DNA of 64,000 nucleotides, from positions 1 to 64,000 of IMG/VR virus record IMGVR_UViG_3300008050_000036, one strand, 5' to 3'. The notes under the pieces were generated by a model. That model searched no databases. It was not told the DNA's origin and worked only from the letters and a program-made list of their open reading frames with translations. This document shows, piece by piece, positions 1 to 64,000 of this stretch (positions within the stretch are counted from its first letter, which is position 1; the number at the start of each line of letters is the position of its first letter). The DNA is from a virus. The position numbers and the translations under genes are program-made.

Positions 1-2
1 CC

Positions 3-776
3 CCTATGCAAAAAGGAATAGTCCATTGTGCTGATGTTGGGCCAGCAATGACGGCTTCAGGGCCTCCTTACTCAAGAACAGGGCAAGAGGCCGTTGAAGC
101 CGAAGCAATAGTAGTTCAAGCCCCTATGCACGACCCATCACCAACCCTTGACGCTTCTTATGGTGTAGGGGCAGGTATGCGAGCAGGTATTGAACGGCAA
201 TGTATTGGTGTTTCTAAAACCTATATTGAAAGCGATTTTGCTGAATATAGCGAAAGTGAAAAAGGATGCACTTTGCGTTGTTCGGGCGGAGATGGTATGG
301 AAGTCTTAGTCAATGAAAAAATTGGTGTTGATATTTGGAATCATCAAATTACAGGTGAAACGGCTTCAACGATGGGGTCTAATACTGGTATTGCTATTGA
401 TAATGGGCCAATGGTGATGGAAAAAGAAGGGGTGGTAGCACCGACTCTTACATCATGGAATCTTGATAGCCGTTCACCACAAAGCGAAGAACAACAGAAG
501 ATTGTGGGCGCGATATTTGAAACAACCCATGTTGTGCGCCGCCTAACCCCAAATGAATGTGAACGCTTGCAGGGCTTCCCTGACAATTATACTCAAATAC
601 CATACAAAGGTAAATCTATTGAAGATTGCCCCCAAACCCACCGCTACAAGGCATTGGGCAATAGTATGGCAGTTCCGGTAATGAAATGGATTGGGCAGCG
701 TGTTGAAGCGGTTGATTCATTAGATTTAAGTGAAAGAAAAGCCAGTAAAACAACCGTTCAAAAAAGCCTTTGGTGA
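3..776 (+). CDS. DNA cytosine-C5 methyltransferase, C-terminal part (5' end outside window)
   Basis: Transfers a methyl group from SAM to C5 of cytosine in DNA. The visible part is the target-recognition region and the C-terminal conserved block. Motif IX appears as RRLTPNECERLQGFPDNY near nt 537-590 and motif X as ALGNSMAVPVMKWIG near nt 651-695, with the intervening RYK typical of phage Dcm enzymes. The frame is open to the left edge, so the catalytic PC motif and SAM-binding motif I lie outside the window and cannot be checked. The gene ends just before the next methyltransferase, and the SD-like GGTGATGA for that gene spans its stop codon, so the two are probably co-expressed. It is likely used for protection of viral DNA or for epigenetic marking. 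Family assignment is secure; target sequence unknown. Confidence 0.9.
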   Translation, partial: PMQKGIVHCADVGPAMTASGPPYSRTGQEAVEAEAIVVQAPMHDPSPTLDASYGVGAGMRAGIERQCIGVSKTYIESDFAEYSESEKGCTLRCSGGDGMEVLVNEKIGVDIWNHQITGETASTMGSNTGIAIDNGPMVMEKEGVVAPTLTSWNLDSRSPQSEEQQKIVGAIFETTHVVRRLTPNECERLQGFPDNYTQIPYKGKSIEDCPQTHRYKALGNSMAVPVMKWIGQRVEAVDSLDLSERKASKTTVQKSLW

Positions 777-783
777 TGATATT

Positions 784-2073
784 ATGGGGTTTGAATTATT
801 ACATGGGAATTGCCTCACGGTAATGGCCGAAATGGATGACAATACAATTGATTCTATCGTCTGCGACCCACCGTATGGATTACATTTTATGCAATCCAAA
901 TGGGATTACGATGTGCCGTCTGTTGAGATTTGGAAAGAGGCTTTAAGGGTCTTAAAACCCGGAGGCCACCTTCTTTCATTCGCCGGTTCTCGCACTTATC
1001 ACCGTATGGCGGTGAACATTGAAGATGCAGGGTTTGAAATCAGGGACCAAATCATGTGGGTGTATGGGTCGGGTTTTCCTAAATCGTTGAACATCAGCAA
1101 GGCAATAGACAAAGCCAAAGGTGCGGAAAGAAAAGTTGTGGGGTATGATTCAAGCAAGGTAAGACCCAACAAAGAAAATTATGCTAAGAGAACTGCCCCC
1201 GCCACACCCGAAGCGAAACAATGGGATGGTTGGGGTTCAGCCCTCAAACCCGCCCATGAGCCTATCGTGGTCGCCCGTAAGCCTCTCATCGGAACTATCG
1301 TTGAGAATGTGCTTGAGCATGGCACAGGCGGATTGAACATTGACGGTTGCAGGGTTGGAACTAATGATAAATTAGTATCAGGTGGCAATTTGGTATCTCA
1401 TTCTGCCGATGAAAGAACGGGGCAAGCATTAGGTATGTTTCAACAAGGAACAGAAAACACCTTTGTTCAAAACCCAAAAGGCCGTTTCCCTGCGAATATC
1501 ATTTTTGATAAAGAAGCAAGTGCTATGCTTGATGAGCAAAGTGGTTTTACTCAAAGTGGTGCGCCCCGTAATGATAGGGAACAATCTATCGGGGCAATAT
1601 GGGGTAAAAACCGTAATCATATTCCTTGTGGTCCTCAATATGGAGATAAAGGCGGTGCATCCCGATTCTTTTACTGCGCTAAAGCAAGCAAAGACGAGCG
1701 AAACGCAGGGCTTGAACACTTTGTTGATGTTGAGCGCACTGACTACGGTGGCTTTCACAGTGAAGAAGGACTCATCGCCAACGGGCGCAACCCTGCGAAC
1801 CGACTCCCCATGAAGAACCCACATCCAACGGTAAAGCCGGTTGCCCTCATGCGCTACTTATGCCGCCTTGTGACTCAACCAAATGGAATCACCCTTGACC
1901 CTTTTATGGGTTCAGGGACAACTGGTATCGCCGCCACCCAAGAAGGCTTCAATTTTATAGGTATTGAAATGAGCGAGGAATATATCGAAATCGCCAAACA
2001 ACGAATAAATCATTGGTCTGATGCTCAAGAAGAAATAATAAAAGAAAAGAATAAACAAACCTTTCTTTGGTGA
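784..2073 (+). CDS. DNA methyltransferase, N4-cytosine/N6-adenine type (beta-class order)
   Basis: Methylates an exocyclic amino group in DNA using SAM. Catalytic motif IV DPPY is at residues 28-31, and the SAM-binding motif DPFMGSGTTG is near residues 372-381. Thus motif IV precedes motif I, the beta-class arrangement of the N6_N4_Mtase family. The roughly 340 residues between them hold the target-recognition region. ATG 784 is chosen because GGTGATGA lies just upstream and the DPPY block then starts at the usual distance; an upstream start at 730 would overlap the preceding gene by 47 bp. It sits between the C5 methyltransferase and the primase in the plus-strand DNA cluster, with no restriction enzyme nearby, so it is probably a solitary viral methylase. 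Whether it makes m6A or m4C cannot be read from the sequence. Confidence 0.88.
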   Translation: MGFELLHGNCLTVMAEMDDNTIDSIVCDPPYGLHFMQSKWDYDVPSVEIWKEALRVLKPGGHLLSFAGSRTYHRMAVNIEDAGFEIRDQIMWVYGSGFPKSLNISKAIDKAKGAERKVVGYDSSKVRPNKENYAKRTAPATPEAKQWDGWGSALKPAHEPIVVARKPLIGTIVENVLEHGTGGLNIDGCRVGTNDKLVSGGNLVSHSADERTGQALGMFQQGTENTFVQNPKGRFPANIIFDKEASAMLDEQSGFTQSGAPRNDREQSIGAIWGKNRNHIPCGPQYGDKGGASRFFYCAKASKDERNAGLEHFVDVERTDYGGFHSEEGLIANGRNPANRLPMKNPHPTVKPVALMRYLCRLVTQPNGITLDPFMGSGTTGIAATQEGFNFIGIEMSEEYIEIAKQRINHWSDAQEEIIKEKNKQTFLW

Positions 2074-2079
2074 TGACAA

Positions 2080-3141
2080 ATGGCACATTTATTTCGACAT
2101 TTTCCGCGCGAAGTAGATATGCGGAAGCGCAAAGTGGTGCATACGATGGAGGAATTACAACATTACGTGAACGCCACTAATGGGGGAGATAATTTAACCA
2201 CTACTGTTTATGGTTTTAGGGAATTAAAACCAAACGGGCATAGGGGCGAATACTCTACCGCCATAATACCCCATTTTGTAATTGATTTAGACTATGAACG
2301 GGCTTTGGTTGATGGGCGCACCGCGATTGAAGCAGGTAATAGGTGCATTGAAGAAGTTAATATGCTGCACCAACACTTGCTCTCAAATAACTGGAAACAT
2401 GGTATGTGGTTCACTGGCGGGGGGGTTCATATATGGGTTAATCTTGACCGCACATATTATCCTGAAGGGGCAGAAATGTCCGATATACTGATTGCTGGTC
2501 GGCGTATGATAGAGGGGTGGGTAAAGGAATGGGATTTATCCACACTTGACCCCGTAGTATCATTTCGACCTGACCGGCATATTCGCATCCCCAACACATA
2601 TAACTTCAAAAGAGGTTATTGGGGAATGCCCCTCACTACCAGTGATTTAGAAGGTGAATGGAAGGCAATACTAAATAAAGCAAACAAGCCCCATTCAGGT
2701 ATGAACATTTACGGCTCTAAGGGGCTTACGCTTGAGGTAAAGAAGCGGGACCCCAACCAACCCTTTGAAGCCGAAGCGGTTGAAGTGGATATGAAAAAAG
2801 TAGGCAAAATATCTGTATTACCCTGTTTGGCTACTGCGGCTTGCGAACAACCAAACCCGCCACACGAAGCAAGGGTATATCTAATTTTATTCTTACAAGA
2901 CCGCTTCAGGTCATTTGCCCGCCCCCCTCGTTCATCACCAACCTCTAATGCAAGTATCAAAGAGTCAATCAAGGCTTTCATTAAAGTGTTGAATTGGTCT
3001 GACTACAAAGAAGATATTACCAGTAGTTATGTTGAACATAGTGTGGACCGATATTACAAAACCCCATCTTGTAGGACATTATATGAGAATGGTTATTGCT
3101 TAGGTAAATGCCCGTTTTATGACGGTAGTGGGGGGCAATAA
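2080..3141 (+). CDS. Archaeo-eukaryotic primase (PriS-like) with PriL-type Fe-S C-terminal domain
   Basis: Synthesises primers for viral DNA replication. The N-terminal AEP domain shows the metal-binding DLD motif (D69, D71 in FVIDLDYE), the GGGVHIW segment with H117, and the third motif around R169 (HIRIPNTYNF). After residue 245 the sequence changes to a PriL C-terminal-type domain. Four cysteines, C249, C331, C340 and C344, sit in contexts (LPCL, PSCRTL, GYCLGKC) matching the [4Fe-4S] ligands of archaeal and eukaryotic primase large subunits. Catalytic and Fe-S parts are normally on separate PriS and PriL subunits, so this is a single-chain fusion of the kind found in mobile elements. It starts six bases after the methyltransferase stop behind GGTGATGA. 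Family assignment is strong; the Fe-S assignment rests on Cys spacing and local similarity. Confidence 0.85.
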   Translation: MAHLFRHFPREVDMRKRKVVHTMEELQHYVNATNGGDNLTTTVYGFRELKPNGHRGEYSTAIIPHFVIDLDYERALVDGRTAIEAGNRCIEEVNMLHQHLLSNNWKHGMWFTGGGVHIWVNLDRTYYPEGAEMSDILIAGRRMIEGWVKEWDLSTLDPVVSFRPDRHIRIPNTYNFKRGYWGMPLTTSDLEGEWKAILNKANKPHSGMNIYGSKGLTLEVKKRDPNQPFEAEAVEVDMKKVGKISVLPCLATAACEQPNPPHEARVYLILFLQDRFRSFARPPRSSPTSNASIKESIKAFIKVLNWSDYKEDITSSYVEHSVDRYYKTPSCRTLYENGYCLGKCPFYDGSGGQ

Positions 3142-3200
3142 TTCAATTGAAAAAACGATTATTTAATTGAAAAATGCGCTAAAAATAATTCAATTGAAAA
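3141..3200. repeat. Cluster of three TTCAATTGAA-type palindromic repeats
   Basis: The 79-bp gap after the primase gene holds three related copies of ATT(C/T)AATTGAAAAA beginning at 3141, 3161 and 3188. The first and third contain the perfect 10-bp palindrome TTCAATTGAA (3142-3151 and 3189-3198); the middle one has one mismatch. Spacing is 20 and 27 bp. The repeats end about 20 bp before the start codon at 3221. Plausible roles are an operator array, a promoter region, or iterons of an origin beside the primase. Nothing in the sequence decides between them. Confidence 0.6.
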
Positions 3201-3220
3201 AAACGAAGGAGATATTAAAA

Positions 3221-3325
3221 ATGAGATTATGTGTAGTTAGAAATTGTGATAAAATAGCCCGCCGTGGGTTTAGAAAGTGTATCTCTTGCTTGCAGGGAAT
3301 AAAACCACCAACGGAGGAAGAATGA
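3221..3325 (+). CDS. Zinc-finger mini-protein (34 aa)
   Basis: A 34-residue gene missed by usual length cut-offs. ATG 3221 follows a strong GAAGGAGATATT ribosome-binding site. The product has four cysteines, C4, C9, C20 and C23 (LCVVRNC and CISC), plus several arginines, which fits a small zinc-binding knuckle. Its TGA at 3323-3325 overlaps the next gene's ATG 3322 (ATGA), giving translational coupling. It lies directly after the TTCAATTGAA repeats, so it would be the first gene of any transcript starting there. The function is unknown; a nucleic-acid-binding or regulatory role is inferred only from the fingers and the context. Confidence 0.6.
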   Translation: MRLCVVRNCDKIARRGFRKCISCLQGIKPPTEEE

Positions 3326-3663
3326 TGGTAGAAGAAGATTTAGAAAAGATAAGAGCCGATAAATTAGCCGCCATTAGTGCTAAAATGAATGAGGTAAAAG
3401 ACGAAGTAAAAGACCTACAAGCCATGCAAAATGAGTTCACTTGGTCTGACTTTGGCTTTGATGAACCGGAATGGGCTTTTAGAGATAGTGAAGAAATGTC
3501 CGGTGCTATGGAAATATGCCAGCGAGGTCAAACCGTTGCCATCACTGGTGACCCCCGTTGGGCATTGTTGGTGACAGATTTACTCAACCGAGCCAAGTTA
3601 GAAGAATTGATATTAAGTGAAAGGAGGGATTCTGCATCAAAAAATGTAAAGGTTGTGGAATGA
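3322..3663 (+). CDS. Hypothetical protein with N-terminal coiled coil
   Basis: A 113-residue protein with no recognised family. Residues about 5-35 are rich in E, K and A in heptad-like order, so a short coiled coil is likely. The middle is acidic and aromatic (WSDFGFDEPEWAF), and the C-terminal half may form a compact alpha/beta unit (TVAITGDPRWALLVTDLLNRA). Start 3322 (or 3325) is chosen because GGAGGAAG precedes it; the longer frame from a GTG at 3277 would run through the preceding mini-gene. It overlaps both neighbouring zinc mini-genes by a few bases, so the three are probably translated together with the nuclease downstream. Confidence 0.65.
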   Translation: MMVEEDLEKIRADKLAAISAKMNEVKDEVKDLQAMQNEFTWSDFGFDEPEWAFRDSEEMSGAMEICQRGQTVAITGDPRWALLVTDLLNRAKLEELILSERRDSASKNVKVVE

Positions 3664-3743
3664 TGGTTAAGGTATTGCACCCTGAGCATCGGCTTTGCAC
3701 AAGATGTGAGCGTAAGTTAAGGAGGCATCTAAATGGCAGATAA
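3636..3743 (+). CDS. Zinc-ribbon mini-protein, unusual or uncertain start
   Basis: A 35-residue frame with CKGC near the N-terminus and CTRC 15 residues later, a clear two-knuckle zinc ribbon followed by a basic tail. The first CxxC precedes the only ATG codons (3660 and 3663), so initiation at ATG would lose half of the zinc site. A perfect AAGGAGG at 3621-3627 lies eight bases before an ATC codon at 3636, so a rare ATC (or nearby non-ATG) start is possible. Alternatively, ATG 3660 forms an ATGA overlap with the preceding stop and makes a 27-residue basic peptide. The end overlaps the nuclease start and contains that gene's own AAGGAGG. The protein is probably real because both CxxC pairs and the ribosome-binding site are intact. 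Confidence 0.5.
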   Translation: MKKCKGCGMMVKVLHPEHRLCTRCERKLRRHLNGR

Positions 3744-4440
3744 GATATTGTATATTGATAATCGTGAACGGTCAGGTCTTGAAGAAGCAGTAAAAAAACA
3801 CGCTGATAAAAATAAAATAAAATGGGAAGTCAAACAAAACCTCATTACCGATTATTGCTATGGCTCTTTAGGCATTGAAGCAAAGAGTATGCAAGACTAT
3901 TTTCAATCATTACAAAGCGGCCACCTTCAACACCAATTAGAAAACATGGATGATAATTATGCCCGCATGGTGTTAGTCATTCATGGTAAATTAGACGGTT
4001 ATGTGGGGCGTTTGCGGCGGCGAGGCAGTAAGATGCCCTATGCCCGCGTAGAAGCCCAATTTATAGGCTCTTTGGCCCGCTTTGATGTGGATTTTGATAT
4101 GACTATTATGCACTTCCCTACTTCATCTGCCGCCGCCCGATGGATTGTTAAGCGGTGTCAGAAAGACGGCACAATAGGCAGCACTACCACTTATCGCACC
4201 CTACGGCGCACTACCAGTGAAGATTTACGCATTGATGCTTTACGTGCAATTGGTTGTAGTGAGGCTATTGCCACACGCCTAATAGCGAAGTTCGGCTCAA
4301 TCGCTGAAATATCGTGTGCTAATACAAAAGAATTGATGAAATTAGAAGGGGTCGGGAAGATTCGGGCGAAGGCAATTGTTGATGCCTTGAATAGTGAAAA
4401 CGCAGTGATGAAAGAAAAGGTCAAAATTACCTACGCCTAA
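3733..4440 (+). CDS. XPF/ERCC4-type structure-specific nuclease with HhH motifs
   Basis: Likely cuts branched or flap DNA at replication forks or recombination intermediates. The ERCC4 nuclease fold covers about residues 4-130, with IDNRERSG (9-15), TD at 39-40 in place of GD, and E49-A50-K51 followed by D55. In XPF, Mus81 and Hef the core is ERKxxxD; here the arginine is alanine while E, K and D remain, so activity is likely but should be tested. About residues 166-222 form a tandem helix-hairpin-helix region with LEGVGKIRAKAI. There is no helicase domain, unlike archaeal Hef. ATG 3733 has AAGGAGG eight bases upstream. It lies between primase and helicase genes, which supports a replication or repair role. 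Confidence 0.85.
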   Translation: MADKILYIDNRERSGLEEAVKKHADKNKIKWEVKQNLITDYCYGSLGIEAKSMQDYFQSLQSGHLQHQLENMDDNYARMVLVIHGKLDGYVGRLRRRGSKMPYARVEAQFIGSLARFDVDFDMTIMHFPTSSAAARWIVKRCQKDGTIGSTTTYRTLRRTTSEDLRIDALRAIGCSEAIATRLIAKFGSIAEISCANTKELMKLEGVGKIRAKAIVDALNSENAVMKEKVKITYA

Positions 4441-4448
4441 AGCATTAA

Positions 4449-6035
4449 ATGGGTGAGCCATATAGCAAGAAATCCGCAGGGGAAGATGAAATGACAATAA
4501 CTATAAGTGAGGAAATGAATAACTTAGAAAACAAAGTTCGCAAGTGGGATGACTACATGCTTGTGCAGGATGATAATGAGGGTGCGAGATTTATAAAACA
4601 TTATCTTGACCGCTTTAATACGGTGTCATATTTCAATGAGTTCGCCGGTTTGCTTTCATTCTTTTTTACGATGGGACAATTATGTGCGCCATATATGAGA
4701 ATACCGATTCTTGGGACATGGATTGATTGTAGGGTCCATACCTTTTGGATTCAACAATCAAGAACAGGTAAGTCGATTGCTTGGGAGTTCACTAATCGCT
4801 TATTAGGGGCTTTAGGTGTTGAAAGCGAATCATTTACTGCTGGTTCTGATGCTAAATTGATTGGAACAGTTAAAGAAGAAAGAATATATGATGATAACGG
4901 GCGACCTACTGGTGAAACACAGGTAATAACTACTGAGGGGCTATTAAATGGCTATAAAACGCTTGTATTTGATGAGGCTTCGGTTTTATTAAATGACAGT
5001 AAATCTCATTTTAGTGAAAAAATACTTTATTTACAACAGGCTATGGCCCCTCTTGGGTCAAGCACCAATGTATTAGTAAAGCACTTGGTAGGAGGGTCCG
5101 TTCACACACCTTCAGGTGTTTCCTTGTGGATGACAACCTTCCCCCCAAAAGACATTATGGCCCATGTATTAGACAAAGGCTTTTTTCAACGGGTTTTCTT
5201 ATTTCAAAATGATATTACCGCCGAACAACGCCACACAACCAGTGAAAAACGCATGGGTGGTGCATATGAAAAGGTAGATGAAGAAATAATGGATTATGAG
5301 GAAATTGCTGAATATATGCAAGGGTGTTGTGATTTAGTAAGAGAACGCCTTTGGGATGCTATCGGCCTTGAAAGTCGCTATATTGAAGTGCCTGACCCAA
5401 TGAACCCAAGAGAGCAAACCATGAGGCAAGAATTGACAAAGGCTACCCAATGGGCATCTTTAACTGATAGAGAGCGTGAAGATTACGCCATAAAACATGC
5501 ACACGATATATTTGACATATCTCCGGGGTATCACCCTGCTTTATTCAATGCACTTGATGATTATTACAGTTTAGCCAGTAGCATTTCAAATGAACATGTT
5601 AAGGAAACAGCGTTATCATTTTTACCGAACATTGAGAATTACACATTGATATTTTCTAATTTAATCGCCACCATTCGCCGTGAAAGCACAATTACCGAGG
5701 AACACATAATGATGGCTAATGAGATTATTTTTGACAATTTTCACAATTTGATTATTTGGCTTGAACAAAAACAAAGTGTGGTAAATAAGAAACGCAGCAC
5801 TGCTGAAAAGGAATCTTGGCGTAATGCTTTCAAACAATGTAAAGAATATGTGGATGATAAAGACGGTATTAAGAAAGTATTACAGGCGGATTTATTAAAG
5901 ATTTACGCTGAACAACAATCTATTGCCGACATTACTACAAGGCGGCGGTTTAATGCTCTCAAGAAAAGTGGTTTGATTACCATTAGCCGTAGTGGTAAAG
6001 GGAATCGCAACTTTATTCACTTTGCTTGGGGGTAG
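4449..6035 (+). CDS. AAA+ ATPase, probable replicative helicase, with C-terminal winged helix
   Basis: P-loop ATPase of 528 residues. Walker A is QQSRTGKS (residues 102-109), Walker B is LVFDEAS with D175-E176, a polar sensor-1 stretch WMTTFPP is near 227-233, and an arginine-finger candidate is R248 (FFQRVFLF). The last 50 residues (RRRFNALKKSGLITISRSGKG) look like a winged helix, as in MCM and DUF3987/D5-type helicases. The order primase-nuclease-ATPase points to the viral replicative helicase; whether it is MCM-related or DUF3987-like cannot be settled by eye. ATG 4449 follows the nuclease stop by eight bases but lacks a clear SD. ATG 4491 has AGGGGAAG upstream and is a plausible alternative removing 14 residues. 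Confidence 0.7.
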   Translation: MGEPYSKKSAGEDEMTITISEEMNNLENKVRKWDDYMLVQDDNEGARFIKHYLDRFNTVSYFNEFAGLLSFFFTMGQLCAPYMRIPILGTWIDCRVHTFWIQQSRTGKSIAWEFTNRLLGALGVESESFTAGSDAKLIGTVKEERIYDDNGRPTGETQVITTEGLLNGYKTLVFDEASVLLNDSKSHFSEKILYLQQAMAPLGSSTNVLVKHLVGGSVHTPSGVSLWMTTFPPKDIMAHVLDKGFFQRVFLFQNDITAEQRHTTSEKRMGGAYEKVDEEIMDYEEIAEYMQGCCDLVRERLWDAIGLESRYIEVPDPMNPREQTMRQELTKATQWASLTDREREDYAIKHAHDIFDISPGYHPALFNALDDYYSLASSISNEHVKETALSFLPNIENYTLIFSNLIATIRRESTITEEHIMMANEIIFDNFHNLIIWLEQKQSVVNKKRSTAEKESWRNAFKQCKEYVDDKDGIKKVLQADLLKIYAEQQSIADITTRRRFNALKKSGLITISRSGKGNRNFIHFAWG

Positions 6036-6595
6036 TAAGATTGAGAGGAATAGCCACTTTTTATGATTCTAATTTTGAAGAAGGTTGGCGTAGTGAAGAT
6101 TTACAAGTGGTGTTTATCGCCACATGGGATGGCTTCAAACATGAGGTATTTACCAACATTGACCTTAGCGAGCGAATACTTGGTTGTCCTATCAATCCGC
6201 TTAAGGAATGGCCTTCTAATAAGGAATACGTAGGGCATAATTTAGTGGGTTCACAAACAGGCCAGTATTTTGATTTGATGGATGAGGTAAAGAAAATTAC
6301 CGCTAAGTATTTGGATAATGAAGGAAAGCGTTGTTCTTTGGGTGAATTGGCTCGCTGGAATCAGCCCCAACCCCTGATAAATGATTTAGGGTCTAAAATG
6401 CGCCGCCTGATGGCTTGGCGTAAAGGACAACACATCAAAGTAGCCCGATGGTGTATGGAAGATGCAAGACTGTGTTATGACATATTTACCAAAGTGAGGC
6501 GTAATGGGGAAATTAGATTTAAGGACAATATCACTGGGAAGAAGCCGTTTGTTAAGGTGAATTGGGTAGTTCGTGCTAAAGGAGAGGAAGAATGA
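6026..6595 (+). CDS. RNase H-fold (DnaQ/YprB-like) nuclease-like protein
   Basis: A 189-residue protein similar in layout to the RNase H-like exonuclease domains attached to phage and archaeal helicases. It shows a beta strand and acidic start (TFYDSNFE), a mid motif YVGHNLVGSQ followed by FDLMDEV where these enzymes have GHN...FD, and a C-terminal WCMEDARLCYDIF where they have Y/C-xx-D. The tail GEIRFKD...VKVNW resembles the end of YprB-like domains. The usual N-terminal DxE is only loosely present, so catalytic competence is uncertain. No ATG is available: TTG 6026 lies inside the helicase gene, and TTG 6041 follows GGGGGT at better spacing. A proofreading or end-processing role beside the helicase is inferred. 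Confidence 0.5.
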   Translation: MGVVRLRGIATFYDSNFEEGWRSEDLQVVFIATWDGFKHEVFTNIDLSERILGCPINPLKEWPSNKEYVGHNLVGSQTGQYFDLMDEVKKITAKYLDNEGKRCSLGELARWNQPQPLINDLGSKMRRLMAWRKGQHIKVARWCMEDARLCYDIFTKVRRNGEIRFKDNITGKKPFVKVNWVVRAKGEEE

Positions 6596-6906
6596 TGAAA
6601 TATAAAGCATGGAGAGAAAGCGCAATTAGGTATTTGAAAATACATAATGAAGCAACAACAGAAGAATTGATTACTAAAGTTAAAAACCAAAGTGGTAAGT
6701 TAATGGGTTCTCGCAGAATGCCGACAAGTAAAAGAGGTGCGGCAAATTGTTTGGCTTCGGATAAAAGGTTTGTTAATATACGGAATATCAAAATAGAAGC
6801 AATACCACTGGCGGTTTGGGGTTTGAAGTGCGACATTTCTCCAATGTGGGGGGAAGAAAGCCCTTCCTTATCTATTCCTCATGGGTCGCTTACCACCTGC
6901 ACCTAA
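6592..6906 (+). CDS. Small winged-helix (HARE-HTH-like) protein
   Basis: A 104-residue protein. Residues about 10-65 read as helix-turn-helix: AIRYLKIHNEATTEELI, then a loop, then MPTSKRGAANCLASDKRFVNI. This matches the general layout of HARE-HTH or winged-helix domains, in which the final helix is followed by a strand ending in D-[RK]-F. The C-terminal 30 residues have no recognised features. The start ATG 6592 lies behind AAAGGAGAGGAAGA and overlaps the preceding stop. It is the last plus-strand gene of the cluster, and its end overlaps the 3' end of the convergent minus-strand gene by 39 bases. DNA binding is inferred; the target is unknown. Confidence 0.6.
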   Translation: MMKYKAWRESAIRYLKIHNEATTEELITKVKNQSGKLMGSRRMPTSKRGAANCLASDKRFVNIRNIKIEAIPLAVWGLKCDISPMWGEESPSLSIPHGSLTTCT

Positions 6907-7260
6907 TTGACGGCGCATCTTGGGTCTTGCCCCTGAACCACTACCGCGAACCTTGTTTCGTTTGTAGCGATTGGTTGTGCGCTTAGATTGGTTTTTGCGT
7001 GATTGACCCCAAGCCCTACGCTTGCCTTGTTTGGTAGCCCTATCAGATATGTTGTTTTTAGAATAGCCCCTAAATTGCCCTTTATCCATCTTATTTGTTT
7101 GACATCTTTCACAAAATTGCTGACCTAATGGCACTTGGGCCATACACATAACTCCTTCACAGGGCTTCCTACCCTCTCTAAGACCTATTCCCCGCCGCTT
7201 TACAACGGACCAGCCTTGATTGAAGGCATCTGTTTTAATTTGGGCCTCGCCTTTCGCCAC
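6868..7260 (-). CDS. Basic protein with Cys cluster and AFxxGWSVVK motif
   Basis: A 130-residue protein. It begins with the recurrent motif DAFNQGWSVVK (residues 11-21), then four cysteines (CEGVMC and CERC, about residues 34-57) that could bind zinc. The C-terminal 70 residues are almost all R, K, G, N, Q and S. The tail resembles nucleic-acid-binding low-complexity tails. No ATG is available at the front; the frame opens with GTG 7260, lying 61 bases inside the preceding zinc-ribbon gene in another frame. So either the genes truly overlap or a ribosomal frameshift joins them. It is the last gene of the long minus-strand array and converges on the plus-strand cluster. Function unknown; binding to packaged DNA is a guess from its charge. 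Confidence 0.55.
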   Translation of the reverse strand: MAKGEAQIKTDAFNQGWSVVKRRGIGLREGRKPCEGVMCMAQVPLGQQFCERCQTNKMDKGQFRGYSKNNISDRATKQGKRRAWGQSRKNQSKRTTNRYKRNKVRGSGSGARPKMRRQLGAGGKRPMRNR

Positions 7261-7448
7261 AAACTACCGCAGGTAGGACATTCCCATAAATATATCCTCT
7301 CCCGACTACCCGCATAGAAGCCATTTATGCGTAAAGCAAGAACGGGGGCTTCACATTTAATACATATTTGTTCAACTTTATCACGATAAGTAGCATCCCT
7401 GTATTTGTTCCCCACGCTCAATACCCCGCATGAGTATAATAAAACCAT
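7200..7448 (-). CDS. Small zinc-ribbon protein
   Basis: An up-to-82-residue protein with two CxxC knuckles, CIKC and CPTC, about 27 residues apart, enclosing short strands (PVLALRING, RERIYLWEC): a textbook zinc ribbon. ATG 7448 lies within the end of the upstream tail gene. GTG 7415, just after that gene's TGA (7418-7420) and behind GCGGGG, is a better start and would give about 71 residues. The last 20 residues are encoded by DNA that also encodes the start of the next protein in a different frame. It may be a late regulator or a virion-associated ribbon; nothing more specific can be said. Confidence 0.55.
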   Translation of the reverse strand: MVLLYSCGVLSVGNKYRDATYRDKVEQICIKCEAPVLALRINGFYAGSRERIYLWECPTCGSLWRKARPKLKQMPSIKAGPL

Positions 7449-8575
7449 ACATCACCAGCCCCAAGAGGTCCTTGAGGCACTGGCACAGTCAAAGCCAAAT
7501 CCATGAAAGTCACTATTTTACCCATAATTGTATAATGCACCCCTTCAATCAAAGGAACGGTCTTACCTGTAATGTCAGCCCAAACCCCTGACACAATATG
7601 TAATGTGGCTGCACCAGCCGTATTCTCAACAGATAAAGGGGTAAATTGTAAAGGGGCAGCCGCCGGTCCTAAACCAACATAACCCACTACCTCTTTTGCT
7701 TGTCGATGAACAGGAGTAATTTGATATGCACCACCATTACCTGCACCTATGGCTTGGTCTGCTTGATAAAACAAATGTGTTTCACCTGCCCCATGAATAT
7801 GAGCATTCAAAGGATTATAGCCAGCAGGGTCACGGGCATAAACCATACCCAAAGTAGCCATAGGCAACCCTCCGGGGGTCAAAGCAGGTATTGTGCCGTA
7901 ATCATTTTGGGGGTCAATAGCCCCACCTGACCCCTCAAGGGCAGTAAGAGGAATAGGCCCCCCTCTAATAAAAAGGCGTTTATCTTCAACAGATACTACA
8001 TTAAGCAAGGGTGTAGCATAAGACACTCTTACTGCACCAAGAATGCAAGATTGTTTAATTAAATGAGAAGAAGGCATTTGCGGATAAATACCAGTGCTGG
8101 TATCAACAACAGTGCCTCCAACAAGCCCCACATTATTTGTTCCCGGTAATTCAGGGTCCACAATAACCAAAACCCAACATTCTTCATTAACAACCGAAGG
8201 CAATACCATACCTCCCGCATTAAAACGTGCATTGTAAAATGCTACATTATCAATATCAAACGCCGCTACATTACCTACATTATAGTAAATGCCGTCTAAA
8301 CAAGCAACTCCTGTATCAACAAAAATAGAATTACTGGCTGCACCATTTTTACGCACCGCACAATTACCACTAATAGGATTATTGCGGTCTGAACCCCCTG
8401 AATCATTACCATAATTGGTTAATGTAAGAGGTATTATTCCGTTGTAAAGCCCACGTTCCGCAAAGCCAGTAAGTGAGGCGGTAGATAGCACATCAGTATC
8501 TCTTAGGCCGTCTGTTTGCCATGTAGCACCTGTGCCTGTTTTTTCGTGTCCCTCTCCTATGCCTGTTGTTCCCAT
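7418..8575 (-). CDS. Probable tail fibre / tail appendage protein
   Basis: A 385-residue protein near the end of the tail module. The composition is typical of phage fibre or spike proteins: Gly-, Asn- and Thr-rich, with beta-strand repeats and few charged residues. Segments such as VDTGVACLDGIYYNVGN and VIVDPELPGTNNVGLVGG resemble the N-terminal virion-attachment parts of tail appendages, and HIHGAGETH is a His-rich loop that could hold a metal. The C-terminus (GDVWFYYTHAGY) could be a small beta domain. The start ATG 8575 overlaps the upstream stop (TAATG), so it is translationally coupled to the 113-residue tail gene. A host-recognition role is inferred from position and composition only. 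Confidence 0.5.
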   Translation of the reverse strand: MGTTGIGEGHEKTGTGATWQTDGLRDTDVLSTASLTGFAERGLYNGIIPLTLTNYGNDSGGSDRNNPISGNCAVRKNGAASNSIFVDTGVACLDGIYYNVGNVAAFDIDNVAFYNARFNAGGMVLPSVVNEECWVLVIVDPELPGTNNVGLVGGTVVDTSTGIYPQMPSSHLIKQSCILGAVRVSYATPLLNVVSVEDKRLFIRGGPIPLTALEGSGGAIDPQNDYGTIPALTPGGLPMATLGMVYARDPAGYNPLNAHIHGAGETHLFYQADQAIGAGNGGAYQITPVHRQAKEVVGYVGLGPAAAPLQFTPLSVENTAGAATLHIVSGVWADITGKTVPLIEGVHYTIMGKIVTFMDLALTVPVPQGPLGAGDVWFYYTHAGY

Positions 8576-8916
8576 TATCTAACCTCCATGACAATATCAA
8601 CCCGAATCTCATTTGTGCTATTCTTGGATATAGGAATAAAACTGCTGCGGTAAGCGGGGCTATCAAGTGTCGTTGCACCATGAATTACTACTTCTTTAAT
8701 ATCATTAGCACTAATCATTTGGGTGTCAAAAATACCGCTAATTGATATTACCCTATCGTCAAGGCGTTGAACGGTAGGTGTGACTGAAAAGGCTACATTA
8801 CCCGCGCCCCCATCACGACTGGTAGCCTCTCCACCAGCAGTGCCGAGGCTCATTTGACTAACAAGAGTCTGTAAATGTGCTGCTAATTTTGCCTTTATTC
8901 CGTCTAATACTGGCAT
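8575..8916 (-). CDS. Hypothetical tail-module protein
   Basis: A 113-residue protein between the giant baseplate-like gene and the fibre-like gene. It starts with an amphipathic helix (LDGIKAKLAAHLQTLV), followed by mostly beta-strand sequence (NVAFSVTPTVQRLDDRVISISGIFDT) and ends RVDIVMEVR. The size and the beta-rich body fit a small baseplate or attachment adaptor linking hub and fibre, but no family is recognised. ATG 8916 has a good GAGGTGA upstream, two bases after the stop of the giant gene. Confidence 0.55.
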   Translation of the reverse strand: MPVLDGIKAKLAAHLQTLVSQMSLGTAGGEATSRDGGAGNVAFSVTPTVQRLDDRVISISGIFDTQMISANDIKEVVIHGATTLDSPAYRSSFIPISKNSTNEIRVDIVMEVR

Positions 8917-8917
8917 A

Positions 8918-11900
8918 TCATCTCACCTCATAGAACACGGATTTAGATTGACCGAGGGGCTTCGCCCTTATGGATGCAACCCTTAATTCATCATTATCAG
9001 GCACAATTACAAGGTTATTCGCCTTTAAGACAATCAAATTAGTATTCACCACCGCAACATAACCAATCAACAAATTGGCCGAAGTATATACACCGTCATG
9101 CACTCCAAATCGCAAAGTAGCATCTATCCCATCAACTACTATATTGGTTGAAGCACCCGCCAAAATAGCACCATTCGCCAAAACACCTGAGCGACCACCA
9201 CTAACCCCGATATTACCCAATGGGGCAGTAGTGGGGCTTCCTCTCCAATAACCGCCAATAATTGTTTTAGTATTATTCACAAAGCGAGTCATAATACGGG
9301 CTGAAGCCACAATTTTAATTGGGGCATTAAATACTAAATCAGTGCGCTCTTTGGTTCTTGAAGGGTTAGCATCAATTACTCCATTTGAAGCGGTTTGTAA
9401 ATCAGCCAAAAGCCCTTCAATACCCTTTTCATATTGCCCTATTATAATGTCTGTTAAACCAGTAGTGTAATCTCTAAATACTTCAAATACGGCAAACTCG
9501 CCCTTGATATGTTCAATTATAAAATCAACCATTAGTATCTCTCCGGGTTGAATATCGGTGGCTTTCATTAAACCTTCTACTTTGATTAGTGAAGCACCCT
9601 GTTCACTTCGATTTAAGAAACCTTTAGCAAGGCGCAAAGCAAGGTTATTTTCGCGCAATCCTACTACCCTTTCTTGTAATATACGGGTGACTCCCTCATC
9701 ATTACCTTTGCCGCCCATCTGTTTTACCTTTTCCAAATCCTTTACTTTGCCTCTAATTATTTCATTTTCAGCCACTTTATCTCCTTCAACAATGACTTCA
9801 TTAGCCATTTCAAGCATAGCACTTACACTAATAGATTGTGCGCCACTATTTGACCCAATGCGGCGGTCCCGCCCAATAAAGACATTAGGGGAATAAAGTA
9901 ATAGCCCTGCATCAGTTAATAGCAACTGGTAGCCATCAATACGTGATAAATCACGCATCATATCCAATACACCCACACCTTGACTCTTTCGGGCTACAAA
10001 TATACTACTATGTTGAACGGTTGAATCCAATGAAGGGTGGGCTGATATAAAGGCCGATAAAGCAGCCTGTTTGCTCATGTTTATGGCCGAATAATCATCA
10101 TAAACCCCTAAATCTGTCATTTTTTGTTCTTGCGAAGCCGAAAACCCAACAATATCAATACCTGCTAAATTATCGCCTCCATCATTCATTATCATTAAAG
10201 CAGCATCAGTAGTTCTAACTCCAACTGCCATAATATGACCTAATCTTACTCCTTTTCCAAGCCCCATTCCTGATGCCGACAAAGAATCATTGTTCAAATT
10301 ACGGAATTGTAATTCATAATCAATGTTTTTACCTTGCCCTGTATTTAGATTATTACCAGCAATACGCCATTGTTTTTTATCACTATCAAGCAAATAAGGG
10401 GGATAAGCGGTAGTAGTCAATTCAGCACCATCAGCATAAATAGTAGACAGCCCCCCAGTTCCGGGTGTTTTCTTGTATTTGATAATCCCTGAATTAAAAC
10501 CATCCGATAACAAATACTGTTGAGGGGTAAGCATAAAAAAGTCCGAGGGGTCATAATGCCCAAGACCCCTATATGATATATTTGGGCTATATGTAGTAAT
10601 ATCATCACTACTGGTAGCATCCCATTTATCAGTAAGAGATAAGGCAAAAGAAGCCGCATTATCCACAAATGAAGGTAGCACTACAAGTGAATGGGTTGGG
10701 GGATATAAGTGTTGAATAGCAGCGTTTGTGCTTGCGCTATTCTTACCAAAACACACTTCCCCTCCAATTACATTAGCACTTGATATTAAATCACCTGTAA
10801 ATGATGATACCGTGAAGGTGTTTTCAGTGCGGGCAGTATAGGTAATTTGACCCGTTTTACCAAGTATTACCAAAGTGCCGCTTGGGGGGTAGGGGGTAGC
10901 GTTTTCAACCGTAATGGTGCTTCCTGTCATATATGTGACTTTGGTTTTAGGTCCAAGAGTAGTCATAGCGGTGGCTGGTTGTGCTTTTACTGCTATTCCT
11001 TCGCGCTCACGGCGATTATATGGATTAACTACGGTAGTGCCGTCAGTAGCATAAACGGTTTCAGTCTGCGATATTACTTCGCCGCCCCCCGGATGGGTTG
11101 TTTGTGAATAACGGGCATCCACCAATGGTGTTATGTGTCCTTCGGTATCTTTGCGGCTGGCATCTGCTTTGAAATGCTGCAACATATTAGCACTTGGTAT
11201 TAAATGCCAAACGGCATCTCGGTTGTTTGCATCAGGCCATTCAATAGTGGGTGCTTCATCATAGGCTGATGTAATGGGTAAAATGTTGCCCTTTGTTTTA
11301 GCGGTGTTTGTTTCAAACATACCATATCGCTTATCACGGGTAAATGCTTGGTCTAATGACCCCGCTTGACTAAGACTACAATATGGCCCCAATAACCAGC
11401 CGTCTTGGTTGAGTATTGACAAATCAACATCTAACAATGTGCTAAAACCATACACTTTCAATGGGCGGGTCATACGCATAATATAATCAGCAGTGCGCCG
11501 CACTGGTTGAGATATTTGGGGTTTTGATGTAGCACCATCACCAACTATACTACGGCGACCTTTGCTTTTTTCTTCGCGCTCAAGCCAAGTCTTACGCAGA
11601 ATAAATACACCACCCCACGGCGGCAAATCACCACACCCCCTTACAGCCCAATGGTCTTTTACCCCCGTTGCTAAGAAGTGTTGGCTACTATCCCCAAGAG
11701 CATTACCATCAAGGTTCAATTCACTATTACGGTTCAAAGACCACTGAGGCTTCGCTACCTGTTGGTTAGGGTTGTTTTGCCCACCATATGTATTATCAGG
11801 ATTGGTTGGAGATATGCTACCTGCACCAAATGACTCAGCATATTTAGTCCATTTAGTATCTTGGACCCAAGAAGGTAATATAGGGAATTGTTGCCCAATT

Positions 11901-14900
11901 GCGAGGTCGCTATGTAGCGATACTGCTTTGGTGCTGGTAATCATATAGTCTGTTTGTTTGGCATTATTGCGCTCAGAATTGGTTTCAACAACTAAACCCA
12001 AACGTGGTGTTAAATCTGATTGAATCTGTCGGTGGTCGGTTATTTCACTAAGAGGAATAGGCATTACTCCCCTCTCGGCTTCGGTTTTGTCTTTCATGTT
12101 CAAAGACTGACCCCATCCGTGGGCGGGGAAGTGTTTTTGGTCGCCTGAATTAACTTTTATATCGACAGGATGGGCATTGATGTGGAGGTTATTTCCTTTG
12201 TGGTGGTAAAACTCGTTTCCTACACTTGCACCAAAAGCATCTGATTGATATATTGCCTCTACTGAATCGGCGGCTTTCACTTTATCACCACTATGATGAT
12301 TTAAGCCAATAATAGGGTCCGAGCCTGTATTAGTGCTTTTGGCTTGTAAAAACTTCGCATTACTACCAGTAATTGTAGCAAACTCGGTGCGGTGTGAATC
12401 CATTACTCCCGCAGTTAATGAAGTGGGTTTAATCATCCCCAAGTCAGCATGGTTAAGGGTGCGCCCCATACCCACTTTTAATTCACCTTTAACCCACGGT
12501 TCATTAGATAAACGGGTAAAGCCTTCATTATCATATCCTTCGTTGGTATGCCCAGTTATTACAACACCAATAGGAACGGTTCGCTCAACACCACTATAAG
12601 CAGTAGGCCAAGTCCAATCAGCCCCATCACTAACAGTAGGTAGGTTTTGCATCGAATCGTGTTTGCCTCCGTCAAAACGGGCTGACCTTTGTATTTTCTG
12701 CTGAGTAGTAAGTATTTCGGTGGGGTCGCCGGATAACATATTTAAGGCATCACACCCTGTTCTAAAGCCCCATGCTCTTACGGGCAAACGCCTCGACCAA
12801 TCAATAGCAACCATAGCGTTTTCAACGGTTGTGGTTTCATTCCAAATGTAGCCATTGGTAGCGTCTTTATCCATAATTAACCGCGATACAGTCTTTCGGG
12901 GATTTAACCCATCACCTATACCTTCACCACGACTATATCTATTACTTGCCCCATAAAGGGTAAAATGTTGTCGTAATTCTAATGAACCTCTTGGTTCACG
13001 CTGACCGCTATGACCCATCAATACCGCGCTGGCTGCCCGTTCACCCCAATTAGCACCATGCCCGCCAGCATTTAGAGCATTATATCCGTAATTTTGCATC
13101 CATTGAAAGGCGTATAATCGCTCAATTGGTGTCGCTATACGGGCTACACCATCACTACTATTTCCTTCGGAGGCATTTCTTAGCAATAAGCCACGAACCG
13201 CTGGATATTGCACCGATTTGGGCATTCCTGCTTCTCTATATCGCATAGTCATAAAATGTTCACGGCTTGTGCCGAATAACGCAGGGTGGCTATATTCAGC
13301 CAACCATGTGCAAAGGAATGCGTCAGGGGTTGCACCGGAATTAGTATCTGTTGCTTTTATCAAACCGAGGTCATTATGAGCCGTGGTTTGAGTAAAGTCG
13401 CCGCTAATTGTAGGGCTTTCAACAGTAGCAACCGGAACGGCAGACATATTCAACATTTCGGGGTCATGCCCAAACAAAGGTGGCACTGTGCCTAATTCAG
13501 TCGCTACTCTTGGCCTATGCCAACCAGCAGGAAGCCCTGTATTTGAGTAAAAGTGGGGCTTTGTTCCGCTGGCTACATGATGTGCGTTAATCCAAGAAGG
13601 AGAGGGTCGCCCACCCATCATTAGATATTGATTCAAAAAGAAGCCATTGATAGCGTATTCTTCACTGGCATTATGACGATTTACTACTATGCGGTTAGAA
13701 GCCGTATTTATTGCGATAGGTCCTGAATGTGCCGTATTAGGATAGGGACCCAATCCTGTGCTTTTACCATGTGTCCCACTGATGAAATGGGCTTGCTCAT
13801 ATGCCCCCTCTACCAGTGTATGCTCTTGTCCGGGGGCAAATAATAGGTCAAAAGAGGTTTGAGGGTCAGCCCCATATTTTTTACGATGATTAGGCATACC
13901 ATTATTTCCTATTTCACCAAGAGGGAAACCATCTGCTGAATACGAACCAGCGTTGTATGTTTCCCCATTTACTTCTAATGTGTCTAAGTAATATAATGTA
14001 GCACTTGGAGGGTTAGCCACGCCACTATATGCAGATTGAAAGCCCCAATGCTTATTTTCACTTTCGGCCTCAAACATAAGCGAATATGCAGAACCATGAG
14101 AACGGTGCAATTGCCTCCGTAGGGCTATTGGTGTGCCTCTCATGGTGTATGGTGTAATGAAATGATGACCTTGCCTACCAAATCTAATACGATGGTGAGG
14201 GTGGGTTTGTGTGTGGTCGACCCCATTTTGAGTCGCTAATAATACTGAACCACGTTCTGTATGGTCGCTCAAGCGGTGAGCAGCAAATAAGCGGGTTGAA
14301 CCGCTTGGCACTGCGCCAGCAGCCGCATTTGTGTTTAACCCAAACTGGCTAACCATAGTGTCGTGTAAGATTCTGACGGGGTGAAAGTGCAGAACCCTGT
14401 CGTTTGTGTCAAACTGTGTAGCCCCTCCTTCGGTGGTATCATAGGTATCGGCATTTGCTTCGATTATTCCGGGCGCATCGGGGCGAGGGTCGCTTAATCC
14501 CCCCATACCCCATGATAAATTGCGCCATGCTTGCACACGGTCATGGCCGCTTCTTACAATTATATTTCCGGGTATTTCATCTTGAGAAGGTAAAGATATT
14601 TCCATATTAGGCTCAATGCCACTTCCGGGTGTTGAAGGCAGGGTTGTTGTAGTGCCAGTTAATGGGTCAATGCGTTCTTTATTTAATGTATAATCCTTAA
14701 TTACCGTTCCAAAAGGTGAACCCCCTTCCAAAACTAATTCTTGGCCCTTATCGTCAATTACTGATATATTATCCCAAACCCGTTCTTCATTTGATATTGA
14801 AAGACCCTTTACTCGCTCAGTATTGACTGTTCTTACGGTTCTATATGGGCGTGACACATAACCTTGAACCCCTTGATTGTAGTTAGAAGGTGAAGTAATG

Positions 14901-17284
14901 GTTGTGGCTTCACTTTTTAGACTATTCCACGATATTGCCTTATTATCGGAGGCTGAACCATTACTCACATTAGTAATTAGGTGATGATTACCCGCTATAT
15001 CATCCTTCAATGCACTAAAACGAGTATCTAATTTATACCCATTTTCAAGAGCAATTTGCCATTTATTCATTGACCCCTTGAATAACATATCATTATGAAA
15101 AATACTTGTTGGGTTGATGCTACCACTTATTGTAATTGTAGCGCACTGTCTAAAAGATTCTGTTTGAGTAGGTATTGTTTTTATCAAAGACCCAAGACGC
15201 ATACTACTAAATGTATTGGGGGCATATATCACTGACGAGCCAATTAAAGGGGTAGTAATTGTAGCATATTTATTGCCTTCATTATCAAGTAAAAGGGCCG
15301 GATTCCCTACGGTAGTATCGCTATAATCACTTAACCCCCCGTGACCTCCAAAGGCTTCTTTATCATCTGTTTCTTCAGTGCCACCAGTATATAGCATTAA
15401 AGGTATATTATCTTTGAAATGGTCTGCTGTATAGTCAATTCCCGTTGGAGATACTGCCCATGTTATAGCATCAAGGAAAATAATTTCACCATCATAAACA
15501 TTGTAGTTAAGATTAGCAAGAAATGTAATTGTAGTGGTGGTGACTCCCCCAATTCTTCCCAAAATTACCCCGTCAGTGTTCATTATATTTGTCCCAATAG
15601 GTAAAGCCGAAGGGTCTTGATTAGTGGTAATTGTGCTTACTGCGGTAGTAAAATTACCATTTATGGTTATTTCAGTATTGGTGCATATCGGCCCCAACAT
15701 AATTAAACCCGTTGAATGTATATCACTTATTGAAGTTATTTGGGGATTAGTGGCGATATTTGACCCTTCTGAATTATAAATACTATCGCCCACTTTGTAA
15801 TGAGAATGAAGATTAGTATTTGGTGCTAAAACTTTTATATCACTTAAACCACTTAAAAGTGCTAAATCATTAAGTGTCACCACACAACCACTTTCATATG
15901 GTCCCATTTCATCCATTTTAGTATTATACTCCGGCTTAGTTATCAACAAATCATCATCATTATTTGCTGAAAGTCCATCCCATTGAAAGGGGTCTGCTTC
16001 CACTTCACCCATAATTGCAGGTCCATTGAATGGCATATCAGGGGGCGGTAATTCCGGCATTACACATGAATTAAGCCCTTCAATAGAAAAACGGCTATAA
16101 CCATGTCCTAAAGTATGAGCCACAGGTTGCGCCCCCTTAGAATCATAAGCCAAAGAAGGTAAGCCAAGATTGCCCCCATCCATCGGTTTAGCCGTTAAAT
16201 ACCACACCGGTAATGAAGTGCCTAATCCTTGAACAATTGGACCCCCATTGGCCGTTCCCCAATAGCCCCCTCCTGCGGGGGTGTCATATTCCCAAGAAAC
16301 AATCACAGTATGTTGGGGTTCATTAGTAATAGACCAAGCACTCACCCCTATAATATCACTACTTACACTACCACTGCTATGTTCAACCTTTGTTATATTA
16401 AAACGGATTTGATTAGACATAGAAGGGGTGTTTGAAAAAGAATAATGTTCCCAACCATCATATGTTAATGTAAAGTAAGCACCACCTGTCGATTGAGTAA
16501 TTATTCCTTTTTGGGGTAAATCTGAAGGTAAAACATCAACATTCCAATCATTTGTATAAAACCAACCCCCAACAATAACTGAACCCAATGGCAAATCAGA
16601 CGCATTTTGTTCATACATTACAATATCTAAAGTATTATTTACTTCTAATAATTTTCCTATATAATCTCCACTAATGGTGTATATTTTTTCATTATTTTTA
16701 ATTAAACTACCTACACTACTACCCACACTAAATACTTTAGTGGTGGTTTTCAAAAAGGGTCCATTTGCTGTTGTAAAAAGGCCAGTAAAAGGATAATAAT
16801 TACTACTATTTGAAAAGGTATAACTTTTTTTGGGTCCCATATTTTGGTATTTGGCCCGTAAAAAGCGTTCCCTGCCCAAATGATGGCTCGCTTGCCTATT
16901 CCTACTTGAATTGATAGTAGCAGCAATAAGCCGCGATGCTTCTTCTGTCCCTAAATCATATGTTTTAGTGCTGCCCGCTGCTACCGAAGCCTCATAAGCC
17001 CGTTTTAAGTCAATCACCGTATAGTTAATATCAGTAGCATCATCTTCACCATTTGAATATGTCCTTGCACCATTAGCCAAACGGGTTCTAATCAAATAAT
17101 TCATCCCTAATTGATTTGACCCCGCACCCCCTCCCCATTGAGTATCAGTAGGGTCATTGTATTCTGTATCAGGATAGGTGAAATGAAGATTAAAAAAACC
17201 ACTTTGGGGTCTTTCATCACTTAAACCAAATGTCTGTAATTTGGCTGGATATTCCTTCTTGTAAAAGGTTTTTATCTCCGTCAT
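8918..17284 (-). CDS. Giant tail/baseplate protein (about 2790 aa)
   Basis: The largest gene in the window. Most of the chain is Gly/Asn/Thr/His-rich beta-type sequence with many short aromatic-rich strands, as in very large tail-tip or receptor-contacting proteins. About the last 500 residues look different and resemble phage baseplate-hub (gp27 / late-control-D-like) sequences: DMMRDLSRIDGYQLLLTD, then a chain with many A/L helices, and SLIKVEGLMKATDIQPGE, a typical hub motif for 'vector of origin and shape' domains. So the gene may fuse a hub to a huge peripheral region, in the order periphery then hub. ATG 17284 is preferred over the upstream start at 17308 because the longer form overlaps the previous gene. 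No peptidase or glycosidase motif was recognised. Confidence 0.65.
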   Translation of the reverse strand: MTEIKTFYKKEYPAKLQTFGLSDERPQSGFFNLHFTYPDTEYNDPTDTQWGGGAGSNQLGMNYLIRTRLANGARTYSNGEDDATDINYTVIDLKRAYEASVAAGSTKTYDLGTEEASRLIAATINSSRNRQASHHLGRERFLRAKYQNMGPKKSYTFSNSSNYYPFTGLFTTANGPFLKTTTKVFSVGSSVGSLIKNNEKIYTISGDYIGKLLEVNNTLDIVMYEQNASDLPLGSVIVGGWFYTNDWNVDVLPSDLPQKGIITQSTGGAYFTLTYDGWEHYSFSNTPSMSNQIRFNITKVEHSSGSVSSDIIGVSAWSITNEPQHTVIVSWEYDTPAGGGYWGTANGGPIVQGLGTSLPVWYLTAKPMDGGNLGLPSLAYDSKGAQPVAHTLGHGYSRFSIEGLNSCVMPELPPPDMPFNGPAIMGEVEADPFQWDGLSANNDDDLLITKPEYNTKMDEMGPYESGCVVTLNDLALLSGLSDIKVLAPNTNLHSHYKVGDSIYNSEGSNIATNPQITSISDIHSTGLIMLGPICTNTEITINGNFTTAVSTITTNQDPSALPIGTNIMNTDGVILGRIGGVTTTTITFLANLNYNVYDGEIIFLDAITWAVSPTGIDYTADHFKDNIPLMLYTGGTEETDDKEAFGGHGGLSDYSDTTVGNPALLLDNEGNKYATITTPLIGSSVIYAPNTFSSMRLGSLIKTIPTQTESFRQCATITISGSINPTSIFHNDMLFKGSMNKWQIALENGYKLDTRFSALKDDIAGNHHLITNVSNGSASDNKAISWNSLKSEATTITSPSNYNQGVQGYVSRPYRTVRTVNTERVKGLSISNEERVWDNISVIDDKGQELVLEGGSPFGTVIKDYTLNKERIDPLTGTTTTLPSTPGSGIEPNMEISLPSQDEIPGNIIVRSGHDRVQAWRNLSWGMGGLSDPRPDAPGIIEANADTYDTTEGGATQFDTNDRVLHFHPVRILHDTMVSQFGLNTNAAAGAVPSGSTRLFAAHRLSDHTERGSVLLATQNGVDHTQTHPHHRIRFGRQGHHFITPYTMRGTPIALRRQLHRSHGSAYSLMFEAESENKHWGFQSAYSGVANPPSATLYYLDTLEVNGETYNAGSYSADGFPLGEIGNNGMPNHRKKYGADPQTSFDLLFAPGQEHTLVEGAYEQAHFISGTHGKSTGLGPYPNTAHSGPIAINTASNRIVVNRHNASEEYAINGFFLNQYLMMGGRPSPSWINAHHVASGTKPHFYSNTGLPAGWHRPRVATELGTVPPLFGHDPEMLNMSAVPVATVESPTISGDFTQTTAHNDLGLIKATDTNSGATPDAFLCTWLAEYSHPALFGTSREHFMTMRYREAGMPKSVQYPAVRGLLLRNASEGNSSDGVARIATPIERLYAFQWMQNYGYNALNAGGHGANWGERAASAVLMGHSGQREPRGSLELRQHFTLYGASNRYSRGEGIGDGLNPRKTVSRLIMDKDATNGYIWNETTTVENAMVAIDWSRRLPVRAWGFRTGCDALNMLSGDPTEILTTQQKIQRSARFDGGKHDSMQNLPTVSDGADWTWPTAYSGVERTVPIGVVITGHTNEGYDNEGFTRLSNEPWVKGELKVGMGRTLNHADLGMIKPTSLTAGVMDSHRTEFATITGSNAKFLQAKSTNTGSDPIIGLNHHSGDKVKAADSVEAIYQSDAFGASVGNEFYHHKGNNLHINAHPVDIKVNSGDQKHFPAHGWGQSLNMKDKTEAERGVMPIPLSEITDHRQIQSDLTPRLGLVVETNSERNNAKQTDYMITSTKAVSLHSDLAIGQQFPILPSWVQDTKWTKYAESFGAGSISPTNPDNTYGGQNNPNQQVAKPQWSLNRNSELNLDGNALGDSSQHFLATGVKDHWAVRGCGDLPPWGGVFILRKTWLEREEKSKGRRSIVGDGATSKPQISQPVRRTADYIMRMTRPLKVYGFSTLLDVDLSILNQDGWLLGPYCSLSQAGSLDQAFTRDKRYGMFETNTAKTKGNILPITSAYDEAPTIEWPDANNRDAVWHLIPSANMLQHFKADASRKDTEGHITPLVDARYSQTTHPGGGEVISQTETVYATDGTTVVNPYNRREREGIAVKAQPATAMTTLGPKTKVTYMTGSTITVENATPYPPSGTLVILGKTGQITYTARTENTFTVSSFTGDLISSANVIGGEVCFGKNSASTNAAIQHLYPPTHSLVVLPSFVDNAASFALSLTDKWDATSSDDITTYSPNISYRGLGHYDPSDFFMLTPQQYLLSDGFNSGIIKYKKTPGTGGLSTIYADGAELTTTAYPPYLLDSDKKQWRIAGNNLNTGQGKNIDYELQFRNLNNDSLSASGMGLGKGVRLGHIMAVGVRTTDAALMIMNDGGDNLAGIDIVGFSASQEQKMTDLGVYDDYSAINMSKQAALSAFISAHPSLDSTVQHSSIFVARKSQGVGVLDMMRDLSRIDGYQLLLTDAGLLLYSPNVFIGRDRRIGSNSGAQSISVSAMLEMANEVIVEGDKVAENEIIRGKVKDLEKVKQMGGKGNDEGVTRILQERVVGLRENNLALRLAKGFLNRSEQGASLIKVEGLMKATDIQPGEILMVDFIIEHIKGEFAVFEVFRDYTTGLTDIIIGQYEKGIEGLLADLQTASNGVIDANPSRTKERTDLVFNAPIKIVASARIMTRFVNNTKTIIGGYWRGSPTTAPLGNIGVSGGRSGVLANGAILAGASTNIVVDGIDATLRFGVHDGVYTSANLLIGYVAVVNTNLIVLKANNLVIVPDNDELRVASIRAKPLGQSKSVFYEVR

Positions 17285-17285
17285 G

Positions 17286-20200
17286 TTAATCCCACACACT
17301 CCTTGCATTGTAAAGGGTTGTTATGTCAGAAGGTGAAAGCACCTTATCCCACAATGCTACTTCACTAAGCCGCCCGTTAAAATAAATTGGGTCATAAACA
17401 TTAACACCCCCACCGTGATGCTCTCCGTAAGTGTAGGTGGGGATAGGTGAATGGGTGATTAAACCAACACCGAGAGTAAGCATATTACTATCACGACCAT
17501 AAAACCCTGTCCCAAGAGCCGTTATTTTTTGTAAATTATCATTGTGAGGCACATTTACTAATATATTTTCAACAAAAAGGATTGTGGTTGAATCCATAGA
17601 ATCAATTATGCCTATAAATCCGCCCCCACTGGTTAATACTTCATCACCTACGTTGAATTGAATTGTTGGGTTTGAGGCTACTGCTATTCTGTCTGTTGAA
17701 AAAGCCGAATAAAGGCTTGCTAAGGGATGGTTCACCAATATACCACTATTTGCTTTTATCCCCACACCAATGTTTTGTGGTAAATGAGGGGTGTCCGGCA
17801 CTGTGCCTCCGTTGTATATGCCTTGATTAACTAAATCCACATTTAGGATAGGGGTTTGGATGGTGCTTATTAACGCCCCATTAACATAAACCAATGCACC
17901 AGCACCCCCATGACCTCCTTCGTGGGTGACTACAATATGATTCCAAAGCCCTTTTGCTCTTACAACACTATTGCTTTCATAATTGAAAGATAAACCCCCA
18001 TTTTGGGTATCGTGCATAATTACCTTAAAATCAATATCTGTTCCAATTAACACATCTTCTTTACTAACAATTGATATGCCCCACGGTTTCCCGTTTTGGT
18101 CTATACCATGTAATACGGGGCCGTTGCCGTATATAGTAGTCCACGGCCATGTTGTATCATGGGGGTGCATAAAGAATGAAATAGACCAATCATCGGCTTC
18201 CATGTCATTTTTAATTGGCACTCTTGGTGATACTTGTTGTAGCCCCTCTACTTCTATTTTATGTAAGGCTAAACAAGCATGGTTTGGTTGTCCTGAAAAA
18301 TAAACGGCTCTTGCATCTCCATCAACTATAATGGGGCTACTGGTTTGTGCAATTAGAGCATTATTCCAATTACCAACAGCCATCAATTTAGAGCCATATA
18401 ATGATTCAACGGGTGCTTCACTACCTGTTGTATAGTCTATTTGGTCTAATTCCCCATTATTTAATCGCACATAAAATAAAACATCTTGAGTCATTAAATG
18501 GTTCGATTCGGGGGCAGTGCCAGTATTGGTTATTGTCTGTTTATGATGAATGCCACGGTATGTATTTTCTTTGACCGTATCTGCATTTTTAATGTTAGTG
18601 AAGTCTAATACTGCGGCAGCGGTCTGCACTTCATGGAGGTTTTGAAAGCCGCTATATCCCGAAGGGCCCTTAGAATAATGGTGGGTGTAAAAATCACCAT
18701 AATCATTGGCTGTTCCATCACTAATGTCAAAGGTCACACCTGTATGCCCTCCACCAAAGAATAGTATTCCGTGATTATCAATTAAAGGCAATATCAATTT
18801 TATTGTAATTTCTTTGTAATTTCCATTCCTATCAAAAAACATATCATTCCATTTTTTAACATCGTTTATGTCAATGGGCCTTGCATTCAATAAAAAGGCA
18901 CACGCCCCATTACCTCTCACTTTACATATATTCCCCGCCACATTAGCCCCAATGCCTTCAAAAACCCCTATTATACCATTGACAAGTATTTTACCTTTGT
19001 TAGTAGATGAGATATTTTCACTAACCCTGCTAATTATATCTAATGTTTTTCTTTCAACCACCAAATTAGGGAATACTTCTAAATCGTAATCAGGCCATAA
19101 TTCACCATTCGTTTGCTTGGCCCCTGTAATGGTCTTAAAAGAATACTCTTGCCCTATTCCCTTATATGTGCGTAAATTGCCCATTGCATCTTCAACAGCA
19201 CCATGTAATCCCCCTTGAAATGTGGTGATAGGCACAAATGTTTCACCATCCATACCAAGAGGTAGTGGTGCGGCGAATGATGAGGCTTGATATGACCGGC
19301 TATTTGTGGCTAATAGCCCACCATGCCCTATTGCTTGAATTGGGCGATAGGGATATGGGCTATAATTATGAAGCCAAGCCGCAAAATTACGACCAGTAGC
19401 ACCCGGAATAGTGCTATGTATTACAATAGATAACCCGCTTTCACCATCACGGCTTTCAACATCACTTCCTATAAATGCCCTAACATAACCCATATGAGAG
19501 CCATTATCAGTAGATGTTATAGTATATGTCCCTGCATTTTCATCAAACAATACTGGTGGGTCAAAAGCACTACCTCCATTTGTATTCTTAGCCAAAGGAT
19601 GCCCCGCTTGATTTATTTGGCGTATTAACTCATTTACCCCTTCTTCTAAGTTAGTGACATTGCCTTTATTGCCAATATCGCCCAATTTTATGCGTTGTGG
19701 GCGCACCCAATCGAGTGTATCATCGGCTTTCTTGCCTTTTAATGACAAATACCCAGTTCTGCATTCAATTGGAGGATTTAGGGGTATATCATCATCACTA
19801 TAAATATAATTTCCGGGGTCAAAGGAAAAACCCTCCATGTTTGGGCCATTTAGTATAATAATGGTTGCCCCTGTGCTATCATCGGGGTCAAAACATATCC
19901 GAGTATTACTACTTCTTCTAAATCCTAATGCAATTTCCATAGAACCAGCATAATTCTGCGCCAACGTGCTTGCTGATGTGCCAACAGGCACTTGAAGTCC
20001 AGTTATAGAATGACCGACTGGATATAGACCACTACCTTCACCACCGGTATCTGCTAACCAACACCCCATTATTACAGGCAAACCTTCTATTATTTGGCTA
20101 ATAAGACCTGCTTCATTGAGTAAATCATCTTCCCAATCGTGATACCTATTGTAATATAAGCGGTGTGAAGCACCGTTAATCTCCATTTTCCATATATGAA

Positions 20201-22481
20201 GCCGTAGCCCTCTTGTTGATACTACCCCCTCACCAACAGTCACCACAAAACCATTACCGTCAGGTTCAGTAGCAAAGCCAGCAGTAAGAGTCCATATTTG
20301 ATTACCCCCTCCGTATGATGCAATAACCATCCCCCCTTCTTTCACAAAGGGCAATACACTATCCACTTCAATATACGCATTACTACCAGCCAATGTTCCA
20401 AAATTAACGGTGGTGGGCGCACCCACATAAATTGAGGCTCTTGTGAATGATGCGGCGTTTTCACGCGAAAAGCGCACCCATGCTTTACCATTTACCGCAT
20501 CAAAATCATTCACCTTTAAGGCACTTACTTGGTTTTTCATTCCCCAATCAATTGCCCACCGATTCTCATAATTTTGCATTTGGGGGCGATTTGCCGCTGT
20601 CATGGTAGTATCTAAGACTAATTCTAATGATTGATTACTTGGTAATGGGCTACGTTTATTTGTGCTACTTTCTAATCGTTGCTCAATATCAAAAAACATT
20701 GAAGGGAATATAGGTAATTCCACCAAAGCCCGCGTTGAAGCATAATAGGTAGAGGTCTGCCTGTCATTACGCACCGAAGCATTACCTGACCCCACTATTT
20801 TATCCTTCCAAACTGGCAAATTACTATGTTCAACCCTTGTGGGGTTAATATCTATACCACCTTGACCTAAACCACCCATTGTGATGCTAACAGAAGGGCT
20901 ACCGAGGTCGCCTATTTCTTTAATGGGGTGTCCTTCGGCTAATGTAAAATCACGCTCAACCCGTTGGTCTGCAATATCTAATAATTGCGACCTACCCCGA
21001 ATTAGTATTTCGCTGCCTCCCTCACTTACGCTATTTGGTATAATTTCCTCAACCCGCCCTCTCATAAGCATTAACTCAATAGAACAACGGTGATATTGGT
21101 CAGATGCTTCCCTTCTTGTCAAAATAGTGGATAAAGTATTACTTCTTTGGCGGTTTTTTGGGTGTATTAGCAACAAATGTCGGTCACTTTCAATCAAATT
21201 ATCTATAATATCATATTGTTCAAGAGCAACTGGTTGCTGACTACCATATGTGCCTGTTGATAACGCCGTTCCTTTGCCTTGAATACCTATTGACATTGTA
21301 TGATAAGCATTTTTACTATTGGTTGCTGGTGAACGAGTATTGGGTAAAGCGATTGGTATTCCATAACCATTTGTTTTGTTTTTTATCCCCGCAATTGCAC
21401 CTTGAATTACCGTATGTGGGCAATTTTCAATGTTGATAAACGGCGAATTGGTTATATCTCCCGTGGGGTTATTACGAAGGGTATGACTTTTCATTGGGCG
21501 TTGTAAATCTTTAGTAGGGATGGCTATTACTCCACCGGGGGCATGAATTACCAAAGGGGTATAGGCTGGTGGTGCGCCAAATGAAGCAGTATCGTAGGGT
21601 AATTTTAACCAATCAGCCAAAGTGCGATATGATGGTGTGCCTGTGCTATTATCTGTAAAAATGGTATTTGCGTCAGGAACGGTGCGCTTTACCACCAACC
21701 ACGCATTTTGTGTAGTGTTGTTTATGCCTTCAATGTCATTTTTGCTTTCATTATGACTATTTGAGCCAGCAGACGAAGCAAAAGTGCTACCTTTCCACCC
21801 TGCCATTACCTCTCCGGTTAAATCTATTGCATTGTAATATACCAGTATTTTTGGTGGGCCTCCGGCAGTAATTAAGGCGGCTGGTGCATCTATTATAGCC
21901 AACCTGCATTCTTTTTCAGGAGTCAAATGACGGATATAATCACCATTTGTAGGTTTAGTAGGGTCAGTAAAGTCAAAAAGTGCGTTTTGGTCTGTGTCAA
22001 AACCTTTCAACAAAAAGGGTAGCACATCTTCAATACCAATCGCAATAATAGTATCTTTTCCTGACGAATCAATAATTGATGAACCATCGTGGTATGAAAT
22101 ACCCCCTTGTGTGATAATTGATTGGGTTTTGGCCCCCCCAGTAGTAGCACTATATGTGGCTAATTGGCTTTGTGTTTGAACAGTAAGTGCTTCGGCTTGA
22201 TAAACCACTTGGGTAATATCCACTTTGTCATTAAGCCCTACTAAAGAACCAATTGTTGTATCTTCATAACCCGATTCAAACTTATCGGTTAAACCCTGAA
22301 CGGTCCGACTAATGTTTTCACTTTTGGGTTCAGGCATTTTTTTCAAGTAAAAATGCCCCTCAACGCGGTTATATGTGGTTAAACCACACAAACCCTGCAA
22401 GTCTTTTACGGGTGGATTTAACGAATTACTAATTGGGTCCGACCCTTCACCTGTTAATGGTTCTGCATCCGATTCACCCAT
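17286..22481 (-). CDS. Large tail protein with LamG/concanavalin-like C-terminal domain
   Basis: A 1731-residue tail-module protein. The C-terminal 450 residues contain a LamG-like jelly-roll signature: DWSISFFMHPHDTTWPW, WNHIVVTHEGG, ALVYVNGALIST, then IYFNGRLSEVALWDKVLS and DITTLYNAR near the end. This is the usual run of strands and final helix in such carbohydrate- or protein-binding domains. The N-terminal three quarters is beta-rich with no clear domain. It lies between another LamG-containing tail gene and the giant hub-like gene, with starts and stops nearly touching. A role in binding host surface sugars or S-layer is inferred from the domain, not shown. Confidence 0.65.
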   Translation of the reverse strand: MGESDAEPLTGEGSDPISNSLNPPVKDLQGLCGLTTYNRVEGHFYLKKMPEPKSENISRTVQGLTDKFESGYEDTTIGSLVGLNDKVDITQVVYQAEALTVQTQSQLATYSATTGGAKTQSIITQGGISYHDGSSIIDSSGKDTIIAIGIEDVLPFLLKGFDTDQNALFDFTDPTKPTNGDYIRHLTPEKECRLAIIDAPAALITAGGPPKILVYYNAIDLTGEVMAGWKGSTFASSAGSNSHNESKNDIEGINNTTQNAWLVVKRTVPDANTIFTDNSTGTPSYRTLADWLKLPYDTASFGAPPAYTPLVIHAPGGVIAIPTKDLQRPMKSHTLRNNPTGDITNSPFINIENCPHTVIQGAIAGIKNKTNGYGIPIALPNTRSPATNSKNAYHTMSIGIQGKGTALSTGTYGSQQPVALEQYDIIDNLIESDRHLLLIHPKNRQRSNTLSTILTRREASDQYHRCSIELMLMRGRVEEIIPNSVSEGGSEILIRGRSQLLDIADQRVERDFTLAEGHPIKEIGDLGSPSVSITMGGLGQGGIDINPTRVEHSNLPVWKDKIVGSGNASVRNDRQTSTYYASTRALVELPIFPSMFFDIEQRLESSTNKRSPLPSNQSLELVLDTTMTAANRPQMQNYENRWAIDWGMKNQVSALKVNDFDAVNGKAWVRFSRENAASFTRASIYVGAPTTVNFGTLAGSNAYIEVDSVLPFVKEGGMVIASYGGGNQIWTLTAGFATEPDGNGFVVTVGEGVVSTRGLRLHIWKMEINGASHRLYYNRYHDWEDDLLNEAGLISQIIEGLPVIMGCWLADTGGEGSGLYPVGHSITGLQVPVGTSASTLAQNYAGSMEIALGFRRSSNTRICFDPDDSTGATIIILNGPNMEGFSFDPGNYIYSDDDIPLNPPIECRTGYLSLKGKKADDTLDWVRPQRIKLGDIGNKGNVTNLEEGVNELIRQINQAGHPLAKNTNGGSAFDPPVLFDENAGTYTITSTDNGSHMGYVRAFIGSDVESRDGESGLSIVIHSTIPGATGRNFAAWLHNYSPYPYRPIQAIGHGGLLATNSRSYQASSFAAPLPLGMDGETFVPITTFQGGLHGAVEDAMGNLRTYKGIGQEYSFKTITGAKQTNGELWPDYDLEVFPNLVVERKTLDIISRVSENISSTNKGKILVNGIIGVFEGIGANVAGNICKVRGNGACAFLLNARPIDINDVKKWNDMFFDRNGNYKEITIKLILPLIDNHGILFFGGGHTGVTFDISDGTANDYGDFYTHHYSKGPSGYSGFQNLHEVQTAAAVLDFTNIKNADTVKENTYRGIHHKQTITNTGTAPESNHLMTQDVLFYVRLNNGELDQIDYTTGSEAPVESLYGSKLMAVGNWNNALIAQTSSPIIVDGDARAVYFSGQPNHACLALHKIEVEGLQQVSPRVPIKNDMEADDWSISFFMHPHDTTWPWTTIYGNGPVLHGIDQNGKPWGISIVSKEDVLIGTDIDFKVIMHDTQNGGLSFNYESNSVVRAKGLWNHIVVTHEGGHGGAGALVYVNGALISTIQTPILNVDLVNQGIYNGGTVPDTPHLPQNIGVGIKANSGILVNHPLASLYSAFSTDRIAVASNPTIQFNVGDEVLTSGGGFIGIIDSMDSTTILFVENILVNVPHNDNLQKITALGTGFYGRDSNMLTLGVGLITHSPIPTYTYGEHHGGGVNVYDPIYFNGRLSEVALWDKVLSPSDITTLYNARSVWD

Positions 22482-22483
22482 TT

Positions 22484-25099
22484 TTAGACCCCATATTTAT
22501 CTTCGAACCATTGTTTTATATCAGCATCTTGAGTATCACTCATATGAAGTGGATAGGCGAGTATTTCATGCACAATAAAACCCGGTGGTGCTAAGTTAGC
22601 AATATCATTGGCCCCCCCACTATCTGTCATTTCACATAAAAAGTCAATGCCTCCCCTTTGGGGTGAAATATCATCAAAAATAAGTGAAGTGGTAGGCGAC
22701 CAATTACCTGTCCCACCAATACCATTTACTCCCTGTTCCCCACGCCAATCCCAAGCGAAACGAGAAGCCCCTGCATCTATTCTTAGGGATATAAGAGCAG
22801 GTGAACCAGCAGTAGGTCTGTAAGTAGAAGGCAAACCTACACCAACCATCCCATCAGCATCAACGTAAGGGAATGTTCCCCCATTATCTATTTGAACATT
22901 AAAATTATTGTTTATTTCACTTCGCATCAATGTAAGAGGCACACCAGCAGTATATTGAGGGGTGACTACGAAGTAATAAGACCAATCGCCGTCTGTCATA
23001 TCTGGACCACCGCCATACAAATTAGCGAGGTGTTGGATAGCAAAAGCAACAGGGCTTGACCCCGCAACGGCATTTGCTCTTACTGCGCTATCTCCATTAA
23101 CCCACCCTGAACCACCATAGAATTGTTGCCCAACTGGATATGTAGGCACGATTACCCCACCGCCAATAACAGGGCTACCACCCTGCCAAGCCATAGGTCC
23201 AGTAGGAGATACTAATGCTTCACTTGGGCTTACTGCTATAAGCCCACTACGATTGTTTGCTTTACCACAATTTTGAATCCAACGCCAGCCATCACCCCAA
23301 CCATAAAAGTGATAATTCATAGTGCCGTCTGCCCTTGCTTTACTGTTCCACCAAAACACATAATCATCATTACTGACAACAGAAGTGCCGTCATAGCGCA
23401 ATACTGTTGTTTTGTCGTTAGCATCTAACCATATAGCAAGGTCATTAGCAAGAGGTGGTTCTATTGCTGATGAAGTGCCTGATACTCCTTGCACTTGAGT
23501 AAGCATTTCATTTGACATACGAGATTTGGTAGCGATAAAATAAGCATCATTACCTTCGCCACTTTTATCATTAAAACGCTGGTTTTGAGTGAATGTAGCC
23601 CTTGTCATTTGTCCTTTTGGTCTTACAACAGCGGTAGTAGCACCGGGGTCAATAACTAAATCAGCATTACCAAGTGTGAACCAAACAGGGGTGTTGTCAG
23701 GATGCTCAAACAAAAATCCCTGTGTATTGGGGTCGTTGTTCCCTGACAATATAGTGTTTTGAATTATAACACTTGGGGGTCGGCCTAATCCTACATCCCC
23801 TTTGAAGTCAATTGCTACAATCCTCACGCGCTCAATAGGGTTCACCATTGGGTCAAGGTCAATGCCCCCTTCAGGTGATGAATCATAATACCCAAAGGGA
23901 GAAACACTACCCCCTGTCATTGGGTCAGTGCCGCCCGCATTTACTATGGCGTTGAGATTTGAAACGGGGATGCCGTCAGAATGGTAGTTAGCACCAGTAA
24001 TTTGTGATGAAATGTCAAGAACCCCTCCTTCCCACCAAGTCTGCAATTGTAATTCCTCAACTTCTATTGAAAGCATATGAGAAGCCAATAACTCTAACGC
24101 AGTAGGGCGTTCTGTAAGGCCCGCCACTACACTATCAGGAAAATCCCTTATACTAAAATAACCATAATCATAACCTGCTTTTAGAGTAATAGGGCTGGTA
24201 ATATCACCACTTACCTCAATGGTAGTAAAATCATACCCTACGCAAACCATAGGTAAAGGCATCAACCCCTCCCCTTCACTACCCACGCCATCTTTGCCCT
24301 GTTGAGGATGAGCAGGATTACGATTATTAAAAAAATATATTTGTGGTATATCATCTTCATCTTCAAAATCCCATAAACCAACTGCTTCAGGTATTGTAGT
24401 AAAAGGGCGCATCTTTGGTTCAATCACACCCCTACTAATACGCACACTTTCAATAATACCTCTATATTCGCCACCCTCACCACCTATGAAAAGGTCTGCT
24501 GATTGACTACGTATGATGCGTTTTTCACCTCCAAAATCCATATCTGCTACTAAATCAGTGTTAATGTAAATACGCATCCGTGTTCCTGTAAATTGGGCAT
24601 TTACATATAATAATTCACGGGAGGGTAAATCAAGGTCATGGGGTTTTGATTCGCCCCCACTATAAGACCCCCAATCAGTATTTGTTTGAGGATATGTTAT
24701 AACACTTGACACTCGTTCACTTCCTATTTTGCCTTCGGAGGTTCGGGTATGGAGGTCAAACACCGCTGGCGCAGACGAAAACGGCTCACCTACTTTTAAG
24801 GTGAAAGCATTTGGTTTGTGAACAATTACTCCCCCCCTATCGGGTATTACAAAAGCCTCTATTGTGAACGGCCCAATTATGTTATTCAACCCGTTGCCTT
24901 CATTGGGTATGTGCATAGAACCTACCTTTGGGCTATCGCTCTCATAAACACCCACTTTGTTTGTCACCCCTTGCTTTTCATCATGGGCAGCATTGAATAA
25001 ATCCACCCCACTTTCACGGAATGACCCAGTAGGCACAACCATACCATCTGTATATCCATTTAGCCTAACGGCTTTAGAATGAATCATTCGAATAGGCAT
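22484..25099 (-). CDS. Tail protein with two lectin-like (LamG-type) segments
   Basis: An 871-residue protein. Near residues 70-250 the text FTIEAFVIPDRGG, RMRIYINTDLVADMDFGG and SVRISRGVIEPKMRPF...AVGLWDFED follows the strand order of LamG/concanavalin-like domains. A second such fold is likely in the C-terminal 300 residues (LANDLAIWLDANDKTTVL ... DGDWSYYFVVTP ... EILAYPLHMSDTQDADIKQW), the pattern of lectin-like modules that end in a short helix. It sits two bases from the next large tail gene. Probably a distal tail or baseplate component with adhesive function; function inferred. Confidence 0.6.
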   Translation of the reverse strand: MPIRMIHSKAVRLNGYTDGMVVPTGSFRESGVDLFNAAHDEKQGVTNKVGVYESDSPKVGSMHIPNEGNGLNNIIGPFTIEAFVIPDRGGVIVHKPNAFTLKVGEPFSSAPAVFDLHTRTSEGKIGSERVSSVITYPQTNTDWGSYSGGESKPHDLDLPSRELLYVNAQFTGTRMRIYINTDLVADMDFGGEKRIIRSQSADLFIGGEGGEYRGIIESVRISRGVIEPKMRPFTTIPEAVGLWDFEDEDDIPQIYFFNNRNPAHPQQGKDGVGSEGEGLMPLPMVCVGYDFTTIEVSGDITSPITLKAGYDYGYFSIRDFPDSVVAGLTERPTALELLASHMLSIEVEELQLQTWWEGGVLDISSQITGANYHSDGIPVSNLNAIVNAGGTDPMTGGSVSPFGYYDSSPEGGIDLDPMVNPIERVRIVAIDFKGDVGLGRPPSVIIQNTILSGNNDPNTQGFLFEHPDNTPVWFTLGNADLVIDPGATTAVVRPKGQMTRATFTQNQRFNDKSGEGNDAYFIATKSRMSNEMLTQVQGVSGTSSAIEPPLANDLAIWLDANDKTTVLRYDGTSVVSNDDYVFWWNSKARADGTMNYHFYGWGDGWRWIQNCGKANNRSGLIAVSPSEALVSPTGPMAWQGGSPVIGGGVIVPTYPVGQQFYGGSGWVNGDSAVRANAVAGSSPVAFAIQHLANLYGGGPDMTDGDWSYYFVVTPQYTAGVPLTLMRSEINNNFNVQIDNGGTFPYVDADGMVGVGLPSTYRPTAGSPALISLRIDAGASRFAWDWRGEQGVNGIGGTGNWSPTTSLIFDDISPQRGGIDFLCEMTDSGGANDIANLAPPGFIVHEILAYPLHMSDTQDADIKQWFEDKYGV

Positions 25100-25103
25100 A
25101 TCA

Positions 25104-26372
25104 TCAAATCCCTAATAATTGTTCACAAGCGACAAATCCTAATGTATAAGTCCATACCGAATCACCCGCTTCATAAGATGGTTGAAAGGTTTGAATTACC
25201 CCCGGAATTGCTATGCCTTGCCTAAAGAATGGATTTGGGCGCACTACTTCACCGCCCACTATGTCTATTGGGTCAAATGCAGTAGTATTTTCATCTGCTG
25301 GATAACTTGTTCCGGGGCCAGATGGTGAAATAAATTGCCGTATTACAGTAGTATCAGCCCCCGTTGCAGTAATTATAGAATCATATGGTATGCGAATACC
25401 AACAATATACTTCTCTACATTATCAGAACGGTCTATCCTCAAAAACTTGCTTATATCAAAATTAGAAATAGAATCGGGCATCTCAATCAAATCTCCTGTG
25501 AAGGATTGTGCGCTCAACATACCACCTCCGGGGCTTGCATTCATAGTCATGTTAAGTAAATCTTGTATCTTATCCCCACGACTCATTTTACTACCAGTCA
25601 CACCATTATTCAATGACGATGAAACCCAAAAGGCATTAGCCCAATTTTGAGTAGTGCTAACCCCCAATGCCCCACTTTTAGTAATAGGTGTATTACCATC
25701 AGCACCTTTAGTAATGTTAGTTATAGTTATTTTTTCAGTAGTTAATGCACCTACTCCTTGATGGTCGCCACTTAATTGTTTTTGTCCTGCACTTTGAGTA
25801 ATTGTGAATATGGATGATATAGTGGCCGCTGCACCATTAACATTAACTGAATTAGTAGTAAGAGCAGTATGTATTGCATCTGCAAGGTGTCCTGTGTGAT
25901 TAACTACACCACTAAGGTCAATAGGCACAATAGTATTGGTCGCCGCACCAGTAGCCCATGCAGGGCCAGCACTTGTGCTAAAACGCAGGGTAATATCTTC
26001 ATCAAGACCAGCCGCTACTTGACCTGCTGATTTGAAAGTCCACTGCTTACCTTCTAACATTGTCACAATATCTGCAATTGACCCAATATCATCTTGTGCT
26101 ATCTGTTGATTAAACCACGAATCGGCATTAGTAGTAGGGCGTGATAAGTCTAATGACCCTATCGCACCAACCGAGCCACTTACTTCTGAATCATCAGTCA
26201 TTATACCATCAACTGTAATACTTAAATTATTGTCGTTGGTATCAAAACCAGCCCTTACGCCAACAATAGGTATAGCCCATATTTTGACTCCCCGTTGGAT
26301 ATTAAATGCTATATTAGTAGCATTCAATTCAATTATTCCGCCATCACGCCTAATTAAGTGTATTTTAGGCAT
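25104..26372 (-). CDS. Probable distal-tail / baseplate protein
   Basis: A 422-residue protein directly after the tape measure in transcription order. The N-terminus (MPKIHLIRRDGGIIELNATN ...) begins with beta strands. The middle repeats motifs such as FNIQRGVKIWAIPIVGVRAGF and ends with the sequence YEAGDSVWTYTLGFVACEQ, suggestive of a beta-barrel tail protein. The place between tape measure and large fibre-like genes is that of a distal tail protein (Dit-type). The family cannot be confirmed by eye. ATG 26372 has GAGGTG upstream, two bases after the tape-measure stop. Confidence 0.5.
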   Translation of the reverse strand: MPKIHLIRRDGGIIELNATNIAFNIQRGVKIWAIPIVGVRAGFDTNDNNLSITVDGIMTDDSEVSGSVGAIGSLDLSRPTTNADSWFNQQIAQDDIGSIADIVTMLEGKQWTFKSAGQVAAGLDEDITLRFSTSAGPAWATGAATNTIVPIDLSGVVNHTGHLADAIHTALTTNSVNVNGAAATISSIFTITQSAGQKQLSGDHQGVGALTTEKITITNITKGADGNTPITKSGALGVSTTQNWANAFWVSSSLNNGVTGSKMSRGDKIQDLLNMTMNASPGGGMLSAQSFTGDLIEMPDSISNFDISKFLRIDRSDNVEKYIVGIRIPYDSIITATGADTTVIRQFISPSGPGTSYPADENTTAFDPIDIVGGEVVRPNPFFRQGIAIPGVIQTFQPSYEAGDSVWTYTLGFVACEQLLGI

Positions 26373-26374
26373 GG

Positions 26375-28081
26375 TTAAACACCTCTACTATATCCACTAC
26401 CTCTTGAACGGTTGCGGAATGTGCGGCCTACTTCTTCGGATATTAAACGGGCTAATTTGCGATTATCGCCATTACCCCCACTAACATTGATTGTAAGATT
26501 GATGTTATCTCCCCCTTGACCGCCCCCCATGCCTTGTATTGTGACAGGGATGGTGCGGCCATCAGGGAGAGGCACAACGGCTTCTGTCCCGTGTAATGTG
26601 GCCGGATAGCCGTTCTTAGAACCACTGGCTATACCCCCTCCTGCAAAACTGAACATACTACCTCCAATACTCCCTATTCCATCCAATGTGAACCTACCAA
26701 CGCCTTCTAAAATCGTTTCTATCACATCAATAATTGGGGCTAAGAACTTCATTATTTGTTCTTTTGCTTCACCAAAATAACCAACAATCTTCCCAATTGT
26801 TCCCTGCCACATAGTAGTAATACTTTCAAGTAAAGTCTTTACTTTGCCCCAATCTCCTTGTAAAGCAGCAACAACAACCCTAATCATAGTCACAACGGTC
26901 CGAACTACTGTGATAAAGACTACTATTGCTGCTTTCATAAAGGCGAAAACTGCTTTGGCATAAGGCTTTACATATGGATAAACCCATCTAATGAACTTGA
27001 TTATTGTGGATATATATTTAGCAACACACTTAATCCATAATGCCCTTAACTCGGCAGACATACTGATTATTTCGTTAATAAAGTCTAAAAGCCCCGAACT
27101 TTCTAAGAACCCCATGAACTTAGACCACGCAGTAGTCATTGTGTTCATTATGGTATCAAATGTGAGTCCTGTGCCTTCTAAAGCCCCCGTTATTTCATCA
27201 TAAGCCCCCGATATTTCACTCCATAATAACTGAACATTTGTTATTATTGTTTGAAGGATTCCTGAACTAATCAACACATCAATTAACTCAAAAATCATAT
27301 CATAGACACTATTATAAACGACAAAAAACATACCAATTGCTTCTTCAAGCCCCGCACCCAATTGATTCAAAACTACCCGAAAATCAATATCAGTATCAGA
27401 AAAGGTGACTTGCGATTTAATGTTCTCCCATAATCCAATTACTCGTTCTTTTTGTTGTGACAAAGTATCAACTAAACCAGTAAAAAGGGTTTGAGCCGCA
27501 GGTCCAAAGGCTTCTTGTAATGTTGCGGCTGCCCCCAAAGCACCCGTTTTCACCGCTTCAAAATCAAAATTACCTATTTTATCCTTTAGAAAATCAACTT
27601 TTTCTTGAACAAAACCAAAAGCCGCCCCCAAAATAGGTAAATCTTCTAACCAAGCACGTAATGAACCCCCTCCCTTATCAAAAGCGGCCACAAGTAGCAT
27701 AACTACACCCATTATCATAAAAAATATACCAATTAAAGGTAAAATAGTAATCAAAATACCATTAAAAAGTGCTTTTGTTATTTTCAAAGTCTTAGTAAAA
27801 GGTAAAAAGACCAAATGTAATGTAGTAGCCGTCTTAGTCATTTTTTTCATATTTTCATTGGCTTTTTCATCTACTTTTTCCTTTTCTTTGAAAAGTTCCT
27901 TAACACTTTGAGTAGCCATTTTGAACTTTATTTGGGCTTCATACAACGGACCCAAAAACTTCATCATCATTCGGTATCTGTCAGGTAATATAGCAAGCCC
28001 ACTATCCAATTGCGTAAGGGTCTTTACTTGATTGGCGAATTGATAATTCATTCCACCTATAAGTTCACTATCATTACCCAT
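26375..28081 (-). CDS. Tape measure protein
   Basis: Sets tail length and acts in DNA ejection. A 568-residue protein with an N-terminal helical region rich in K, E and M, then a strongly hydrophobic stretch at about residues 104-135 and a second hydrophobic run near 380-410. The C-terminal segment GGGIASGSKNGYPATLHG followed by TEAVVPLPDGRTIPV is the recognisable end of many tape measure proteins. It follows the two tail-chaperone frames in the usual order, and its ATG 28081 overlaps the downstream-frame stop. At 568 residues it is short, so a tail of about 85 nm would be expected if the usual 0.15 nm per residue rule holds. Confident from C-terminal motif, hydrophobic segments and position. 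Confidence 0.85.
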   Translation of the reverse strand: MGNDSELIGGMNYQFANQVKTLTQLDSGLAILPDRYRMMMKFLGPLYEAQIKFKMATQSVKELFKEKEKVDEKANENMKKMTKTATTLHLVFLPFTKTLKITKALFNGILITILPLIGIFFMIMGVVMLLVAAFDKGGGSLRAWLEDLPILGAAFGFVQEKVDFLKDKIGNFDFEAVKTGALGAAATLQEAFGPAAQTLFTGLVDTLSQQKERVIGLWENIKSQVTFSDTDIDFRVVLNQLGAGLEEAIGMFFVVYNSVYDMIFELIDVLISSGILQTIITNVQLLWSEISGAYDEITGALEGTGLTFDTIMNTMTTAWSKFMGFLESSGLLDFINEIISMSAELRALWIKCVAKYISTIIKFIRWVYPYVKPYAKAVFAFMKAAIVVFITVVRTVVTMIRVVVAALQGDWGKVKTLLESITTMWQGTIGKIVGYFGEAKEQIMKFLAPIIDVIETILEGVGRFTLDGIGSIGGSMFSFAGGGIASGSKNGYPATLHGTEAVVPLPDGRTIPVTIQGMGGGQGGDNINLTINVSGGNGDNRKLARLISEEVGRTFRNRSRGSGYSRGV

Positions 28082-28412
28082 TATTCTTCAACCCTGTATT
28101 CATTCGCTCGAAAAAGTCAGCATCACTTGTGGTGCGAACCGGCCGGCCCTTCGTTTGGCCGACTGAATGCTCACGCTTTAATTTGTTCATCATTTCCGCC
28201 TCTTGCTCACGATAAGCCACCATTAACAGATAATCCAAAACTACCCTTTCAGGGGGTAAATCATCCCATGAATGAGGGGGGCATTTGAAAAATACCCCAA
28301 GAAAAAAAGTAGTCAAAGCCGACCCTAAAACGGGTATTTTTTGTGCATTTAAGGGAAGGTCGCCTTCGCCATTCCACTTGATGAATACCCGTATATCATC
28401 AGCAGTTATTCC
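28074..28412 (-). CDS. Tail assembly chaperone, downstream (T-like) frame reached by -1 frameshift
   Basis: A 112-codon open frame with no ATG at its start that begins inside the end of the upstream tail-chaperone gene in the -1 frame. It starts GITADDIRVFIKWNGEGD and ends just at the tape-measure start, with a basic helical C-terminus (LLMVAYREQEAEMMNKLKRE). An isolated start could be a TTG near 28316, but there is no ribosome-binding site. The slippery heptamer CCCTTTG, three bases before the upstream stop, provides the entry. Expected product is a G-T fusion from 28774 to 28074, as in lambda and many long-tailed phages, where the extension recruits tail-tube subunits to the tape measure. 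Confidence 0.75.
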   Translation of the reverse strand, partial: GITADDIRVFIKWNGEGDLPLNAQKIPVLGSALTTFFLGVFFKCPPHSWDDLPPERVVLDYLLMVAYREQEAEMMNKLKREHSVGQTKGRPVRTTSDADFFERMNTGLKNNG

Positions 28413-28774
28413 AAAGGGCCTGTCATGCCCCCTTCTCCCATCCCTTCTGTGAGGGAGTCAAAAGAGGGTAATAAAGCCTGTATAGCATTACCGACTTCAC
28501 CTTTAAGATTAAGTAAATCATTATTACTTAGGGCAGGTTCGGTTTTTATTACACAGCGTTTTAACATGAAACGCCAATAACCACCAAAGTCAATTTGAGG
28601 GGTCATTTCACCATCATCACCGGTGGTTAAAGATACAAACTTACCCAAAGCCTCTTGGCGGTCAATCCATGATAATTCACGAATCCATACGGTCAAAGAC
28701 CCAAATGGGGTTTCAATTTCATGTTCTTCTGCTGTTTTACCTATGAGTAAATCATTCACTGTTGCTCGTTGCAT
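28406..28774 (-). CDS. Tail assembly chaperone (G-like)
   Basis: A 122-residue protein (from MQRATVNDLL) just upstream of the frameshift region and tape measure. It opens with a strand-rich piece (HEIETPFGSLTVWIRELSWIDRQEAL), where the SWIDRQEAL helix resembles phage tail-chaperone proteins, and ends in a Gly/Glu-rich tail at the frameshift site. ATG 28774 has AAGGTGA upstream and overlaps the previous gene by 23 bases. The chaperone is not expected in the finished virion. Identification rests on position, length and the frameshift architecture, all of which agree. Confidence 0.7.
   Translation of the reverse strand: MQRATVNDLLIGKTAEEHEIETPFGSLTVWIRELSWIDRQEALGKFVSLTTGDDGEMTPQIDFGGYWRFMLKRCVIKTEPALSNNDLLNLKGEVGNAIQALLPSFDSLTEGMGEGGMTGPLE
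28412..28418 (-). other. -1 ribosomal frameshift heptamer CCCTTTG
   Basis: On the minus strand the frame-0 codons before the stop read GGC CCT TTG GAA TAA. C-CCT-TTG is a perfect X-XXY-YYZ slippery site. Slipping back by one base places ribosomes in the frame beginning GGA ATA ACT, which is open for 112 codons to 28074. This is the classical tail-chaperone frameshift arrangement. A downstream stem-loop or pseudoknot was not evaluated. Confidence 0.75.
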
Positions 28775-29135
28775 TGTTTTCACCTTCATTGACTTCGGCT
28801 TCTTCACCTGCACCATCGTTAGTGTTCAATCGCTCAATCAATTCAGCCTTTGTGCCTGAAGCGGAGAGTCCAGCCTGACTACATAATACTTGTAATTCGG
28901 TCTTATTTAACTCACCATAACTTGTTGGCTCAACTACTTCATTAACAGGTGCTTCATCAATTACTGGTTGGGGTGCTGGTGCTGCTGGTGCAGGGGCTAC
29001 AACTACTAATGGGTCAATGACTTTAATTTCTGAAGCAGATAATCCTGCACCTTCAACTATTTCACTACCGTTAATAGTCCAATTCAAAAACTCACGCCTT
29101 CCTCCCACTGTTATATACCCTGTCAGCCTTACCAT
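28752..29135 (-). CDS. Small tail-module protein with SAP domain
   Basis: A 127-residue protein. After a short beta N-terminus (VRLTGYITVGGRREFL) there is an A/P-rich linker (APAPAAPAPQPV), followed by ELNKTELQVLCSQAGLSASG with TKAELIERL, a typical SAP motif (helix-loop-helix with conserved L, G, K and L) known for nucleic-acid binding. The C-terminus is acidic. ATG 29135 is preferred to the upstream GTG because AGGAGTGATACAG gives proper spacing. It lies between the tail tube and the tail chaperone, so a virion role is likely; why a tail-module gene carries a SAP domain is unclear. Confidence 0.65.
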   Translation of the reverse strand: MVRLTGYITVGGRREFLNWTINGSEIVEGAGLSASEIKVIDPLVVVAPAPAAPAPQPVIDEAPVNEVVEPTSYGELNKTELQVLCSQAGLSASGTKAELIERLNTNDGAGEEAEVNEGENNATSNSE

Positions 29136-29178
29136 CTGTATCACTCCTGTTAGTTCTTCTTATTAGTTATTTGCCTCA

Positions 29179-31404
29179 TTACAATACAAAATATGGGTTC
29201 GTTTCTGTTGCCTTTATGTGCCGAACCTCAAACTCAACATTTGCAGTAATTGGTCCTTTATCATCGGGCAACGGGTGGTCTGCTTTAGATACAGTATAAT
29301 CTTCAATGGTAATACTGCCATTTTGACGGGTTGAAGCAGAACCGGGTTTATTCAAAGTCAAGGTAATATCATTAGTATTGATGTGGTGTTTGCGCTGGCG
29401 TAATTCATCAAACCATCTACTATCTTCAACCAGTGCATTAAACTTGAAAGTGTATTCTCTTGCCGCTTCGGTAATTTCAGAAGCATAGTGTGTGGCTGCT
29501 TCGGCGGTTTGGTCAGAAGAAGCGTATGCGCCATCTGTCCCACGGATATACCACCGAGCAGTATTACCGTTTGCTATTGTTAATTCTGCATCAATGGCTC
29601 GCAATACTAATGCACCAAAGGCACTGAACGATACATGCTGAAATAGATACGGTTTTTCACCATTAACTGCAATACCCGATACTTTACGGTTAGCAAGACT
29701 ATCTGCAGTATTTTCAAACATACGATGGGGTGTGATAAAATTACCTTTTGTGTCAGTGAACATTTTACCCGCCTCATAATCACCGCTTATTTTGACTTCA
29801 CCTTCTGTATCTGCTTTTACTTGAAGGCTATTGACCTTACAACCTGAGAATATACGAAGTAATTGTTCGCCACCCGGAGTCACGTCTGTTTGTCTAAATG
29901 ATTGTTCAATTGAAAAGGTAGGCAAAGTAGTATAACCAAAGAAGTTATGGATAACTCCATATTTCAATTCATTTGTAGTATCTAAAATATCGGGGCTTCC
30001 GCGCAACCAACTTGAATTATATTGTAATCTTTCTACCCCACATGAAGCAGTAGTATGGTCGAACAAGAATGCTTCTTCAACATAAATATAATCTTCATCC
30101 CCACCGCTACTTGAACCAACGGCAATAACTCGGCGGATTTCATGTTTTTCCAAAGTGGGTGCGGTCACATCAGCACCCGGAATACTTACTGTATCTTTAT
30201 CAAAGATTTGCACATATTCACCAACAGTGAACTTATCCACCAAGTCTGACCCAATTTTCACCCTAATGTCACCTGCTGAAATGTTAGCCGTGGGTTGTGC
30301 AAGAAGGTAAATCGGAACATTGACGACTTGCGCCCTTGCTACTGCCCCGGTATCAATATCAGCACAAGAAGTAAGAGTAGTTGATGCACCACCACCTGCG
30401 CCGTAATACCCAAGCAGAACATCATTTCCATCGGCTGAAAGCACCTTGAATAGACCTGCTGCGGGTGCTGATTCATGGCTTACATTAGCATTATTGGTGA
30501 GAGTGATAGTAGCCGCCGGAACAGTAGCCACAGAAAGCGCACCAACGAATACATCTAAGTTGGTATAGGTGTTTGATAGACCTGTTAATTGGTTTGCACC
30601 AACGGTGGCCGTAATGGTTGTATCTATTCCGGCTGCACCTACTTCTTGTGCTGCATAAGCGGCAGTTGCCGAATCTTTGATATTGAGGGGTAAATCAGTC
30701 AATACGGTGTCTGTGCCTGTCACATTAGAGAACTCGCCCATGCTTCGTGCCGTATGGCCTCCAAGAGCATATTTCATAAAGCGTAAAGAATGGGCGTTAA
30801 GGTCATAACTCCCGCCTGAAAGTGTTTCTTTTCCACTGGTTAATACATTTACATCACGACCCATGCCGACAATATGTTGCTTTCGCACATCAATCTCCGG
30901 TTCAGGAAGGCTAAATGAATTGAGCAGACCCAAGAATTGGTCTGTTTTAACACGGTGGTCTGAAGAACCCATAGCCGCTTCAAAGGTAGGAACTCTCAAG
31001 TCATTTATGATAAAATAATCATCAGTATCAGCAGTAGCGGCAGATGTAGCCAAACGGGGTTGTATAGTAATACTGTCAGTATCATTCGCAGTAATATAAT
31101 ATGTTCGCTTGGTTGAAGTAAAATCATCGGCAGTAAAATTATTACTACCACCACTTGAATATATTTTCAAAGTAGCACCAACTAACATATTATCAGGCAC
31201 TTCGGCAGCGGGACCAGCCGCTACCCAATACATACCCGCACCAATGTTCAATACTGAACTGTTGGCGGTAGGTCCATTTACACTATCCCAACCACCAGTA
31301 GTGGCGGTTGCGCCAGTATTACCTGTTCCTTGACCGAATAAGCCCGTTTCTTTTCCAAGCGATACTTCGCTTAAATCACCTTTATATATGTTATTTACAG
31401 CCAT
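29179..31404 (-). CDS. Major tail (tube) protein, probable
   Basis: A 741-residue protein at the place of the tail tube gene, upstream of the chaperones and tape measure. Text such as RKQHIVGMGRDVNVLTSGKE and SLRFMKYALGGHTAR resembles tail tube proteins, and the long inserts (TTITATVGANQLTGLSNTYT, and many A/T/G strands) look like added beta-sandwich domains projecting from the tube. Typical tail tube proteins have 150-400 residues, so this is an enlarged form. The C-terminus ends with a beta-rich GSITIEDYTVSKADHPLP. There is no sheath gene visible next to it, which favours a siphovirus-like tail. Identification rests on position and motifs. Confidence 0.65.
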   Translation of the reverse strand: MAVNNIYKGDLSEVSLGKETGLFGQGTGNTGATATTGGWDSVNGPTANSSVLNIGAGMYWVAAGPAAEVPDNMLVGATLKIYSSGGSNNFTADDFTSTKRTYYITANDTDSITIQPRLATSAATADTDDYFIINDLRVPTFEAAMGSSDHRVKTDQFLGLLNSFSLPEPEIDVRKQHIVGMGRDVNVLTSGKETLSGGSYDLNAHSLRFMKYALGGHTARSMGEFSNVTGTDTVLTDLPLNIKDSATAAYAAQEVGAAGIDTTITATVGANQLTGLSNTYTNLDVFVGALSVATVPAATITLTNNANVSHESAPAAGLFKVLSADGNDVLLGYYGAGGGASTTLTSCADIDTGAVARAQVVNVPIYLLAQPTANISAGDIRVKIGSDLVDKFTVGEYVQIFDKDTVSIPGADVTAPTLEKHEIRRVIAVGSSSGGDEDYIYVEEAFLFDHTTASCGVERLQYNSSWLRGSPDILDTTNELKYGVIHNFFGYTTLPTFSIEQSFRQTDVTPGGEQLLRIFSGCKVNSLQVKADTEGEVKISGDYEAGKMFTDTKGNFITPHRMFENTADSLANRKVSGIAVNGEKPYLFQHVSFSAFGALVLRAIDAELTIANGNTARWYIRGTDGAYASSDQTAEAATHYASEITEAAREYTFKFNALVEDSRWFDELRQRKHHINTNDITLTLNKPGSASTRQNGSITIEDYTVSKADHPLPDDKGPITANVEFEVRHIKATETNPYFVL

Positions 31405-31411
31405 TTTTTAT

Positions 31412-31846
31412 TCAACTCACTACTGGTAGGGGTTTGGCAAATGTCATCAATTCAACTTGCATTGTGTAGCGGAATAGCCTCTTGCTACGGTCCGACAAGT
31501 CGGTTCGGGTTTTGAAGATTGCCCTGTCAAAGTTAATACTATCCCCTTTTCTAAACAAATGTATGATTCGCCGGACCTCATCGCGGAGGTCAGAAAGACG
31601 GCCCCTTCCTTTGATTGTTCGCACATCAATAGTCAAATTAACATGTTCATTTACAAAGTCCATCAACAACTCCGGTTGAACTTCATTGTGCGAGGTTTCA
31701 AACAGACGGATAATATCGTGGTCTTGGAGGCGAGTTCTTTTTCCTTCCCCTGTTTCAAGGGTAGCAATATCAAAAATAGATGGTTTGGGTGATATATTCC
31801 AATTGCTATTCAACAAAGAAGTAAAAGCCTCTATTGCATCTGTCAT
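31412..31846 (-). CDS. Head-tail joining / tail completion protein candidate
   Basis: A 144-residue protein with the alpha/beta text TDAIEAFTSLLNSNWNISPK, then EVRRIIHLFRKG and YTMQVELMTFAKPLPVVS. The last part (RYTMQVEL) resembles tail-terminator or tail-completion proteins, which contain a similar final strand. It sits between the connector genes and the tail tube gene, the standard position of such a protein. ATG 31846 overlaps the upstream stop (ATGA). Assignment is by position and general form only. Confidence 0.5.
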   Translation of the reverse strand: MTDAIEAFTSLLNSNWNISPKPSIFDIATLETGEGKRTRLQDHDIIRLFETSHNEVQPELLMDFVNEHVNLTIDVRTIKGRGRLSDLRDEVRRIIHLFRKGDSINFDRAIFKTRTDLSDRSKRLFRYTMQVELMTFAKPLPVVS

Positions 31847-32118
31847 TGATTCATCACCTTAAATAATTTAGCGCGAGATACCTCAACATTTAATGCGAAG
31901 GGGCTATTGGCTTTATGTGCTTTCATTATATTGGCTATTTCTTCTTCATCTAAAGGCTTTTCATCTTCTAAAGCCATTTGTTGCTCTAAGAGAAATAATC
32001 CCTTAAGGTAATCCGGTTCATGGGCCTGTTGCCGTTCTAATGTTTTTTTGTATTCTTTTGTAGCAACACCCACCTTTTTGAAAAACTTTATCATATCAGG
32101 TAGGTCGGCTTTACTCAT
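31843..32118 (-). CDS. Hypothetical helical connector-region protein
   Basis: A 91-residue, mainly alpha-helical and highly charged protein (KADLPDMIKFFKKVGVATKE, then LDEEEIANIMKAHKANSPFA). No family is recognised. ATG 32118 is chosen over an upstream GTG since GGGGTGAGTATT lies in front of it. Its position in the neck gene region suggests a minor head-tail component. Confidence 0.55.
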   Translation of the reverse strand: MSKADLPDMIKFFKKVGVATKEYKKTLERQQAHEPDYLKGLFLLEQQMALEDEKPLDEEEIANIMKAHKANSPFALNVEVSRAKLFKVMNQ

Positions 32119-32123
32119 AATAC

Positions 32124-32294
32124 TCACCCCTGACGCATGGCATCTAAACCAGCATCCGTGGCTTTATTGTTGGTAGCACAATCCTTACAAAGATATTGGC
32201 GATTTGCATTACTCCATATTGGTCTGCGCTTACCGCATTTATCGCAATTTTGAATCAATCTTCCGCTTTTTACTATTTTTAATTTATCTGTCAT
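32124..32294 (-). CDS. Zinc-ribbon mini-protein (56 aa)
   Basis: A short gene of 56 codons between two neck genes. The product has CDKC at residues 17-20 and CKDC at 36-39, separated by RRPIWSNANRQYL, a compact zinc ribbon. It starts with ATG 32294 immediately beside the larger connector gene's stop and ends with TGA 32124-32126, where the next gene's ribosome-binding site (GGGGTGA) begins. The sequence is not similar to the tagged ribbon cluster further on. Function unknown. Confidence 0.6.
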   Translation of the reverse strand: MTDKLKIVKSGRLIQNCDKCGKRRPIWSNANRQYLCKDCATNNKATDAGLDAMRQG

Positions 32295-32295
32295 A

Positions 32296-33903
32296 TCATC
32301 CACCCATTCCTGTCACAATTATTGATTCTTGAAACGGCACAAGTAATTTCTGCACTTCGGCTTCTAATTTTTGGTGTTTCATAGATAAGTCCACATTTTG
32401 TGTTCCTTCAGGGAATAATACTGAATAATCATCTGACATAATAATATCCATAACTACTAATTTTGTGCAAGCATCAACAATACTGCGTTCAACATATCGC
32501 TCTCCATAAATATAAGCCATACGTAGTGAATGGTTTTCAAAGAAGGGGTATTCATTGTTAAAGAGAATCATACCGTTTTCTTCTATACTCCACCAAGACT
32601 TTTGGCGTTCTTCGTCATTTATATCACACTTAAAGCGCACTTGTTTAACTACATCACCCACCAATATATTACCATCAAAGTCATTTAACTCATCATTTAT
32701 GATTGTGAATGTATTGCCACTACGGGTGCATAGGGCAATACGATTGGTTGTCCCACTTTCGATATATACCAGCGAATGACTCTTAACAAAGGTTGAACCA
32801 TCTTCAACAGTAAAAGAAGTAGCGGGCGCACCAGTCACAGTCAATACCGTGGTTTGAACGGAAGTGGTTAGGTTTGTTTTGTATGTAATTGCAGTATTGT
32901 GGGTGGTGGCAATTGTTGAATTGGCCCCTCCTTCGGTGCTACGCATAGAACTAATCTCCACCACTCCATCACCAGCATCACTATTAGCCAAAGCCAAAAA
33001 CTCATGGTTTAGGTTTAGGGCGGCGGTTGAACTGGATGAGGTTTCAGCAGTTAATGAGCCAATTTGTATGGCGGCTTTATTAAAATCCCCATCTTCATTT
33101 ATCAAAGCAGCGAGATTATCCGCTGTGGATTTAGCATCAAAATCAGCCCGCCAATTAGTAGAAGCAGCACCTACTGTCAAAGTGGCAACTCCATTAGCAC
33201 CCGGACAAAGTAATATGCTTTGACTTGATAGTAAAGTGTGGTCCATTATTGTTAATCCTACGCGGGCAGAAGCCATTTCACGGTAATAGTCACCTTGCCA
33301 TGCGCCCATCTTTAGAATGCGCTGGATAGCACCATGCTTAACAAAAACCGCACCCACGTAATCAGTATAATATCTGCGCCTAAATGGTTTGAATGTTGTA
33401 AAGTTAAGGTATTCTTCGGCTACTAAGCGGGGTCGCCAAGCATGACGGGTCACTTTATCTATGTAGTCTTGGCGATTGCGAATTAGATTCTCAACATGGC
33501 TCTTTTTAATACCCCGTTCATTACTATTGGTAAAGGCCGAAAGATGTTGGATTTGTGCGTTTTTATCACTTTCGTAAGTTCCACTCCCTACGGCCACAAC
33601 ATATACCTGCCCCCCACTACCTACTGAACTAATGCCAGTGATTGTATATTGTGTTCCCAAAGCGTTATCATCATCATATACTAAAACAGTATCACCTGCT
33701 TCATACCCCCAACGGCGATAATTAGCACCTGTGATGGGGAACTTAATGTCTGCCCCATCAATAACACTATCTGCCGCTAAAGCCACAGGGTCAGGTAATG
33801 GTAATTGTAAATAGTCACTCACTTTAGATACAGTAGTATATACTAAATCATCAGGATATAGTGGTGCTTCCGGCCTATGTCCGGGTGTAAAGGTGCGAGG
33901 CAA
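32296..33903 (-). CDS. Head-tail connector protein with inserted beta domains
   Basis: A 535-residue protein. N-terminal helices with the pattern YTTVSKVSDYLQLP and the C-terminal ERSIVDACTKLVVMDIIMSD with MKHQKLEAEVQKLLV match phage head-tail adaptor proteins (gp6-like), whose helices stack at the neck. Between them are one or two beta-sandwich inserts (ILLCPGANGVATLTVGAAST, ITYKTNLTTSVQTTVLTVTG). These inserts make it about four times longer than the usual adaptor. The start is TTG 33903, supported by GGAGGAATTGAA directly before it. Probably a decorated adaptor or a fusion. Confidence 0.6.
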   Translation of the reverse strand: MPRTFTPGHRPEAPLYPDDLVYTTVSKVSDYLQLPLPDPVALAADSVIDGADIKFPITGANYRRWGYEAGDTVLVYDDDNALGTQYTITGISSVGSGGQVYVVAVGSGTYESDKNAQIQHLSAFTNSNERGIKKSHVENLIRNRQDYIDKVTRHAWRPRLVAEEYLNFTTFKPFRRRYYTDYVGAVFVKHGAIQRILKMGAWQGDYYREMASARVGLTIMDHTLLSSQSILLCPGANGVATLTVGAASTNWRADFDAKSTADNLAALINEDGDFNKAAIQIGSLTAETSSSSTAALNLNHEFLALANSDAGDGVVEISSMRSTEGGANSTIATTHNTAITYKTNLTTSVQTTVLTVTGAPATSFTVEDGSTFVKSHSLVYIESGTTNRIALCTRSGNTFTIINDELNDFDGNILVGDVVKQVRFKCDINDEERQKSWWSIEENGMILFNNEYPFFENHSLRMAYIYGERYVERSIVDACTKLVVMDIIMSDDYSVLFPEGTQNVDLSMKHQKLEAEVQKLLVPFQESIIVTGMGG

Positions 33904-33904
33904 T

Positions 33905-34237
33905 TCAATTCCTCCAATTACTATTATGACTACCCAAATTATAGTTCATGCTTTTACTACATACTCCGCATTTAGGAGTCCAACAAAAATGTAATGCACC
34001 ACAACTTAAGCACCGTGTTCCAGCACCTATGTTTTGTATGTTTTTTTTAGTATTTCCTTTTATTTGTATGCGTTTGGTTGTAGCATAACGCATATTTTCT
34101 TCAGAAAAGGGAGATTCATCTTCGTGAACCGATGATTGAGAAGCATTGGCTATTTCGGCCATACGCACCTTACGGCGTTTTTGAATATCGTATGATTCCT
34201 CAAAGTCTAAGGTTTCTATTTCCATTCTGCGAGCCAT
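33905..34237 (-). CDS. Small protein with zinc knuckle
   Basis: A 110-residue protein with a charged N-terminal half (RRMEIETLDFEESYDIQKRR) and a C-terminal zinc ribbon CLSC and CGVC, with further His and Cys between (HFCWTPKC). It starts at ATG 34237, behind AGGGGGTGGC, rather than at the GTG at 34246. It lies in the neck region. A structural zinc knuckle is likely; the role is unknown. Confidence 0.55.
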   Translation of the reverse strand: MARRMEIETLDFEESYDIQKRRKVRMAEIANASQSSVHEDESPFSEENMRYATTKRIQIKGNTKKNIQNIGAGTRCLSCGALHFCWTPKCGVCSKSMNYNLGSHNSNWRN

Positions 34238-34263
34238 ATTAGCCACCCCCTATGGGCGACTAA

Positions 34264-34596
34264 TTAAGCCCTGCCACCAGTGACCGAGATATTAACAGTC
34301 AAAGTAGATAGGTCAGTAGTAGGGTCTACATCAACAAGAGGTATATTTGCCCCCCCACCGTCAGCGGGGTCTGTTTGCCAATAAACTTTCAAAGCCCCTA
34401 CTGTTGAATCATAAGCAACGGTATAGCCGTCTTTTTGCTCAATGTTCACCATATCAATACGAGGGACATAATTAGTGAGGTCAAGAGCCTCACCTGCGGG
34501 ACCCGCATATGAATTATCAAAGGTGGCGGTCAAAAATGTAGTTATTCTATTGCCGCTTACTGAATTACGGCGTGTTTGCGATACGGTTAGTGCCAT
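34264..34596 (-). CDS. Small virion protein (hypothetical)
   Basis: A 110-residue all-beta protein, Thr/Asp/Gly-rich, with TTFLTATFDNSYAGP and TLTVNISVTGGRA at the end. Such composition and its place between the capsid gene and the neck genes suggest a decoration, stabilising or tail-start protein. ATG 34596 lies behind AGGAGAA; an in-frame TTG at 34605 has poorer spacing. No family assigned. Confidence 0.5.
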   Translation of the reverse strand: MALTVSQTRRNSVSGNRITTFLTATFDNSYAGPAGEALDLTNYVPRIDMVNIEQKDGYTVAYDSTVGALKVYWQTDPADGGGANIPLVDVDPTTDLSTLTVNISVTGGRA

Positions 34597-34641
34597 GTTG
34601 CTCAATTCTCCTGTGTGGGTATGCCTTTATCAATTATTCCC

Positions 34642-35202
34642 CTAATCATAGATGATTATAACAATAATTGAACCTGTATCTACCGCCCAAGCGTTAGTGG
34701 TTTGGAGGTTTATTTGCACTTTACCACAAACAACACCAGTCCAAGCGGCGGGGGTTGTGATTACCCCTCCTGTATGTGAAGGGGCTACCCCTCCTGAACT
34801 AACCCCTGTTGAAACCACTAAATTATTACAAATAGTAGGGGTAGGGACCGATGAATCATTTTGCGCCCCACCTTCGGTTGTTTGAAAGTGGTATGGGGCT
34901 GGTGATGTAGTGCCAAAATCTAAACCTGTTAATTGGTCGAAAAAAGGAATAGCCGTTCCTAACGAATCTAAAATATCGGCCATTTTTAAGTGAAACTTAC
35001 CTGTGGTTGAGCCAGCCCCTACTTTACTATCAGTAGCATCAACTATTATTTTATGGACCTTGCCATTGATATTGAGGTCTGCGGTTGCAGTAGTATTACC
35101 GGCTAAATCACTGTTGGTGAACTCATAAACTATTCGATTAACTCTTGTCCGACTACCATAACGGCCTACGCCGTCATCTATGGAGTCAGCAGTTAGGCTC
35201 AT
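34642..35202 (-). CDS. Structural protein, probable decoration or minor capsid
   Basis: A 186-residue beta-rich protein with no charged low-complexity regions: VNRIVYEFTNSDLAGN, DLNINGKVHKIIVDATDS, and the final VDTGSIIVIIIYD. Composition resembles viral surface proteins. It starts at ATG 35202, overlapping the stop of the SAP-like gene (GGTGATGAAGAATG). Proposed as an external capsid or tail-related protein from position and composition only. Confidence 0.5.
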   Translation of the reverse strand: MSLTADSIDDGVGRYGSRTRVNRIVYEFTNSDLAGNTTATADLNINGKVHKIIVDATDSKVGAGSTTGKFHLKMADILDSLGTAIPFFDQLTGLDFGTTSPAPYHFQTTEGGAQNDSSVPTPTICNNLVVSTGVSSGGVAPSHTGGVITTPAAWTGVVCGKVQINLQTTNAWAVDTGSIIVIIIYD

Positions 35203-35642
35203 TCTTCATCACCAAGAGAAGCGGCTCTTGCGGTCAGAGAAGCCTTAGTATCGGTTCTTTCAACACCCAAGCCCTGTTCTCTAAACCAGCGCATCATTTG
35301 GCTACGGGTCCAGTTAGGGTCAAAGGGGTTCACTTCTTCAATAGGTGATTCAAATAATTCTTCAACAATAGAAGGTGCGGGTTCTTCTACCTTTACCTCT
35401 TTGACGGGTTCAGGCTTTACTTCTTCAACTACTGCAAGTAATTCTTTTGTTGAAGGTGTTTTCTTCAATTCAGTGACTTCCCATTGAGGATAGCCGGAGT
35501 GTTCAAAGCGAACTGCCAATTCTTCAGGTATATCATCACGGACCATACCACGACTAAAACCATAGGTTTGCCCATTATGCTTAAACTCAACATAGGGGCG
35601 ATTACCCACATATTTTACTACTGACAAGGGCTTCCACCCCAT
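35199..35642 (-). CDS. Head-module protein with SAP/LEM-like C-terminus
   Basis: A 147-residue protein. The first part is a small beta domain (KYVGNRPYVEFKHNGQTYGF). A P/E/V/K-rich linker follows (VEEVKPEPVKEVKVEEPAPS). The C-terminal SQMMRWFREQGLGVERTD with TKASLTARA reads as a SAP- or HeH-like helix-loop-helix. The same layout of beta piece, linker and SAP occurs in the tail-module gene at 28752-29135, suggesting a shared virion-protein module. ATG 35642 overlaps the upstream stop (TGATG). Confidence 0.6.
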   Translation of the reverse strand: MGWKPLSVVKYVGNRPYVEFKHNGQTYGFSRGMVRDDIPEELAVRFEHSGYPQWEVTELKKTPSTKELLAVVEEVKPEPVKEVKVEEPAPSIVEELFESPIEEVNPFDPNWTRSQMMRWFREQGLGVERTDTKASLTARAASLGDEE

Positions 35643-36022
35643 CAACGGTATAATATGCTAAGGCGGTGAGTATCACCGGCTGTTCCGGCGGCACTTGTGA
35701 AAGTCACTGTTGCGCCCGATTGCCCAACTGCGGTAGGAACATCAGCGGCGGTTGTAGTATTGGTGATTCCCAATATGCTAACTACTGCTGTGCCATCAAC
35801 GCCCGTAATACCTGTAAGCCCTATATCTGTTAAGTCAAAGGTGGTTGCGGTGGATGCCGCAGTAATAATCAAATCAATAACCAGTAGGTTAAGACCGCCT
35901 TCGGCGGAATTACTACCAATCGGCGATTGTAGCCATGCGGTGCTACTTGGGTCGCTTCCTGCCCACATTCGGTTGTCAATAACAACACTGCTGCTTGCTT
36001 CTGTAATGTTTATGTTTGCCAT
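35642..36022 (-). CDS. Hypothetical capsid-associated beta protein
   Basis: A 126-residue protein immediately downstream of the major capsid gene. It consists of A/T/S/I strands (FDLTDIGLTGITGVDGTAVV, ATVTFTSAAGTAG), lacks Cys, and ends HRLSILYR. Composition and position fit a capsid decoration or stabilisation protein. ATG 36022 lies behind GGAGATGATG. No family recognised. Confidence 0.5.
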   Translation of the reverse strand: MANINITEASSSVVIDNRMWAGSDPSSTAWLQSPIGSNSAEGGLNLLVIDLIITAASTATTFDLTDIGLTGITGVDGTAVVSILGITNTTTAADVPTAVGQSGATVTFTSAAGTAGDTHRLSILYR

Positions 36023-36044
36023 TATTCATCATCTCCATTTAATT

Positions 36045-37202
36045 TCAACTAAGGTCCCGTATCTTCCCGCTTGCTTTGAAAAAGGTGCAAGTCAATTCGC
36101 CCATTGTGTGAAACATTCCCATCTGACCAAGACGGTTAATACCGAAGGGGTCGCCGGTTTCAATACCTGATTCGTGGTAAAGTGTTGGTTTTGCGGTAGT
36201 GAACCATTGGTAGTCAGTATCTAAGAAGTAAAGACGGCTTGAACCACCGCTTTCTTTGTGAACATCTTTGGAGGGAATGATAGGCACACCGTTGTAGGTT
36301 GCTACCATGAATCCACCTTGAATGCCCGGAACTCCCTTTACGCCATTGACGCCGGGAACTACACGCTTCATCTCAACAAATCGTTGCTGAGGTTGTAATA
36401 ATTGCTGGATTGTTTCTAATGTGTCATATCCAGTTAAGATAACCTTTGGTTGGCCTCCTGCTTCCCATACACTGCGGAACATTCCGTCAAGCATATTAAG
36501 AGTAAGGGGGCGTTCTGCACCGGCTGTTCCTGCATCTACTTGGGCATCATACCATGAGGCTGAACCTGCGCTTCCACAGGTTAAATTATATATATCGTGG
36601 TCTGTTAATGCGCTAACATCACCAAAGGCTGCGGTTTCAACAAAGGATGAAGAAGTCACTCGGTCAAGAGATTCAAAGCCATTACCAGCAGGGGTGTCAA
36701 TATCTTCAAGAAGCATCTTGTTCACATGTTCTGTGTGGTGCTTTGCCATTTCCATCTTCATTACTGCTCTTGCATCACCAAGTCCATCATCTTTGTCAGC
36801 GAGGAACATTGCGGTTTCAGAAAGGTCAAATGTGTGAGCGATTGTCTTTGGCTTGGTGCTTACATGCTCAAAGGTAGGCTTACTGGTTTCAGGTAGGGTT
36901 GCGTTTTCACCAACACCGCCGCCTTTGTTAAAGTCAGGCTTTGCGGTAGTGACTCTCCAACCACTCTTTTCCCACGGTTTCTTAGGTAGGATTGAGAAGG
37001 CATTGAACTCTTGGTTCAACTGCGACCAAACTTTACGACCAAAGATTGCTTGGTATGTGCCGCTGGTGCTGCTCATTAAAGGTGCGTCTGCTTTCAAAAG
37101 GTCTGTCCCACTATAAGACCAAGCACCTTGTCCTGTGCCAGCCCCATAGTAAAGGCGTTCCATATCTTCAATCGTGCGTAAATATCCTGTGCTTCCACTC
37201 AT
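36045..37202 (-). CDS. Major capsid protein, HK97 fold
   Basis: Forms the icosahedral shell. A 385-residue protein directly downstream of the prohead protease. Features typical of the HK97-type capsid protein include an N-terminal arm, the helical stretch FGRKVWSQLNQEFNAFSILP, KKPWEKSGWRVTTA, the Gly-rich strand GGQPKVILTGYDTLETIQQ and the late loop MVATYNGVPIIPSKDV, which is the usual 'peripheral' motif of these proteins. Start ATG 37202 is behind AAGGAG; a TTG at 37211 is also in frame. The sequence ends in beta strands. Confident from gene order and these motifs. Confidence 0.85.
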   Translation of the reverse strand: MSGSTGYLRTIEDMERLYYGAGTGQGAWSYSGTDLLKADAPLMSSTSGTYQAIFGRKVWSQLNQEFNAFSILPKKPWEKSGWRVTTAKPDFNKGGGVGENATLPETSKPTFEHVSTKPKTIAHTFDLSETAMFLADKDDGLGDARAVMKMEMAKHHTEHVNKMLLEDIDTPAGNGFESLDRVTSSSFVETAAFGDVSALTDHDIYNLTCGSAGSASWYDAQVDAGTAGAERPLTLNMLDGMFRSVWEAGGQPKVILTGYDTLETIQQLLQPQQRFVEMKRVVPGVNGVKGVPGIQGGFMVATYNGVPIIPSKDVHKESGGSSRLYFLDTDYQWFTTAKPTLYHESGIETGDPFGINRLGQMGMFHTMGELTCTFFKASGKIRDLS

Positions 37203-37215
37203 TTTTTTCAACTCC

Positions 37216-38550
37216 TTATTGTGTTCCTCCGAACATGGCTCTTTGGCCTAATTCCTCAAGTGCTTTCCACCCATCAACTCCGTTGCCTAAAGCAGCGTAT
37301 TCTTCGTGGGTAGGAACTCTAATGTCGGTTTGTGCGGGAACTGCAACTGCTGACTTTTGAATCTCGGTGTTTTGTGTTTGGAGATTTGCTATTTCTGCTT
37401 TCAAAAGGTCAATTTGTCCTGAATAGTCTTGTGATTTCTGAATATCGAGTGCTTGTTGTGTTTCTGCTTCATAGCGGTCATGCCATTCTTTCTCAACAAG
37501 TGCTTTTACTGCTTCTTCATCACGGATTGCTGAGTATGCACCATATCCACGCTCAAGAGATTGTGGGCTTAGGTCAAGACCTTGCTTGATAACTTGTCTA
37601 TTACCACGGGCAGGGTGTTGATTCATACCGGCAACTTGGGGTTGCTTGATAACATATTTATTGGATTTGGCATTTGGTAGGCTTGGTGCGCTTGCGAGGG
37701 TAGCATCTTCGCCACTACCTACTAAGTCACCCTGTCCTCTATGCCCATAGCCATGTTCACCATCAACGCCAGCCATATATGCTTTACCAAGACCGAAGTG
37801 GTCCCGAAGTCCGTTTAGATTAACACCTTGTTGGTGTGCAAACTTCTCAAGGGTATCAATGTAGGCAACGGCGGCTTCTTCGCCCTTACTTATTTCTGTT
37901 TGTTGTATTTCTTGTGTTGGTTGCTCAACTGCGGGTTCGTTTGTTTCCATATGCTTGTTAATGCGAGATAGTGCATCTCGGATTTCAGTTAGGGTTTCTG
38001 CTTGTTCATTTGTCATATTATCCACTTCCATTTTTAATAGTGTATATCCTGATTCGGGGTTAATCCCCTTTTTACACAAAGTAATTTCATGCAACTCCAT
38101 ATCGGTTATTTCGCGGTGTGAGCCGTGTTCTTCCGTAGTCTTATTTACTCGGAACAAGGCTTGGCCTCCGATAGAAAATGCTCGCAATTCACCACTGCGA
38201 ATCTGTTTTTGCACTTCACGTGCTTTTTCAATATCATCTCTAATGCGGCATATAACAAAGAGTCCATGTTCATCAACATTTGATTTCCATACCCTGCCGT
38301 CTGAATCAGTAAAGGAGTCAAGAACCTCACCAACTTGAATACCGCTATGTGCTAATTGCACATTACGATAAGACTTGTTAGCCATAAAACCATTAAAGGC
38401 TTTCTTTAATGCAGATACAGGGATTCTATCTCCCTGCTTATCTACCATATCAACAGAAGCATACCCCGCTACTACAAGGTCTTTATCAGCGACAGACTTC
38501 AAAATAAAGTCTTGACCGATAGCCGACCATTGAGAGGTTGCGCTCGCCAT
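37216..38550 (-). CDS. Prohead maturation protease with scaffold-like C-terminus
   Basis: Cleaves capsid and scaffold proteins during maturation. The HK97 (U35-type) protease domain shows VVAGYASVDMVDKQGDRIP, H68 in QLAHSG, and S126 in LRAFSIGG (numbered from ATG 38550), matching the catalytic His-Ser pair. After about residue 150 the chain becomes coiled-coil and Q/E-rich (LTEIRDALSRINKHMETN, IDLLKAEIANLQTQNTEIQ), which fits a fused scaffold. It lies between the large ligase-like gene and the capsid gene. The start is uncertain: ATG 38586 (12 residues longer) overlaps the upstream stop, and neither start has a clear ribosome-binding site. Confidence 0.85.
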   Translation of the reverse strand: MASATSQWSAIGQDFILKSVADKDLVVAGYASVDMVDKQGDRIPVSALKKAFNGFMANKSYRNVQLAHSGIQVGEVLDSFTDSDGRVWKSNVDEHGLFVICRIRDDIEKAREVQKQIRSGELRAFSIGGQALFRVNKTTEEHGSHREITDMELHEITLCKKGINPESGYTLLKMEVDNMTNEQAETLTEIRDALSRINKHMETNEPAVEQPTQEIQQTEISKGEEAAVAYIDTLEKFAHQQGVNLNGLRDHFGLGKAYMAGVDGEHGYGHRGQGDLVGSGEDATLASAPSLPNAKSNKYVIKQPQVAGMNQHPARGNRQVIKQGLDLSPQSLERGYGAYSAIRDEEAVKALVEKEWHDRYEAETQQALDIQKSQDYSGQIDLLKAEIANLQTQNTEIQKSAVAVPAQTDIRVPTHEEYAALGNGVDGWKALEELGQRAMFGGTQ

Positions 38551-38578
38551 TAAACTGCTTGACTTAGTGTTATGGTAT

Positions 38579-41500
38579 TTAAGCATTGGGCGGTTGAGGG
38601 GGCAAAGAAGCGGGGATAGGCACTTCTTCTTCTTCTTCAAGAGGAACATTTACATTTGCTTCTTTTTCAGCCTCATGTTTTGTTTTTTGAGGGTATCTAA
38701 GAATAGCGGCCGGTCCTTCTACTTCTAATTCCCCTTCAATTTCTTCCCCTGCATCATCAGTAGTCTGTAATGTAATGTGTAATGGTTGTTTAGGCATATC
38801 GCCTTCTTCTGATTGGTAAGGGTCATAAAATGGGGTGGCTTCTTCATCAACCAATTCAGTAGGACCTCTTGGTGCATTATGAGCATCCATCATACCTGAC
38901 CAGCCCCCACCAGTCATAGCCCCTACTGCAATTGCAGAACTAATTGCCTTTTCTTCAATCATTTCATCGTCAAGTGCTTCATTAACAGACCATTTACCAC
39001 CTTCGGTTTGTTCTAAACCATATTCGCCTCCAAAGTCATTAACCATACTACTTGTTAATCCCTTAACTTTTGTTTTCAATTCAGATAGGGTCAGGGCCTC
39101 ATCATTATCCATAAGGTGTTGCTTGGCCTCAGTCAATTTTTCTTGAGAAGCACTACCTTCACCACTTGGCTCTAATAATGAGGCTTTAGTGAATAATAGG
39201 GTATTCAACGTGGGTATCGTTGGAGGATAGGGGGTAATCTCCTTAATATCATATTTACAAAGGTGGGCTGCTACTGGACCCCACAATTCGAATTGATGTT
39301 CAGCGTGGCGACCTAATGGGTTATTTGGTTTGATTGATTTAAGAGTTAATGTTGAACCATCCCACTCACTATTTACCACAACTGGTGAAGGGTGTCCTGT
39401 GTATTCTAATATCACACTACCGTTCCTACGGCTTACATGGGGTATAAGCCCCTTTGTAATATCATCACCATTTACAGTATATAATATCCATTTGTGGTGA
39501 ACTTCTTTACCTTTCATAAATGTAGAGGTAGCATCTCGCAACCACACATCACCTTTGATACTATCAATACTTTTCTTTAGCCCGTCTTGGTCCGTGAACT
39601 TACAATTAGCGGGCATAGGGAATGATACCCCTTCATCTGTTTCATACATTGTTCGCAAAAGATTTAACCTATCTTCAAGCATTTCCATGTGTATATCTTC
39701 ATCCTTATGCACTAATAGGTCAATAGCCCTAAACTTTTTGCCTTTTAATACCCCATCAAAAGTGCAATTACCTTCTTGTTCTCTAATGCCTTTCTTTACA
39801 ATATCCGGTAATTTTATTTTGCGCCCTTCTTTGTTAATACCTTTTACTTCATTACCTTTCTTAGAAATAATAACTCTCTTGCCTTCAGGCTTTTCCTGAA
39901 TAACCCAATTACCACTAAAGCCCTTTAAGTCGCCTATATCATGTAAATCATAGATTGTGTGCGCTGGATTGATTACCTTTCGAAAAATACCAGTAGGTTC
40001 ATAATCGTCTGATTTCCATATATCCCCACTAACTATTGGTGCATGGCCTTCATCATTTGTCACAAACAATGCTGGTATATTGTTTTGTTTGGGGGTGGTA
40101 GGATAAGGCAAAATTGTAGGATTTACCATATTTACATGTCCTTCATGGGCGGTTCTTTGTAGAGTATCAAACGATTTATCCTTTATGTCAAAACGCACAT
40201 TACCACCTTTACGGTCATAATTCCAAGCAAGGGTGGTGGGCATTTTATGGCCCCAAGCATCTTTATCGCCGGTTAGATAGACTGGTGGGGTTGTTGCTTT
40301 TGAAGTAGGGTGAACTGGACCAATAGGCACATGTTGTTGATTCAAGCCCCCCGCCAACACGCTTGGGGCTATTGACTTTAATTTCTCATGCCCATTACGC
40401 ATCAACTGGTAATTAGCGGCTTGGGCTAATTGTTGTATATTGCCTCTCGCTACTGTGACTCCCCTTACATCAGAAGGGTGAGCATTAAACAAATCCGGAT
40501 TATCCTTAGTCAAAGCAATAGCCATTTCTTGCATTACTTTGCCGAGGTTTTCATCGGTCTTTTCATAATGGTCGTTGTGATAAGCGTGGTATTGTTCATC
40601 TCCGGGGTGGCGTTCTTGGCTCATACCATTACGAGGCATCCCCATATCACTATGGGCAGATACAATACGACCTAATGGTTGAGTAATAAGTGCCTCCGAG
40701 GGAATAATCATCCGTTTGCCACTACCTTCAACTTCCGAAGGGTGTAAATGATGATGATTAGATACTGACCCCCAAAGACCCCTACGAGCATTAAATGATT
40801 TAACGCGTGGGTGTTCAGACCCTACCTCCCATCCAGTAGCAATTGCAGAACGATGAGGGTGTCCTTTCATTGATTCGTGGTTAGCGGTTTCGGGGAAGTA
40901 TGATGAACCGCTACTGTGGTAAGCATCTTCACTATCATTTAATGGGTGGTTTTCATTTTTTAAGAAGTCCAGCATATCGTTGCCTACCCACCCATCAAAA
41001 GCATCGGGGTATGATTGCTTCATTACAGAAATGAGAGAATCGTGCCCACGCCCTACACCTCCCCAATACTGAAAGGGATTCCACCAATGGTGGGTATGAG
41101 AAGGCGCAATACCTCCATTTTCTTCAACAAAGGGCGATTTGAAATGTTTTAGGTCGCTATTCATATCATCTGCCGATACCGGACCATGACGGTCTGATGC
41201 CCTTTGCCACCAACGGGCAATAGGTAAGAATCGCTCAAAGTAATTGCGTTTTGCTCGCCCCCAAGACATACCAGTAGCGGCGGGCATATCGTTAATTATT
41301 TTCTTTGCGGCGGGGCTATTAGGTGATTCGGTTTGACCTAATTTACGCAACATTCCCATAAATGCTTCATTTTGGTCAGGGGATTGCCATTCTGTCCCAA
41401 AAAGATATGAAAGCATACCTAAGTTATTCCATTCCTTCTTTTTTACATCAATATATTCATCATCCGAAATAAATGAGTGACGGGTTTCTTTGTCATTTTT

Positions 41501-42055
41501 ATACAATTGGTGTTGTGATTCGTGGGGTCGCCCCATTATATCTTCATAGGTTTGTGGTAAAACACCCATCTTTTCTGCTTCTTGCATGGTTTGTAGTATT
41601 GTTTTTCCTTCTTCATCTTCTTCAATTAGATGTAATAAATGGTTAATAAATGCAGGTTCGCCCCATTGTGCGCCATGAAGTAGGGGGCAAGTAGGCAATT
41701 CCCATGAAAAGGGGTGTCTTTTACCAAAGGGGTTTTCTTTATGTGGCTGCGGCCAATCTTGAGTATAAGAAGTAGAGAACTTGCGCTGATTACTCATATA
41801 ATCGTCATATGCTTCAGGTAATTTGATATTTGTTATGAATGAGGGTTTATTGAGGTCATTCATACGATATTGGGGTTTTTGTTGGATGATTGAAGGTAAT
41901 GCGCTCATTAGTGCGGCATCTTCTTTGAGTAATGGCTCATCAGGTCCATAAAACTCTTTGACCGCTTTTAAGAACTTATCTGCATCAACTGGTAAATTAC
42001 CAACTAATGCTACTGCGGTATCTGTCCTAATGCGAATGAACTCTTGGTTATCCAT
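38579..42055 (-). CDS. Large head-module protein with DNA-ligase-like nucleotidyltransferase domain
   Basis: A 1158-residue protein between portal and protease genes. Residues 1-700 are His/Trp/Pro-rich with no recognised domain. From about residue 705 an ATP-dependent-ligase-like domain appears: WVIQEKPEGKRVII carries the motif I lysine (KPEGKR for KxDGxR; K722 from ATG 42055). FDGVLKGKKFRAIDLL matches motif III, MEMLEDRLNLLRTM the R-xxx-L helix, and GDVWLRD with HHKWILY stand for motifs IV and V. Motif III has V for the usual E and motif IV lacks E, so catalysis is doubtful. The C-terminus is acidic and A/P/E-rich. ATG 42055 follows AAGGGGGC. It may act in capsid assembly, or carry out nucleotidyl transfer in the virion. 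Confidence 0.6.
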   Translation of the reverse strand: MDNQEFIRIRTDTAVALVGNLPVDADKFLKAVKEFYGPDEPLLKEDAALMSALPSIIQQKPQYRMNDLNKPSFITNIKLPEAYDDYMSNQRKFSTSYTQDWPQPHKENPFGKRHPFSWELPTCPLLHGAQWGEPAFINHLLHLIEEDEEGKTILQTMQEAEKMGVLPQTYEDIMGRPHESQHQLYKNDKETRHSFISDDEYIDVKKKEWNNLGMLSYLFGTEWQSPDQNEAFMGMLRKLGQTESPNSPAAKKIINDMPAATGMSWGRAKRNYFERFLPIARWWQRASDRHGPVSADDMNSDLKHFKSPFVEENGGIAPSHTHHWWNPFQYWGGVGRGHDSLISVMKQSYPDAFDGWVGNDMLDFLKNENHPLNDSEDAYHSSGSSYFPETANHESMKGHPHRSAIATGWEVGSEHPRVKSFNARRGLWGSVSNHHHLHPSEVEGSGKRMIIPSEALITQPLGRIVSAHSDMGMPRNGMSQERHPGDEQYHAYHNDHYEKTDENLGKVMQEMAIALTKDNPDLFNAHPSDVRGVTVARGNIQQLAQAANYQLMRNGHEKLKSIAPSVLAGGLNQQHVPIGPVHPTSKATTPPVYLTGDKDAWGHKMPTTLAWNYDRKGGNVRFDIKDKSFDTLQRTAHEGHVNMVNPTILPYPTTPKQNNIPALFVTNDEGHAPIVSGDIWKSDDYEPTGIFRKVINPAHTIYDLHDIGDLKGFSGNWVIQEKPEGKRVIISKKGNEVKGINKEGRKIKLPDIVKKGIREQEGNCTFDGVLKGKKFRAIDLLVHKDEDIHMEMLEDRLNLLRTMYETDEGVSFPMPANCKFTDQDGLKKSIDSIKGDVWLRDATSTFMKGKEVHHKWILYTVNGDDITKGLIPHVSRRNGSVILEYTGHPSPVVVNSEWDGSTLTLKSIKPNNPLGRHAEHQFELWGPVAAHLCKYDIKEITPYPPTIPTLNTLLFTKASLLEPSGEGSASQEKLTEAKQHLMDNDEALTLSELKTKVKGLTSSMVNDFGGEYGLEQTEGGKWSVNEALDDEMIEEKAISSAIAVGAMTGGGWSGMMDAHNAPRGPTELVDEEATPFYDPYQSEEGDMPKQPLHITLQTTDDAGEEIEGELEVEGPAAILRYPQKTKHEAEKEANVNVPLEEEEEVPIPASLPPQPPNA

Positions 42056-42068
42056 TTTTTTAGCCCCC

Positions 42069-42824
42069 TTATTGGAGGCGTTTCGCAACCTTTTCTATTA
42101 GGTCGGCTATTTCATCCACAATGCCCGGATTACCATAACCGCCCGCCTTCTTCAATTGTGTTAATGATTCTTCGATTGGTGCTTTATTCCAATTGCCAAG
42201 TGAACGGTTGCCCCCATCAATGAGGTGCATATGTAGGCTGCTGCCTTTTTCATCATATCCTGTTTGCGATACAGAAGGGATTTGGGCTTTTTCACTAATG
42301 AATGACCTTTTGGGTGCTTCGGTTTTATAATCAGGCACTACTTGATTTGTGCTATAATTAACTGCTTGTATCGGAGTGCCGCCGCTATGGTCTTGAAATG
42401 TAGGAACGGAATTATCAATTGAACCTTCTTGTTCATATTTAGCAAAAATACCTTTGGTTTCAAGGAACTCGGTTGTCTTATCTATACATGCACATTTCCC
42501 TTTTTTTGTTTTAGTGCTATTACAATCAGCACAATCATTAAGCAGACCATCACCAAACATGCCGCCTGAGTAGCAATAAGAACAATTGGGTTGGCCGCAT
42601 GGTTTTGCTATTGTGCAATTTTTTCCCTGTGCCTTTTCCATATCCTTCTTGGGCTTGTTATGCTTCTGCTTCTTGGATTTAGGCAACTTAGGTAATTTTT
42701 CATCACCACGATTTGGTTTGAAGTCAGATGTTTCGGCACAACCGAGGTTCTTTTCAATTGATTTAACAAGTATGAGCAATTCTCCTTCAGGGGTCGCCAG
42801 TGGGTCTTTCCATGTTGGTTGCAT
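42069..42824 (-). CDS. Cys-rich protein of unknown function
   Basis: A 251-residue protein. A lysine-rich segment (KLPKLPKSKKQKHNKPKKD) precedes a cluster of about ten cysteines, CTIAKPCGQPNCSYC then CADC and CAC, which look like two zinc-binding or metal clusters. The C-terminal 80 residues, with LHMHLIDGGNR and a final coiled helix (IVDEIADLIEKVAKRL), lack cysteines. Start ATG 42824 follows GGTGA; an in-frame GTG at 42833 is less likely. It lies in the head module; function unknown. Confidence 0.55.
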   Translation of the reverse strand: MQPTWKDPLATPEGELLILVKSIEKNLGCAETSDFKPNRGDEKLPKLPKSKKQKHNKPKKDMEKAQGKNCTIAKPCGQPNCSYCYSGGMFGDGLLNDCADCNSTKTKKGKCACIDKTTEFLETKGIFAKYEQEGSIDNSVPTFQDHSGGTPIQAVNYSTNQVVPDYKTEAPKRSFISEKAQIPSVSQTGYDEKGSSLHMHLIDGGNRSLGNWNKAPIEESLTQLKKAGGYGNPGIVDEIADLIEKVAKRLQ

Positions 42825-42829
42825 ATTAT

Positions 42830-43180
42830 TCACCTATATCGTTGTGCTGATGGTGAAGAAGGGGCAGGTAATTCTGCTTCCATCTTTCGCCATTCTTCTA
42901 ATTCTTGTTGGTGGTCGCTTTTAGCAAGCATATCACTATTGAAACCAAATACCTGTTCATCGTTTTGGTCGCGGTGTAGTGGGTCAAATGTTTCATCAGC
43001 CAATGGTGTGACCGCCCTTAACCACCCTGCCTTTTTCATCATTGTTTCAGGGTCATCAACTGCTTTGAGTAATGATGTATTATGTGATTCTAATGTTTCA
43101 ATGCGCTTCCGAAGGGTGCGAATCTCCCCTACCATTTCTTTGAGAAGGTCTGCCGTTGCTTGCCCAATATCACCAGTCAT
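42830..43180 (-). CDS. Coiled-coil protein, hypothetical
   Basis: A 116-residue protein with a clear N-terminal coiled coil (LLKEMVGEIRTLRKRIETLE, residues 12-40). The C-terminal half is charged with a final P/S-rich tail (APSSPSAQRYR). Good ribosome-binding site GGGGGAATG before ATG 43180. Its place between portal and protease suggests a small scaffold or head-assembly factor; family not recognised. Confidence 0.6.
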   Translation of the reverse strand: MTGDIGQATADLLKEMVGEIRTLRKRIETLESHNTSLLKAVDDPETMMKKAGWLRAVTPLADETFDPLHRDQNDEQVFGFNSDMLAKSDHQQELEEWRKMEAELPAPSSPSAQRYR

Positions 43181-43181
43181 A

Positions 43182-43766
43182 TTACATTCCCCCCATTCCC
43201 ATTGGACCGGGCATAGGCATTCCGCCCGGAGGCATACCCGCTGGTCCGGCTTGCGGCATATTCATCAATGCGCCTAAATCTATTCCGGGAGGCAAACCCC
43301 CGCCCATTCCGGGTTGGTGATTTACCATCGAAGCGTCTTTATGTGCGATAACTGTTAGTATGTTTCTTGCATCTTCAAGCACACTTCTAAAAGCCATAAG
43401 AGATTCACTGTGAGCCATTACTGCATCACTATCAAGTCCTTCGGTGTATTTGCTTTGCCCAATAGTGCCGATGTGTGCGGTTATGTCTGTCGCAAGGTCA
43501 GTCATTCTTTGTTCCCAATCGGCCAAAGCCTCTTTATTATTAGGATATACTTTACCACTGGTAAGTGCATCCAAATCTTCAGGCATTGGTTCGCTTGGCA
43601 TCATGGGCGGTGGTGGTGCTGGTGAAGAAGTAGGTGGTGATACTGCGGAAGGATTAGGCACTGTTTGACTAACGCCCCCTGCCCCTGCATCTTGTTTTTG
43701 TAATAGAGAAGCCCCAAAGTCTAATACTTTCATGCGGTCAGCAATAGAAGGATTAGCACGATAAGC
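43182..43766 (-). CDS. Hypothetical protein with Pro/Gly/Met-rich tail
   Basis: A 194-residue protein. Residues 30-60 are a P/S/A linker, the middle is helical (DWEQRMTDLATDITAHIGTI, LMAFRSVLEDARNILTVI), and the C-terminus is a P/G/M-rich tail (PPGGMPMPGPMGMGGM). ATG 43766 follows GGAGTGATT; a longer frame from 43796 overlaps the upstream gene. It sits in the head module, with no family recognised. The helical core may be four-helix-like, in line with assembly or scaffold-type small proteins. Confidence 0.5.
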   Translation of the reverse strand, partial: AYRANPSIADRMKVLDFGASLLQKQDAGAGGVSQTVPNPSAVSPPTSSPAPPPPMMPSEPMPEDLDALTSGKVYPNNKEALADWEQRMTDLATDITAHIGTIGQSKYTEGLDSDAVMAHSESLMAFRSVLEDARNILTVIAHKDASMVNHQPGMGGGLPPGIDLGALMNMPQAGPAGMPPGGMPMPGPMGMGGM

Positions 43767-43774
43767 CATTAAAA

Positions 43775-44203
43775 TCACTCCGTTTGTGGTCGCCAAATGT
43801 TAGATGAGCGACCCATACGCGATACACCAAGAACTACTGCCCCTTCTGACCCGTCATAATCGCTGGTTGTTTCTTTGTGAATACCTATATTGCCAAGAGG
43901 TTGTCCCTCTCCTTGAATTACATTTTCATCACTTTTTGCGATAGCAGCAGAAGCCTCCATTGATTTAACGAGGTTTAAGTCGCGCTCAAGGATTTCTAAT
44001 GCGTTTTTGGCTTCTGTAATATGTTTCGCTACATCATCACTATTGTTATGTGCAATAGCAATTTGCATGGCCTCCATACTCGCCAAAGCCCTACGAGCCA
44101 TTGGGTCCATTTTCTTTATCAATCCAAAATCAAGGAAGCCTTCTACCATCTCAACCATATACTCCCAAAGCGCACTATTTAATGAAGGTTGCCTCTTAAT
44201 CAA
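43775..44203 (-). CDS. Hypothetical helical protein after the portal gene
   Basis: A mainly helical protein of up to 142 residues (ARRALASMEAMQIAIAHNNS, KHITEAKNALEILERDLNLV) ending in a charged tail that contains RMGRSSNIWRP. The only codon at the front is TTG 44203, overlapping the portal stop; ATG 44155, with GGGAGT just upstream, is an alternative that removes 16 residues. Position immediately after the portal suggests a portal-associated or scaffold-like role, without direct evidence. Confidence 0.5.
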   Translation of the reverse strand: MIKRQPSLNSALWEYMVEMVEGFLDFGLIKKMDPMARRALASMEAMQIAIAHNNSDDVAKHITEAKNALEILERDLNLVKSMEASAAIAKSDENVIQGEGQPLGNIGIHKETTSDYDGSEGAVVLGVSRMGRSSNIWRPQTE

Positions 44204-46010
44204 TGCCTAAACGATTATCTATGTCCTTAATTTTTCTATCCACATTAGATATTCCCGGTGGGTCTAAATCCCTTGCATCACCTTTACTTTGCCCAAACTT
44301 AGTAGAACCACCCCATGCTTTCTTTTTATGGTCCGGCGACCTACCACTACCCTTTCTATGTAATGCGTTTTGGTTCAACCCTATACTACGTAGTGGTGGT
44401 AATTCCGTTCCCATTGTGGTTCGCAATGAACCCGAAATAGGAACAGAACCATGAATAGGGTCAGTGACATTCCTTTTCATAATATCCATCATTGAAGGTG
44501 GCAATACCCATTCGCTTGTTTGAACTGGGGTTGGGCCTCCGCCATGCTGACCTGAAGGCATAGGTGGCCCCTGTCCTCCCTGTTCGGGTGGTGCGGCTGG
44601 TGGGGGTGGTGCTTCTTTGTAATCAAATCTTAAACCAGCCACTTGTTCATCACGGAGGTTAGCCTCATAGCCCGCTTGTTTCATTTGCATCATGTTTCTA
44701 ATTTGCATTTCATCCTTACGCATAAGCAAAATCTCATCTTCTTCTTCATGTGGTGTCAAATCAATAGTCCATTCCGTGATTTGTAATGCTTCAAGTAATA
44801 GAGGGAATAATCTAAAATTATACATATTTTGACTGGCGGCTAAAGTGCGGTTTGTCACTACAATTTGCATACCTTCGTTATTCAAACCACCGCCCGATAC
44901 ATCATTCATAAACACATTAGAAATACCGTAAAACGATGAAATGCGTTGGCGTATGTCGTCTTTGATGGGGATATACTGCAATTCTTCCAGTGTGTCCATC
45001 ATACGGACATATTCAATGCCCCCACGCCCACTTTCTGTTTCAACCCCAATTGTAGGTATGTGTTGAGGGTCACGCTCAAGATGTTCCTGTATGTTTCGTG
45101 CCGTTCTCTCCACCGTTTCAAGATTGGATGATTTGATAACCATTACACCTCTTGGCATTCTGCGCTTTTGATATGCTGCATATACATAATTATCCATAGC
45201 AATTAGAGTATTGACTTGTCGCCATAATGTAGCAACGGGTGAACGGCCATATAATTTAGATGGCGACCATTTACTCAAATGTATTACTTCGCCTTCGGTA
45301 TAGACCTGCCCTTTACCTACACCTGCAAGATTCATATAATGAATAGGCACAACAGGCAAACCTGTTTTTGGGCATTTTTCATCTTTATCACTTGTGCGGA
45401 ATGACCTATCTAATAGACTGGTATATTGTTTTCCTCCCCTTATGCCCCGCTTATCACTAACAATACGCATAAAAATTGGGTCTGCTCTTGTAATTTCTTT
45501 TATTCTGTAAAATTGCGGTTTGCCTGAAGTAGGGTCCACAAAGTATTCTTTGGTGAGAATAATGTAGGCATCATCAACGATATTCAAGTCCATTTCAATT
45601 TCACGCAATACTTCAAGAAAAGATTGACCCATTCGGTTGTCATGCTCAAGCAATACCTTTGCATATTCTAATTGTCCTTTGTCTGCGGGGCGCACTTCAC
45701 CTTCACATTCAATACAATTATCCACTTCTTTTTGGTATTCTGTTTCGCATTCCCTACACTTTACCACAAAATTAGATTTCCAATCCCACCCTTTACGGAA
45801 TGTTTCGGTAGCCAAATGGTTAAGAATAGAGCGTAATACTAAGCATTCATAAGCCGCAGCGTATAGTGCAGGTATTGTAATTCCCTGTAATAATGCCGGT
45901 TCTTGCACACCACTGGTGAACAAAGGCATTTCAGGGGTTGGTGTGCTATGGCGTTCCATATCCACCCCAAGAGCAGAAAAGAGCCGTTCAATTCGCTTTT
46001 TATCAACCAT
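44196..46010 (-). CDS. Portal protein with zinc-ribbon insertion
   Basis: Forms the dodecameric DNA gate. A 604-residue protein with the usual portal order: YAAAYECLVLRSILNHLATE, GQSFLEVLREIEMDLNIVDD, the connecting region VIHLSKWSPSKLYGRSPVAT, the helix PVATLWRQVNTLIAMDNYV, and the C-terminal crown helix EMQIRNMMQMKQAG. It is unusual in having a zinc ribbon, C85-xx-C88 and C99-xx-C102, inserted in the N-terminal third where most portals have none. The tail is P/G-rich. ATG 46010 overlaps the upstream stop. Assignment is secure from gene order and these helices. Confidence 0.85.
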   Translation of the reverse strand: MVDKKRIERLFSALGVDMERHSTPTPEMPLFTSGVQEPALLQGITIPALYAAAYECLVLRSILNHLATETFRKGWDWKSNFVVKCRECETEYQKEVDNCIECEGEVRPADKGQLEYAKVLLEHDNRMGQSFLEVLREIEMDLNIVDDAYIILTKEYFVDPTSGKPQFYRIKEITRADPIFMRIVSDKRGIRGGKQYTSLLDRSFRTSDKDEKCPKTGLPVVPIHYMNLAGVGKGQVYTEGEVIHLSKWSPSKLYGRSPVATLWRQVNTLIAMDNYVYAAYQKRRMPRGVMVIKSSNLETVERTARNIQEHLERDPQHIPTIGVETESGRGGIEYVRMMDTLEELQYIPIKDDIRQRISSFYGISNVFMNDVSGGGLNNEGMQIVVTNRTLAASQNMYNFRLFPLLLEALQITEWTIDLTPHEEEDEILLMRKDEMQIRNMMQMKQAGYEANLRDEQVAGLRFDYKEAPPPPAAPPEQGGQGPPMPSGQHGGGPTPVQTSEWVLPPSMMDIMKRNVTDPIHGSVPISGSLRTTMGTELPPLRSIGLNQNALHRKGSGRSPDHKKKAWGGSTKFGQSKGDARDLDPPGISNVDRKIKDIDNRLGID

Positions 46011-47277
46011 TGATTATATCCTCCAACCAAGAATCTAAAGTATCAATAGGCACATTCCATGCTTTGAGTAATGTGGTTTGGTGTTGTAAGTCGGCATGTT
46101 GAAATGCTAATATGCGACCCGCATTTTCATTTCCTTCAAGAGAAGCAAGAATTAAATGGGCTTCGGTTTTCTTTTTATTCAAAAATGGCAAAGCGAGATT
46201 TGCTGCCTTTATCACGGCTTGGTCGCCCTCAATCACAAATTGCTTGCCCTCCCACATAATACCCTCTACACCCAATTCCCTTTTTAGCACAACGGTATAA
46301 TCTTCTGCTCGCTTTGAATTAAAAGGTAAAAATAAACGAGGTGAACCAGTGGGTGACATTTCCACCCTACCTTCAACCTCCCATAAATTACCAATAAAGG
46401 AGTCATATTCTTTTAAGAAAAGTGGGGGTTTATTTGTGCCATAATATAATGTCCTGTCGTCATTTTTAGTGCCTTTACCTACTACTTTAAGGTCATATAA
46501 ATAGCCATAGGCTTTTATCAATGAAGCAACTTCTTGTGTAGTGCCTTTTACCCCATATGAACTAATGGTTTGGGCATTCATGTGACCGTTTTTTGTTAAA
46601 ACCTCATTACATGCCTTAAGGATGGTTCGCTCTCGCCTACTTATCCTATTTTCAGCATTAAGGCGCATATCCCATGTTTTCCAAATCTCATCCACTTCTT
46701 CATCAGTATTGGCTTTCTTTAGAGCCACTATGGTTTGGCGTAATGGTAATTCTAAACGGTCAGGGTATTTAGCCAATAAATTATAATCGTTATCTTGAAG
46801 GCGTAAAGTAATTTCATCATTATCATACCACCATTCATATTGCTTCAAAATAGCCCGTTGTTCAGCACGTAATAATGCTAATACACTTGGTATAATCTCA
46901 TGTTCACCACCTTTTTCTAATAATTCTACTAATTTTTCACCCCTTATACCGAAAGTGTCTTTGAAGTATGTTTTTGATAATTGGGGCGGAATAGGGGGTG
47001 CATCGGCAATAACACCGGGTTGAGTGGGTGTGCTTTGTTGTGCATTACCTTGTAATCCAGTTATGTCAGAACCTTTAGTGGCTTGAGATGGTAAAGGAGT
47101 ATTGTCTTGACCCTGCGACTCTTGTTGGTTGTTCATATCTTCCATAGCCTGTGTCAATTCTTTTTCTTTTTGTTGAACCTTCAATGAAGCGGGGTCAGTT
47201 CCTCCGCCCGTTGGTAATAACTTCACCAAAGAATCATTTATTGTTTTTATGTCCGGATTCCATTTTATTTGTTTCAT
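46003..47277 (-). CDS. Protein with LAGLIDADG-like C-terminal domain, unknown role
   Basis: A 424-residue gene between terminase and portal. The N-terminal 100 residues are Q/P/T-rich. Then a helical region and a winged-helix-like part (RRERTILKACNEVLTKNGHM, SSYGVKGTTQEVASLIKAYG). The C-terminal 100 residues read like a LAGLIDADG nuclease domain: SFIGNLWEVEGRV for the signature helix, and LPFLNKKKTEAHLIL for the lPyLxxKxxqAxL motif. A single glutamate pair in LWEVEG could supply the metal site. There is no intron or split gene, so it is not an obvious homing nuclease. Start ATG 47277 (ATGA overlap with the terminase) is preferred. The resemblance is motif-level and unconfirmed. Confidence 0.5.
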   Translation of the reverse strand: MKQIKWNPDIKTINDSLVKLLPTGGGTDPASLKVQQKEKELTQAMEDMNNQQESQGQDNTPLPSQATKGSDITGLQGNAQQSTPTQPGVIADAPPIPPQLSKTYFKDTFGIRGEKLVELLEKGGEHEIIPSVLALLRAEQRAILKQYEWWYDNDEITLRLQDNDYNLLAKYPDRLELPLRQTIVALKKANTDEEVDEIWKTWDMRLNAENRISRRERTILKACNEVLTKNGHMNAQTISSYGVKGTTQEVASLIKAYGYLYDLKVVGKGTKNDDRTLYYGTNKPPLFLKEYDSFIGNLWEVEGRVEMSPTGSPRLFLPFNSKRAEDYTVVLKRELGVEGIMWEGKQFVIEGDQAVIKAANLALPFLNKKKTEAHLILASLEGNENAGRILAFQHADLQHQTTLLKAWNVPIDTLDSWLEDIING

Positions 47278-48704
47278 TCCGAACCACCCCACCCTAATCT
47301 TTTAGTCCATGCTTCGGCATCCAACATAACTATATTATCTCTATACTCTTTTGTTGCTTGAACTGCTAATGCTAATGCAATTACTGTGTCATCGTGCTTG
47401 CCGAGCGACTCCATCTTACCGTTTGGCAACAATGTGAACATTGACAACTCATTTAAGAGGTTATCCATGTGTCGGCGTGTTGCGCCTTCATCTTTGTATG
47501 GTAATGCCAAATGCCGTTGTTCGAAATGTAATTGTAAAGTGTGCATTACTGCTTCTTTACGCATACGGCTCATAGTGAATGGTTTTATGGGTAAATCACT
47601 TATTTCTTTTAATACTTGATGAAATGCTTGAGCGAAGTTATTTGTTTCTAATTCAATAATAACTGGGTTATAGCGGGCATTCAATTCAATAACTTTGTCA
47701 ATTTGAGAACTAAAGTCCATCCCCTTTTCGTGGTGCATCCATACCACCCGTTTATGGCGGTTAGCATCCATAGCAATAACAACCATACAAGTGTAATCGG
47801 CTTTTCTATCAGGGCTAATCGCAGGGTCCCACCCAATATAATAATTAACTTGTTCATCATCATCACCATCCATAAGAGCGTTGAACTCCAAAGCCCTGCT
47901 GGTATCTTTACAAGACTCTAACATATCTTCAGGGAATAAACTCGATTCACTGGCTATCGGCTTACATAAGTATTCTCTTGTGAAAGCAATAGAAGTCATT
48001 TCGCCCCTACGAGTCTGCAAGGCTTCTAAAGACCAGCGTTCAGGCCAAAGTGGATTGCCACTTTTTTCATCAATGGCGGGATATTCCCCCACCCAATAAC
48101 CTTTCAAACTCCTTAATTCTTGGTAAAGGTCAGTATATGAAAAAGGTGTTCCTACAATACATAATTGTGCGGTGTGGTGAAGCACTGGTAAAAGGGCAGT
48201 ATAGAACCAAGTAGCAATATGGGCTAATTGTGTAGCGGCTTCGCTTGAAAGTATATCGTCAAGCACTACAATGTCGGGGTGCGCCCCACGAACCGCTTTA
48301 CCCACAGACATAGCATGAATACTGGATTTATTAGTGAACTTGAACTTCTGTTTATTCCAACCTCTTTTTGGTTTAAGGTGCGCTAAAGCAGGAATAGACA
48401 TTATCATTTCATCCATTTTAGCCATGTGTTCAATAGACTGGTGCTGACTGTGTGAAAAGAAAAGCACTTCTGTTCCGGGGTTATAGGCTAATTTCCATAA
48501 CAAATAACATCTAAAAAAAACGGATTTGCCGTGGTCGCGGCTCGCTATAACGCATACTTTGGTATTGTTTTCTGCCGCATCAAACCATTCTTTATGAAAA
48601 GAAGCCAACTGAAAGGCACAAATATCTTCAAAAAAGTATTGAAAATCACGCCGCCCCATATCCCAATCTACTTTATTGGTGAGGTCTAAAACAGCATCCG
48701 ACAT
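47274..48704 (-). CDS. Terminase large subunit
   Basis: Powers DNA packaging and cuts the concatemer. A 476-residue protein. ATPase motifs: Walker A ASRDHGKS (residues 54-61), Walker B DIVVLDDI (about 144-151). The RNase H-like nuclease has GWDPAIS with D293, then VIIELETNN (E351) and KHDDTVIALAL (D438), the three acidic clusters. The order ATPase then nuclease and the length are typical for TerL. It lies head-first to the portal in transcription order. Good ribosome-binding context before ATG 48704. Confident. Confidence 0.92.
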   Translation of the reverse strand: MSDAVLDLTNKVDWDMGRRDFQYFFEDICAFQLASFHKEWFDAAENNTKVCVIASRDHGKSVFFRCYLLWKLAYNPGTEVLFFSHSQHQSIEHMAKMDEMIMSIPALAHLKPKRGWNKQKFKFTNKSSIHAMSVGKAVRGAHPDIVVLDDILSSEAATQLAHIATWFYTALLPVLHHTAQLCIVGTPFSYTDLYQELRSLKGYWVGEYPAIDEKSGNPLWPERWSLEALQTRRGEMTSIAFTREYLCKPIASESSLFPEDMLESCKDTSRALEFNALMDGDDDEQVNYYIGWDPAISPDRKADYTCMVVIAMDANRHKRVVWMHHEKGMDFSSQIDKVIELNARYNPVIIELETNNFAQAFHQVLKEISDLPIKPFTMSRMRKEAVMHTLQLHFEQRHLALPYKDEGATRRHMDNLLNELSMFTLLPNGKMESLGKHDDTVIALALAVQATKEYRDNIVMLDAEAWTKRLGWGGSE

Positions 48705-48710
48705 AAAACA

Positions 48711-50003
48711 TCAACTCTCTTGCCATCCTTGAGGCAAGAGGCTATAATTAACATTGGGTTCTTCTTCTTGTGTCTTACCCATAAATTGTTTTAGCATACC
48801 TTGAGGTAATAATGATGTGTCGGCTGAGGCTAATTTATCTTGAAACTCAGGGCTAAAATTGCCTCTTGATTCTTCGTCAAACATATGAGAAGGTCGGGCA
48901 TTCATAAACTCCTTTGGTAAATCATCATCATTTTTACTAATTTTGAAGTTATCGTGTATAGCGAATGCGTTTGGATTATCAAATGGATTTGCGAATGGGT
49001 TTTGTGCTACGGACCAACTTTGAGCAAAGGCACTTTTATCCACTTCTGTTTCTTTAACACCCTCCACCCTACCATTCGGCTTTAGATGCGCTACTCGCTT
49101 TGCTTCTTTCCTTTTTCCTCGCCTTTCTTCAGCAGCATTTTTTTCTTCATCAGGAGTTATTGTTTGTTGAATGGGGCATTCTTCCTCTTTTTTTGTTTCT
49201 GATGGTGTTGCTGCTGGTGGTGGTGTTGCTGCCGGTGGTGTTTCTGTTGGTGTTGCCGGTGGTGCTGCTGCTGGTGGTGTTTCTGTTGGTGTTGCCGGTG
49301 GTGCTGGTTCTTGAGGGGGTTTCAGCCTATTCATAACTTTTCTCGCGTCACTTGCATGAAGTGTGGTTTCTATGTTATTATCTTTAGGAGGGTTCAGCCT
49401 ATTCATAACTTTTCTCGCCTCATTTGTGGTTTCTATGTTATTATTTTTTATTTTTGTTTTACGGTCAGGTGGTCGTTGAACGGGTCGTTGGAGAGCGGGG
49501 CTACCGGTGGATGCCTCAACTGTTGGTGTTTCTGCTGCTCCGCGCCGCAGGGCTAATAAACGCTGTAAAGCCGCATGTCGTGTGTCGTCTGATACATTTC
49601 GCCCTCTACCACCCCCAAAACGCCCAGTAATGGCGTTTTTCACTTTTCCGGCTATTCTCCTTAAGGTGTGTGGTGAGCCTTGACCTTCAGTAGTATTCCC
49701 AACCGCCGCCCCAAATCTTCCTAATAATGATGGGCCACGTGGGGTTTGTGGTATTGGTTTATTTTGGTGTAGTGCATTGAAGCGGGGCCACCGGCCACCT
49801 TCCTCTTTGTTTTCAAGATATTGTTGTAAATGAGGGTAGCGAGGGGTGGGTGGGGCTTTAGACAAAGGAACATTTGCTTGTTCTTTTTGTAAATTATCCC
49901 ACACATAATTGAAAATAATATCAGAAGATGGTTCTTTACGCAATTGTGTTTTGCCCACCATTTCACTACGGGCTTTCAATAGCAAGTCGTCATATTTATC
50001 CAT
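48711..50003 (-). CDS. Low-complexity virion-module protein with SWSV motif
   Basis: A 430-residue protein upstream of the terminase. The N-terminal 45 residues are helical and charged, then come Pro/Ala/Thr-rich repeats: two NNIETT...ARKVMNRL-type units and repeated ATPTETPPAA. Towards the C-terminus is the variant of the shared motif, SAFAQSWSVAQNPF, followed by ANPFDNP and a final conserved-looking tail (NYSLLPQGW). No domain recognised. Start ATG 50003 follows GGTGTTAATT. The nucleotide repeats behind the Pro/Ala tract are described separately. A virion or packaging-related, largely disordered role is inferred. Confidence 0.55.
   Translation of the reverse strand: MDKYDDLLLKARSEMVGKTQLRKEPSSDIIFNYVWDNLQKEQANVPLSKAPPTPRYPHLQQYLENKEEGGRWPRFNALHQNKPIPQTPRGPSLLGRFGAAVGNTTEGQGSPHTLRRIAGKVKNAITGRFGGGRGRNVSDDTRHAALQRLLALRRGAAETPTVEASTGSPALQRPVQRPPDRKTKIKNNNIETTNEARKVMNRLNPPKDNNIETTLHASDARKVMNRLKPPQEPAPPATPTETPPAAAPPATPTETPPAATPPPAATPSETKKEEECPIQQTITPDEEKNAAEERRGKRKEAKRVAHLKPNGRVEGVKETEVDKSAFAQSWSVAQNPFANPFDNPNAFAIHDNFKISKNDDDLPKEFMNARPSHMFDEESRGNFSPEFQDKLASADTSLLPQGMLKQFMGKTQEEEPNVNYSLLPQGWQES
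49234..49312. repeat. 39-bp tandem repeat encoding Pro/Ala/Thr-rich linker
   Basis: Two near-identical copies of GGTGGTGTTTCTGTTGGTGT-type sequence start at 49234 and 49273, period 39 bp (13 codons), followed by a degenerate continuation. On the coding minus strand they encode PPATPTETPPAA units in the 48711-50003 protein. The period is a multiple of three, so copy number can vary without frameshift. Typical of slippage or unequal recombination in disordered linkers. Confidence 0.6.
49321..49440. repeat. 72-bp direct repeat in the same gene
   Basis: TTCAGCCTATTCATAACTTT starts at 49321 and again at 49393, 72 bp apart (24 codons). The flanking GTGGTTTCTATGTTATTA also recurs, so about 60 bp of each unit is conserved. 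On the minus strand each codes for NNIETT...ARKVMNRL plus PP. The second copy has diverged slightly, so it is an older duplication. Confidence 0.6.
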
Positions 50004-50014
50004 AATTAACACCT

Positions 50015-50959
50015 TTAATTGGTTTCCTCATTAAGTGTCTTTCTAATTAAAATGTGTTCCATACCTTTGTGAATACGGTCATGTGAGTCCATCATATCAT
50101 CTTCACTTCTTGTAATCCTACCAGTAGTAGCCATTTCATTTATTTGATTTCTCCCCTTTCTTCGTTGATTCCATGCCCATGCGTTGCTCAATCCAATTGT
50201 GCCAAGCAGCCCAAGAAGCCCTCCGCCACCTTGTTGTGATTGTTTATGCGCTTGCGCTAATTGAAGTTGTTGTGCTTGTTGTTGTGCTGCCCCTTGTGGT
50301 GTTGCCCCTGCTTGTTGTGGTGTTGCCCCTGCTTGTTGTGGTGCTGCCCCTGCTTGTTGTTGTGCTGCTGGTGGTAAAGGTTGCCCTCCACCGGGGGCAG
50401 GGTTCATGGTATTCAATAGGTTTTGGTTGCCCTCCTGAATGCGGTTTTTTTGAGCAAGACCCTGAACTGCTGTATTGCCTTGTCGCCCACCCCATAATTC
50501 TGCGCCAATTTGGTTTGCACCCTTGCCCTGTGTGTTGATTCCCTGTTGTTGAGCATATGCTATTTGTGCATCGGGGGTTAATTGTCTAAAACTCTCAGCA
50601 TCTATTGAATCTTTAGTGGTTCGGCCATAATTATTTGGCCCTGCTGGCCCTGCTGGTGGTGCTGGTGGTGCTGGTGGCGGTGGTGGCGGTGGTGATGGTG
50701 GTGGACCCGCCAACGGCGGTGATGGTGGTGGACCCGCCAACGGCGGTGATGGTGGTGGACCCGCCAACGGCGGTGATGGTGGTGGTGGACCCGCCGAATT
50801 AGGATTTAAGGTGTCTGGTGAGCCAGTCGCAGCAGCAGAACCCTTTATTGGTTTTAGCCCTAAAGCACCGTGTATGATATTATTTTTTTGAATCCGCATT
50901 TGTCTTGCTCTCGCAAGTGCTATTCTATCAATTCCGAACTCACGGCGTTTATCAATCAT
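50015..50959 (-). CDS. Pro/Gln-rich low-complexity virion-module protein
   Basis: A 314-residue protein. A short basic N-terminal helix (DKRREFGIDRIALARARQMR) precedes a long proline tract with three PPSPPLAGP repeats, a middle region with SFRQLTPDAQIAYAQQQGIN, and a Gln/Ala tract with three QQAGATP units. The C-terminal part contains a possible hydrophobic segment (LLGLLGTIGLSNAWAWN) and a charged end. It resembles disordered linker proteins. Overlaps the previous gene by four bases (ATGA). Function unknown. Confidence 0.5.
   Translation of the reverse strand: MIDKRREFGIDRIALARARQMRIQKNNIIHGALGLKPIKGSAAATGSPDTLNPNSAGPPPPSPPLAGPPPSPPLAGPPPSPPLAGPPPSPPPPPPPAPPAPPAGPAGPNNYGRTTKDSIDAESFRQLTPDAQIAYAQQQGINTQGKGANQIGAELWGGRQGNTAVQGLAQKNRIQEGNQNLLNTMNPAPGGGQPLPPAAQQQAGAAPQQAGATPQQAGATPQGAAQQQAQQLQLAQAHKQSQQGGGGLLGLLGTIGLSNAWAWNQRRKGRNQINEMATTGRITRSEDDMMDSHDRIHKGMEHILIRKTLNEETN
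50300..50362. repeat. 21-bp tandem repeat (Gln/Ala/Gly/Pro-coding)
   Basis: Three copies of TGTTGCCCCTGCTTGTTGTG-type sequence at 50300, 50321 and 50342 with period 21 bp; the third has one change (TGCTGCCCC). On the minus strand it encodes the seven-residue unit PQQAGAT in the 50015-50959 protein. In-frame period, so it can expand or contract without breaking the gene. Confidence 0.65.
50703..50795. repeat. 27-bp minisatellite encoding PPSPPLAGP
   Basis: Copies of a 27-bp unit beginning GGACCCGCCAACGGCGGTGA start at 50703, 50730 and 50757 and are identical, with a partial fourth copy at 50787 shifted by one extra GGT. On the minus strand it gives a nine-residue proline-rich unit in the 50015-50959 protein. 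Identical copies indicate recent amplification. Confidence 0.7.
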
Positions 50960-52776
50960 CTAAAACTCACCTTTACCAATTCCACATATTCTACTGGTAT
51001 ATCCATTGACTTAGCCATTTCTCGCCAATCGCCTTTACTATTTAATATGGCTACAACATCAGAAGAAGGGCGGTGTATTTTACCTGCCATGAAAGTAATA
51101 TCGCTTGCGTTGTCATATTGCATATTGGTATTGGGCAACATTTTAACTATCTTTTCATTTTGCATAGCCATATCATATTGAACATTCTCTAAAGCCATTT
51201 CAATTTCTTCTTTTGTAAAGAAGTTATACAGGTGTCCTACCCCTGTTCCTACCTTTTCTGCGAGTCTTTCAGCCATGCCTCTCCATCCTTCAGAATAATG
51301 TGGCGCACTACCTGTGCTACCTGACGCAATAGGTTGCACTTGATTAGTATTTAGGTTAAAAGAAGGTTGTTGGGGTATGTTTGGGGGTAAAGGGATATTC
51401 ACCGGTGGTGCTGGTCTTTGTCGTGCTACGGGTGGTGCTGGCCCTTGTCGTGCTACGGGTGGTGCTGATGAAGAAGGGGGTGGTGGTCTATTCGGCACTT
51501 CCCCTTGAGGGGGGTTTGCCATTGAGGGGGGTTGATGTTGCACCTGAGTAGTTTTCGGCGGTGCTACACCACCCTCCCAACCAGCCAAAGAAGCCAAACC
51601 AACTCTTAGTGCTTCAATTTGGTGTAGGTTGTTGCCCCCTGCACCAAATCGCTCTCGCCCTATTCTCATAATTTCTTGGGGCGGGGGCATATCTCTTAAT
51701 CCGTGATGTGCGCCAAATTGACCTGCTAATACACTTTTATAATGAGCAGGATTAGACCACGCTCTCCCTCCCCTCTCATCGGGAACTAACGATACACCAT
51801 AACGGTCATTATCGGTATGTTCATTGAAATATGCTTTCCAACCATCATCTGCTTGGGTGCGTTGTTGTAAGGCGGCTTCTGCGGCATCAGGTTGAGCAGG
51901 TGCAACATTAGCCATTTCATTATTGCGAATGTTATAATGAGAATCAATTGGTGTGTGTTGGTGGGGTAAATGGTTGCGGAGAATATCGTGATTAACCCAT
52001 TTGTCGCGAATTAGGTCAGGGGTAATTTGTTGCCCCGTTAATGATAATTCCCTCATCATAGAAATAATATGTTTGTAGGCTTCGTGGTTAATATATACGC
52101 TATGTGGTTGCGCCCTATGGCTTTCTATGAAATGTTTTGTTCCACCGCTATGCCCTTGTGCTTTTCTTACTTCACTGAGTCCTTCGCTATATGGTCTTGC
52201 CCATGATTCCGCCATCATGTTTTCTTTATCACGATTACCTATGCGGATTTGGGGAACTCCGTAAGCATCCATTTGCCAAGCCTTTTTTTTATCCATTGGC
52301 CCCCAAACACCTTCGGCCCATTTTTTATTTAGGATATAATGGCCCAAATCGCTATCAAAAGCATGAGGTAGGGGCATTGGTATATTTTCATCGGTCTTAC
52401 CTTCACTATGGCGTTTGGCTCTATCTTGTTCCCACTTGGCGTTTTGTAAATCAATTGCTTGGTTGATAGTAGGCGCACCTGCGCTAATGCCCCGTTGTAA
52501 TGCTTGCATGTAGGCTTCTTCTTGCCCTTGTTGTGGCCCTGCGTGAATTATCATAGCATCTTCTCTCGATATTAAACCTTGATAAATAGCCTCCCAAACG
52601 GCATCTGCTTCAACCCCTCTTAGATTACCTCCACCAATATCTCCACTTGGTATAGGGAATTGTTCTAAGCCATTAGGACCAGCATTGGCCGCTAATTGTT
52701 GTAGTAATGTTTCAAAATCAAAATGCCCCATCCCTTTAATGAGGGTGCATCTATCAATGATAGCCCAAGCATTCAT
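50956..52776 (-). CDS. Hypothetical protein of the packaging/head region
   Basis: A 606-residue protein. N-terminal part helical (GHFDFETLLQQLAANAGPN), then long helical stretches with His/Gln-rich loops. A P/S/A-rich segment (RPPPPSSSAPPVARQ with PAPPVARQ repeats) lies near residues 430-460. The C-terminus looks like a compact helical unit (IHRPSSDVVAILNSKGDWRE, MAKSMDIPVEYVELVKV), possibly helix-turn-helix-like. ATG 52776 has GGTGGG upstream; ATG 52731 is an alternative start. It shares the disordered-linker style of its neighbours. No family recognised. Confidence 0.5.
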   Translation of the reverse strand: MNAWAIIDRCTLIKGMGHFDFETLLQQLAANAGPNGLEQFPIPSGDIGGGNLRGVEADAVWEAIYQGLISREDAMIIHAGPQQGQEEAYMQALQRGISAGAPTINQAIDLQNAKWEQDRAKRHSEGKTDENIPMPLPHAFDSDLGHYILNKKWAEGVWGPMDKKKAWQMDAYGVPQIRIGNRDKENMMAESWARPYSEGLSEVRKAQGHSGGTKHFIESHRAQPHSVYINHEAYKHIISMMRELSLTGQQITPDLIRDKWVNHDILRNHLPHQHTPIDSHYNIRNNEMANVAPAQPDAAEAALQQRTQADDGWKAYFNEHTDNDRYGVSLVPDERGGRAWSNPAHYKSVLAGQFGAHHGLRDMPPPQEIMRIGRERFGAGGNNLHQIEALRVGLASLAGWEGGVAPPKTTQVQHQPPSMANPPQGEVPNRPPPPSSSAPPVARQGPAPPVARQRPAPPVNIPLPPNIPQQPSFNLNTNQVQPIASGSTGSAPHYSEGWRGMAERLAEKVGTGVGHLYNFFTKEEIEMALENVQYDMAMQNEKIVKMLPNTNMQYDNASDITFMAGKIHRPSSDVVAILNSKGDWREMAKSMDIPVEYVELVKVSFR

Positions 52777-54518
52777 TTTTTACCCACCAAACCTATTTCT
52801 TGGGCGGCTGCTACATCACCGAAGCGATAAGCAGAAGTTTCTTCTTCACGAATTAAAGATTGGTCGCCGGGCGCAGTAGCAACTTCTTTGTTTGCTTGAC
52901 CTCCCCGTTTAGCCGCTGAACCTAATTCGGGAGTGGCTTTCTTCAATCCCTCTACAATTTTGAGCAATTTTTTCAAATCCCGCTTCAAAGCCAATATATC
53001 AGACCTGCTAAAGTTTTTCCAATCTTTAGCAGATATTTGCATATCTGCTCTTTTTTCAAGCATTTTGAGGGGGTCGCCCCCTAATGGGTCGCCTATAAGT
53101 GAACCACTTTCTTTGTTTTTTCCTTTGAAATGTGACAGTGAAGTGCCTTTACTGGATGATGGTTGAGAAGGCATTTTAGTGCCTTTGCCCCCCAAACCTA
53201 TTGTTTGAACTTTCATTGCATCAGTTAATCCCCCTGCTGCCCCACGGTGTCCCGTCATATGGCGTGGTAATGCCCCCGTTTGACGAGCCATTTTCTCATT
53301 AGCCAATTTGCGTTGATATGCTATTGGGTCACGGAGTCTAAGGGGGATTGCCTTTGACCGCGGGTTGCCCCCCATCATGCGCCGTGGGTGAACTTGCCGT
53401 TTTGTTTCACGCGATACATTTTGTTCAGCCGCACCAGCCCTTCTTGCAGTAATGCCTTTTATGTCACGGCTTCCTCTTTTTTTCTTATCTTTCATCTTAC
53501 GCTTACGCTTGCGCTTGCGCTTGGCTTTAGACTTTTTTTCTTCTTCATCAGATTCTTCATCGGAGTCATACCTCCGACCACGTGTTTTGCGTTTTCCTTT
53601 TACAATGTCACCAATGAATGGTGGGTCTGCCGAAGCGTTTTTCTGTTGCCAATTATTACTTGATTCCTTACTATTTCCAAAATCATAAATCCCTGCATCT
53701 AACTCATTGATTCGCCCAGTATCATCATAATTAGGGTCATCTACAAAATCATCAGGTAATTTGCTGGCGGCGGGAACAGCCGCATGTGCTGGTGTAAATG
53801 CAAGCCATTTAAGTTTGTCAAGAGGGGGTGCATCTTTCAATTTTTTATATGGTGCTAAATAATCATTAGCCAAATTAGTAAATTGTTCGGGGGAAGGCGC
53901 GCTACCCTGTTCTTCTAAAAAACGAGCAATCGTTTCACCATCAACTGCGCCTCCTACTACTGCGTTTTTATTACCATCACCTGCAATAAACCCCTGACCA
54001 AACCTCCGTGGGTTTTTATCATATTCTTCACGTAATCGCTCTATTATATGTTCTTCTAAAGGATTATCCTTAACAATAGACCAAGCATCTTCAAAGGCAT
54101 CATTACTACGCCCAAAAATCATCCCCGGTCCTTCTCTTGAAATAGGTCCTACATTAGCCCCTGTTGAAACACCAATACCCCTTAAATGCCCCATATCTAC
54201 CCCAAGACCACTTTCTAATAATTCGCTTTCGCCATTAGTCATTGGTGTATTATCAATAGTCGCCTCAATTTCTTCGGGGTCAAGACTAATGTGTGGTATG
54301 CCGCCTTCTAATTCTTTGAAGGCTCTTTCTTTACGTGCTTTAGGGTCCCGTTGCTCAATACTTTCATTTGAAGCGGCTTCACGGTTATGATGTGATAAAC
54401 CATCAGCATCTTCATTGGGGTTCACATCATAGTCACCGACCATTTCACGGGGATGAAAGCCCCCAGTGAACTCTTGGACCCTAAGTGTATCATCAACACC
54501 TCTTGGTGATTTAGGCAT
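52773..54518 (-). CDS. Highly charged protein with AFEDAWSIVK motif
   Basis: A 581-residue protein. The recurrent motif NDAFEDAWSIVKDNPLEE is at about residues 136-153. A middle stretch of acidic (DSDEESDEEEKK) and then very basic residues (AKRKRKRKRKMKDKKKRG, near 335-365) follows, then a region rich in R and G, and a C-terminal helical part (FSRSDILALKRDLKKLLKIV). There is no Cys cluster. The acidic/basic blocks suggest interaction with nucleic acid or with a charged partner, perhaps inside the capsid. Start ATG 54518 lies behind AGGAGTT. Function unknown. Confidence 0.55.
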   Translation of the reverse strand: MPKSPRGVDDTLRVQEFTGGFHPREMVGDYDVNPNEDADGLSHHNREAASNESIEQRDPKARKERAFKELEGGIPHISLDPEEIEATIDNTPMTNGESELLESGLGVDMGHLRGIGVSTGANVGPISREGPGMIFGRSNDAFEDAWSIVKDNPLEEHIIERLREEYDKNPRRFGQGFIAGDGNKNAVVGGAVDGETIARFLEEQGSAPSPEQFTNLANDYLAPYKKLKDAPPLDKLKWLAFTPAHAAVPAASKLPDDFVDDPNYDDTGRINELDAGIYDFGNSKESSNNWQQKNASADPPFIGDIVKGKRKTRGRRYDSDEESDEEEKKSKAKRKRKRKRKMKDKKKRGSRDIKGITARRAGAAEQNVSRETKRQVHPRRMMGGNPRSKAIPLRLRDPIAYQRKLANEKMARQTGALPRHMTGHRGAAGGLTDAMKVQTIGLGGKGTKMPSQPSSSKGTSLSHFKGKNKESGSLIGDPLGGDPLKMLEKRADMQISAKDWKNFSRSDILALKRDLKKLLKIVEGLKKATPELGSAAKRGGQANKEVATAPGDQSLIREEETSAYRFGDVAAAQEIGLVGKK

Positions 54519-54936
54519 GACGATAACTCCTTAAATCTTCATAAGCCAGTATTACCTTTTGTGGTAATGTCAAATACCATTCTGCTAATGACGGCATTTT
54601 ACCATATACTAAACCCAACGGTAAGAATGAAAGCACCAAATTAGAAAGTATTTTTTCAGATTCAAGAACTCCTACTTGTGGAGTCTTTTGTGCTAAATCG
54701 TGAAAAAGCATCCTAACAAGAGCAATACTACCAAAGGCAGATGAGGTCACTTCTTTTTCACACATTATACCAAAAGCCCCTGTTCCTATGGACCATTTAC
54801 TTACTACTGCTTCTAAAGCATCACAAAGATGGTAGGCTTCTTTTATTGAGCCGATTATCTCTTTACCGTGTAAAGCCACTTCATAATCGCTACCTTTGAG
54901 CATAAGCGAAAGAATAGATTGATATTTTTTTGACAT
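54511..54936 (-). CDS. Hypothetical helical protein
   Basis: A 141-residue protein with helical segments (HLCDALEAVVSKWSIGTGAF, LVRMLFHDLAQ, ILSNLVLSFLPLGLVYG). Mildly hydrophobic; no signal peptide, Cys cluster or recognised family. It lies between the tagged zinc-ribbon genes and the charged protein gene with an 8-bp overlap to the latter. No strong ribosome-binding site before ATG 54936 (GGGATTGAA). Confidence 0.5.
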   Translation of the reverse strand: MSKKYQSILSLMLKGSDYEVALHGKEIIGSIKEAYHLCDALEAVVSKWSIGTGAFGIMCEKEVTSSAFGSIALVRMLFHDLAQKTPQVGVLESEKILSNLVLSFLPLGLVYGKMPSLAEWYLTLPQKVILAYEDLRSYRHA

Positions 54937-54966
54937 TTCAATCCCTGCTTTGTAGTAGTCTACGAT

Positions 54967-55344
54967 TCAAAATATAACCCTTACACTATTCCCACAAAGG
55001 GGGCATTCATAATACGGTTCAACGCCTCCCGTTGCCTTTCTTGCCACTTTTTTCATTGGGTAATTGTGACAATTAGCGCAATCAACCTTGTTTGAATGTG
55101 GTCGTGGCATTTGAGCCATCAAGTGTTCTTGTTCATCTTCACCTTTCAGCACAGACCAGCCTATGCGGGATGCTCGGTCATTTGACTTCTTTTTATCAGA
55201 ATCAAACGCCAATTTATCTTTATGGTGTTCACCTTGCTCAAAATCTCGGTCACGGTTTGCTGTATCGGTTTCATCTTTACAAGTAGGGCAAAGGCCGCTT
55301 TCACACTCCCTACATTCTTCATTACAATCTTCACATTTAGCCAT
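54967..55344 (-). CDS. Zinc-ribbon protein with SRIGWSVLK motif (cluster member 4)
   Basis: A 125-residue protein. It has an N-terminal Cys cluster (C4, C7, C11, C14, C19, C22: CEDC, CREC, CPTC), then a charged region, the shared motif RASRIGWSVLKGE (residues 57-69), and a C-terminal zinc ribbon (CANC and CPLC). It contains the DNA repeat shared with its three neighbours and starts at ATG 55344 behind GAGAGGGATTGAAG, three bases after the previous stop. Function unknown; the Cys clusters suggest two metal sites around the motif. Confidence 0.65.
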   Translation of the reverse strand: MAKCEDCNEECRECESGLCPTCKDETDTANRDRDFEQGEHHKDKLAFDSDKKKSNDRASRIGWSVLKGEDEQEHLMAQMPRPHSNKVDCANCHNYPMKKVARKATGGVEPYYECPLCGNSVRVIF

Positions 55345-55346
55345 CT

Positions 55347-55487
55347 TCAATCCCTCTCCGTTGTTCCGCAAGTTCGGCATCTGCGTGTGCCATCTTTTCT
55401 TTCAACCATGCGTTTATTATCACAGCATTGGTCTTTCACCACAGACCAACCTGTGCGGAATGCTCGGTCATTGGACTTTTCGGTCAT
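55347..55487 (-). CDS. Zinc-finger mini-protein with AFRTGWSVVK motif (cluster member 3)
   Basis: A 46-residue protein. MTEKSND is followed by RAFRTGWSVVKD (residues 8-19), then CC and CRTC, a possible zinc knuckle, with the end TTERD. ATG 55487 overlaps the stop of the upstream mini-gene (ATGA). Nearly the smallest protein that still holds motif plus knuckle, so it shows the minimal unit. No other function visible. Confidence 0.65.
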   Translation of the reverse strand: MTEKSNDRAFRTGWSVVKDQCCDNKRMVERKDGTRRCRTCGTTERD

Positions 55488-55627
55488 AGAATACCCCCCC
55501 AACAATCGTCACCGCAACATTCAGAACACATCCCACATTCTAAACAAGAAGCATCTTCATCACAATCAGGACATTTTCTCGCTTTTGCTTTCACCACAGC
55601 CCAACCTATGCGGAATGCTTCACCCAT
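55484..55627 (-). CDS. Cys-rich mini-protein with AFRIGWAVVK motif (cluster member 2)
   Basis: A 47-residue protein: the motif EAFRIGWAVVKAKARK is near the N-terminus (residues 3-18), followed by eight Cys (CPDC, CLEC, CSECC, C) ending GDDCWGGIL. ATG 55627 follows TGCTTGAAG, two bases after the upstream gene's stop. The Cys-rich C-terminus could bind two metal ions. Probably translated from the same message as its neighbours. Confidence 0.65.
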   Translation of the reverse strand: MGEAFRIGWAVVKAKARKCPDCDEDASCLECGMCSECCGDDCWGGIL

Positions 55628-55629
55628 CT

Positions 55630-55911
55630 TCAAGCACCCCCTTTTGGTATGCAATCAGGATTAGCACAAGCACGATTTCTGCTCGGCCCTTGTGGTAATC
55701 CACATCTATTACAATTCCATGTCCCTACCTTTCCTTTTCCTGTTTTGGGGTCTGTTCCGTGAGGATGACCTTTCACCACAGCCCAACCTGTGCGGAATGC
55801 TTTGCTAACATCACACTTCGGGCAATAAGATTCAGAAATACCACCGACACCACCCCCTCTATGGGTTTGGGTCATTGGCCCTTTACATTTTCTGCACACC
55901 TTTTCACCCAT
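55630..55911 (-). CDS. Zinc-ribbon protein with AFRTGWAVVK motif (cluster member 1)
   Basis: A 93-residue protein starting MGEKVCRKC. It has a first ribbon of CRKC (C6, C9) and CPKC (C30, C33), then KAFRTGWAVVKGHPHG (residues 38-51), then a second Cys group (CNRC at 67-70 and CANPDC at 82-87). So the motif sits between two metal-binding units. ATG 55911 is chosen because it overlaps the stop of the gene before it; a longer upstream reading frame to 56019 has no ribosome-binding site. Function unknown. Confidence 0.65.
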   Translation of the reverse strand: MGEKVCRKCKGPMTQTHRGGGVGGISESYCPKCDVSKAFRTGWAVVKGHPHGTDPKTGKGKVGTWNCNRCGLPQGPSRNRACANPDCIPKGGA

Positions 55912-56614
55912 CTTCAAGCACCCCCGCATCAGCCAAAGCCTTACGCATAACTCGCCATTCATCAGGCGATTTCTCGGAGAAATGGGCTTGAATAACCGTA
56001 AGAACTGATACTTGTTCATTAGAACCTATACTTTCAGCCTTTTCGATGTATTCGGCAATATCTGTTAATGTATCGCGTATTTCGCGGTGCATTTTTACGG
56101 CGGTGTCTAATCCTCTATAATCCAGTATGCCTTCGTCATTTCTTTCTTCTTCAAGCATACTTACATGAGAATTGAATAAAGAATTGAGGCGTTGGAGGTT
56201 ATTTTCGGTTTGTATCATAGCCCCTCGCACACTACTCAAAGCGGCTGGCAATACCTCCATTTCCACTTGCCGTTGGATAATGGGTGCTGTGTGCATTTCA
56301 ATGTGGTGTTCTACATTACTTGAGGTCATTTCCAAATCAAGTGCCATATCAGCAGCACTAACCAAACCATTCATTACGGCTTCCTCAATGTTAGCCCTTT
56401 CAGGGTGTGTGCATAAAGGGCATTGTGAATTACTATTATTATGATATTCACCGGAATGTCGCCTCATATGACGGTGAGCAGTGCCTTCTGCCCATATTTT
56501 ATTAGCATCTAAATCAACTACATCTAAAACACCAGTGCGTATGCGTTCTTCGTAGCCATCCCGTTCAGGGTGCATACAAAAGGGACAATTGCGCCTTGTC
56601 TTACGACCTACCAT
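55904..56614 (-). CDS. Protein with two Cys/His repeats, possible small terminase subunit
   Basis: A 236-residue protein with two tandem copies of a zinc-binding unit: CPFCMHPERDGYEERI...HRHMRRH and CPLCTHPERANIEEAV...VEHHIEMH. Each has CxxC plus two histidines, with a helix between, like the zinc-containing HTH regions of phage small terminase-like proteins. A coiled coil follows (NNLQRLNSLFNSHVSMLEEE, MHREIRDTLTDIAEYIEK). Such DNA-binding N-terminus plus oligomerising helices fits a small terminase, but the large subunit lies 7 kb away. ATG 56614 follows no clear ribosome-binding site. Confidence 0.45.
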   Translation of the reverse strand: MVGRKTRRNCPFCMHPERDGYEERIRTGVLDVVDLDANKIWAEGTAHRHMRRHSGEYHNNSNSQCPLCTHPERANIEEAVMNGLVSAADMALDLEMTSSNVEHHIEMHTAPIIQRQVEMEVLPAALSSVRGAMIQTENNLQRLNSLFNSHVSMLEEERNDEGILDYRGLDTAVKMHREIRDTLTDIAEYIEKAESIGSNEQVSVLTVIQAHFSEKSPDEWRVMRKALADAGVLEDG

Positions 56615-56652
56615 TATTTAAGCGCATACCGTTGCACTTTAAGGCTCTTATG

Positions 56653-56850
56653 CTATTTTTTGGTATGAACATTACAAAATTGACCGTTCCCCATCTTACC
56701 ATTCCTACACCTTTTACCACTTTTAGTAATCGCTACGCAAACCGTTGGTGTTTCGTCATCAACTACTGGTGGTTGTATTTTAGGGGGTTCAATATACTGA
56801 ACTGGTTGATAGGCAGGGTATTGGTAATTGTTAATACCGAAAGGCGGCAA
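56653..56850 (-). CDS. Small zinc-binding protein with CxxxTxxGxxC...C..H motif
   Basis: A 65-residue protein: an N-terminal Pro/Tyr-rich stretch (PAYQPVQYIEPPKIQPP), then CVAITKSGKRC with NGQFCNVH, which is the pattern of the DUF5763-type small domain (C-x3-T-x2-G-x2-C ... C-x2-H) found in many viruses. The start is TTG 56850, since no ATG is available; the frame overlaps the end of the membrane protein gene by 20 bases. Role unknown. Confidence 0.55.
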   Translation of the reverse strand: MPPFGINNYQYPAYQPVQYIEPPKIQPPVVDDETPTVCVAITKSGKRCRNGKMGNGQFCNVHTKK

Positions 56851-57091
56851 ACTGCCGGACCGCCAGCGTAATAGTGAGTATTAAACCAAAAAACAAAGCC
56901 ATCATTTCACTTGTTCCTAAAGAGGGTCCTTTCCAAAGTAAAACGGTGAAGGTAAAGAGCATAAATGCAAGAATATAAATCATAGTAGCCCCTTCAACAA
57001 GCATTTTATTTGGGCTTAATAAATCAACAGTCGCACTCGACCAACTAATTTCCCCTTGAACGGCAGAATCATTTTTGTTATCATTTTTCAT
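56831..57091 (-). CDS. Small two-TM membrane protein
   Basis: An 86-residue protein with a polar N-terminus and two hydrophobic stretches, MIYILAFMLFTFTVLLW (about residues 37-53) and MALFFGLILTITLAVRQF (about 64-81). The small size, two membrane spans and a charged N-terminus resemble holin-like proteins. It could also be a membrane anchor for the nearby GTPase. Good GAGGTGA before ATG 57091. No lysis enzyme was recognised beside it. Confidence 0.55.
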   Translation of the reverse strand: MKNDNKNDSAVQGEISWSSATVDLLSPNKMLVEGATMIYILAFMLFTFTVLLWKGPSLGTSEMMALFFGLILTITLAVRQFAAFRY

Positions 57092-57100
57092 ATTTTCACC

Positions 57101-57775
57101 TCAAAGTATGGCTGCCCCTTTAGCGGCCATTCCTACACCTTGCCCTACCGTAGCACCAAAACCACCTTGTTGTTGCACTGCATTACCCATCATGCCCCCT
57201 ATTAAATTACCAAAGAAACCCGGTTGTTGTTGTGGATTCATTAACTGTTGTTGTAAAGCCCCTTGTTGGTGCGCTTGTAAAAACATTTGTTGTTGCTGTT
57301 GGTTGTTGTTTAATGTCTGTTGTGCAGAACTTTGCACTTTTTGTAATGTCAAAGCGAGGTTCTCAGGAGATAGTGTCGCTAAATTAGAAGGTAGGGAATT
57401 ACCATCTAATGTTATTTTACCGTCTGAATCAGTAATAAAACTCACACTCTTAAAGAACTCTTTAATTGAAAGCATCATTACTTCCCCTACTAAATCCATA
57501 ACCATAGCCATATTTTGACTCATCATAAATTGAGCCATTGGGTCATAGAGAGCAAGTAATTGAGCCGTAGCCACGATTGGGTCATTAGCGGCTTGTTGCA
57601 TCATGGGGTTTTGTGCTTGTTGCATCATACCAAGACCCCCCATACCACCTTGTTGCATTCCATAGCCGCCACCATAGCCTTGTTGCATTCCATAGCCATT
57701 CTGCTGCGCCGCTAAATTGGGCGCACCAAATTGTTGCGTTTCTTGTGTTTTATTTCCTCCAAAAAGCCAGCCCAT
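57101..57775 (-). CDS. Gln/Gly/Met-rich protein
   Basis: A 224-residue protein with a Q/G/M/Y-rich N-terminal third (QQGYGGGYGMQQGGMGG), a central helical core (PMAQFMMSQNMAMVMDLV, EVMMLSIKEFFKSVSFITD), a QQQQQ-rich segment and a hydrophobic Gly-rich end (FGNLIGGMMGNAVQQQG). Resembles prion-like or disordered proteins with a short ordered core. AGGTGAAAATA before ATG 57775. It lies next to the membrane proteins and GTPase; function unknown. Confidence 0.55.
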   Translation of the reverse strand: MGWLFGGNKTQETQQFGAPNLAAQQNGYGMQQGYGGGYGMQQGGMGGLGMMQQAQNPMMQQAANDPIVATAQLLALYDPMAQFMMSQNMAMVMDLVGEVMMLSIKEFFKSVSFITDSDGKITLDGNSLPSNLATLSPENLALTLQKVQSSAQQTLNNNQQQQQMFLQAHQQGALQQQLMNPQQQPGFFGNLIGGMMGNAVQQQGGFGATVGQGVGMAAKGAAIL

Positions 57776-57786
57776 ATTATTTTCAC

Positions 57787-58686
57787 CTACTGTTGTGTTG
57801 CTGCTAACATTTGTTGTGTTGCATCAACCGGAACCACGCCTGACATTTTTTGTTGTTGTTGCATCTGTTCCATTTGTAAAGCCCTCAAATCAAAAGTGAT
57901 TGTCACTAAATCAGCCACCCCTGATACGGGGTTCGGGTGTTGCGTGAGGGTCACACCCTTTGAGTATTGTGCGTCTTGTTGCACCATTTTGAAAAATTGT
58001 TCATATTTCGCTAAAGACTCAGGGGTTGAACGATTGCGTTTTTGACTTTTTATCATTCCGGGTATTTTCAAAAAGCGTGTTCCTTTAGATACGGGGCGGC
58101 TAAATCCTTCAGAAGCCAATTCCTGTTCTTCTATAACTACGCGTAAAGTGTGGTAAATGTGTAAATGTGCCGGACAAAGTGTGCTATTCATTTCATCCCC
58201 AAAATCCCCATGTGTGCGGGCGTGTGGTTTTTTGGCGTTCCCTGTTTCTGCATCAAACCAGTATATATCGCTTAAAGATAAGCCAGTGCGTTCATCACTA
58301 ATATGAGAGTAAGCATTGTCGCCTTCTAAAAATCGGCGCACATCAACGCCACAACACGCACATTCATGGGCGGCATTGTAGCGATATACTTTGAAAAAGC
58401 CCAAATTGAGGTTAGGTGGCCGTAAAACCTTTCTTAGAATCTTTATATTCTTTCTTCGGGCTTTAGCAGGGTTTTTGATGTTGGTTTTTAACTTAACTTC
58501 AACAGTGGGTATCATTTCTTCTTCCCCACTTACAATTCCCGTTGAGCCAGCCGAAGCCATTTCTGCCCTTTGTTGAGCCTTTAGCAATTCGTAGGCCACT
58601 CCTGTTTGTGTGGCTAAGACACGTAATTCATCATCGGTAGCACCCCGTAAGGATATGGCCCCGCCGCCCAAAAAATTAGGTATCAT
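57787..58686 (-). CDS. Hypothetical protein with Cys/His pocket and Gln-rich tail
   Basis: A 299-residue protein. A Lys/Arg-rich segment (IKNPAKARRKNIKILRK) is followed by a core with HECACCGVD and LCPAHLHIYH, which together could bind zinc. The tail is Gln/Met-rich (MEQMQQQQKMSGV, QQMLAATQQ). Start ATG 58686 follows GGGAGAGG. It shares the Q-rich tail style with the gene after it. No family recognised; the Cys/His pocket suggests DNA binding or structural zinc. Confidence 0.55.
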   Translation of the reverse strand: MIPNFLGGGAISLRGATDDELRVLATQTGVAYELLKAQQRAEMASAGSTGIVSGEEEMIPTVEVKLKTNIKNPAKARRKNIKILRKVLRPPNLNLGFFKVYRYNAAHECACCGVDVRRFLEGDNAYSHISDERTGLSLSDIYWFDAETGNAKKPHARTHGDFGDEMNSTLCPAHLHIYHTLRVVIEEQELASEGFSRPVSKGTRFLKIPGMIKSQKRNRSTPESLAKYEQFFKMVQQDAQYSKGVTLTQHPNPVSGVADLVTITFDLRALQMEQMQQQQKMSGVVPVDATQQMLAATQQ

Positions 58687-58737
58687 GTCCTCTCCCCTAT
58701 AATCCTGTCAAGGCTAACACTATGAAAAGACTTGCGG

Positions 58738-59463
58738 TTAAATCTTATCTATTGTATCTATTATTGCCCGTTCCACATTCAAACCATATTGGGCTGCAAT
58801 AGCCTCAACATTGGTTGGTATGGCTGCCCTTCGTAGTCGCCGTAATTCATTTTGAAAGGGCAAAACCATTTTGTGTTGGCGTTTTAGCCCTAAATCCCAC
58901 ATATGTTGGGCTTCATTATCCCACCACAAATCCATTTTATTGATTAACAGACATACTACCTTTGGTTTGTATTTTTTGGCCTTACGGCGCATTTTACGAC
59001 TAAACGTGCTTGGGTATTTTTTACCCACTATAATATCCACCAAATACTGAAAACCGGCTACCATTTCAGCCGCCACATAGGGAGATTGTAATATGCGTTC
59101 ATCAATCACATAAAATATAACTTGGCGGTCTTGGTCTATTATATCTTCGGCCCACATGTTCCAGTATTGGGTTTGACCCCCAATATCTGTTGAAGTAATA
59201 GGGATTCGCTCACCCTTCCACCGTATTTGTTTTTTAGAACCATGAGGCATTTTGAAAGCCCCATGCTTTACTGGGTGGCTGGTTCGCAATTGAAGGGGTA
59301 TTGGGTCAATATCACCCGGAACAGTCATATATTGGTCTAAAGTAGTCTTACCTGCAAGACTTGAACCATAAATACCAACTCTATACGGGCGCAATATCCT
59401 ATAAATCAAATTGGCTACTTGGGCCGTTCCCATTAGTATATGACCCGCGAATAACCATGACAT
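58738..59463 (-). CDS. Arf/Ras-like small GTPase
   Basis: Binds and hydrolyses GTP. G1 is GSSLAGKTT (residues 33-41), G3 is DIGGQ (93-97) followed by WNMWAEDI as in Arf and SR-beta, and G4 is NKMD (175-178). The hydrophobic strand VIFYVID before the second lobe and VVCLLINKMD are as in Ras-superfamily proteins. An N-terminal helix of about 24 residues precedes the fold, and a basic KMRRKAKKYK lies before the G4 strand. The G5 motif is not obvious. No GAP or GEF is visible. It sits between small membrane proteins, so membrane-associated regulation is a reasonable guess. A small GTPase in a tailed virus is uncommon. Confidence 0.8.
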   Translation of the reverse strand: MSWLFAGHILMGTAQVANLIYRILRPYRVGIYGSSLAGKTTLDQYMTVPGDIDPIPLQLRTSHPVKHGAFKMPHGSKKQIRWKGERIPITSTDIGGQTQYWNMWAEDIIDQDRQVIFYVIDERILQSPYVAAEMVAGFQYLVDIIVGKKYPSTFSRKMRRKAKKYKPKVVCLLINKMDLWWDNEAQHMWDLGLKRQHKMVLPFQNELRRLRRAAIPTNVEAIAAQYGLNVERAIIDTIDKI

Positions 59464-59469
59464 TCAATT

Positions 59470-59691
59470 TCACTTCCCCCTTAGCCAAGTCCATATACTT
59501 GTAGGGCTTATATCTAACCATAAATCCAATCCTAACTGAATAAAAAATGAAAGGCTAACACCACCCACAAACGCCAATACCACTTTAAGCGACCAAGCCG
59601 CCCTCTCCATGCGTCTATCATACGCATTTTCAGCAAGTATAGCCGACATTGCTTCTGCTTGCCTTTCCTGAGCAGTATTAAACGGCCACAC
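59470..59691 (-). CDS. Small single-TM protein
   Basis: A 73-residue protein beginning GTG 59691 (RBS GGTGGC seven bases upstream). The charged N-terminal half (ERQAEAMSAILAENAYDRRM) precedes one hydrophobic segment, VVLAFVGGVSLSFFIQLGL (about residues 37-55), and an amphipathic C-terminus with Trp. It lies next to the GTPase gene, with six bases between, and could be its membrane partner. No family recognised. Confidence 0.55.
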   Translation of the reverse strand: MWPFNTAQERQAEAMSAILAENAYDRRMERAAWSLKVVLAFVGGVSLSFFIQLGLDLWLDISPTSIWTWLRGK

Positions 59692-59703
59692 GATAAAGCC
59701 ACC

Positions 59704-60183
59704 TTAAACCTGTATAAGAGGGATTTCTTCATTAGGGGCTTCGGGTGAATCATCTTGAAAGGATGGTTGGGTTATAGGTAGGCCGAAAGTCTGCCCGTTG
59801 CCTGTCATTGGTTGTTGTTGATAATACTTCATTTGGCCCATTTGACTTTTGCGGGCGCGGCGTTCTTGGAGGCGTTCTTGGCCTCTTTGCCACTTATCGA
59901 AGCGGGCTTCTTGAGAGAACTCGGCTCGCATAGCCAAAGAATCACGAATACCTCCTACATGAAATAGCACCATAGCCACGCATAAGAAACCAAAAGTCAC
60001 TAATCCGTATTGTAATCCCATTTCGGCGGCACTTGCAGAAGGCAAATACCAATTCATATGTGATACCGATACCGCCACACCAGTTAAAAGTGATTGCCAA
60101 AGCAGCATAGCAATTAAGTTAATATCAATTCTGTTTTCATCCATTTTGGGGTAGGTCATTTGTCTTTGTGGTGCTTGCATCAT
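59704..60183 (-). CDS. Two-TM membrane protein with basic C-terminus
   Basis: A 159-residue protein with TM spans near residues 23-42 (INLIAMLLWQSLLTGVAVSV) and 58-79 (LQYGLVTFGFLCVAMVLFHV), then a long cytoplasmic-type basic coiled tail (DKWQRGQERLQERRARKSQ) and a Pro/Gln-rich end. ATG 60183 follows GGAGGATTAAAC. Second membrane protein beside the GTPase. Function unknown; a membrane scaffold or docking role is possible. Confidence 0.6.
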   Translation of the reverse strand: MMQAPQRQMTYPKMDENRIDINLIAMLLWQSLLTGVAVSVSHMNWYLPSASAAEMGLQYGLVTFGFLCVAMVLFHVGGIRDSLAMRAEFSQEARFDKWQRGQERLQERRARKSQMGQMKYYQQQPMTGNGQTFGLPITQPSFQDDSPEAPNEEIPLIQV

Positions 60184-60185
60184 GT

Positions 60186-60320
60186 TTAATCCTCCGGTTG
60201 GTTATTAAAATACTCTTTTAGGACATGAGATACAAAAGAAGATTTGCTCTCACGACCCCTTGCGGCTTCTAATTTGGCGAAAATATCATCGGACACAATC
60301 ACCGATACATGGCGGCTCAT
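60186..60320 (-). CDS. Ribbon-helix-helix transcriptional regulator (44 aa)
   Basis: A short gene of 44 codons. RHVSVIVSDDIFAKLEAARG followed by RESKSSFVSHVLKEYF is a typical Arc/CopG-like ribbon-helix-helix chain: N-terminal beta strand, helix A, turn, helix B. Such dimers bind palindromic operators. It is encoded next to the divergent plus-strand gene, and the region upstream (60321-60388) is a likely operator. Start ATG 60320 is at the edge of the divergent region; the downstream gene's GGAGG overlaps its stop. Confidence 0.75.
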   Translation of the reverse strand: MSRHVSVIVSDDIFAKLEAARGRESKSSFVSHVLKEYFNNQPED

Positions 60321-60388
60321 GGTAAATTGGGAGGGTTGTCAGCCTTATGAGGGTTATGATTATTTATGGTGTTATAGTGCGACTTTAC
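60321..60388. promoter_or_regulatory. Divergent promoter region with shared 13-mer AGGGTTGTCAGCC
   Basis: This 68-bp gap separates the RHH gene (minus) from the unknown plus-strand gene. It contains AGGGTTGTCAGCC at 60332-60344, which recurs exactly at 63861-63873 in the other divergent region. ATAAATAA-like AT-rich sequence on the minus strand near 60348-60356 could be a TATA box for the RHH gene, about 30 bp before its ATG. Operator function for the RHH protein is inferred. Confidence 0.4.
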
Positions 60389-60913
60389 ATGGCGGGTCCT
60401 AATCTCACCGAAGCGGTAATGGCTATGCGCTCGTTTCATGCAGCAAAAAACGCTTCACCCGCTAACCCTAATTTGGTGTCGTCATGGGTTCAGCGTCAAA
60501 CAAATGCTGACATTGCACCTAATTTCTCACACAATGCCGCTATTGCACTACTACACTACTACCAGCACCCACTATATGGTAATTCCAGTAATTTACCATC
60601 AACGGCTCAAGGGTGGCTACCTTTAATGCAACCCGCCGAAAACATACTATCTAATGAAGAATCGTGGATAGATACCCAAATTACGGCTAATATCAATACA
60701 ATGCTAACCCGTATTTTCACTACTGATGATATGTGGCTTCACCAATGGGGTGCAATAAACAACTTCCCGCCTGATACTCCTTTGGCTTTCATAATCAATT
60801 TTTTAATTAACCGCTTGATGAATTGTGAGGGTGCTAATGGGCCAAGTGGTGCAGGGGGAATATCTTTCACCGAACATATATTACCATCAGGTGATGATAA
60901 CTCCCTACCTTAA
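60389..60913 (+). CDS. Hypothetical protein, plus-strand gene within minus-strand array
   Basis: A 174-residue protein (from ATG 60389; a longer frame from 60347 lacks context). It is largely helical with hydrophobic and Asn/Ala-rich parts (NLTEAVMAMRSFHAAKNASP, FSHNAAIALLHYYQHPLY, LAFIINFLINRLMNCEGA) and no Cys cluster. It is the only plus-strand gene between 6906 and 63873. It converges on the gp88-like gene with a 4-bp overlap. It may be an early or regulatory gene controlled by the RHH protein. No family recognised. Confidence 0.55.
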   Translation: MAGPNLTEAVMAMRSFHAAKNASPANPNLVSSWVQRQTNADIAPNFSHNAAIALLHYYQHPLYGNSSNLPSTAQGWLPLMQPAENILSNEESWIDTQITANINTMLTRIFTTDDMWLHQWGAINNFPPDTPLAFIINFLINRLMNCEGANGPSGAGGISFTEHILPSGDDNSLP

Positions 60914-62118
60914 AATCCTTCATCAACCTTTCGTGGTTGTAATGATTTGGCTCTATTTACGATAGAAACAGATGGATTTATTTGAGGTCCAGTGTAAAAG
61001 GCATTACCTTGAGGGTCATATCTCAATTGCCCACCCCCCCTTAACTCCATTGTAGCACCTTTCTTTGAACCAATATGAGGGAAAAAGGAACTCATATTAC
61101 TTTTGCGTTGCTTTTTCCCTTCAAAACAAGAGGGACAGTTATTTTCTTCACAACTATCATCTTTCACCGAAGGGTCTGATGCAGGACAAGCAAATATGTT
61201 AGGCCCCGCTGCCCCAACACCAGTAGCAGATATTTGGGGGTGTTCTTCAACCATCTCACGGAGATAGCGGGGTATAGTAGGCAAACCTAATGTTCGGTTC
61301 ATATCATCATCCATACTTTGCCCAATCCACGGCAAACTTGCACTAACTTCCATATTTTCGGGTATTGCATCATCCCATCCTCTTGCATCAACCACATTTC
61401 TTAATGCCCTATGTTCAGCAGTAGGCATCCATGATTGTGTTTTTAGTGGGTGTTCGTTAAGAATGTTGCGGGCTATATCAAAATCCATAGCAATATGTTC
61501 TTCCCCTTGTTTTTCTCCCGCATCACTATGTCTAAAATAAGGCGTTCCGTAATCCCATGTTTTGTGAGGTAATGTAGAGGCCATAGCAGAAGCATACTTT
61601 AATTGTTCTTCATGTCCTTCATTCATCAATAACGCTACGGCGTTGCGCCATAAGGCTTTATTTTTTGAATTATACTTAAAATTAGGAGTGTTGTCATTAT
61701 AACATATATTACAAGTAGCACCTTTTTTGTCCCTATAACAACCACCCATATTACATAAAGCGTTAGGTAGGCCGTGTGTTGCACCATACATTTTATCCGT
61801 AAATCCATATCCTCCCGTTTTGGCGTTTAATCCTGTCATTATGTTAGCCGACATTCTGTTCTTAGGGCCTGAAGGCCATTTCGGGATTTGGGTTATTTCT
61901 TCGACAGGCCAATGAACTTGTAAGTCTTTTAGCCAATCATCAATTTCCTCCTTACCTTCATTTGTTTTAGTCCAATTTTTAATTTGGCCCCCTGCCCCTA
62001 CTTTTGTTGTGCCTCCTAAAGCCACGGGGTCCCACCAACCCACTTTCCCCGGTTGCCCTAATGGATAATCAAGCCCTTTAACAAGAGCCTTAGCAAGAAT
62101 CTCTACACCCAAAAACAT
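60910..62118 (-). CDS. Gp88-like Cys-rich protein
   Basis: A 402-residue protein. The core GGCYRDKKGATCNICYNDNTPNFKY...ALWRNAVALLMNE, and a later YFRHSDAGEKQ, resemble the phage 'gene product 88' family, in which a C-x-n-C-x2-CY cluster is followed by helical A/N-rich segments and an iR-x-S-GD motif. A second Cys group CPASD...CEENNCPSC resembles the C-terminal cluster of that family. A metal site is therefore likely. The family has no established biochemical role that I know. ATG 62118 is behind AGGTGAAATAA. Tentative. Confidence 0.5.
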   Translation of the reverse strand: MFLGVEILAKALVKGLDYPLGQPGKVGWWDPVALGGTTKVGAGGQIKNWTKTNEGKEEIDDWLKDLQVHWPVEEITQIPKWPSGPKNRMSANIMTGLNAKTGGYGFTDKMYGATHGLPNALCNMGGCYRDKKGATCNICYNDNTPNFKYNSKNKALWRNAVALLMNEGHEEQLKYASAMASTLPHKTWDYGTPYFRHSDAGEKQGEEHIAMDFDIARNILNEHPLKTQSWMPTAEHRALRNVVDARGWDDAIPENMEVSASLPWIGQSMDDDMNRTLGLPTIPRYLREMVEEHPQISATGVGAAGPNIFACPASDPSVKDDSCEENNCPSCFEGKKQRKSNMSSFFPHIGSKKGATMELRGGGQLRYDPQGNAFYTGPQINPSVSIVNRAKSLQPRKVDEGF

Positions 62119-62125
62119 AATTATT

Positions 62126-63760
62126 TCACCTGTTCCTGTTAAAATGCCCTAAAACGGCATCAGCCATTGCCCTTGCTACTAAGGGATTAACGGCATTTCC
62201 TATTCCTCGTTGTGATTGCGCTGCGGTTGTATCGCCTAACTTATAATTCATCGGGAAGTTCCCCAAAGCCAAAACATCTTTTTGACTCAATGGCCCTACT
62301 CCTAAATGTCCGGGTATATTACTACTGGTTAATGACGACATATGGGTATCTATTGGTTTAGTGCCATGCCATGAATACCCCTTCTTTTCAGAAGTCCACG
62401 GCGAGGGTGTATGCCCGCCACCCCTACCGGGAAATGGTGTGCCATGATGTGTTATATGAGGTTCTGTTAATAATTTTGTGGCAATTTTTGGGTCAATTAC
62501 TCCATTAGCGAGCAAACCTAAAATATAATCAGATTTACTTTCAAAATTATCGTGTTCTTCTTCCTCCATATGGGGCAAAAAGTCTTTTACTGTGTTCCAA
62601 TTTGACCTAAACTTTTGTCCGGGTGCTTCATCAAATGGTCTTTCAATGTCAATAAGTTGGTCTAATCCATAAAATCTATTACGTTGTTGTGCGCTGCCAA
62701 AATCAGCAGCATAAGTAGGCTTGCTTCTTTCTACCATCCGTTTAACCCATGCGGGAGGTTGCTTCCATTTTTGCCGACCTGATGCTAAAATGGGTTCTTT
62801 GATATTGGGGGTTTGTTCAAAGGCTGATACAAATTGGTTTTTACCTAATTTACGGCGGAGTTCATTCGCAAGGTCAAAGGTATAATTCTGTAATAACATG
62901 GTTTGAGCATGGTCTTTTTCTCCCGGCCTTGCATTACTACTATTGATACATGGTGCTGATTGAGATAAAAATACTGGCCTACCGTCTGCATGGTCTATCA
63001 TGCGCCCTGCCAATTCTTTATGTCCTAATTCGCCCTCTCCCTCGCCCAATGTCGCTTCAATTAACTCATGGTCGGGAAAATTGGCTCTAAATCGTTCTGC
63101 GGCGATTGGGTCATTTTCAACACCAATGCCCGGTTCTAAGCCACTCATCTCTAATCCAACATCAGTGCCACCCCACCCTGAAAATGTAGTATTGCCTACT
63201 ACATTATGGGGGTTTTTTTGTTTTTTGGGGCGGTTCATAAGGTTATGATAAGCAGAATATATTTCAGGGTCTAAATAATCTCGCCCCTTGAGTAAAGTGT
63301 CCCATGCTATTTCAAACGCATCTTCTGAGGCATAAAAGCCCATTTCACGTGCTTCTTTACCCTCCAATCCGGCAAACTTGCATTTATCCCATTGGTCCAA
63401 TACTTGGCGAGCATAAAAATGAAACTCCGTTGGTGGTAATTCAGGCTTACGGCTTGTGACATTATTTTGATAGAACGGGCCGGGTATATCACCTGCAAAA
63501 TCACGCAAAGCCGCTTCCAATTCTTCACAACTCATTGCATCATAGCCTTCTATAATTTTTGATTCATAGCCACGGGGTTGAATATCTGATTGCGCCAAGA
63601 GATTATACCACATTTCCCTTGCTTTACCACAACATGGGTCATTCCCCATGTCTATCTGCTCAAAATCAGGGATAGTATCTTCATCGGGTAATAGAATATC
63701 ATTAACCCGTTCCCGCAAATTACGTGGTTCAATGGCGGAAGCCTCTAAATCACCTACCAT
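62126..63760 (-). CDS. DNA cytosine-C5 methyltransferase, divergent, with N-terminal extension
   Basis: A 544-residue protein with C5-methylase motifs in order after residue 190: motif I TTFSGWGGTDVGLEMSGLEP, the cofactor acid in GIGVENDP, motif IV with catalytic-type C271 (SQSAPCINSS), then FEQTPNI at 314-320 where ENV is normal, QQRNR at 358-362 (motif VIII), and IGNAVNPLVARAM (motif X). The target-recognition part is short. The N-terminal 190 residues are not part of the family and carry the recurrent motif DAFEIAWDTLLKG (148-160) and CCGK. So it may combine methylation with another function. Catalytic cysteine is present; the ENV change raises doubt about activity. ATG 63760. Confidence 0.8.
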   Translation of the reverse strand: MVGDLEASAIEPRNLRERVNDILLPDEDTIPDFEQIDMGNDPCCGKAREMWYNLLAQSDIQPRGYESKIIEGYDAMSCEELEAALRDFAGDIPGPFYQNNVTSRKPELPPTEFHFYARQVLDQWDKCKFAGLEGKEAREMGFYASEDAFEIAWDTLLKGRDYLDPEIYSAYHNLMNRPKKQKNPHNVVGNTTFSGWGGTDVGLEMSGLEPGIGVENDPIAAERFRANFPDHELIEATLGEGEGELGHKELAGRMIDHADGRPVFLSQSAPCINSSNARPGEKDHAQTMLLQNYTFDLANELRRKLGKNQFVSAFEQTPNIKEPILASGRQKWKQPPAWVKRMVERSKPTYAADFGSAQQRNRFYGLDQLIDIERPFDEAPGQKFRSNWNTVKDFLPHMEEEEHDNFESKSDYILGLLANGVIDPKIATKLLTEPHITHHGTPFPGRGGGHTPSPWTSEKKGYSWHGTKPIDTHMSSLTSSNIPGHLGVGPLSQKDVLALGNFPMNYKLGDTTAAQSQRGIGNAVNPLVARAMADAVLGHFNRNR

Positions 63761-63873
63761 ATAATCAATCCCTAAAGGTTTGCTTTCAAAAACATTTAGG
63801 TTATTTTAACCAAAAACAATAGTATTGGACCCATAATGTTCAATCCTCAAAGGGTATGTTAGGGTTGTCAGCC
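63761..63873. promoter_or_regulatory. Divergent promoter region, C5-methylase / chaperonin
   Basis: 113-bp gap between the minus-strand methylase and the plus-strand chaperonin. It contains an inverted repeat GGTTA-TTT-TAACC at 63799-63811; on the minus strand this reads TTAAAATAA, a TATA-like box about 40 bp before the methylase ATG. The 13-mer AGGGTTGTCAGCC (63861-63873), also in the other divergent region, lies right before the chaperonin ATG. Binding factors are not identified. Confidence 0.4.
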
Positions 63874-64000
63874 ATGCAAGCATTGATAGGCTATGCCGTT
63901 TTGCCCCCATCCATGATGAACGGACCCAATGGACCCATTTTTATTTTGAAGGAAGGAACAGAAAGGAGTCAAGGCAGGAATGCTCAATTGAATAACATAG
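63874..64000 (+). CDS. Group II chaperonin (thermosome), N-terminal fragment
   Basis: Folds proteins in the host cytoplasm using ATP. The frame is open to the right edge and gives 42 residues. NGPIFILKEGTERSQGRNAQ with LNNI is a close match in pattern to the N-terminus of archaeal thermosome and eukaryotic CCT subunits, where P-I-x-I-L-x-E-G-T is followed by G-R-x-A-Q and N-I just before the stem loop. The start may be ATG 63874 or ATG 63913/63916; the usual thermosome N-terminus is near the latter. The equatorial, intermediate and apical domains are beyond the window. It is a good marker of an archaeal host; group II chaperonins are reported from viruses of Marine Group II archaea. Confidence 0.75.
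   Translation, partial: MQALIGYAVLPPSMMNGPNGPIFILKEGTERSQGRNAQLNNI

Follow-up and report, generated by a model that had tools for sequence, protein, structure and literature searches.

A selected ten-residue peptide on unrelated proteins of a marine virus lineage, a putative capsid-targeting tag

Phage T4 packages the ADP-ribosyltransferase Alt, and packaging of its internal protein IPIII requires only the first 10 residues (PMC9026906). Packaged polyvalent proteins, described from phages and conjugative elements, are recognised by portal fusions and late genes, according to the accessible portion of that report (PMC5512222). The parts available of two further sets of papers describe phage P1 antirestriction proteins (DarA, DdrB and Hdf) that are packaged in the head and injected, some of which the prohead protease cuts at the N-terminus (PMC12810830, PMC5512222), and ejection proteins of the giant phages SPN3US and phiKZ, several of which are cleaved by the prohead protease (PMC5694885, PMC10052503).

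Here we analysed a window of 64,000 bases (bases 1–64,000 of a 73,605-base virus record, designated G000) in which a short peptide segment, hereafter the tag, recurs in otherwise different proteins. We are nearly certain that the tag is real and portable. We propose, with a probability of about 60%, that it is a capsid-targeting tag that works like the T4 internal-protein signal.

The tag and its copies in the window

The tag has the core [AP]-[FM]-x-x-A-[WFM]-x-[LIV]-[LIV]-K. In a set of 247 tags, the terminal K was present in 99%, the search pattern having permitted K or R. In helical form the tag is strongly amphipathic (its mean hydrophobic moment is 0.53, vs 0.31 for shuffled tags), and a structure model of one tagged protein shows it as a helix that precedes the folded domain. 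N-termini carry the form M[TS]AF[DE]xAWxLLK, and AFxxAFxLLK also occurs; the form inside long proteins is P[MF]DxA[MWF]RLLK, and E immediately precedes 82 of 127 internal tags. Internal tags of the PMDIAMRLLK type mostly come after [GS]E. The freedom of position that had been claimed for the motif was borne out by N-terminal and internal copies and extended by C-terminal ones, for example NAFEQGWAVLKQGGQ.

We counted 4-residue gapped patterns without reference to the motif in G000 and in relatives. AFxxxWxxxK and AFxxAW were the commonest patterns in G000, and related patterns ranked top in G001 and G005, which had been picked by terminase, independently of the tag; in G002 and G004, the tag pattern was not top. 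With a score matrix at a threshold of at least 12 bits, 109 of the 1,266 called genes in 11 records scored, against none in shuffled proteins, indicating the strong enrichment in related viruses that the original prediction had asked about. Since part of the matrix training drew on these records and the motif had led to six of the 11, the unbiased evidence is the motif-blind count.

Across 219 different DNA sequences of the tag, identity at third codon positions was only 44% for A1, F2, A5 and K10, which argues that the tag is selected as protein. A DNA-level repeat or start-site signal was rejected as an explanation, as it would fit four mini-genes of the window only, third codon positions being randomised elsewhere; internal and C-terminal copies also speak against a start-site signal. 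No family in Pfam and PHROG searches accounted for the segment, which answers the concern that it might be a helix of one known domain family. We found no account of the tag in the literature searched (partial coverage), in line with the earlier statement that it has no described role.

All eight segments that had been reported (8/8) were found at or inside the reading frames given for them (Table 1). The proteins had been called unrelated; four are paralogous mini-genes, and about five independent families are represented. "At least eight" copies proved far too low a count, given more than 300 in relatives.

Table 1. Tag copies and head-module genes in the window
Feature	Position	Strand	Details
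Tag AFNQGWSVVK	7198..7227	-	Residues 12-21 of 130-aa protein 6868-7260; score 24.8
Major capsid protein, HK97/SU10 type	36045..37211	-	PF17236
Prohead protease (Peptidase S78), candidate processing enzyme	37216..38649	-	PF04586, E = 9.9e-10
Portal protein with ~90-residue C-terminal extension	44196..46010	-	PF04860
Terminase large subunit	47274..48704	-	PF17289, E = 8.9e-10
Degenerate tag AFAQSWSVAQ (segment SAFAQSWSVAQ)	49002..49031	-	Residue 328 of 433-aa protein 48711-50012; score 10.2
Tag AFEDAWSIVK	54069..54098	-	Residue 141 of 581-aa protein 52773-54518; score 28.5
Degenerate tag ASRIGWSVLK (segment RASRIGWSVLK)	55144..55173	-	Zinc-ribbon mini-protein 54967-55380; score 8.9
Tag AFRTGWSVVK	55434..55463	-	Zinc-ribbon mini-protein 55347-55505, probable start 55487; score 20.3; repeat D1
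Tag AFRIGWAVVK	55589..55618	-	Cys-rich mini-protein 55484-55654, probable start 55627; score 19.1; repeats D1 and D2
Tag AFRTGWAVVK	55771..55800	-	Between zinc ribbons in 55630-56019, probable start 55911; score 20.0; DNA repeats
Variant tag AFEIAWDTLLK, one extra residue	63287..63319	-	DNA cytosine methylase 62126-63760; score 11.8

Relatives and paralogues supported the weaker copies. The 433-aa protein is encoded just upstream of the terminase; its degenerate tag is backed by AFNSAWSVLKDPFANPF in relative G001, where AFNSAWSVLK precedes the same PFANPFDNPNAFA, and in more distant relatives of the protein the tag lies near the N-terminus instead. The degenerate copy in 54967-55380 is backed by its paralogues, with DNA repeat D1 common to the neighbouring copies. 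In the methylase (PF00145, E = 1.1e-12), the copy DAFEIAWDTLLK belongs to a recurrent form with an extra residue, AWDS[IL]xK, that is seen in relatives. The tag of the 581-aa protein occupies the same place in G001, G002 and G005, and the domain that follows the tag in the 130-aa protein recurs inside longer proteins of relatives.

The zinc-ribbon and Cys-rich mini-genes at 54967-55925 form an array of four genes made by duplication. The DNA repeats said to be common to them were found there as D1 and D2; D2 spans the start region (GGGGGTGCTTGAAGATGGGTGAA, minus strand), so that the start signal was copied together with the tag. Relatives carry other tagged mini-genes at the corresponding place.

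Seven further tagged genes lie at 68-73 kb of G000, just outside the window. In the run of tagged genes there (68294-73166), tags sit at the N-terminus or close to it, and a 450-aa protein of this run has two extra internal PMEVxMRLLK tags. Also just outside, on the opposite strand, is a Cpn60/TCP1 chaperonin gene (64015-65472). Within the window, 60910-62118 encodes a GP88-family protein (PF17338) whose relatives in other tagged viruses have a tag near the N-terminus. On the plus strand, an N6/N4 DNA methylase (730-2073) and an ERCC4/Hef-type nuclease (3733-4440) are both untagged and belong to the opposite-strand, replication-like part of the window.

Modules, cargo and virus lineage

To describe portability, we grouped 341 tagged proteins, which fell into about 130-170 groups, depending on the cut-off, that were unrelated outside the tag. 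In the 247-tag set, 220 tags started within residue 25, 16 lay beyond residue 60 and three were near the C-terminus. Further, 18 module families occurred in two settings, as free tagged proteins and within longer proteins where an internal tag precedes the module, and 67 of 95 such free-versus-long pairs agreed within 3 residues in the register of the module after the tag. Together with the high hydrophobic moment, these groups and families uphold the earlier idea of an amphipathic portable tag. The cassette is the tag plus its module. The long proteins L208:43-3618, L210:8472-11075 and L228:9969-12443, of 824-1,191 aa, each have four internal PMDIAMRLLK-type tags, one ahead of every module. 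At the first residue after the K of the tag (loci L036-L154), M and A each accounted for 20%, and P for 26% at the second (K-[MA]-P); this M could mark where the untagged protein once began.

The tagged proteins are mostly small and slightly acidic. Recognisable cargo was rare, with only about ten Pfam families matched among 150 tagged representatives; these included D12 methylase, zinc ribbons and an HNH-like nuclease, and no metallopeptidase family was found among the 150. PHROG matches included ParB-like proteins and a phosphohydrolase, and two modules correspond to DUF6321 and DUF5872. The largest recognisable family is ADP-ribosyltransferase-like, with a nearly invariant H-G-[TS] right after the tag. 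Its model (pLDDT 78) matched KptA/Tpt1 best in Foldseek (E = 5.6e-4, probability 1.0, TM only about 0.35), and its profile matches all fell in the ADP-ribosyltransferase superfamily except for two weak, unrelated ones. The modelled family has the ADP-ribosyltransferase fold and the H-G-[TS] NAD-binding motif, and its activity is predicted. Searching a phage collection with a mixed query of tag plus this domain returned nothing useful.

Searching viral contigs with a degenerate DNA pattern for the tag gave matches in at least 119 stretches; another pattern, built on the PMDxAMRLLK form, gave 41. A strict pattern had no match in 84,980 prokaryote genomes, and we set aside a host origin of the tag on this result; about two chance matches were expected by a simple base-count estimate, so the null shows only that the pattern is not common there. 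The capsid protein of the window was encoded in 42 of 50 tagged records (61-88% identity), and three of the remaining eight encoded the portal of the window virus; 23 of 34 second-pattern records had the capsid protein. Thus, as far as seen, the tag marks one lineage, capsid or portal being common to most tagged records. Each record had 1 to 19 tagged genes, in tandem runs of up to 13.

We then considered which lineage this is. The capsid protein matched archaeal viruses only, with 33% identity to the capsid proteins of HVTV-1 and haloarchaeal druskaviruses, and its nearest named relatives are Druskaviridae, which the ICTV profiles place as more distant classified relatives of magroviruses (PMC12999244, PMC10768690). 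HVTV-1 has no such motif, and inheritance of the tag from druskaviruses was rejected on that ground. A terminase-based search for relatives gave 14 loci. The 100-kb relatives G007 and G015 encode PolB, TFIIB, an AAA clamp-loader-like protein, a chaperonin and an S78 protease, the same gene set as described for magroviruses of Poseidoniales (PMC12999244, PMC10768690). As in Magrovirales, an HK97-fold capsid protein, terminase, portal and S78 prohead protease are all present, as are an archaeal-type replication module (PolB, clamp loader and TFB, seen in G007 and G015), a chaperonin and opposite-strand modules. From this gene content and the literature, we infer that the virus is a magrovirus (Magrovirales) with a Poseidoniales host; the tagged tailed viruses probably infect abundant ocean archaea. 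A scan of genomes with an ERCC4-type nuclease for the host found no relative.

Strand, portal fusion and a candidate cut site

Tagged genes lay on the strand of the capsid gene in 105 of 109 cases, compared with 553 of 1,157 untagged genes (48%; odds ratio 29, p = 9e-27), a bias that is very large even though the gene calls were mechanical and neighbouring genes are not independent. Magrovirus morphogenesis and replication modules run in opposite directions according to the ICTV profiles (PMC12999244, PMC10768690). With strand as a proxy for expression, the tagged genes appear to be co-expressed with the head genes. The bias indicates late expression at most, and a late role outside the virion would give the same picture.

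Further investigation revealed a link with the portal. The C-terminal extension of the window's portal matched residues 13-103 of the tagged protein L129:9966-10286 (BLAST, E = 2e-10). In other viruses, the portal ends without the extension, and the same ~90 residues form the next or a nearby gene, behind a tag and directly after its K. Alignment showed that the F and W of the tag were absent from all eight fused portals and present in 10 separate forms; the fused portals keep hydrophobic-hydrophobic-K at the junction (IMK in the window virus, ILK or similar elsewhere). On the simplest reading, the tag would deliver to the head what the portal fusion attaches to it covalently. The fusion could also reflect simple fission or fusion of neighbouring genes. 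No tag scored in the terminase, portal, capsid protein and protease sets.

At untagged junctions that precede otherwise tagged modules in longer proteins, an [ILV][ILV]K-like end was kept at 36 of 51, compared with 6% at random places; the 51 junctions are not independent, several coming from one domain family. The capsid protein has LLK-AD (residue 40 in the window) or similar near its N-terminus, with LLK or ILK in 28 of 28 relatives. This LLK-AD aligns with SK-AD in the HVTV-1 capsid protein (L156:25862-27235), and the region is a candidate maturation site common with druskaviruses. The HK97 capsid protein is cleaved at K103/S104 (PMC10275583). The window's S78 gene product resembles the protein annotated as prohead protease in HVTV-1 (E = 9e-23), and an S78 protease gene was present in 28 of 29 tagged records searched. 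Taken together, the kept [ILV][ILV]K, the capsid LLK-AD, the HK97 precedent and the S78 gene make a cut after the K of the tag plausible, and we tentatively suggest that the prohead protease may also cut the tag after its terminal [ILV][ILV]K.

The protease domain itself has [ILV][ILV]K at both ends in 27 of 27 cases. Such a sequence is common in the strands that open and close S78 proteases, so these ends were not counted as evidence for cutting, and their reading as self-cleavage sites was set aside; they may be conserved beta-strands of the S78 fold.

Function of the tag and comparison with known systems

Under the capsid-targeting reading, the F-xx-A-W-xx-L face would bind one partner inside the prohead during head assembly, the candidates being scaffold and core proteins and the interior surface of the portal or capsid; of the partners proposed originally, a putative scaffold or the capsid interior fits best. 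Any tag-bearing protein would thereby be enclosed in the head, injected with the DNA and able to act on the next host cell. On weaker grounds, an S78 cut at [ILV][ILV]K may release the cargo and separate multi-domain proteins into modules.

We weighed this against four other explanations. The tag might instead dock a partner outside the virion, such as a protein of replication, transcription or the nucleoid, encoded by host or virus and present in the infected cell, and so gather late-made, DNA-linked proteins. Docking through short linear motifs is widespread in biology, and methylases, ParB-like, HNH and zinc-ribbon proteins are among the tagged ones. However, the replication-module families of these genomes (PolB, TFIIB, the AAA clamp loader and SNF2) were absent among the 150 tagged representatives, the tagged genes are on the late strand and the link between portal and module points to the head; we regard this explanation as unlikely. 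We find it improbable that the tag is a client signal by which the virus-encoded chaperonin aids folding of small late proteins. Chaperonins can bind amphipathic helices, and Cpn60/TCP1 was encoded in 27 of 29 tagged records, G000 included, but its gene lies opposite to the capsid-gene strand in the records compared, the capsid protein, an obvious client, has no tag, and very small zinc ribbons would hardly need such help. In addition, no chaperonin was seen in the 93-kb record G025, which has 18 tagged genes and may be incomplete.

The retention of the [ILV][ILV]K end where F and W are lost, and the presence of tags between the modules of multi-domain proteins, would also suit a site for proteolysis or turnover only (a degron or maturation site) with no targeting role. 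This leaves the F-xx-A-W helix on free single-domain proteins unexplained, as cutting there would just remove a leader, and we give the explanation little credence. Least probable, in our estimate, is that the tag is a relic of one ancestral gene that was copied repeatedly while its 3' part was replaced or diverged, leaving a start with no present function. The tandem arrays, which reach 13 tagged genes, and the repeats shared by the four window mini-genes would be expected from such copying. By contrast, F, A, W and K are fixed despite the randomised third codon positions (44% identity), and tags also occur at C-termini, are repeated inside long proteins and are lost at the portal junction, all of which indicate active selection on the tag.

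If capsid targeting is combined with cleavage, one marine archaeal virus order might use a universal cargo-loading code, in which a core-binding helix with a built-in protease site stands before each delivered module and a large, rapidly changing set of injected effectors is made of swappable cassettes, encoded as separate genes or as polyproteins split in the head. This broader picture is possible, if somewhat doubtful. If true, it would allow the injected effectors of uncultured viruses to be listed straight from sequence. Orphans make up most of the genes in these abundant ocean viruses, and hundreds of such orphans would join one functional class if the tag marks virion-delivered proteins. 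The tag would then predict the first proteins into the cell, would point to ADP-ribosylation and DNA-targeting effectors against Poseidoniales, and would provide a short peptide with which cargo could be loaded into the head of an archaeal virus. Mechanism aside, a selected 10-residue peptide on more than 130 unrelated protein groups of one lineage is unusual.

Like polyvalent proteins as presented in the accessible part of their description, the tagged proteins include multi-domain forms with small effector-like modules (ADP-ribosyltransferases, ParB and methylases), late genes and portal or MuF fusions, with packaging and splitting into units proposed (PMC5512222). That portion names no shared short tag (PMC5512222); the modules here are mostly separate genes, each with the same peptide, and the 150 representatives included no metallopeptidase family. 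DarA, DdrB and Hdf of P1 are large individual proteins, for which the available text describes no common short tag. SPN3US and phiKZ are bacterial jumbo phages, and the portions of the papers at hand note no shared portable helix (PMC5694885, PMC10052503).

The closest likeness is to the capsid-targeting sequence (CTS) of T4 IPI-III. Both are peptides of about 10 residues common to otherwise unlike proteins, both have genes that vary between relatives and ADP-ribosyltransferase-type cargo, and the T4 CTS places targeting and processing in neighbouring residues, as the tag may (PMC9026906). There is no evident sequence relation. T4 cuts after E, the tag would be cut at most after K, and packaging is proven for T4 and inferred here. 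The T4 internal proteins are basic, unlike the slightly acidic tagged proteins. They are also a handful of phage proteins, whereas at least 130 groups in probable archaeal viruses carry the tag, internal and C-terminal copies among them. Since the tag lacks the strictly N-terminal position of a T4-type CTS, we file it as working like a CTS and not as one of that type. If our reading is true, the T4 capsid-targeting principle, known from a few phage proteins, would hold in archaeal viruses too and at far larger scale. The kind of signal is known from T4; what appears to be new is its scale, its use within proteins of several modules and its presence in viruses that probably infect archaea.
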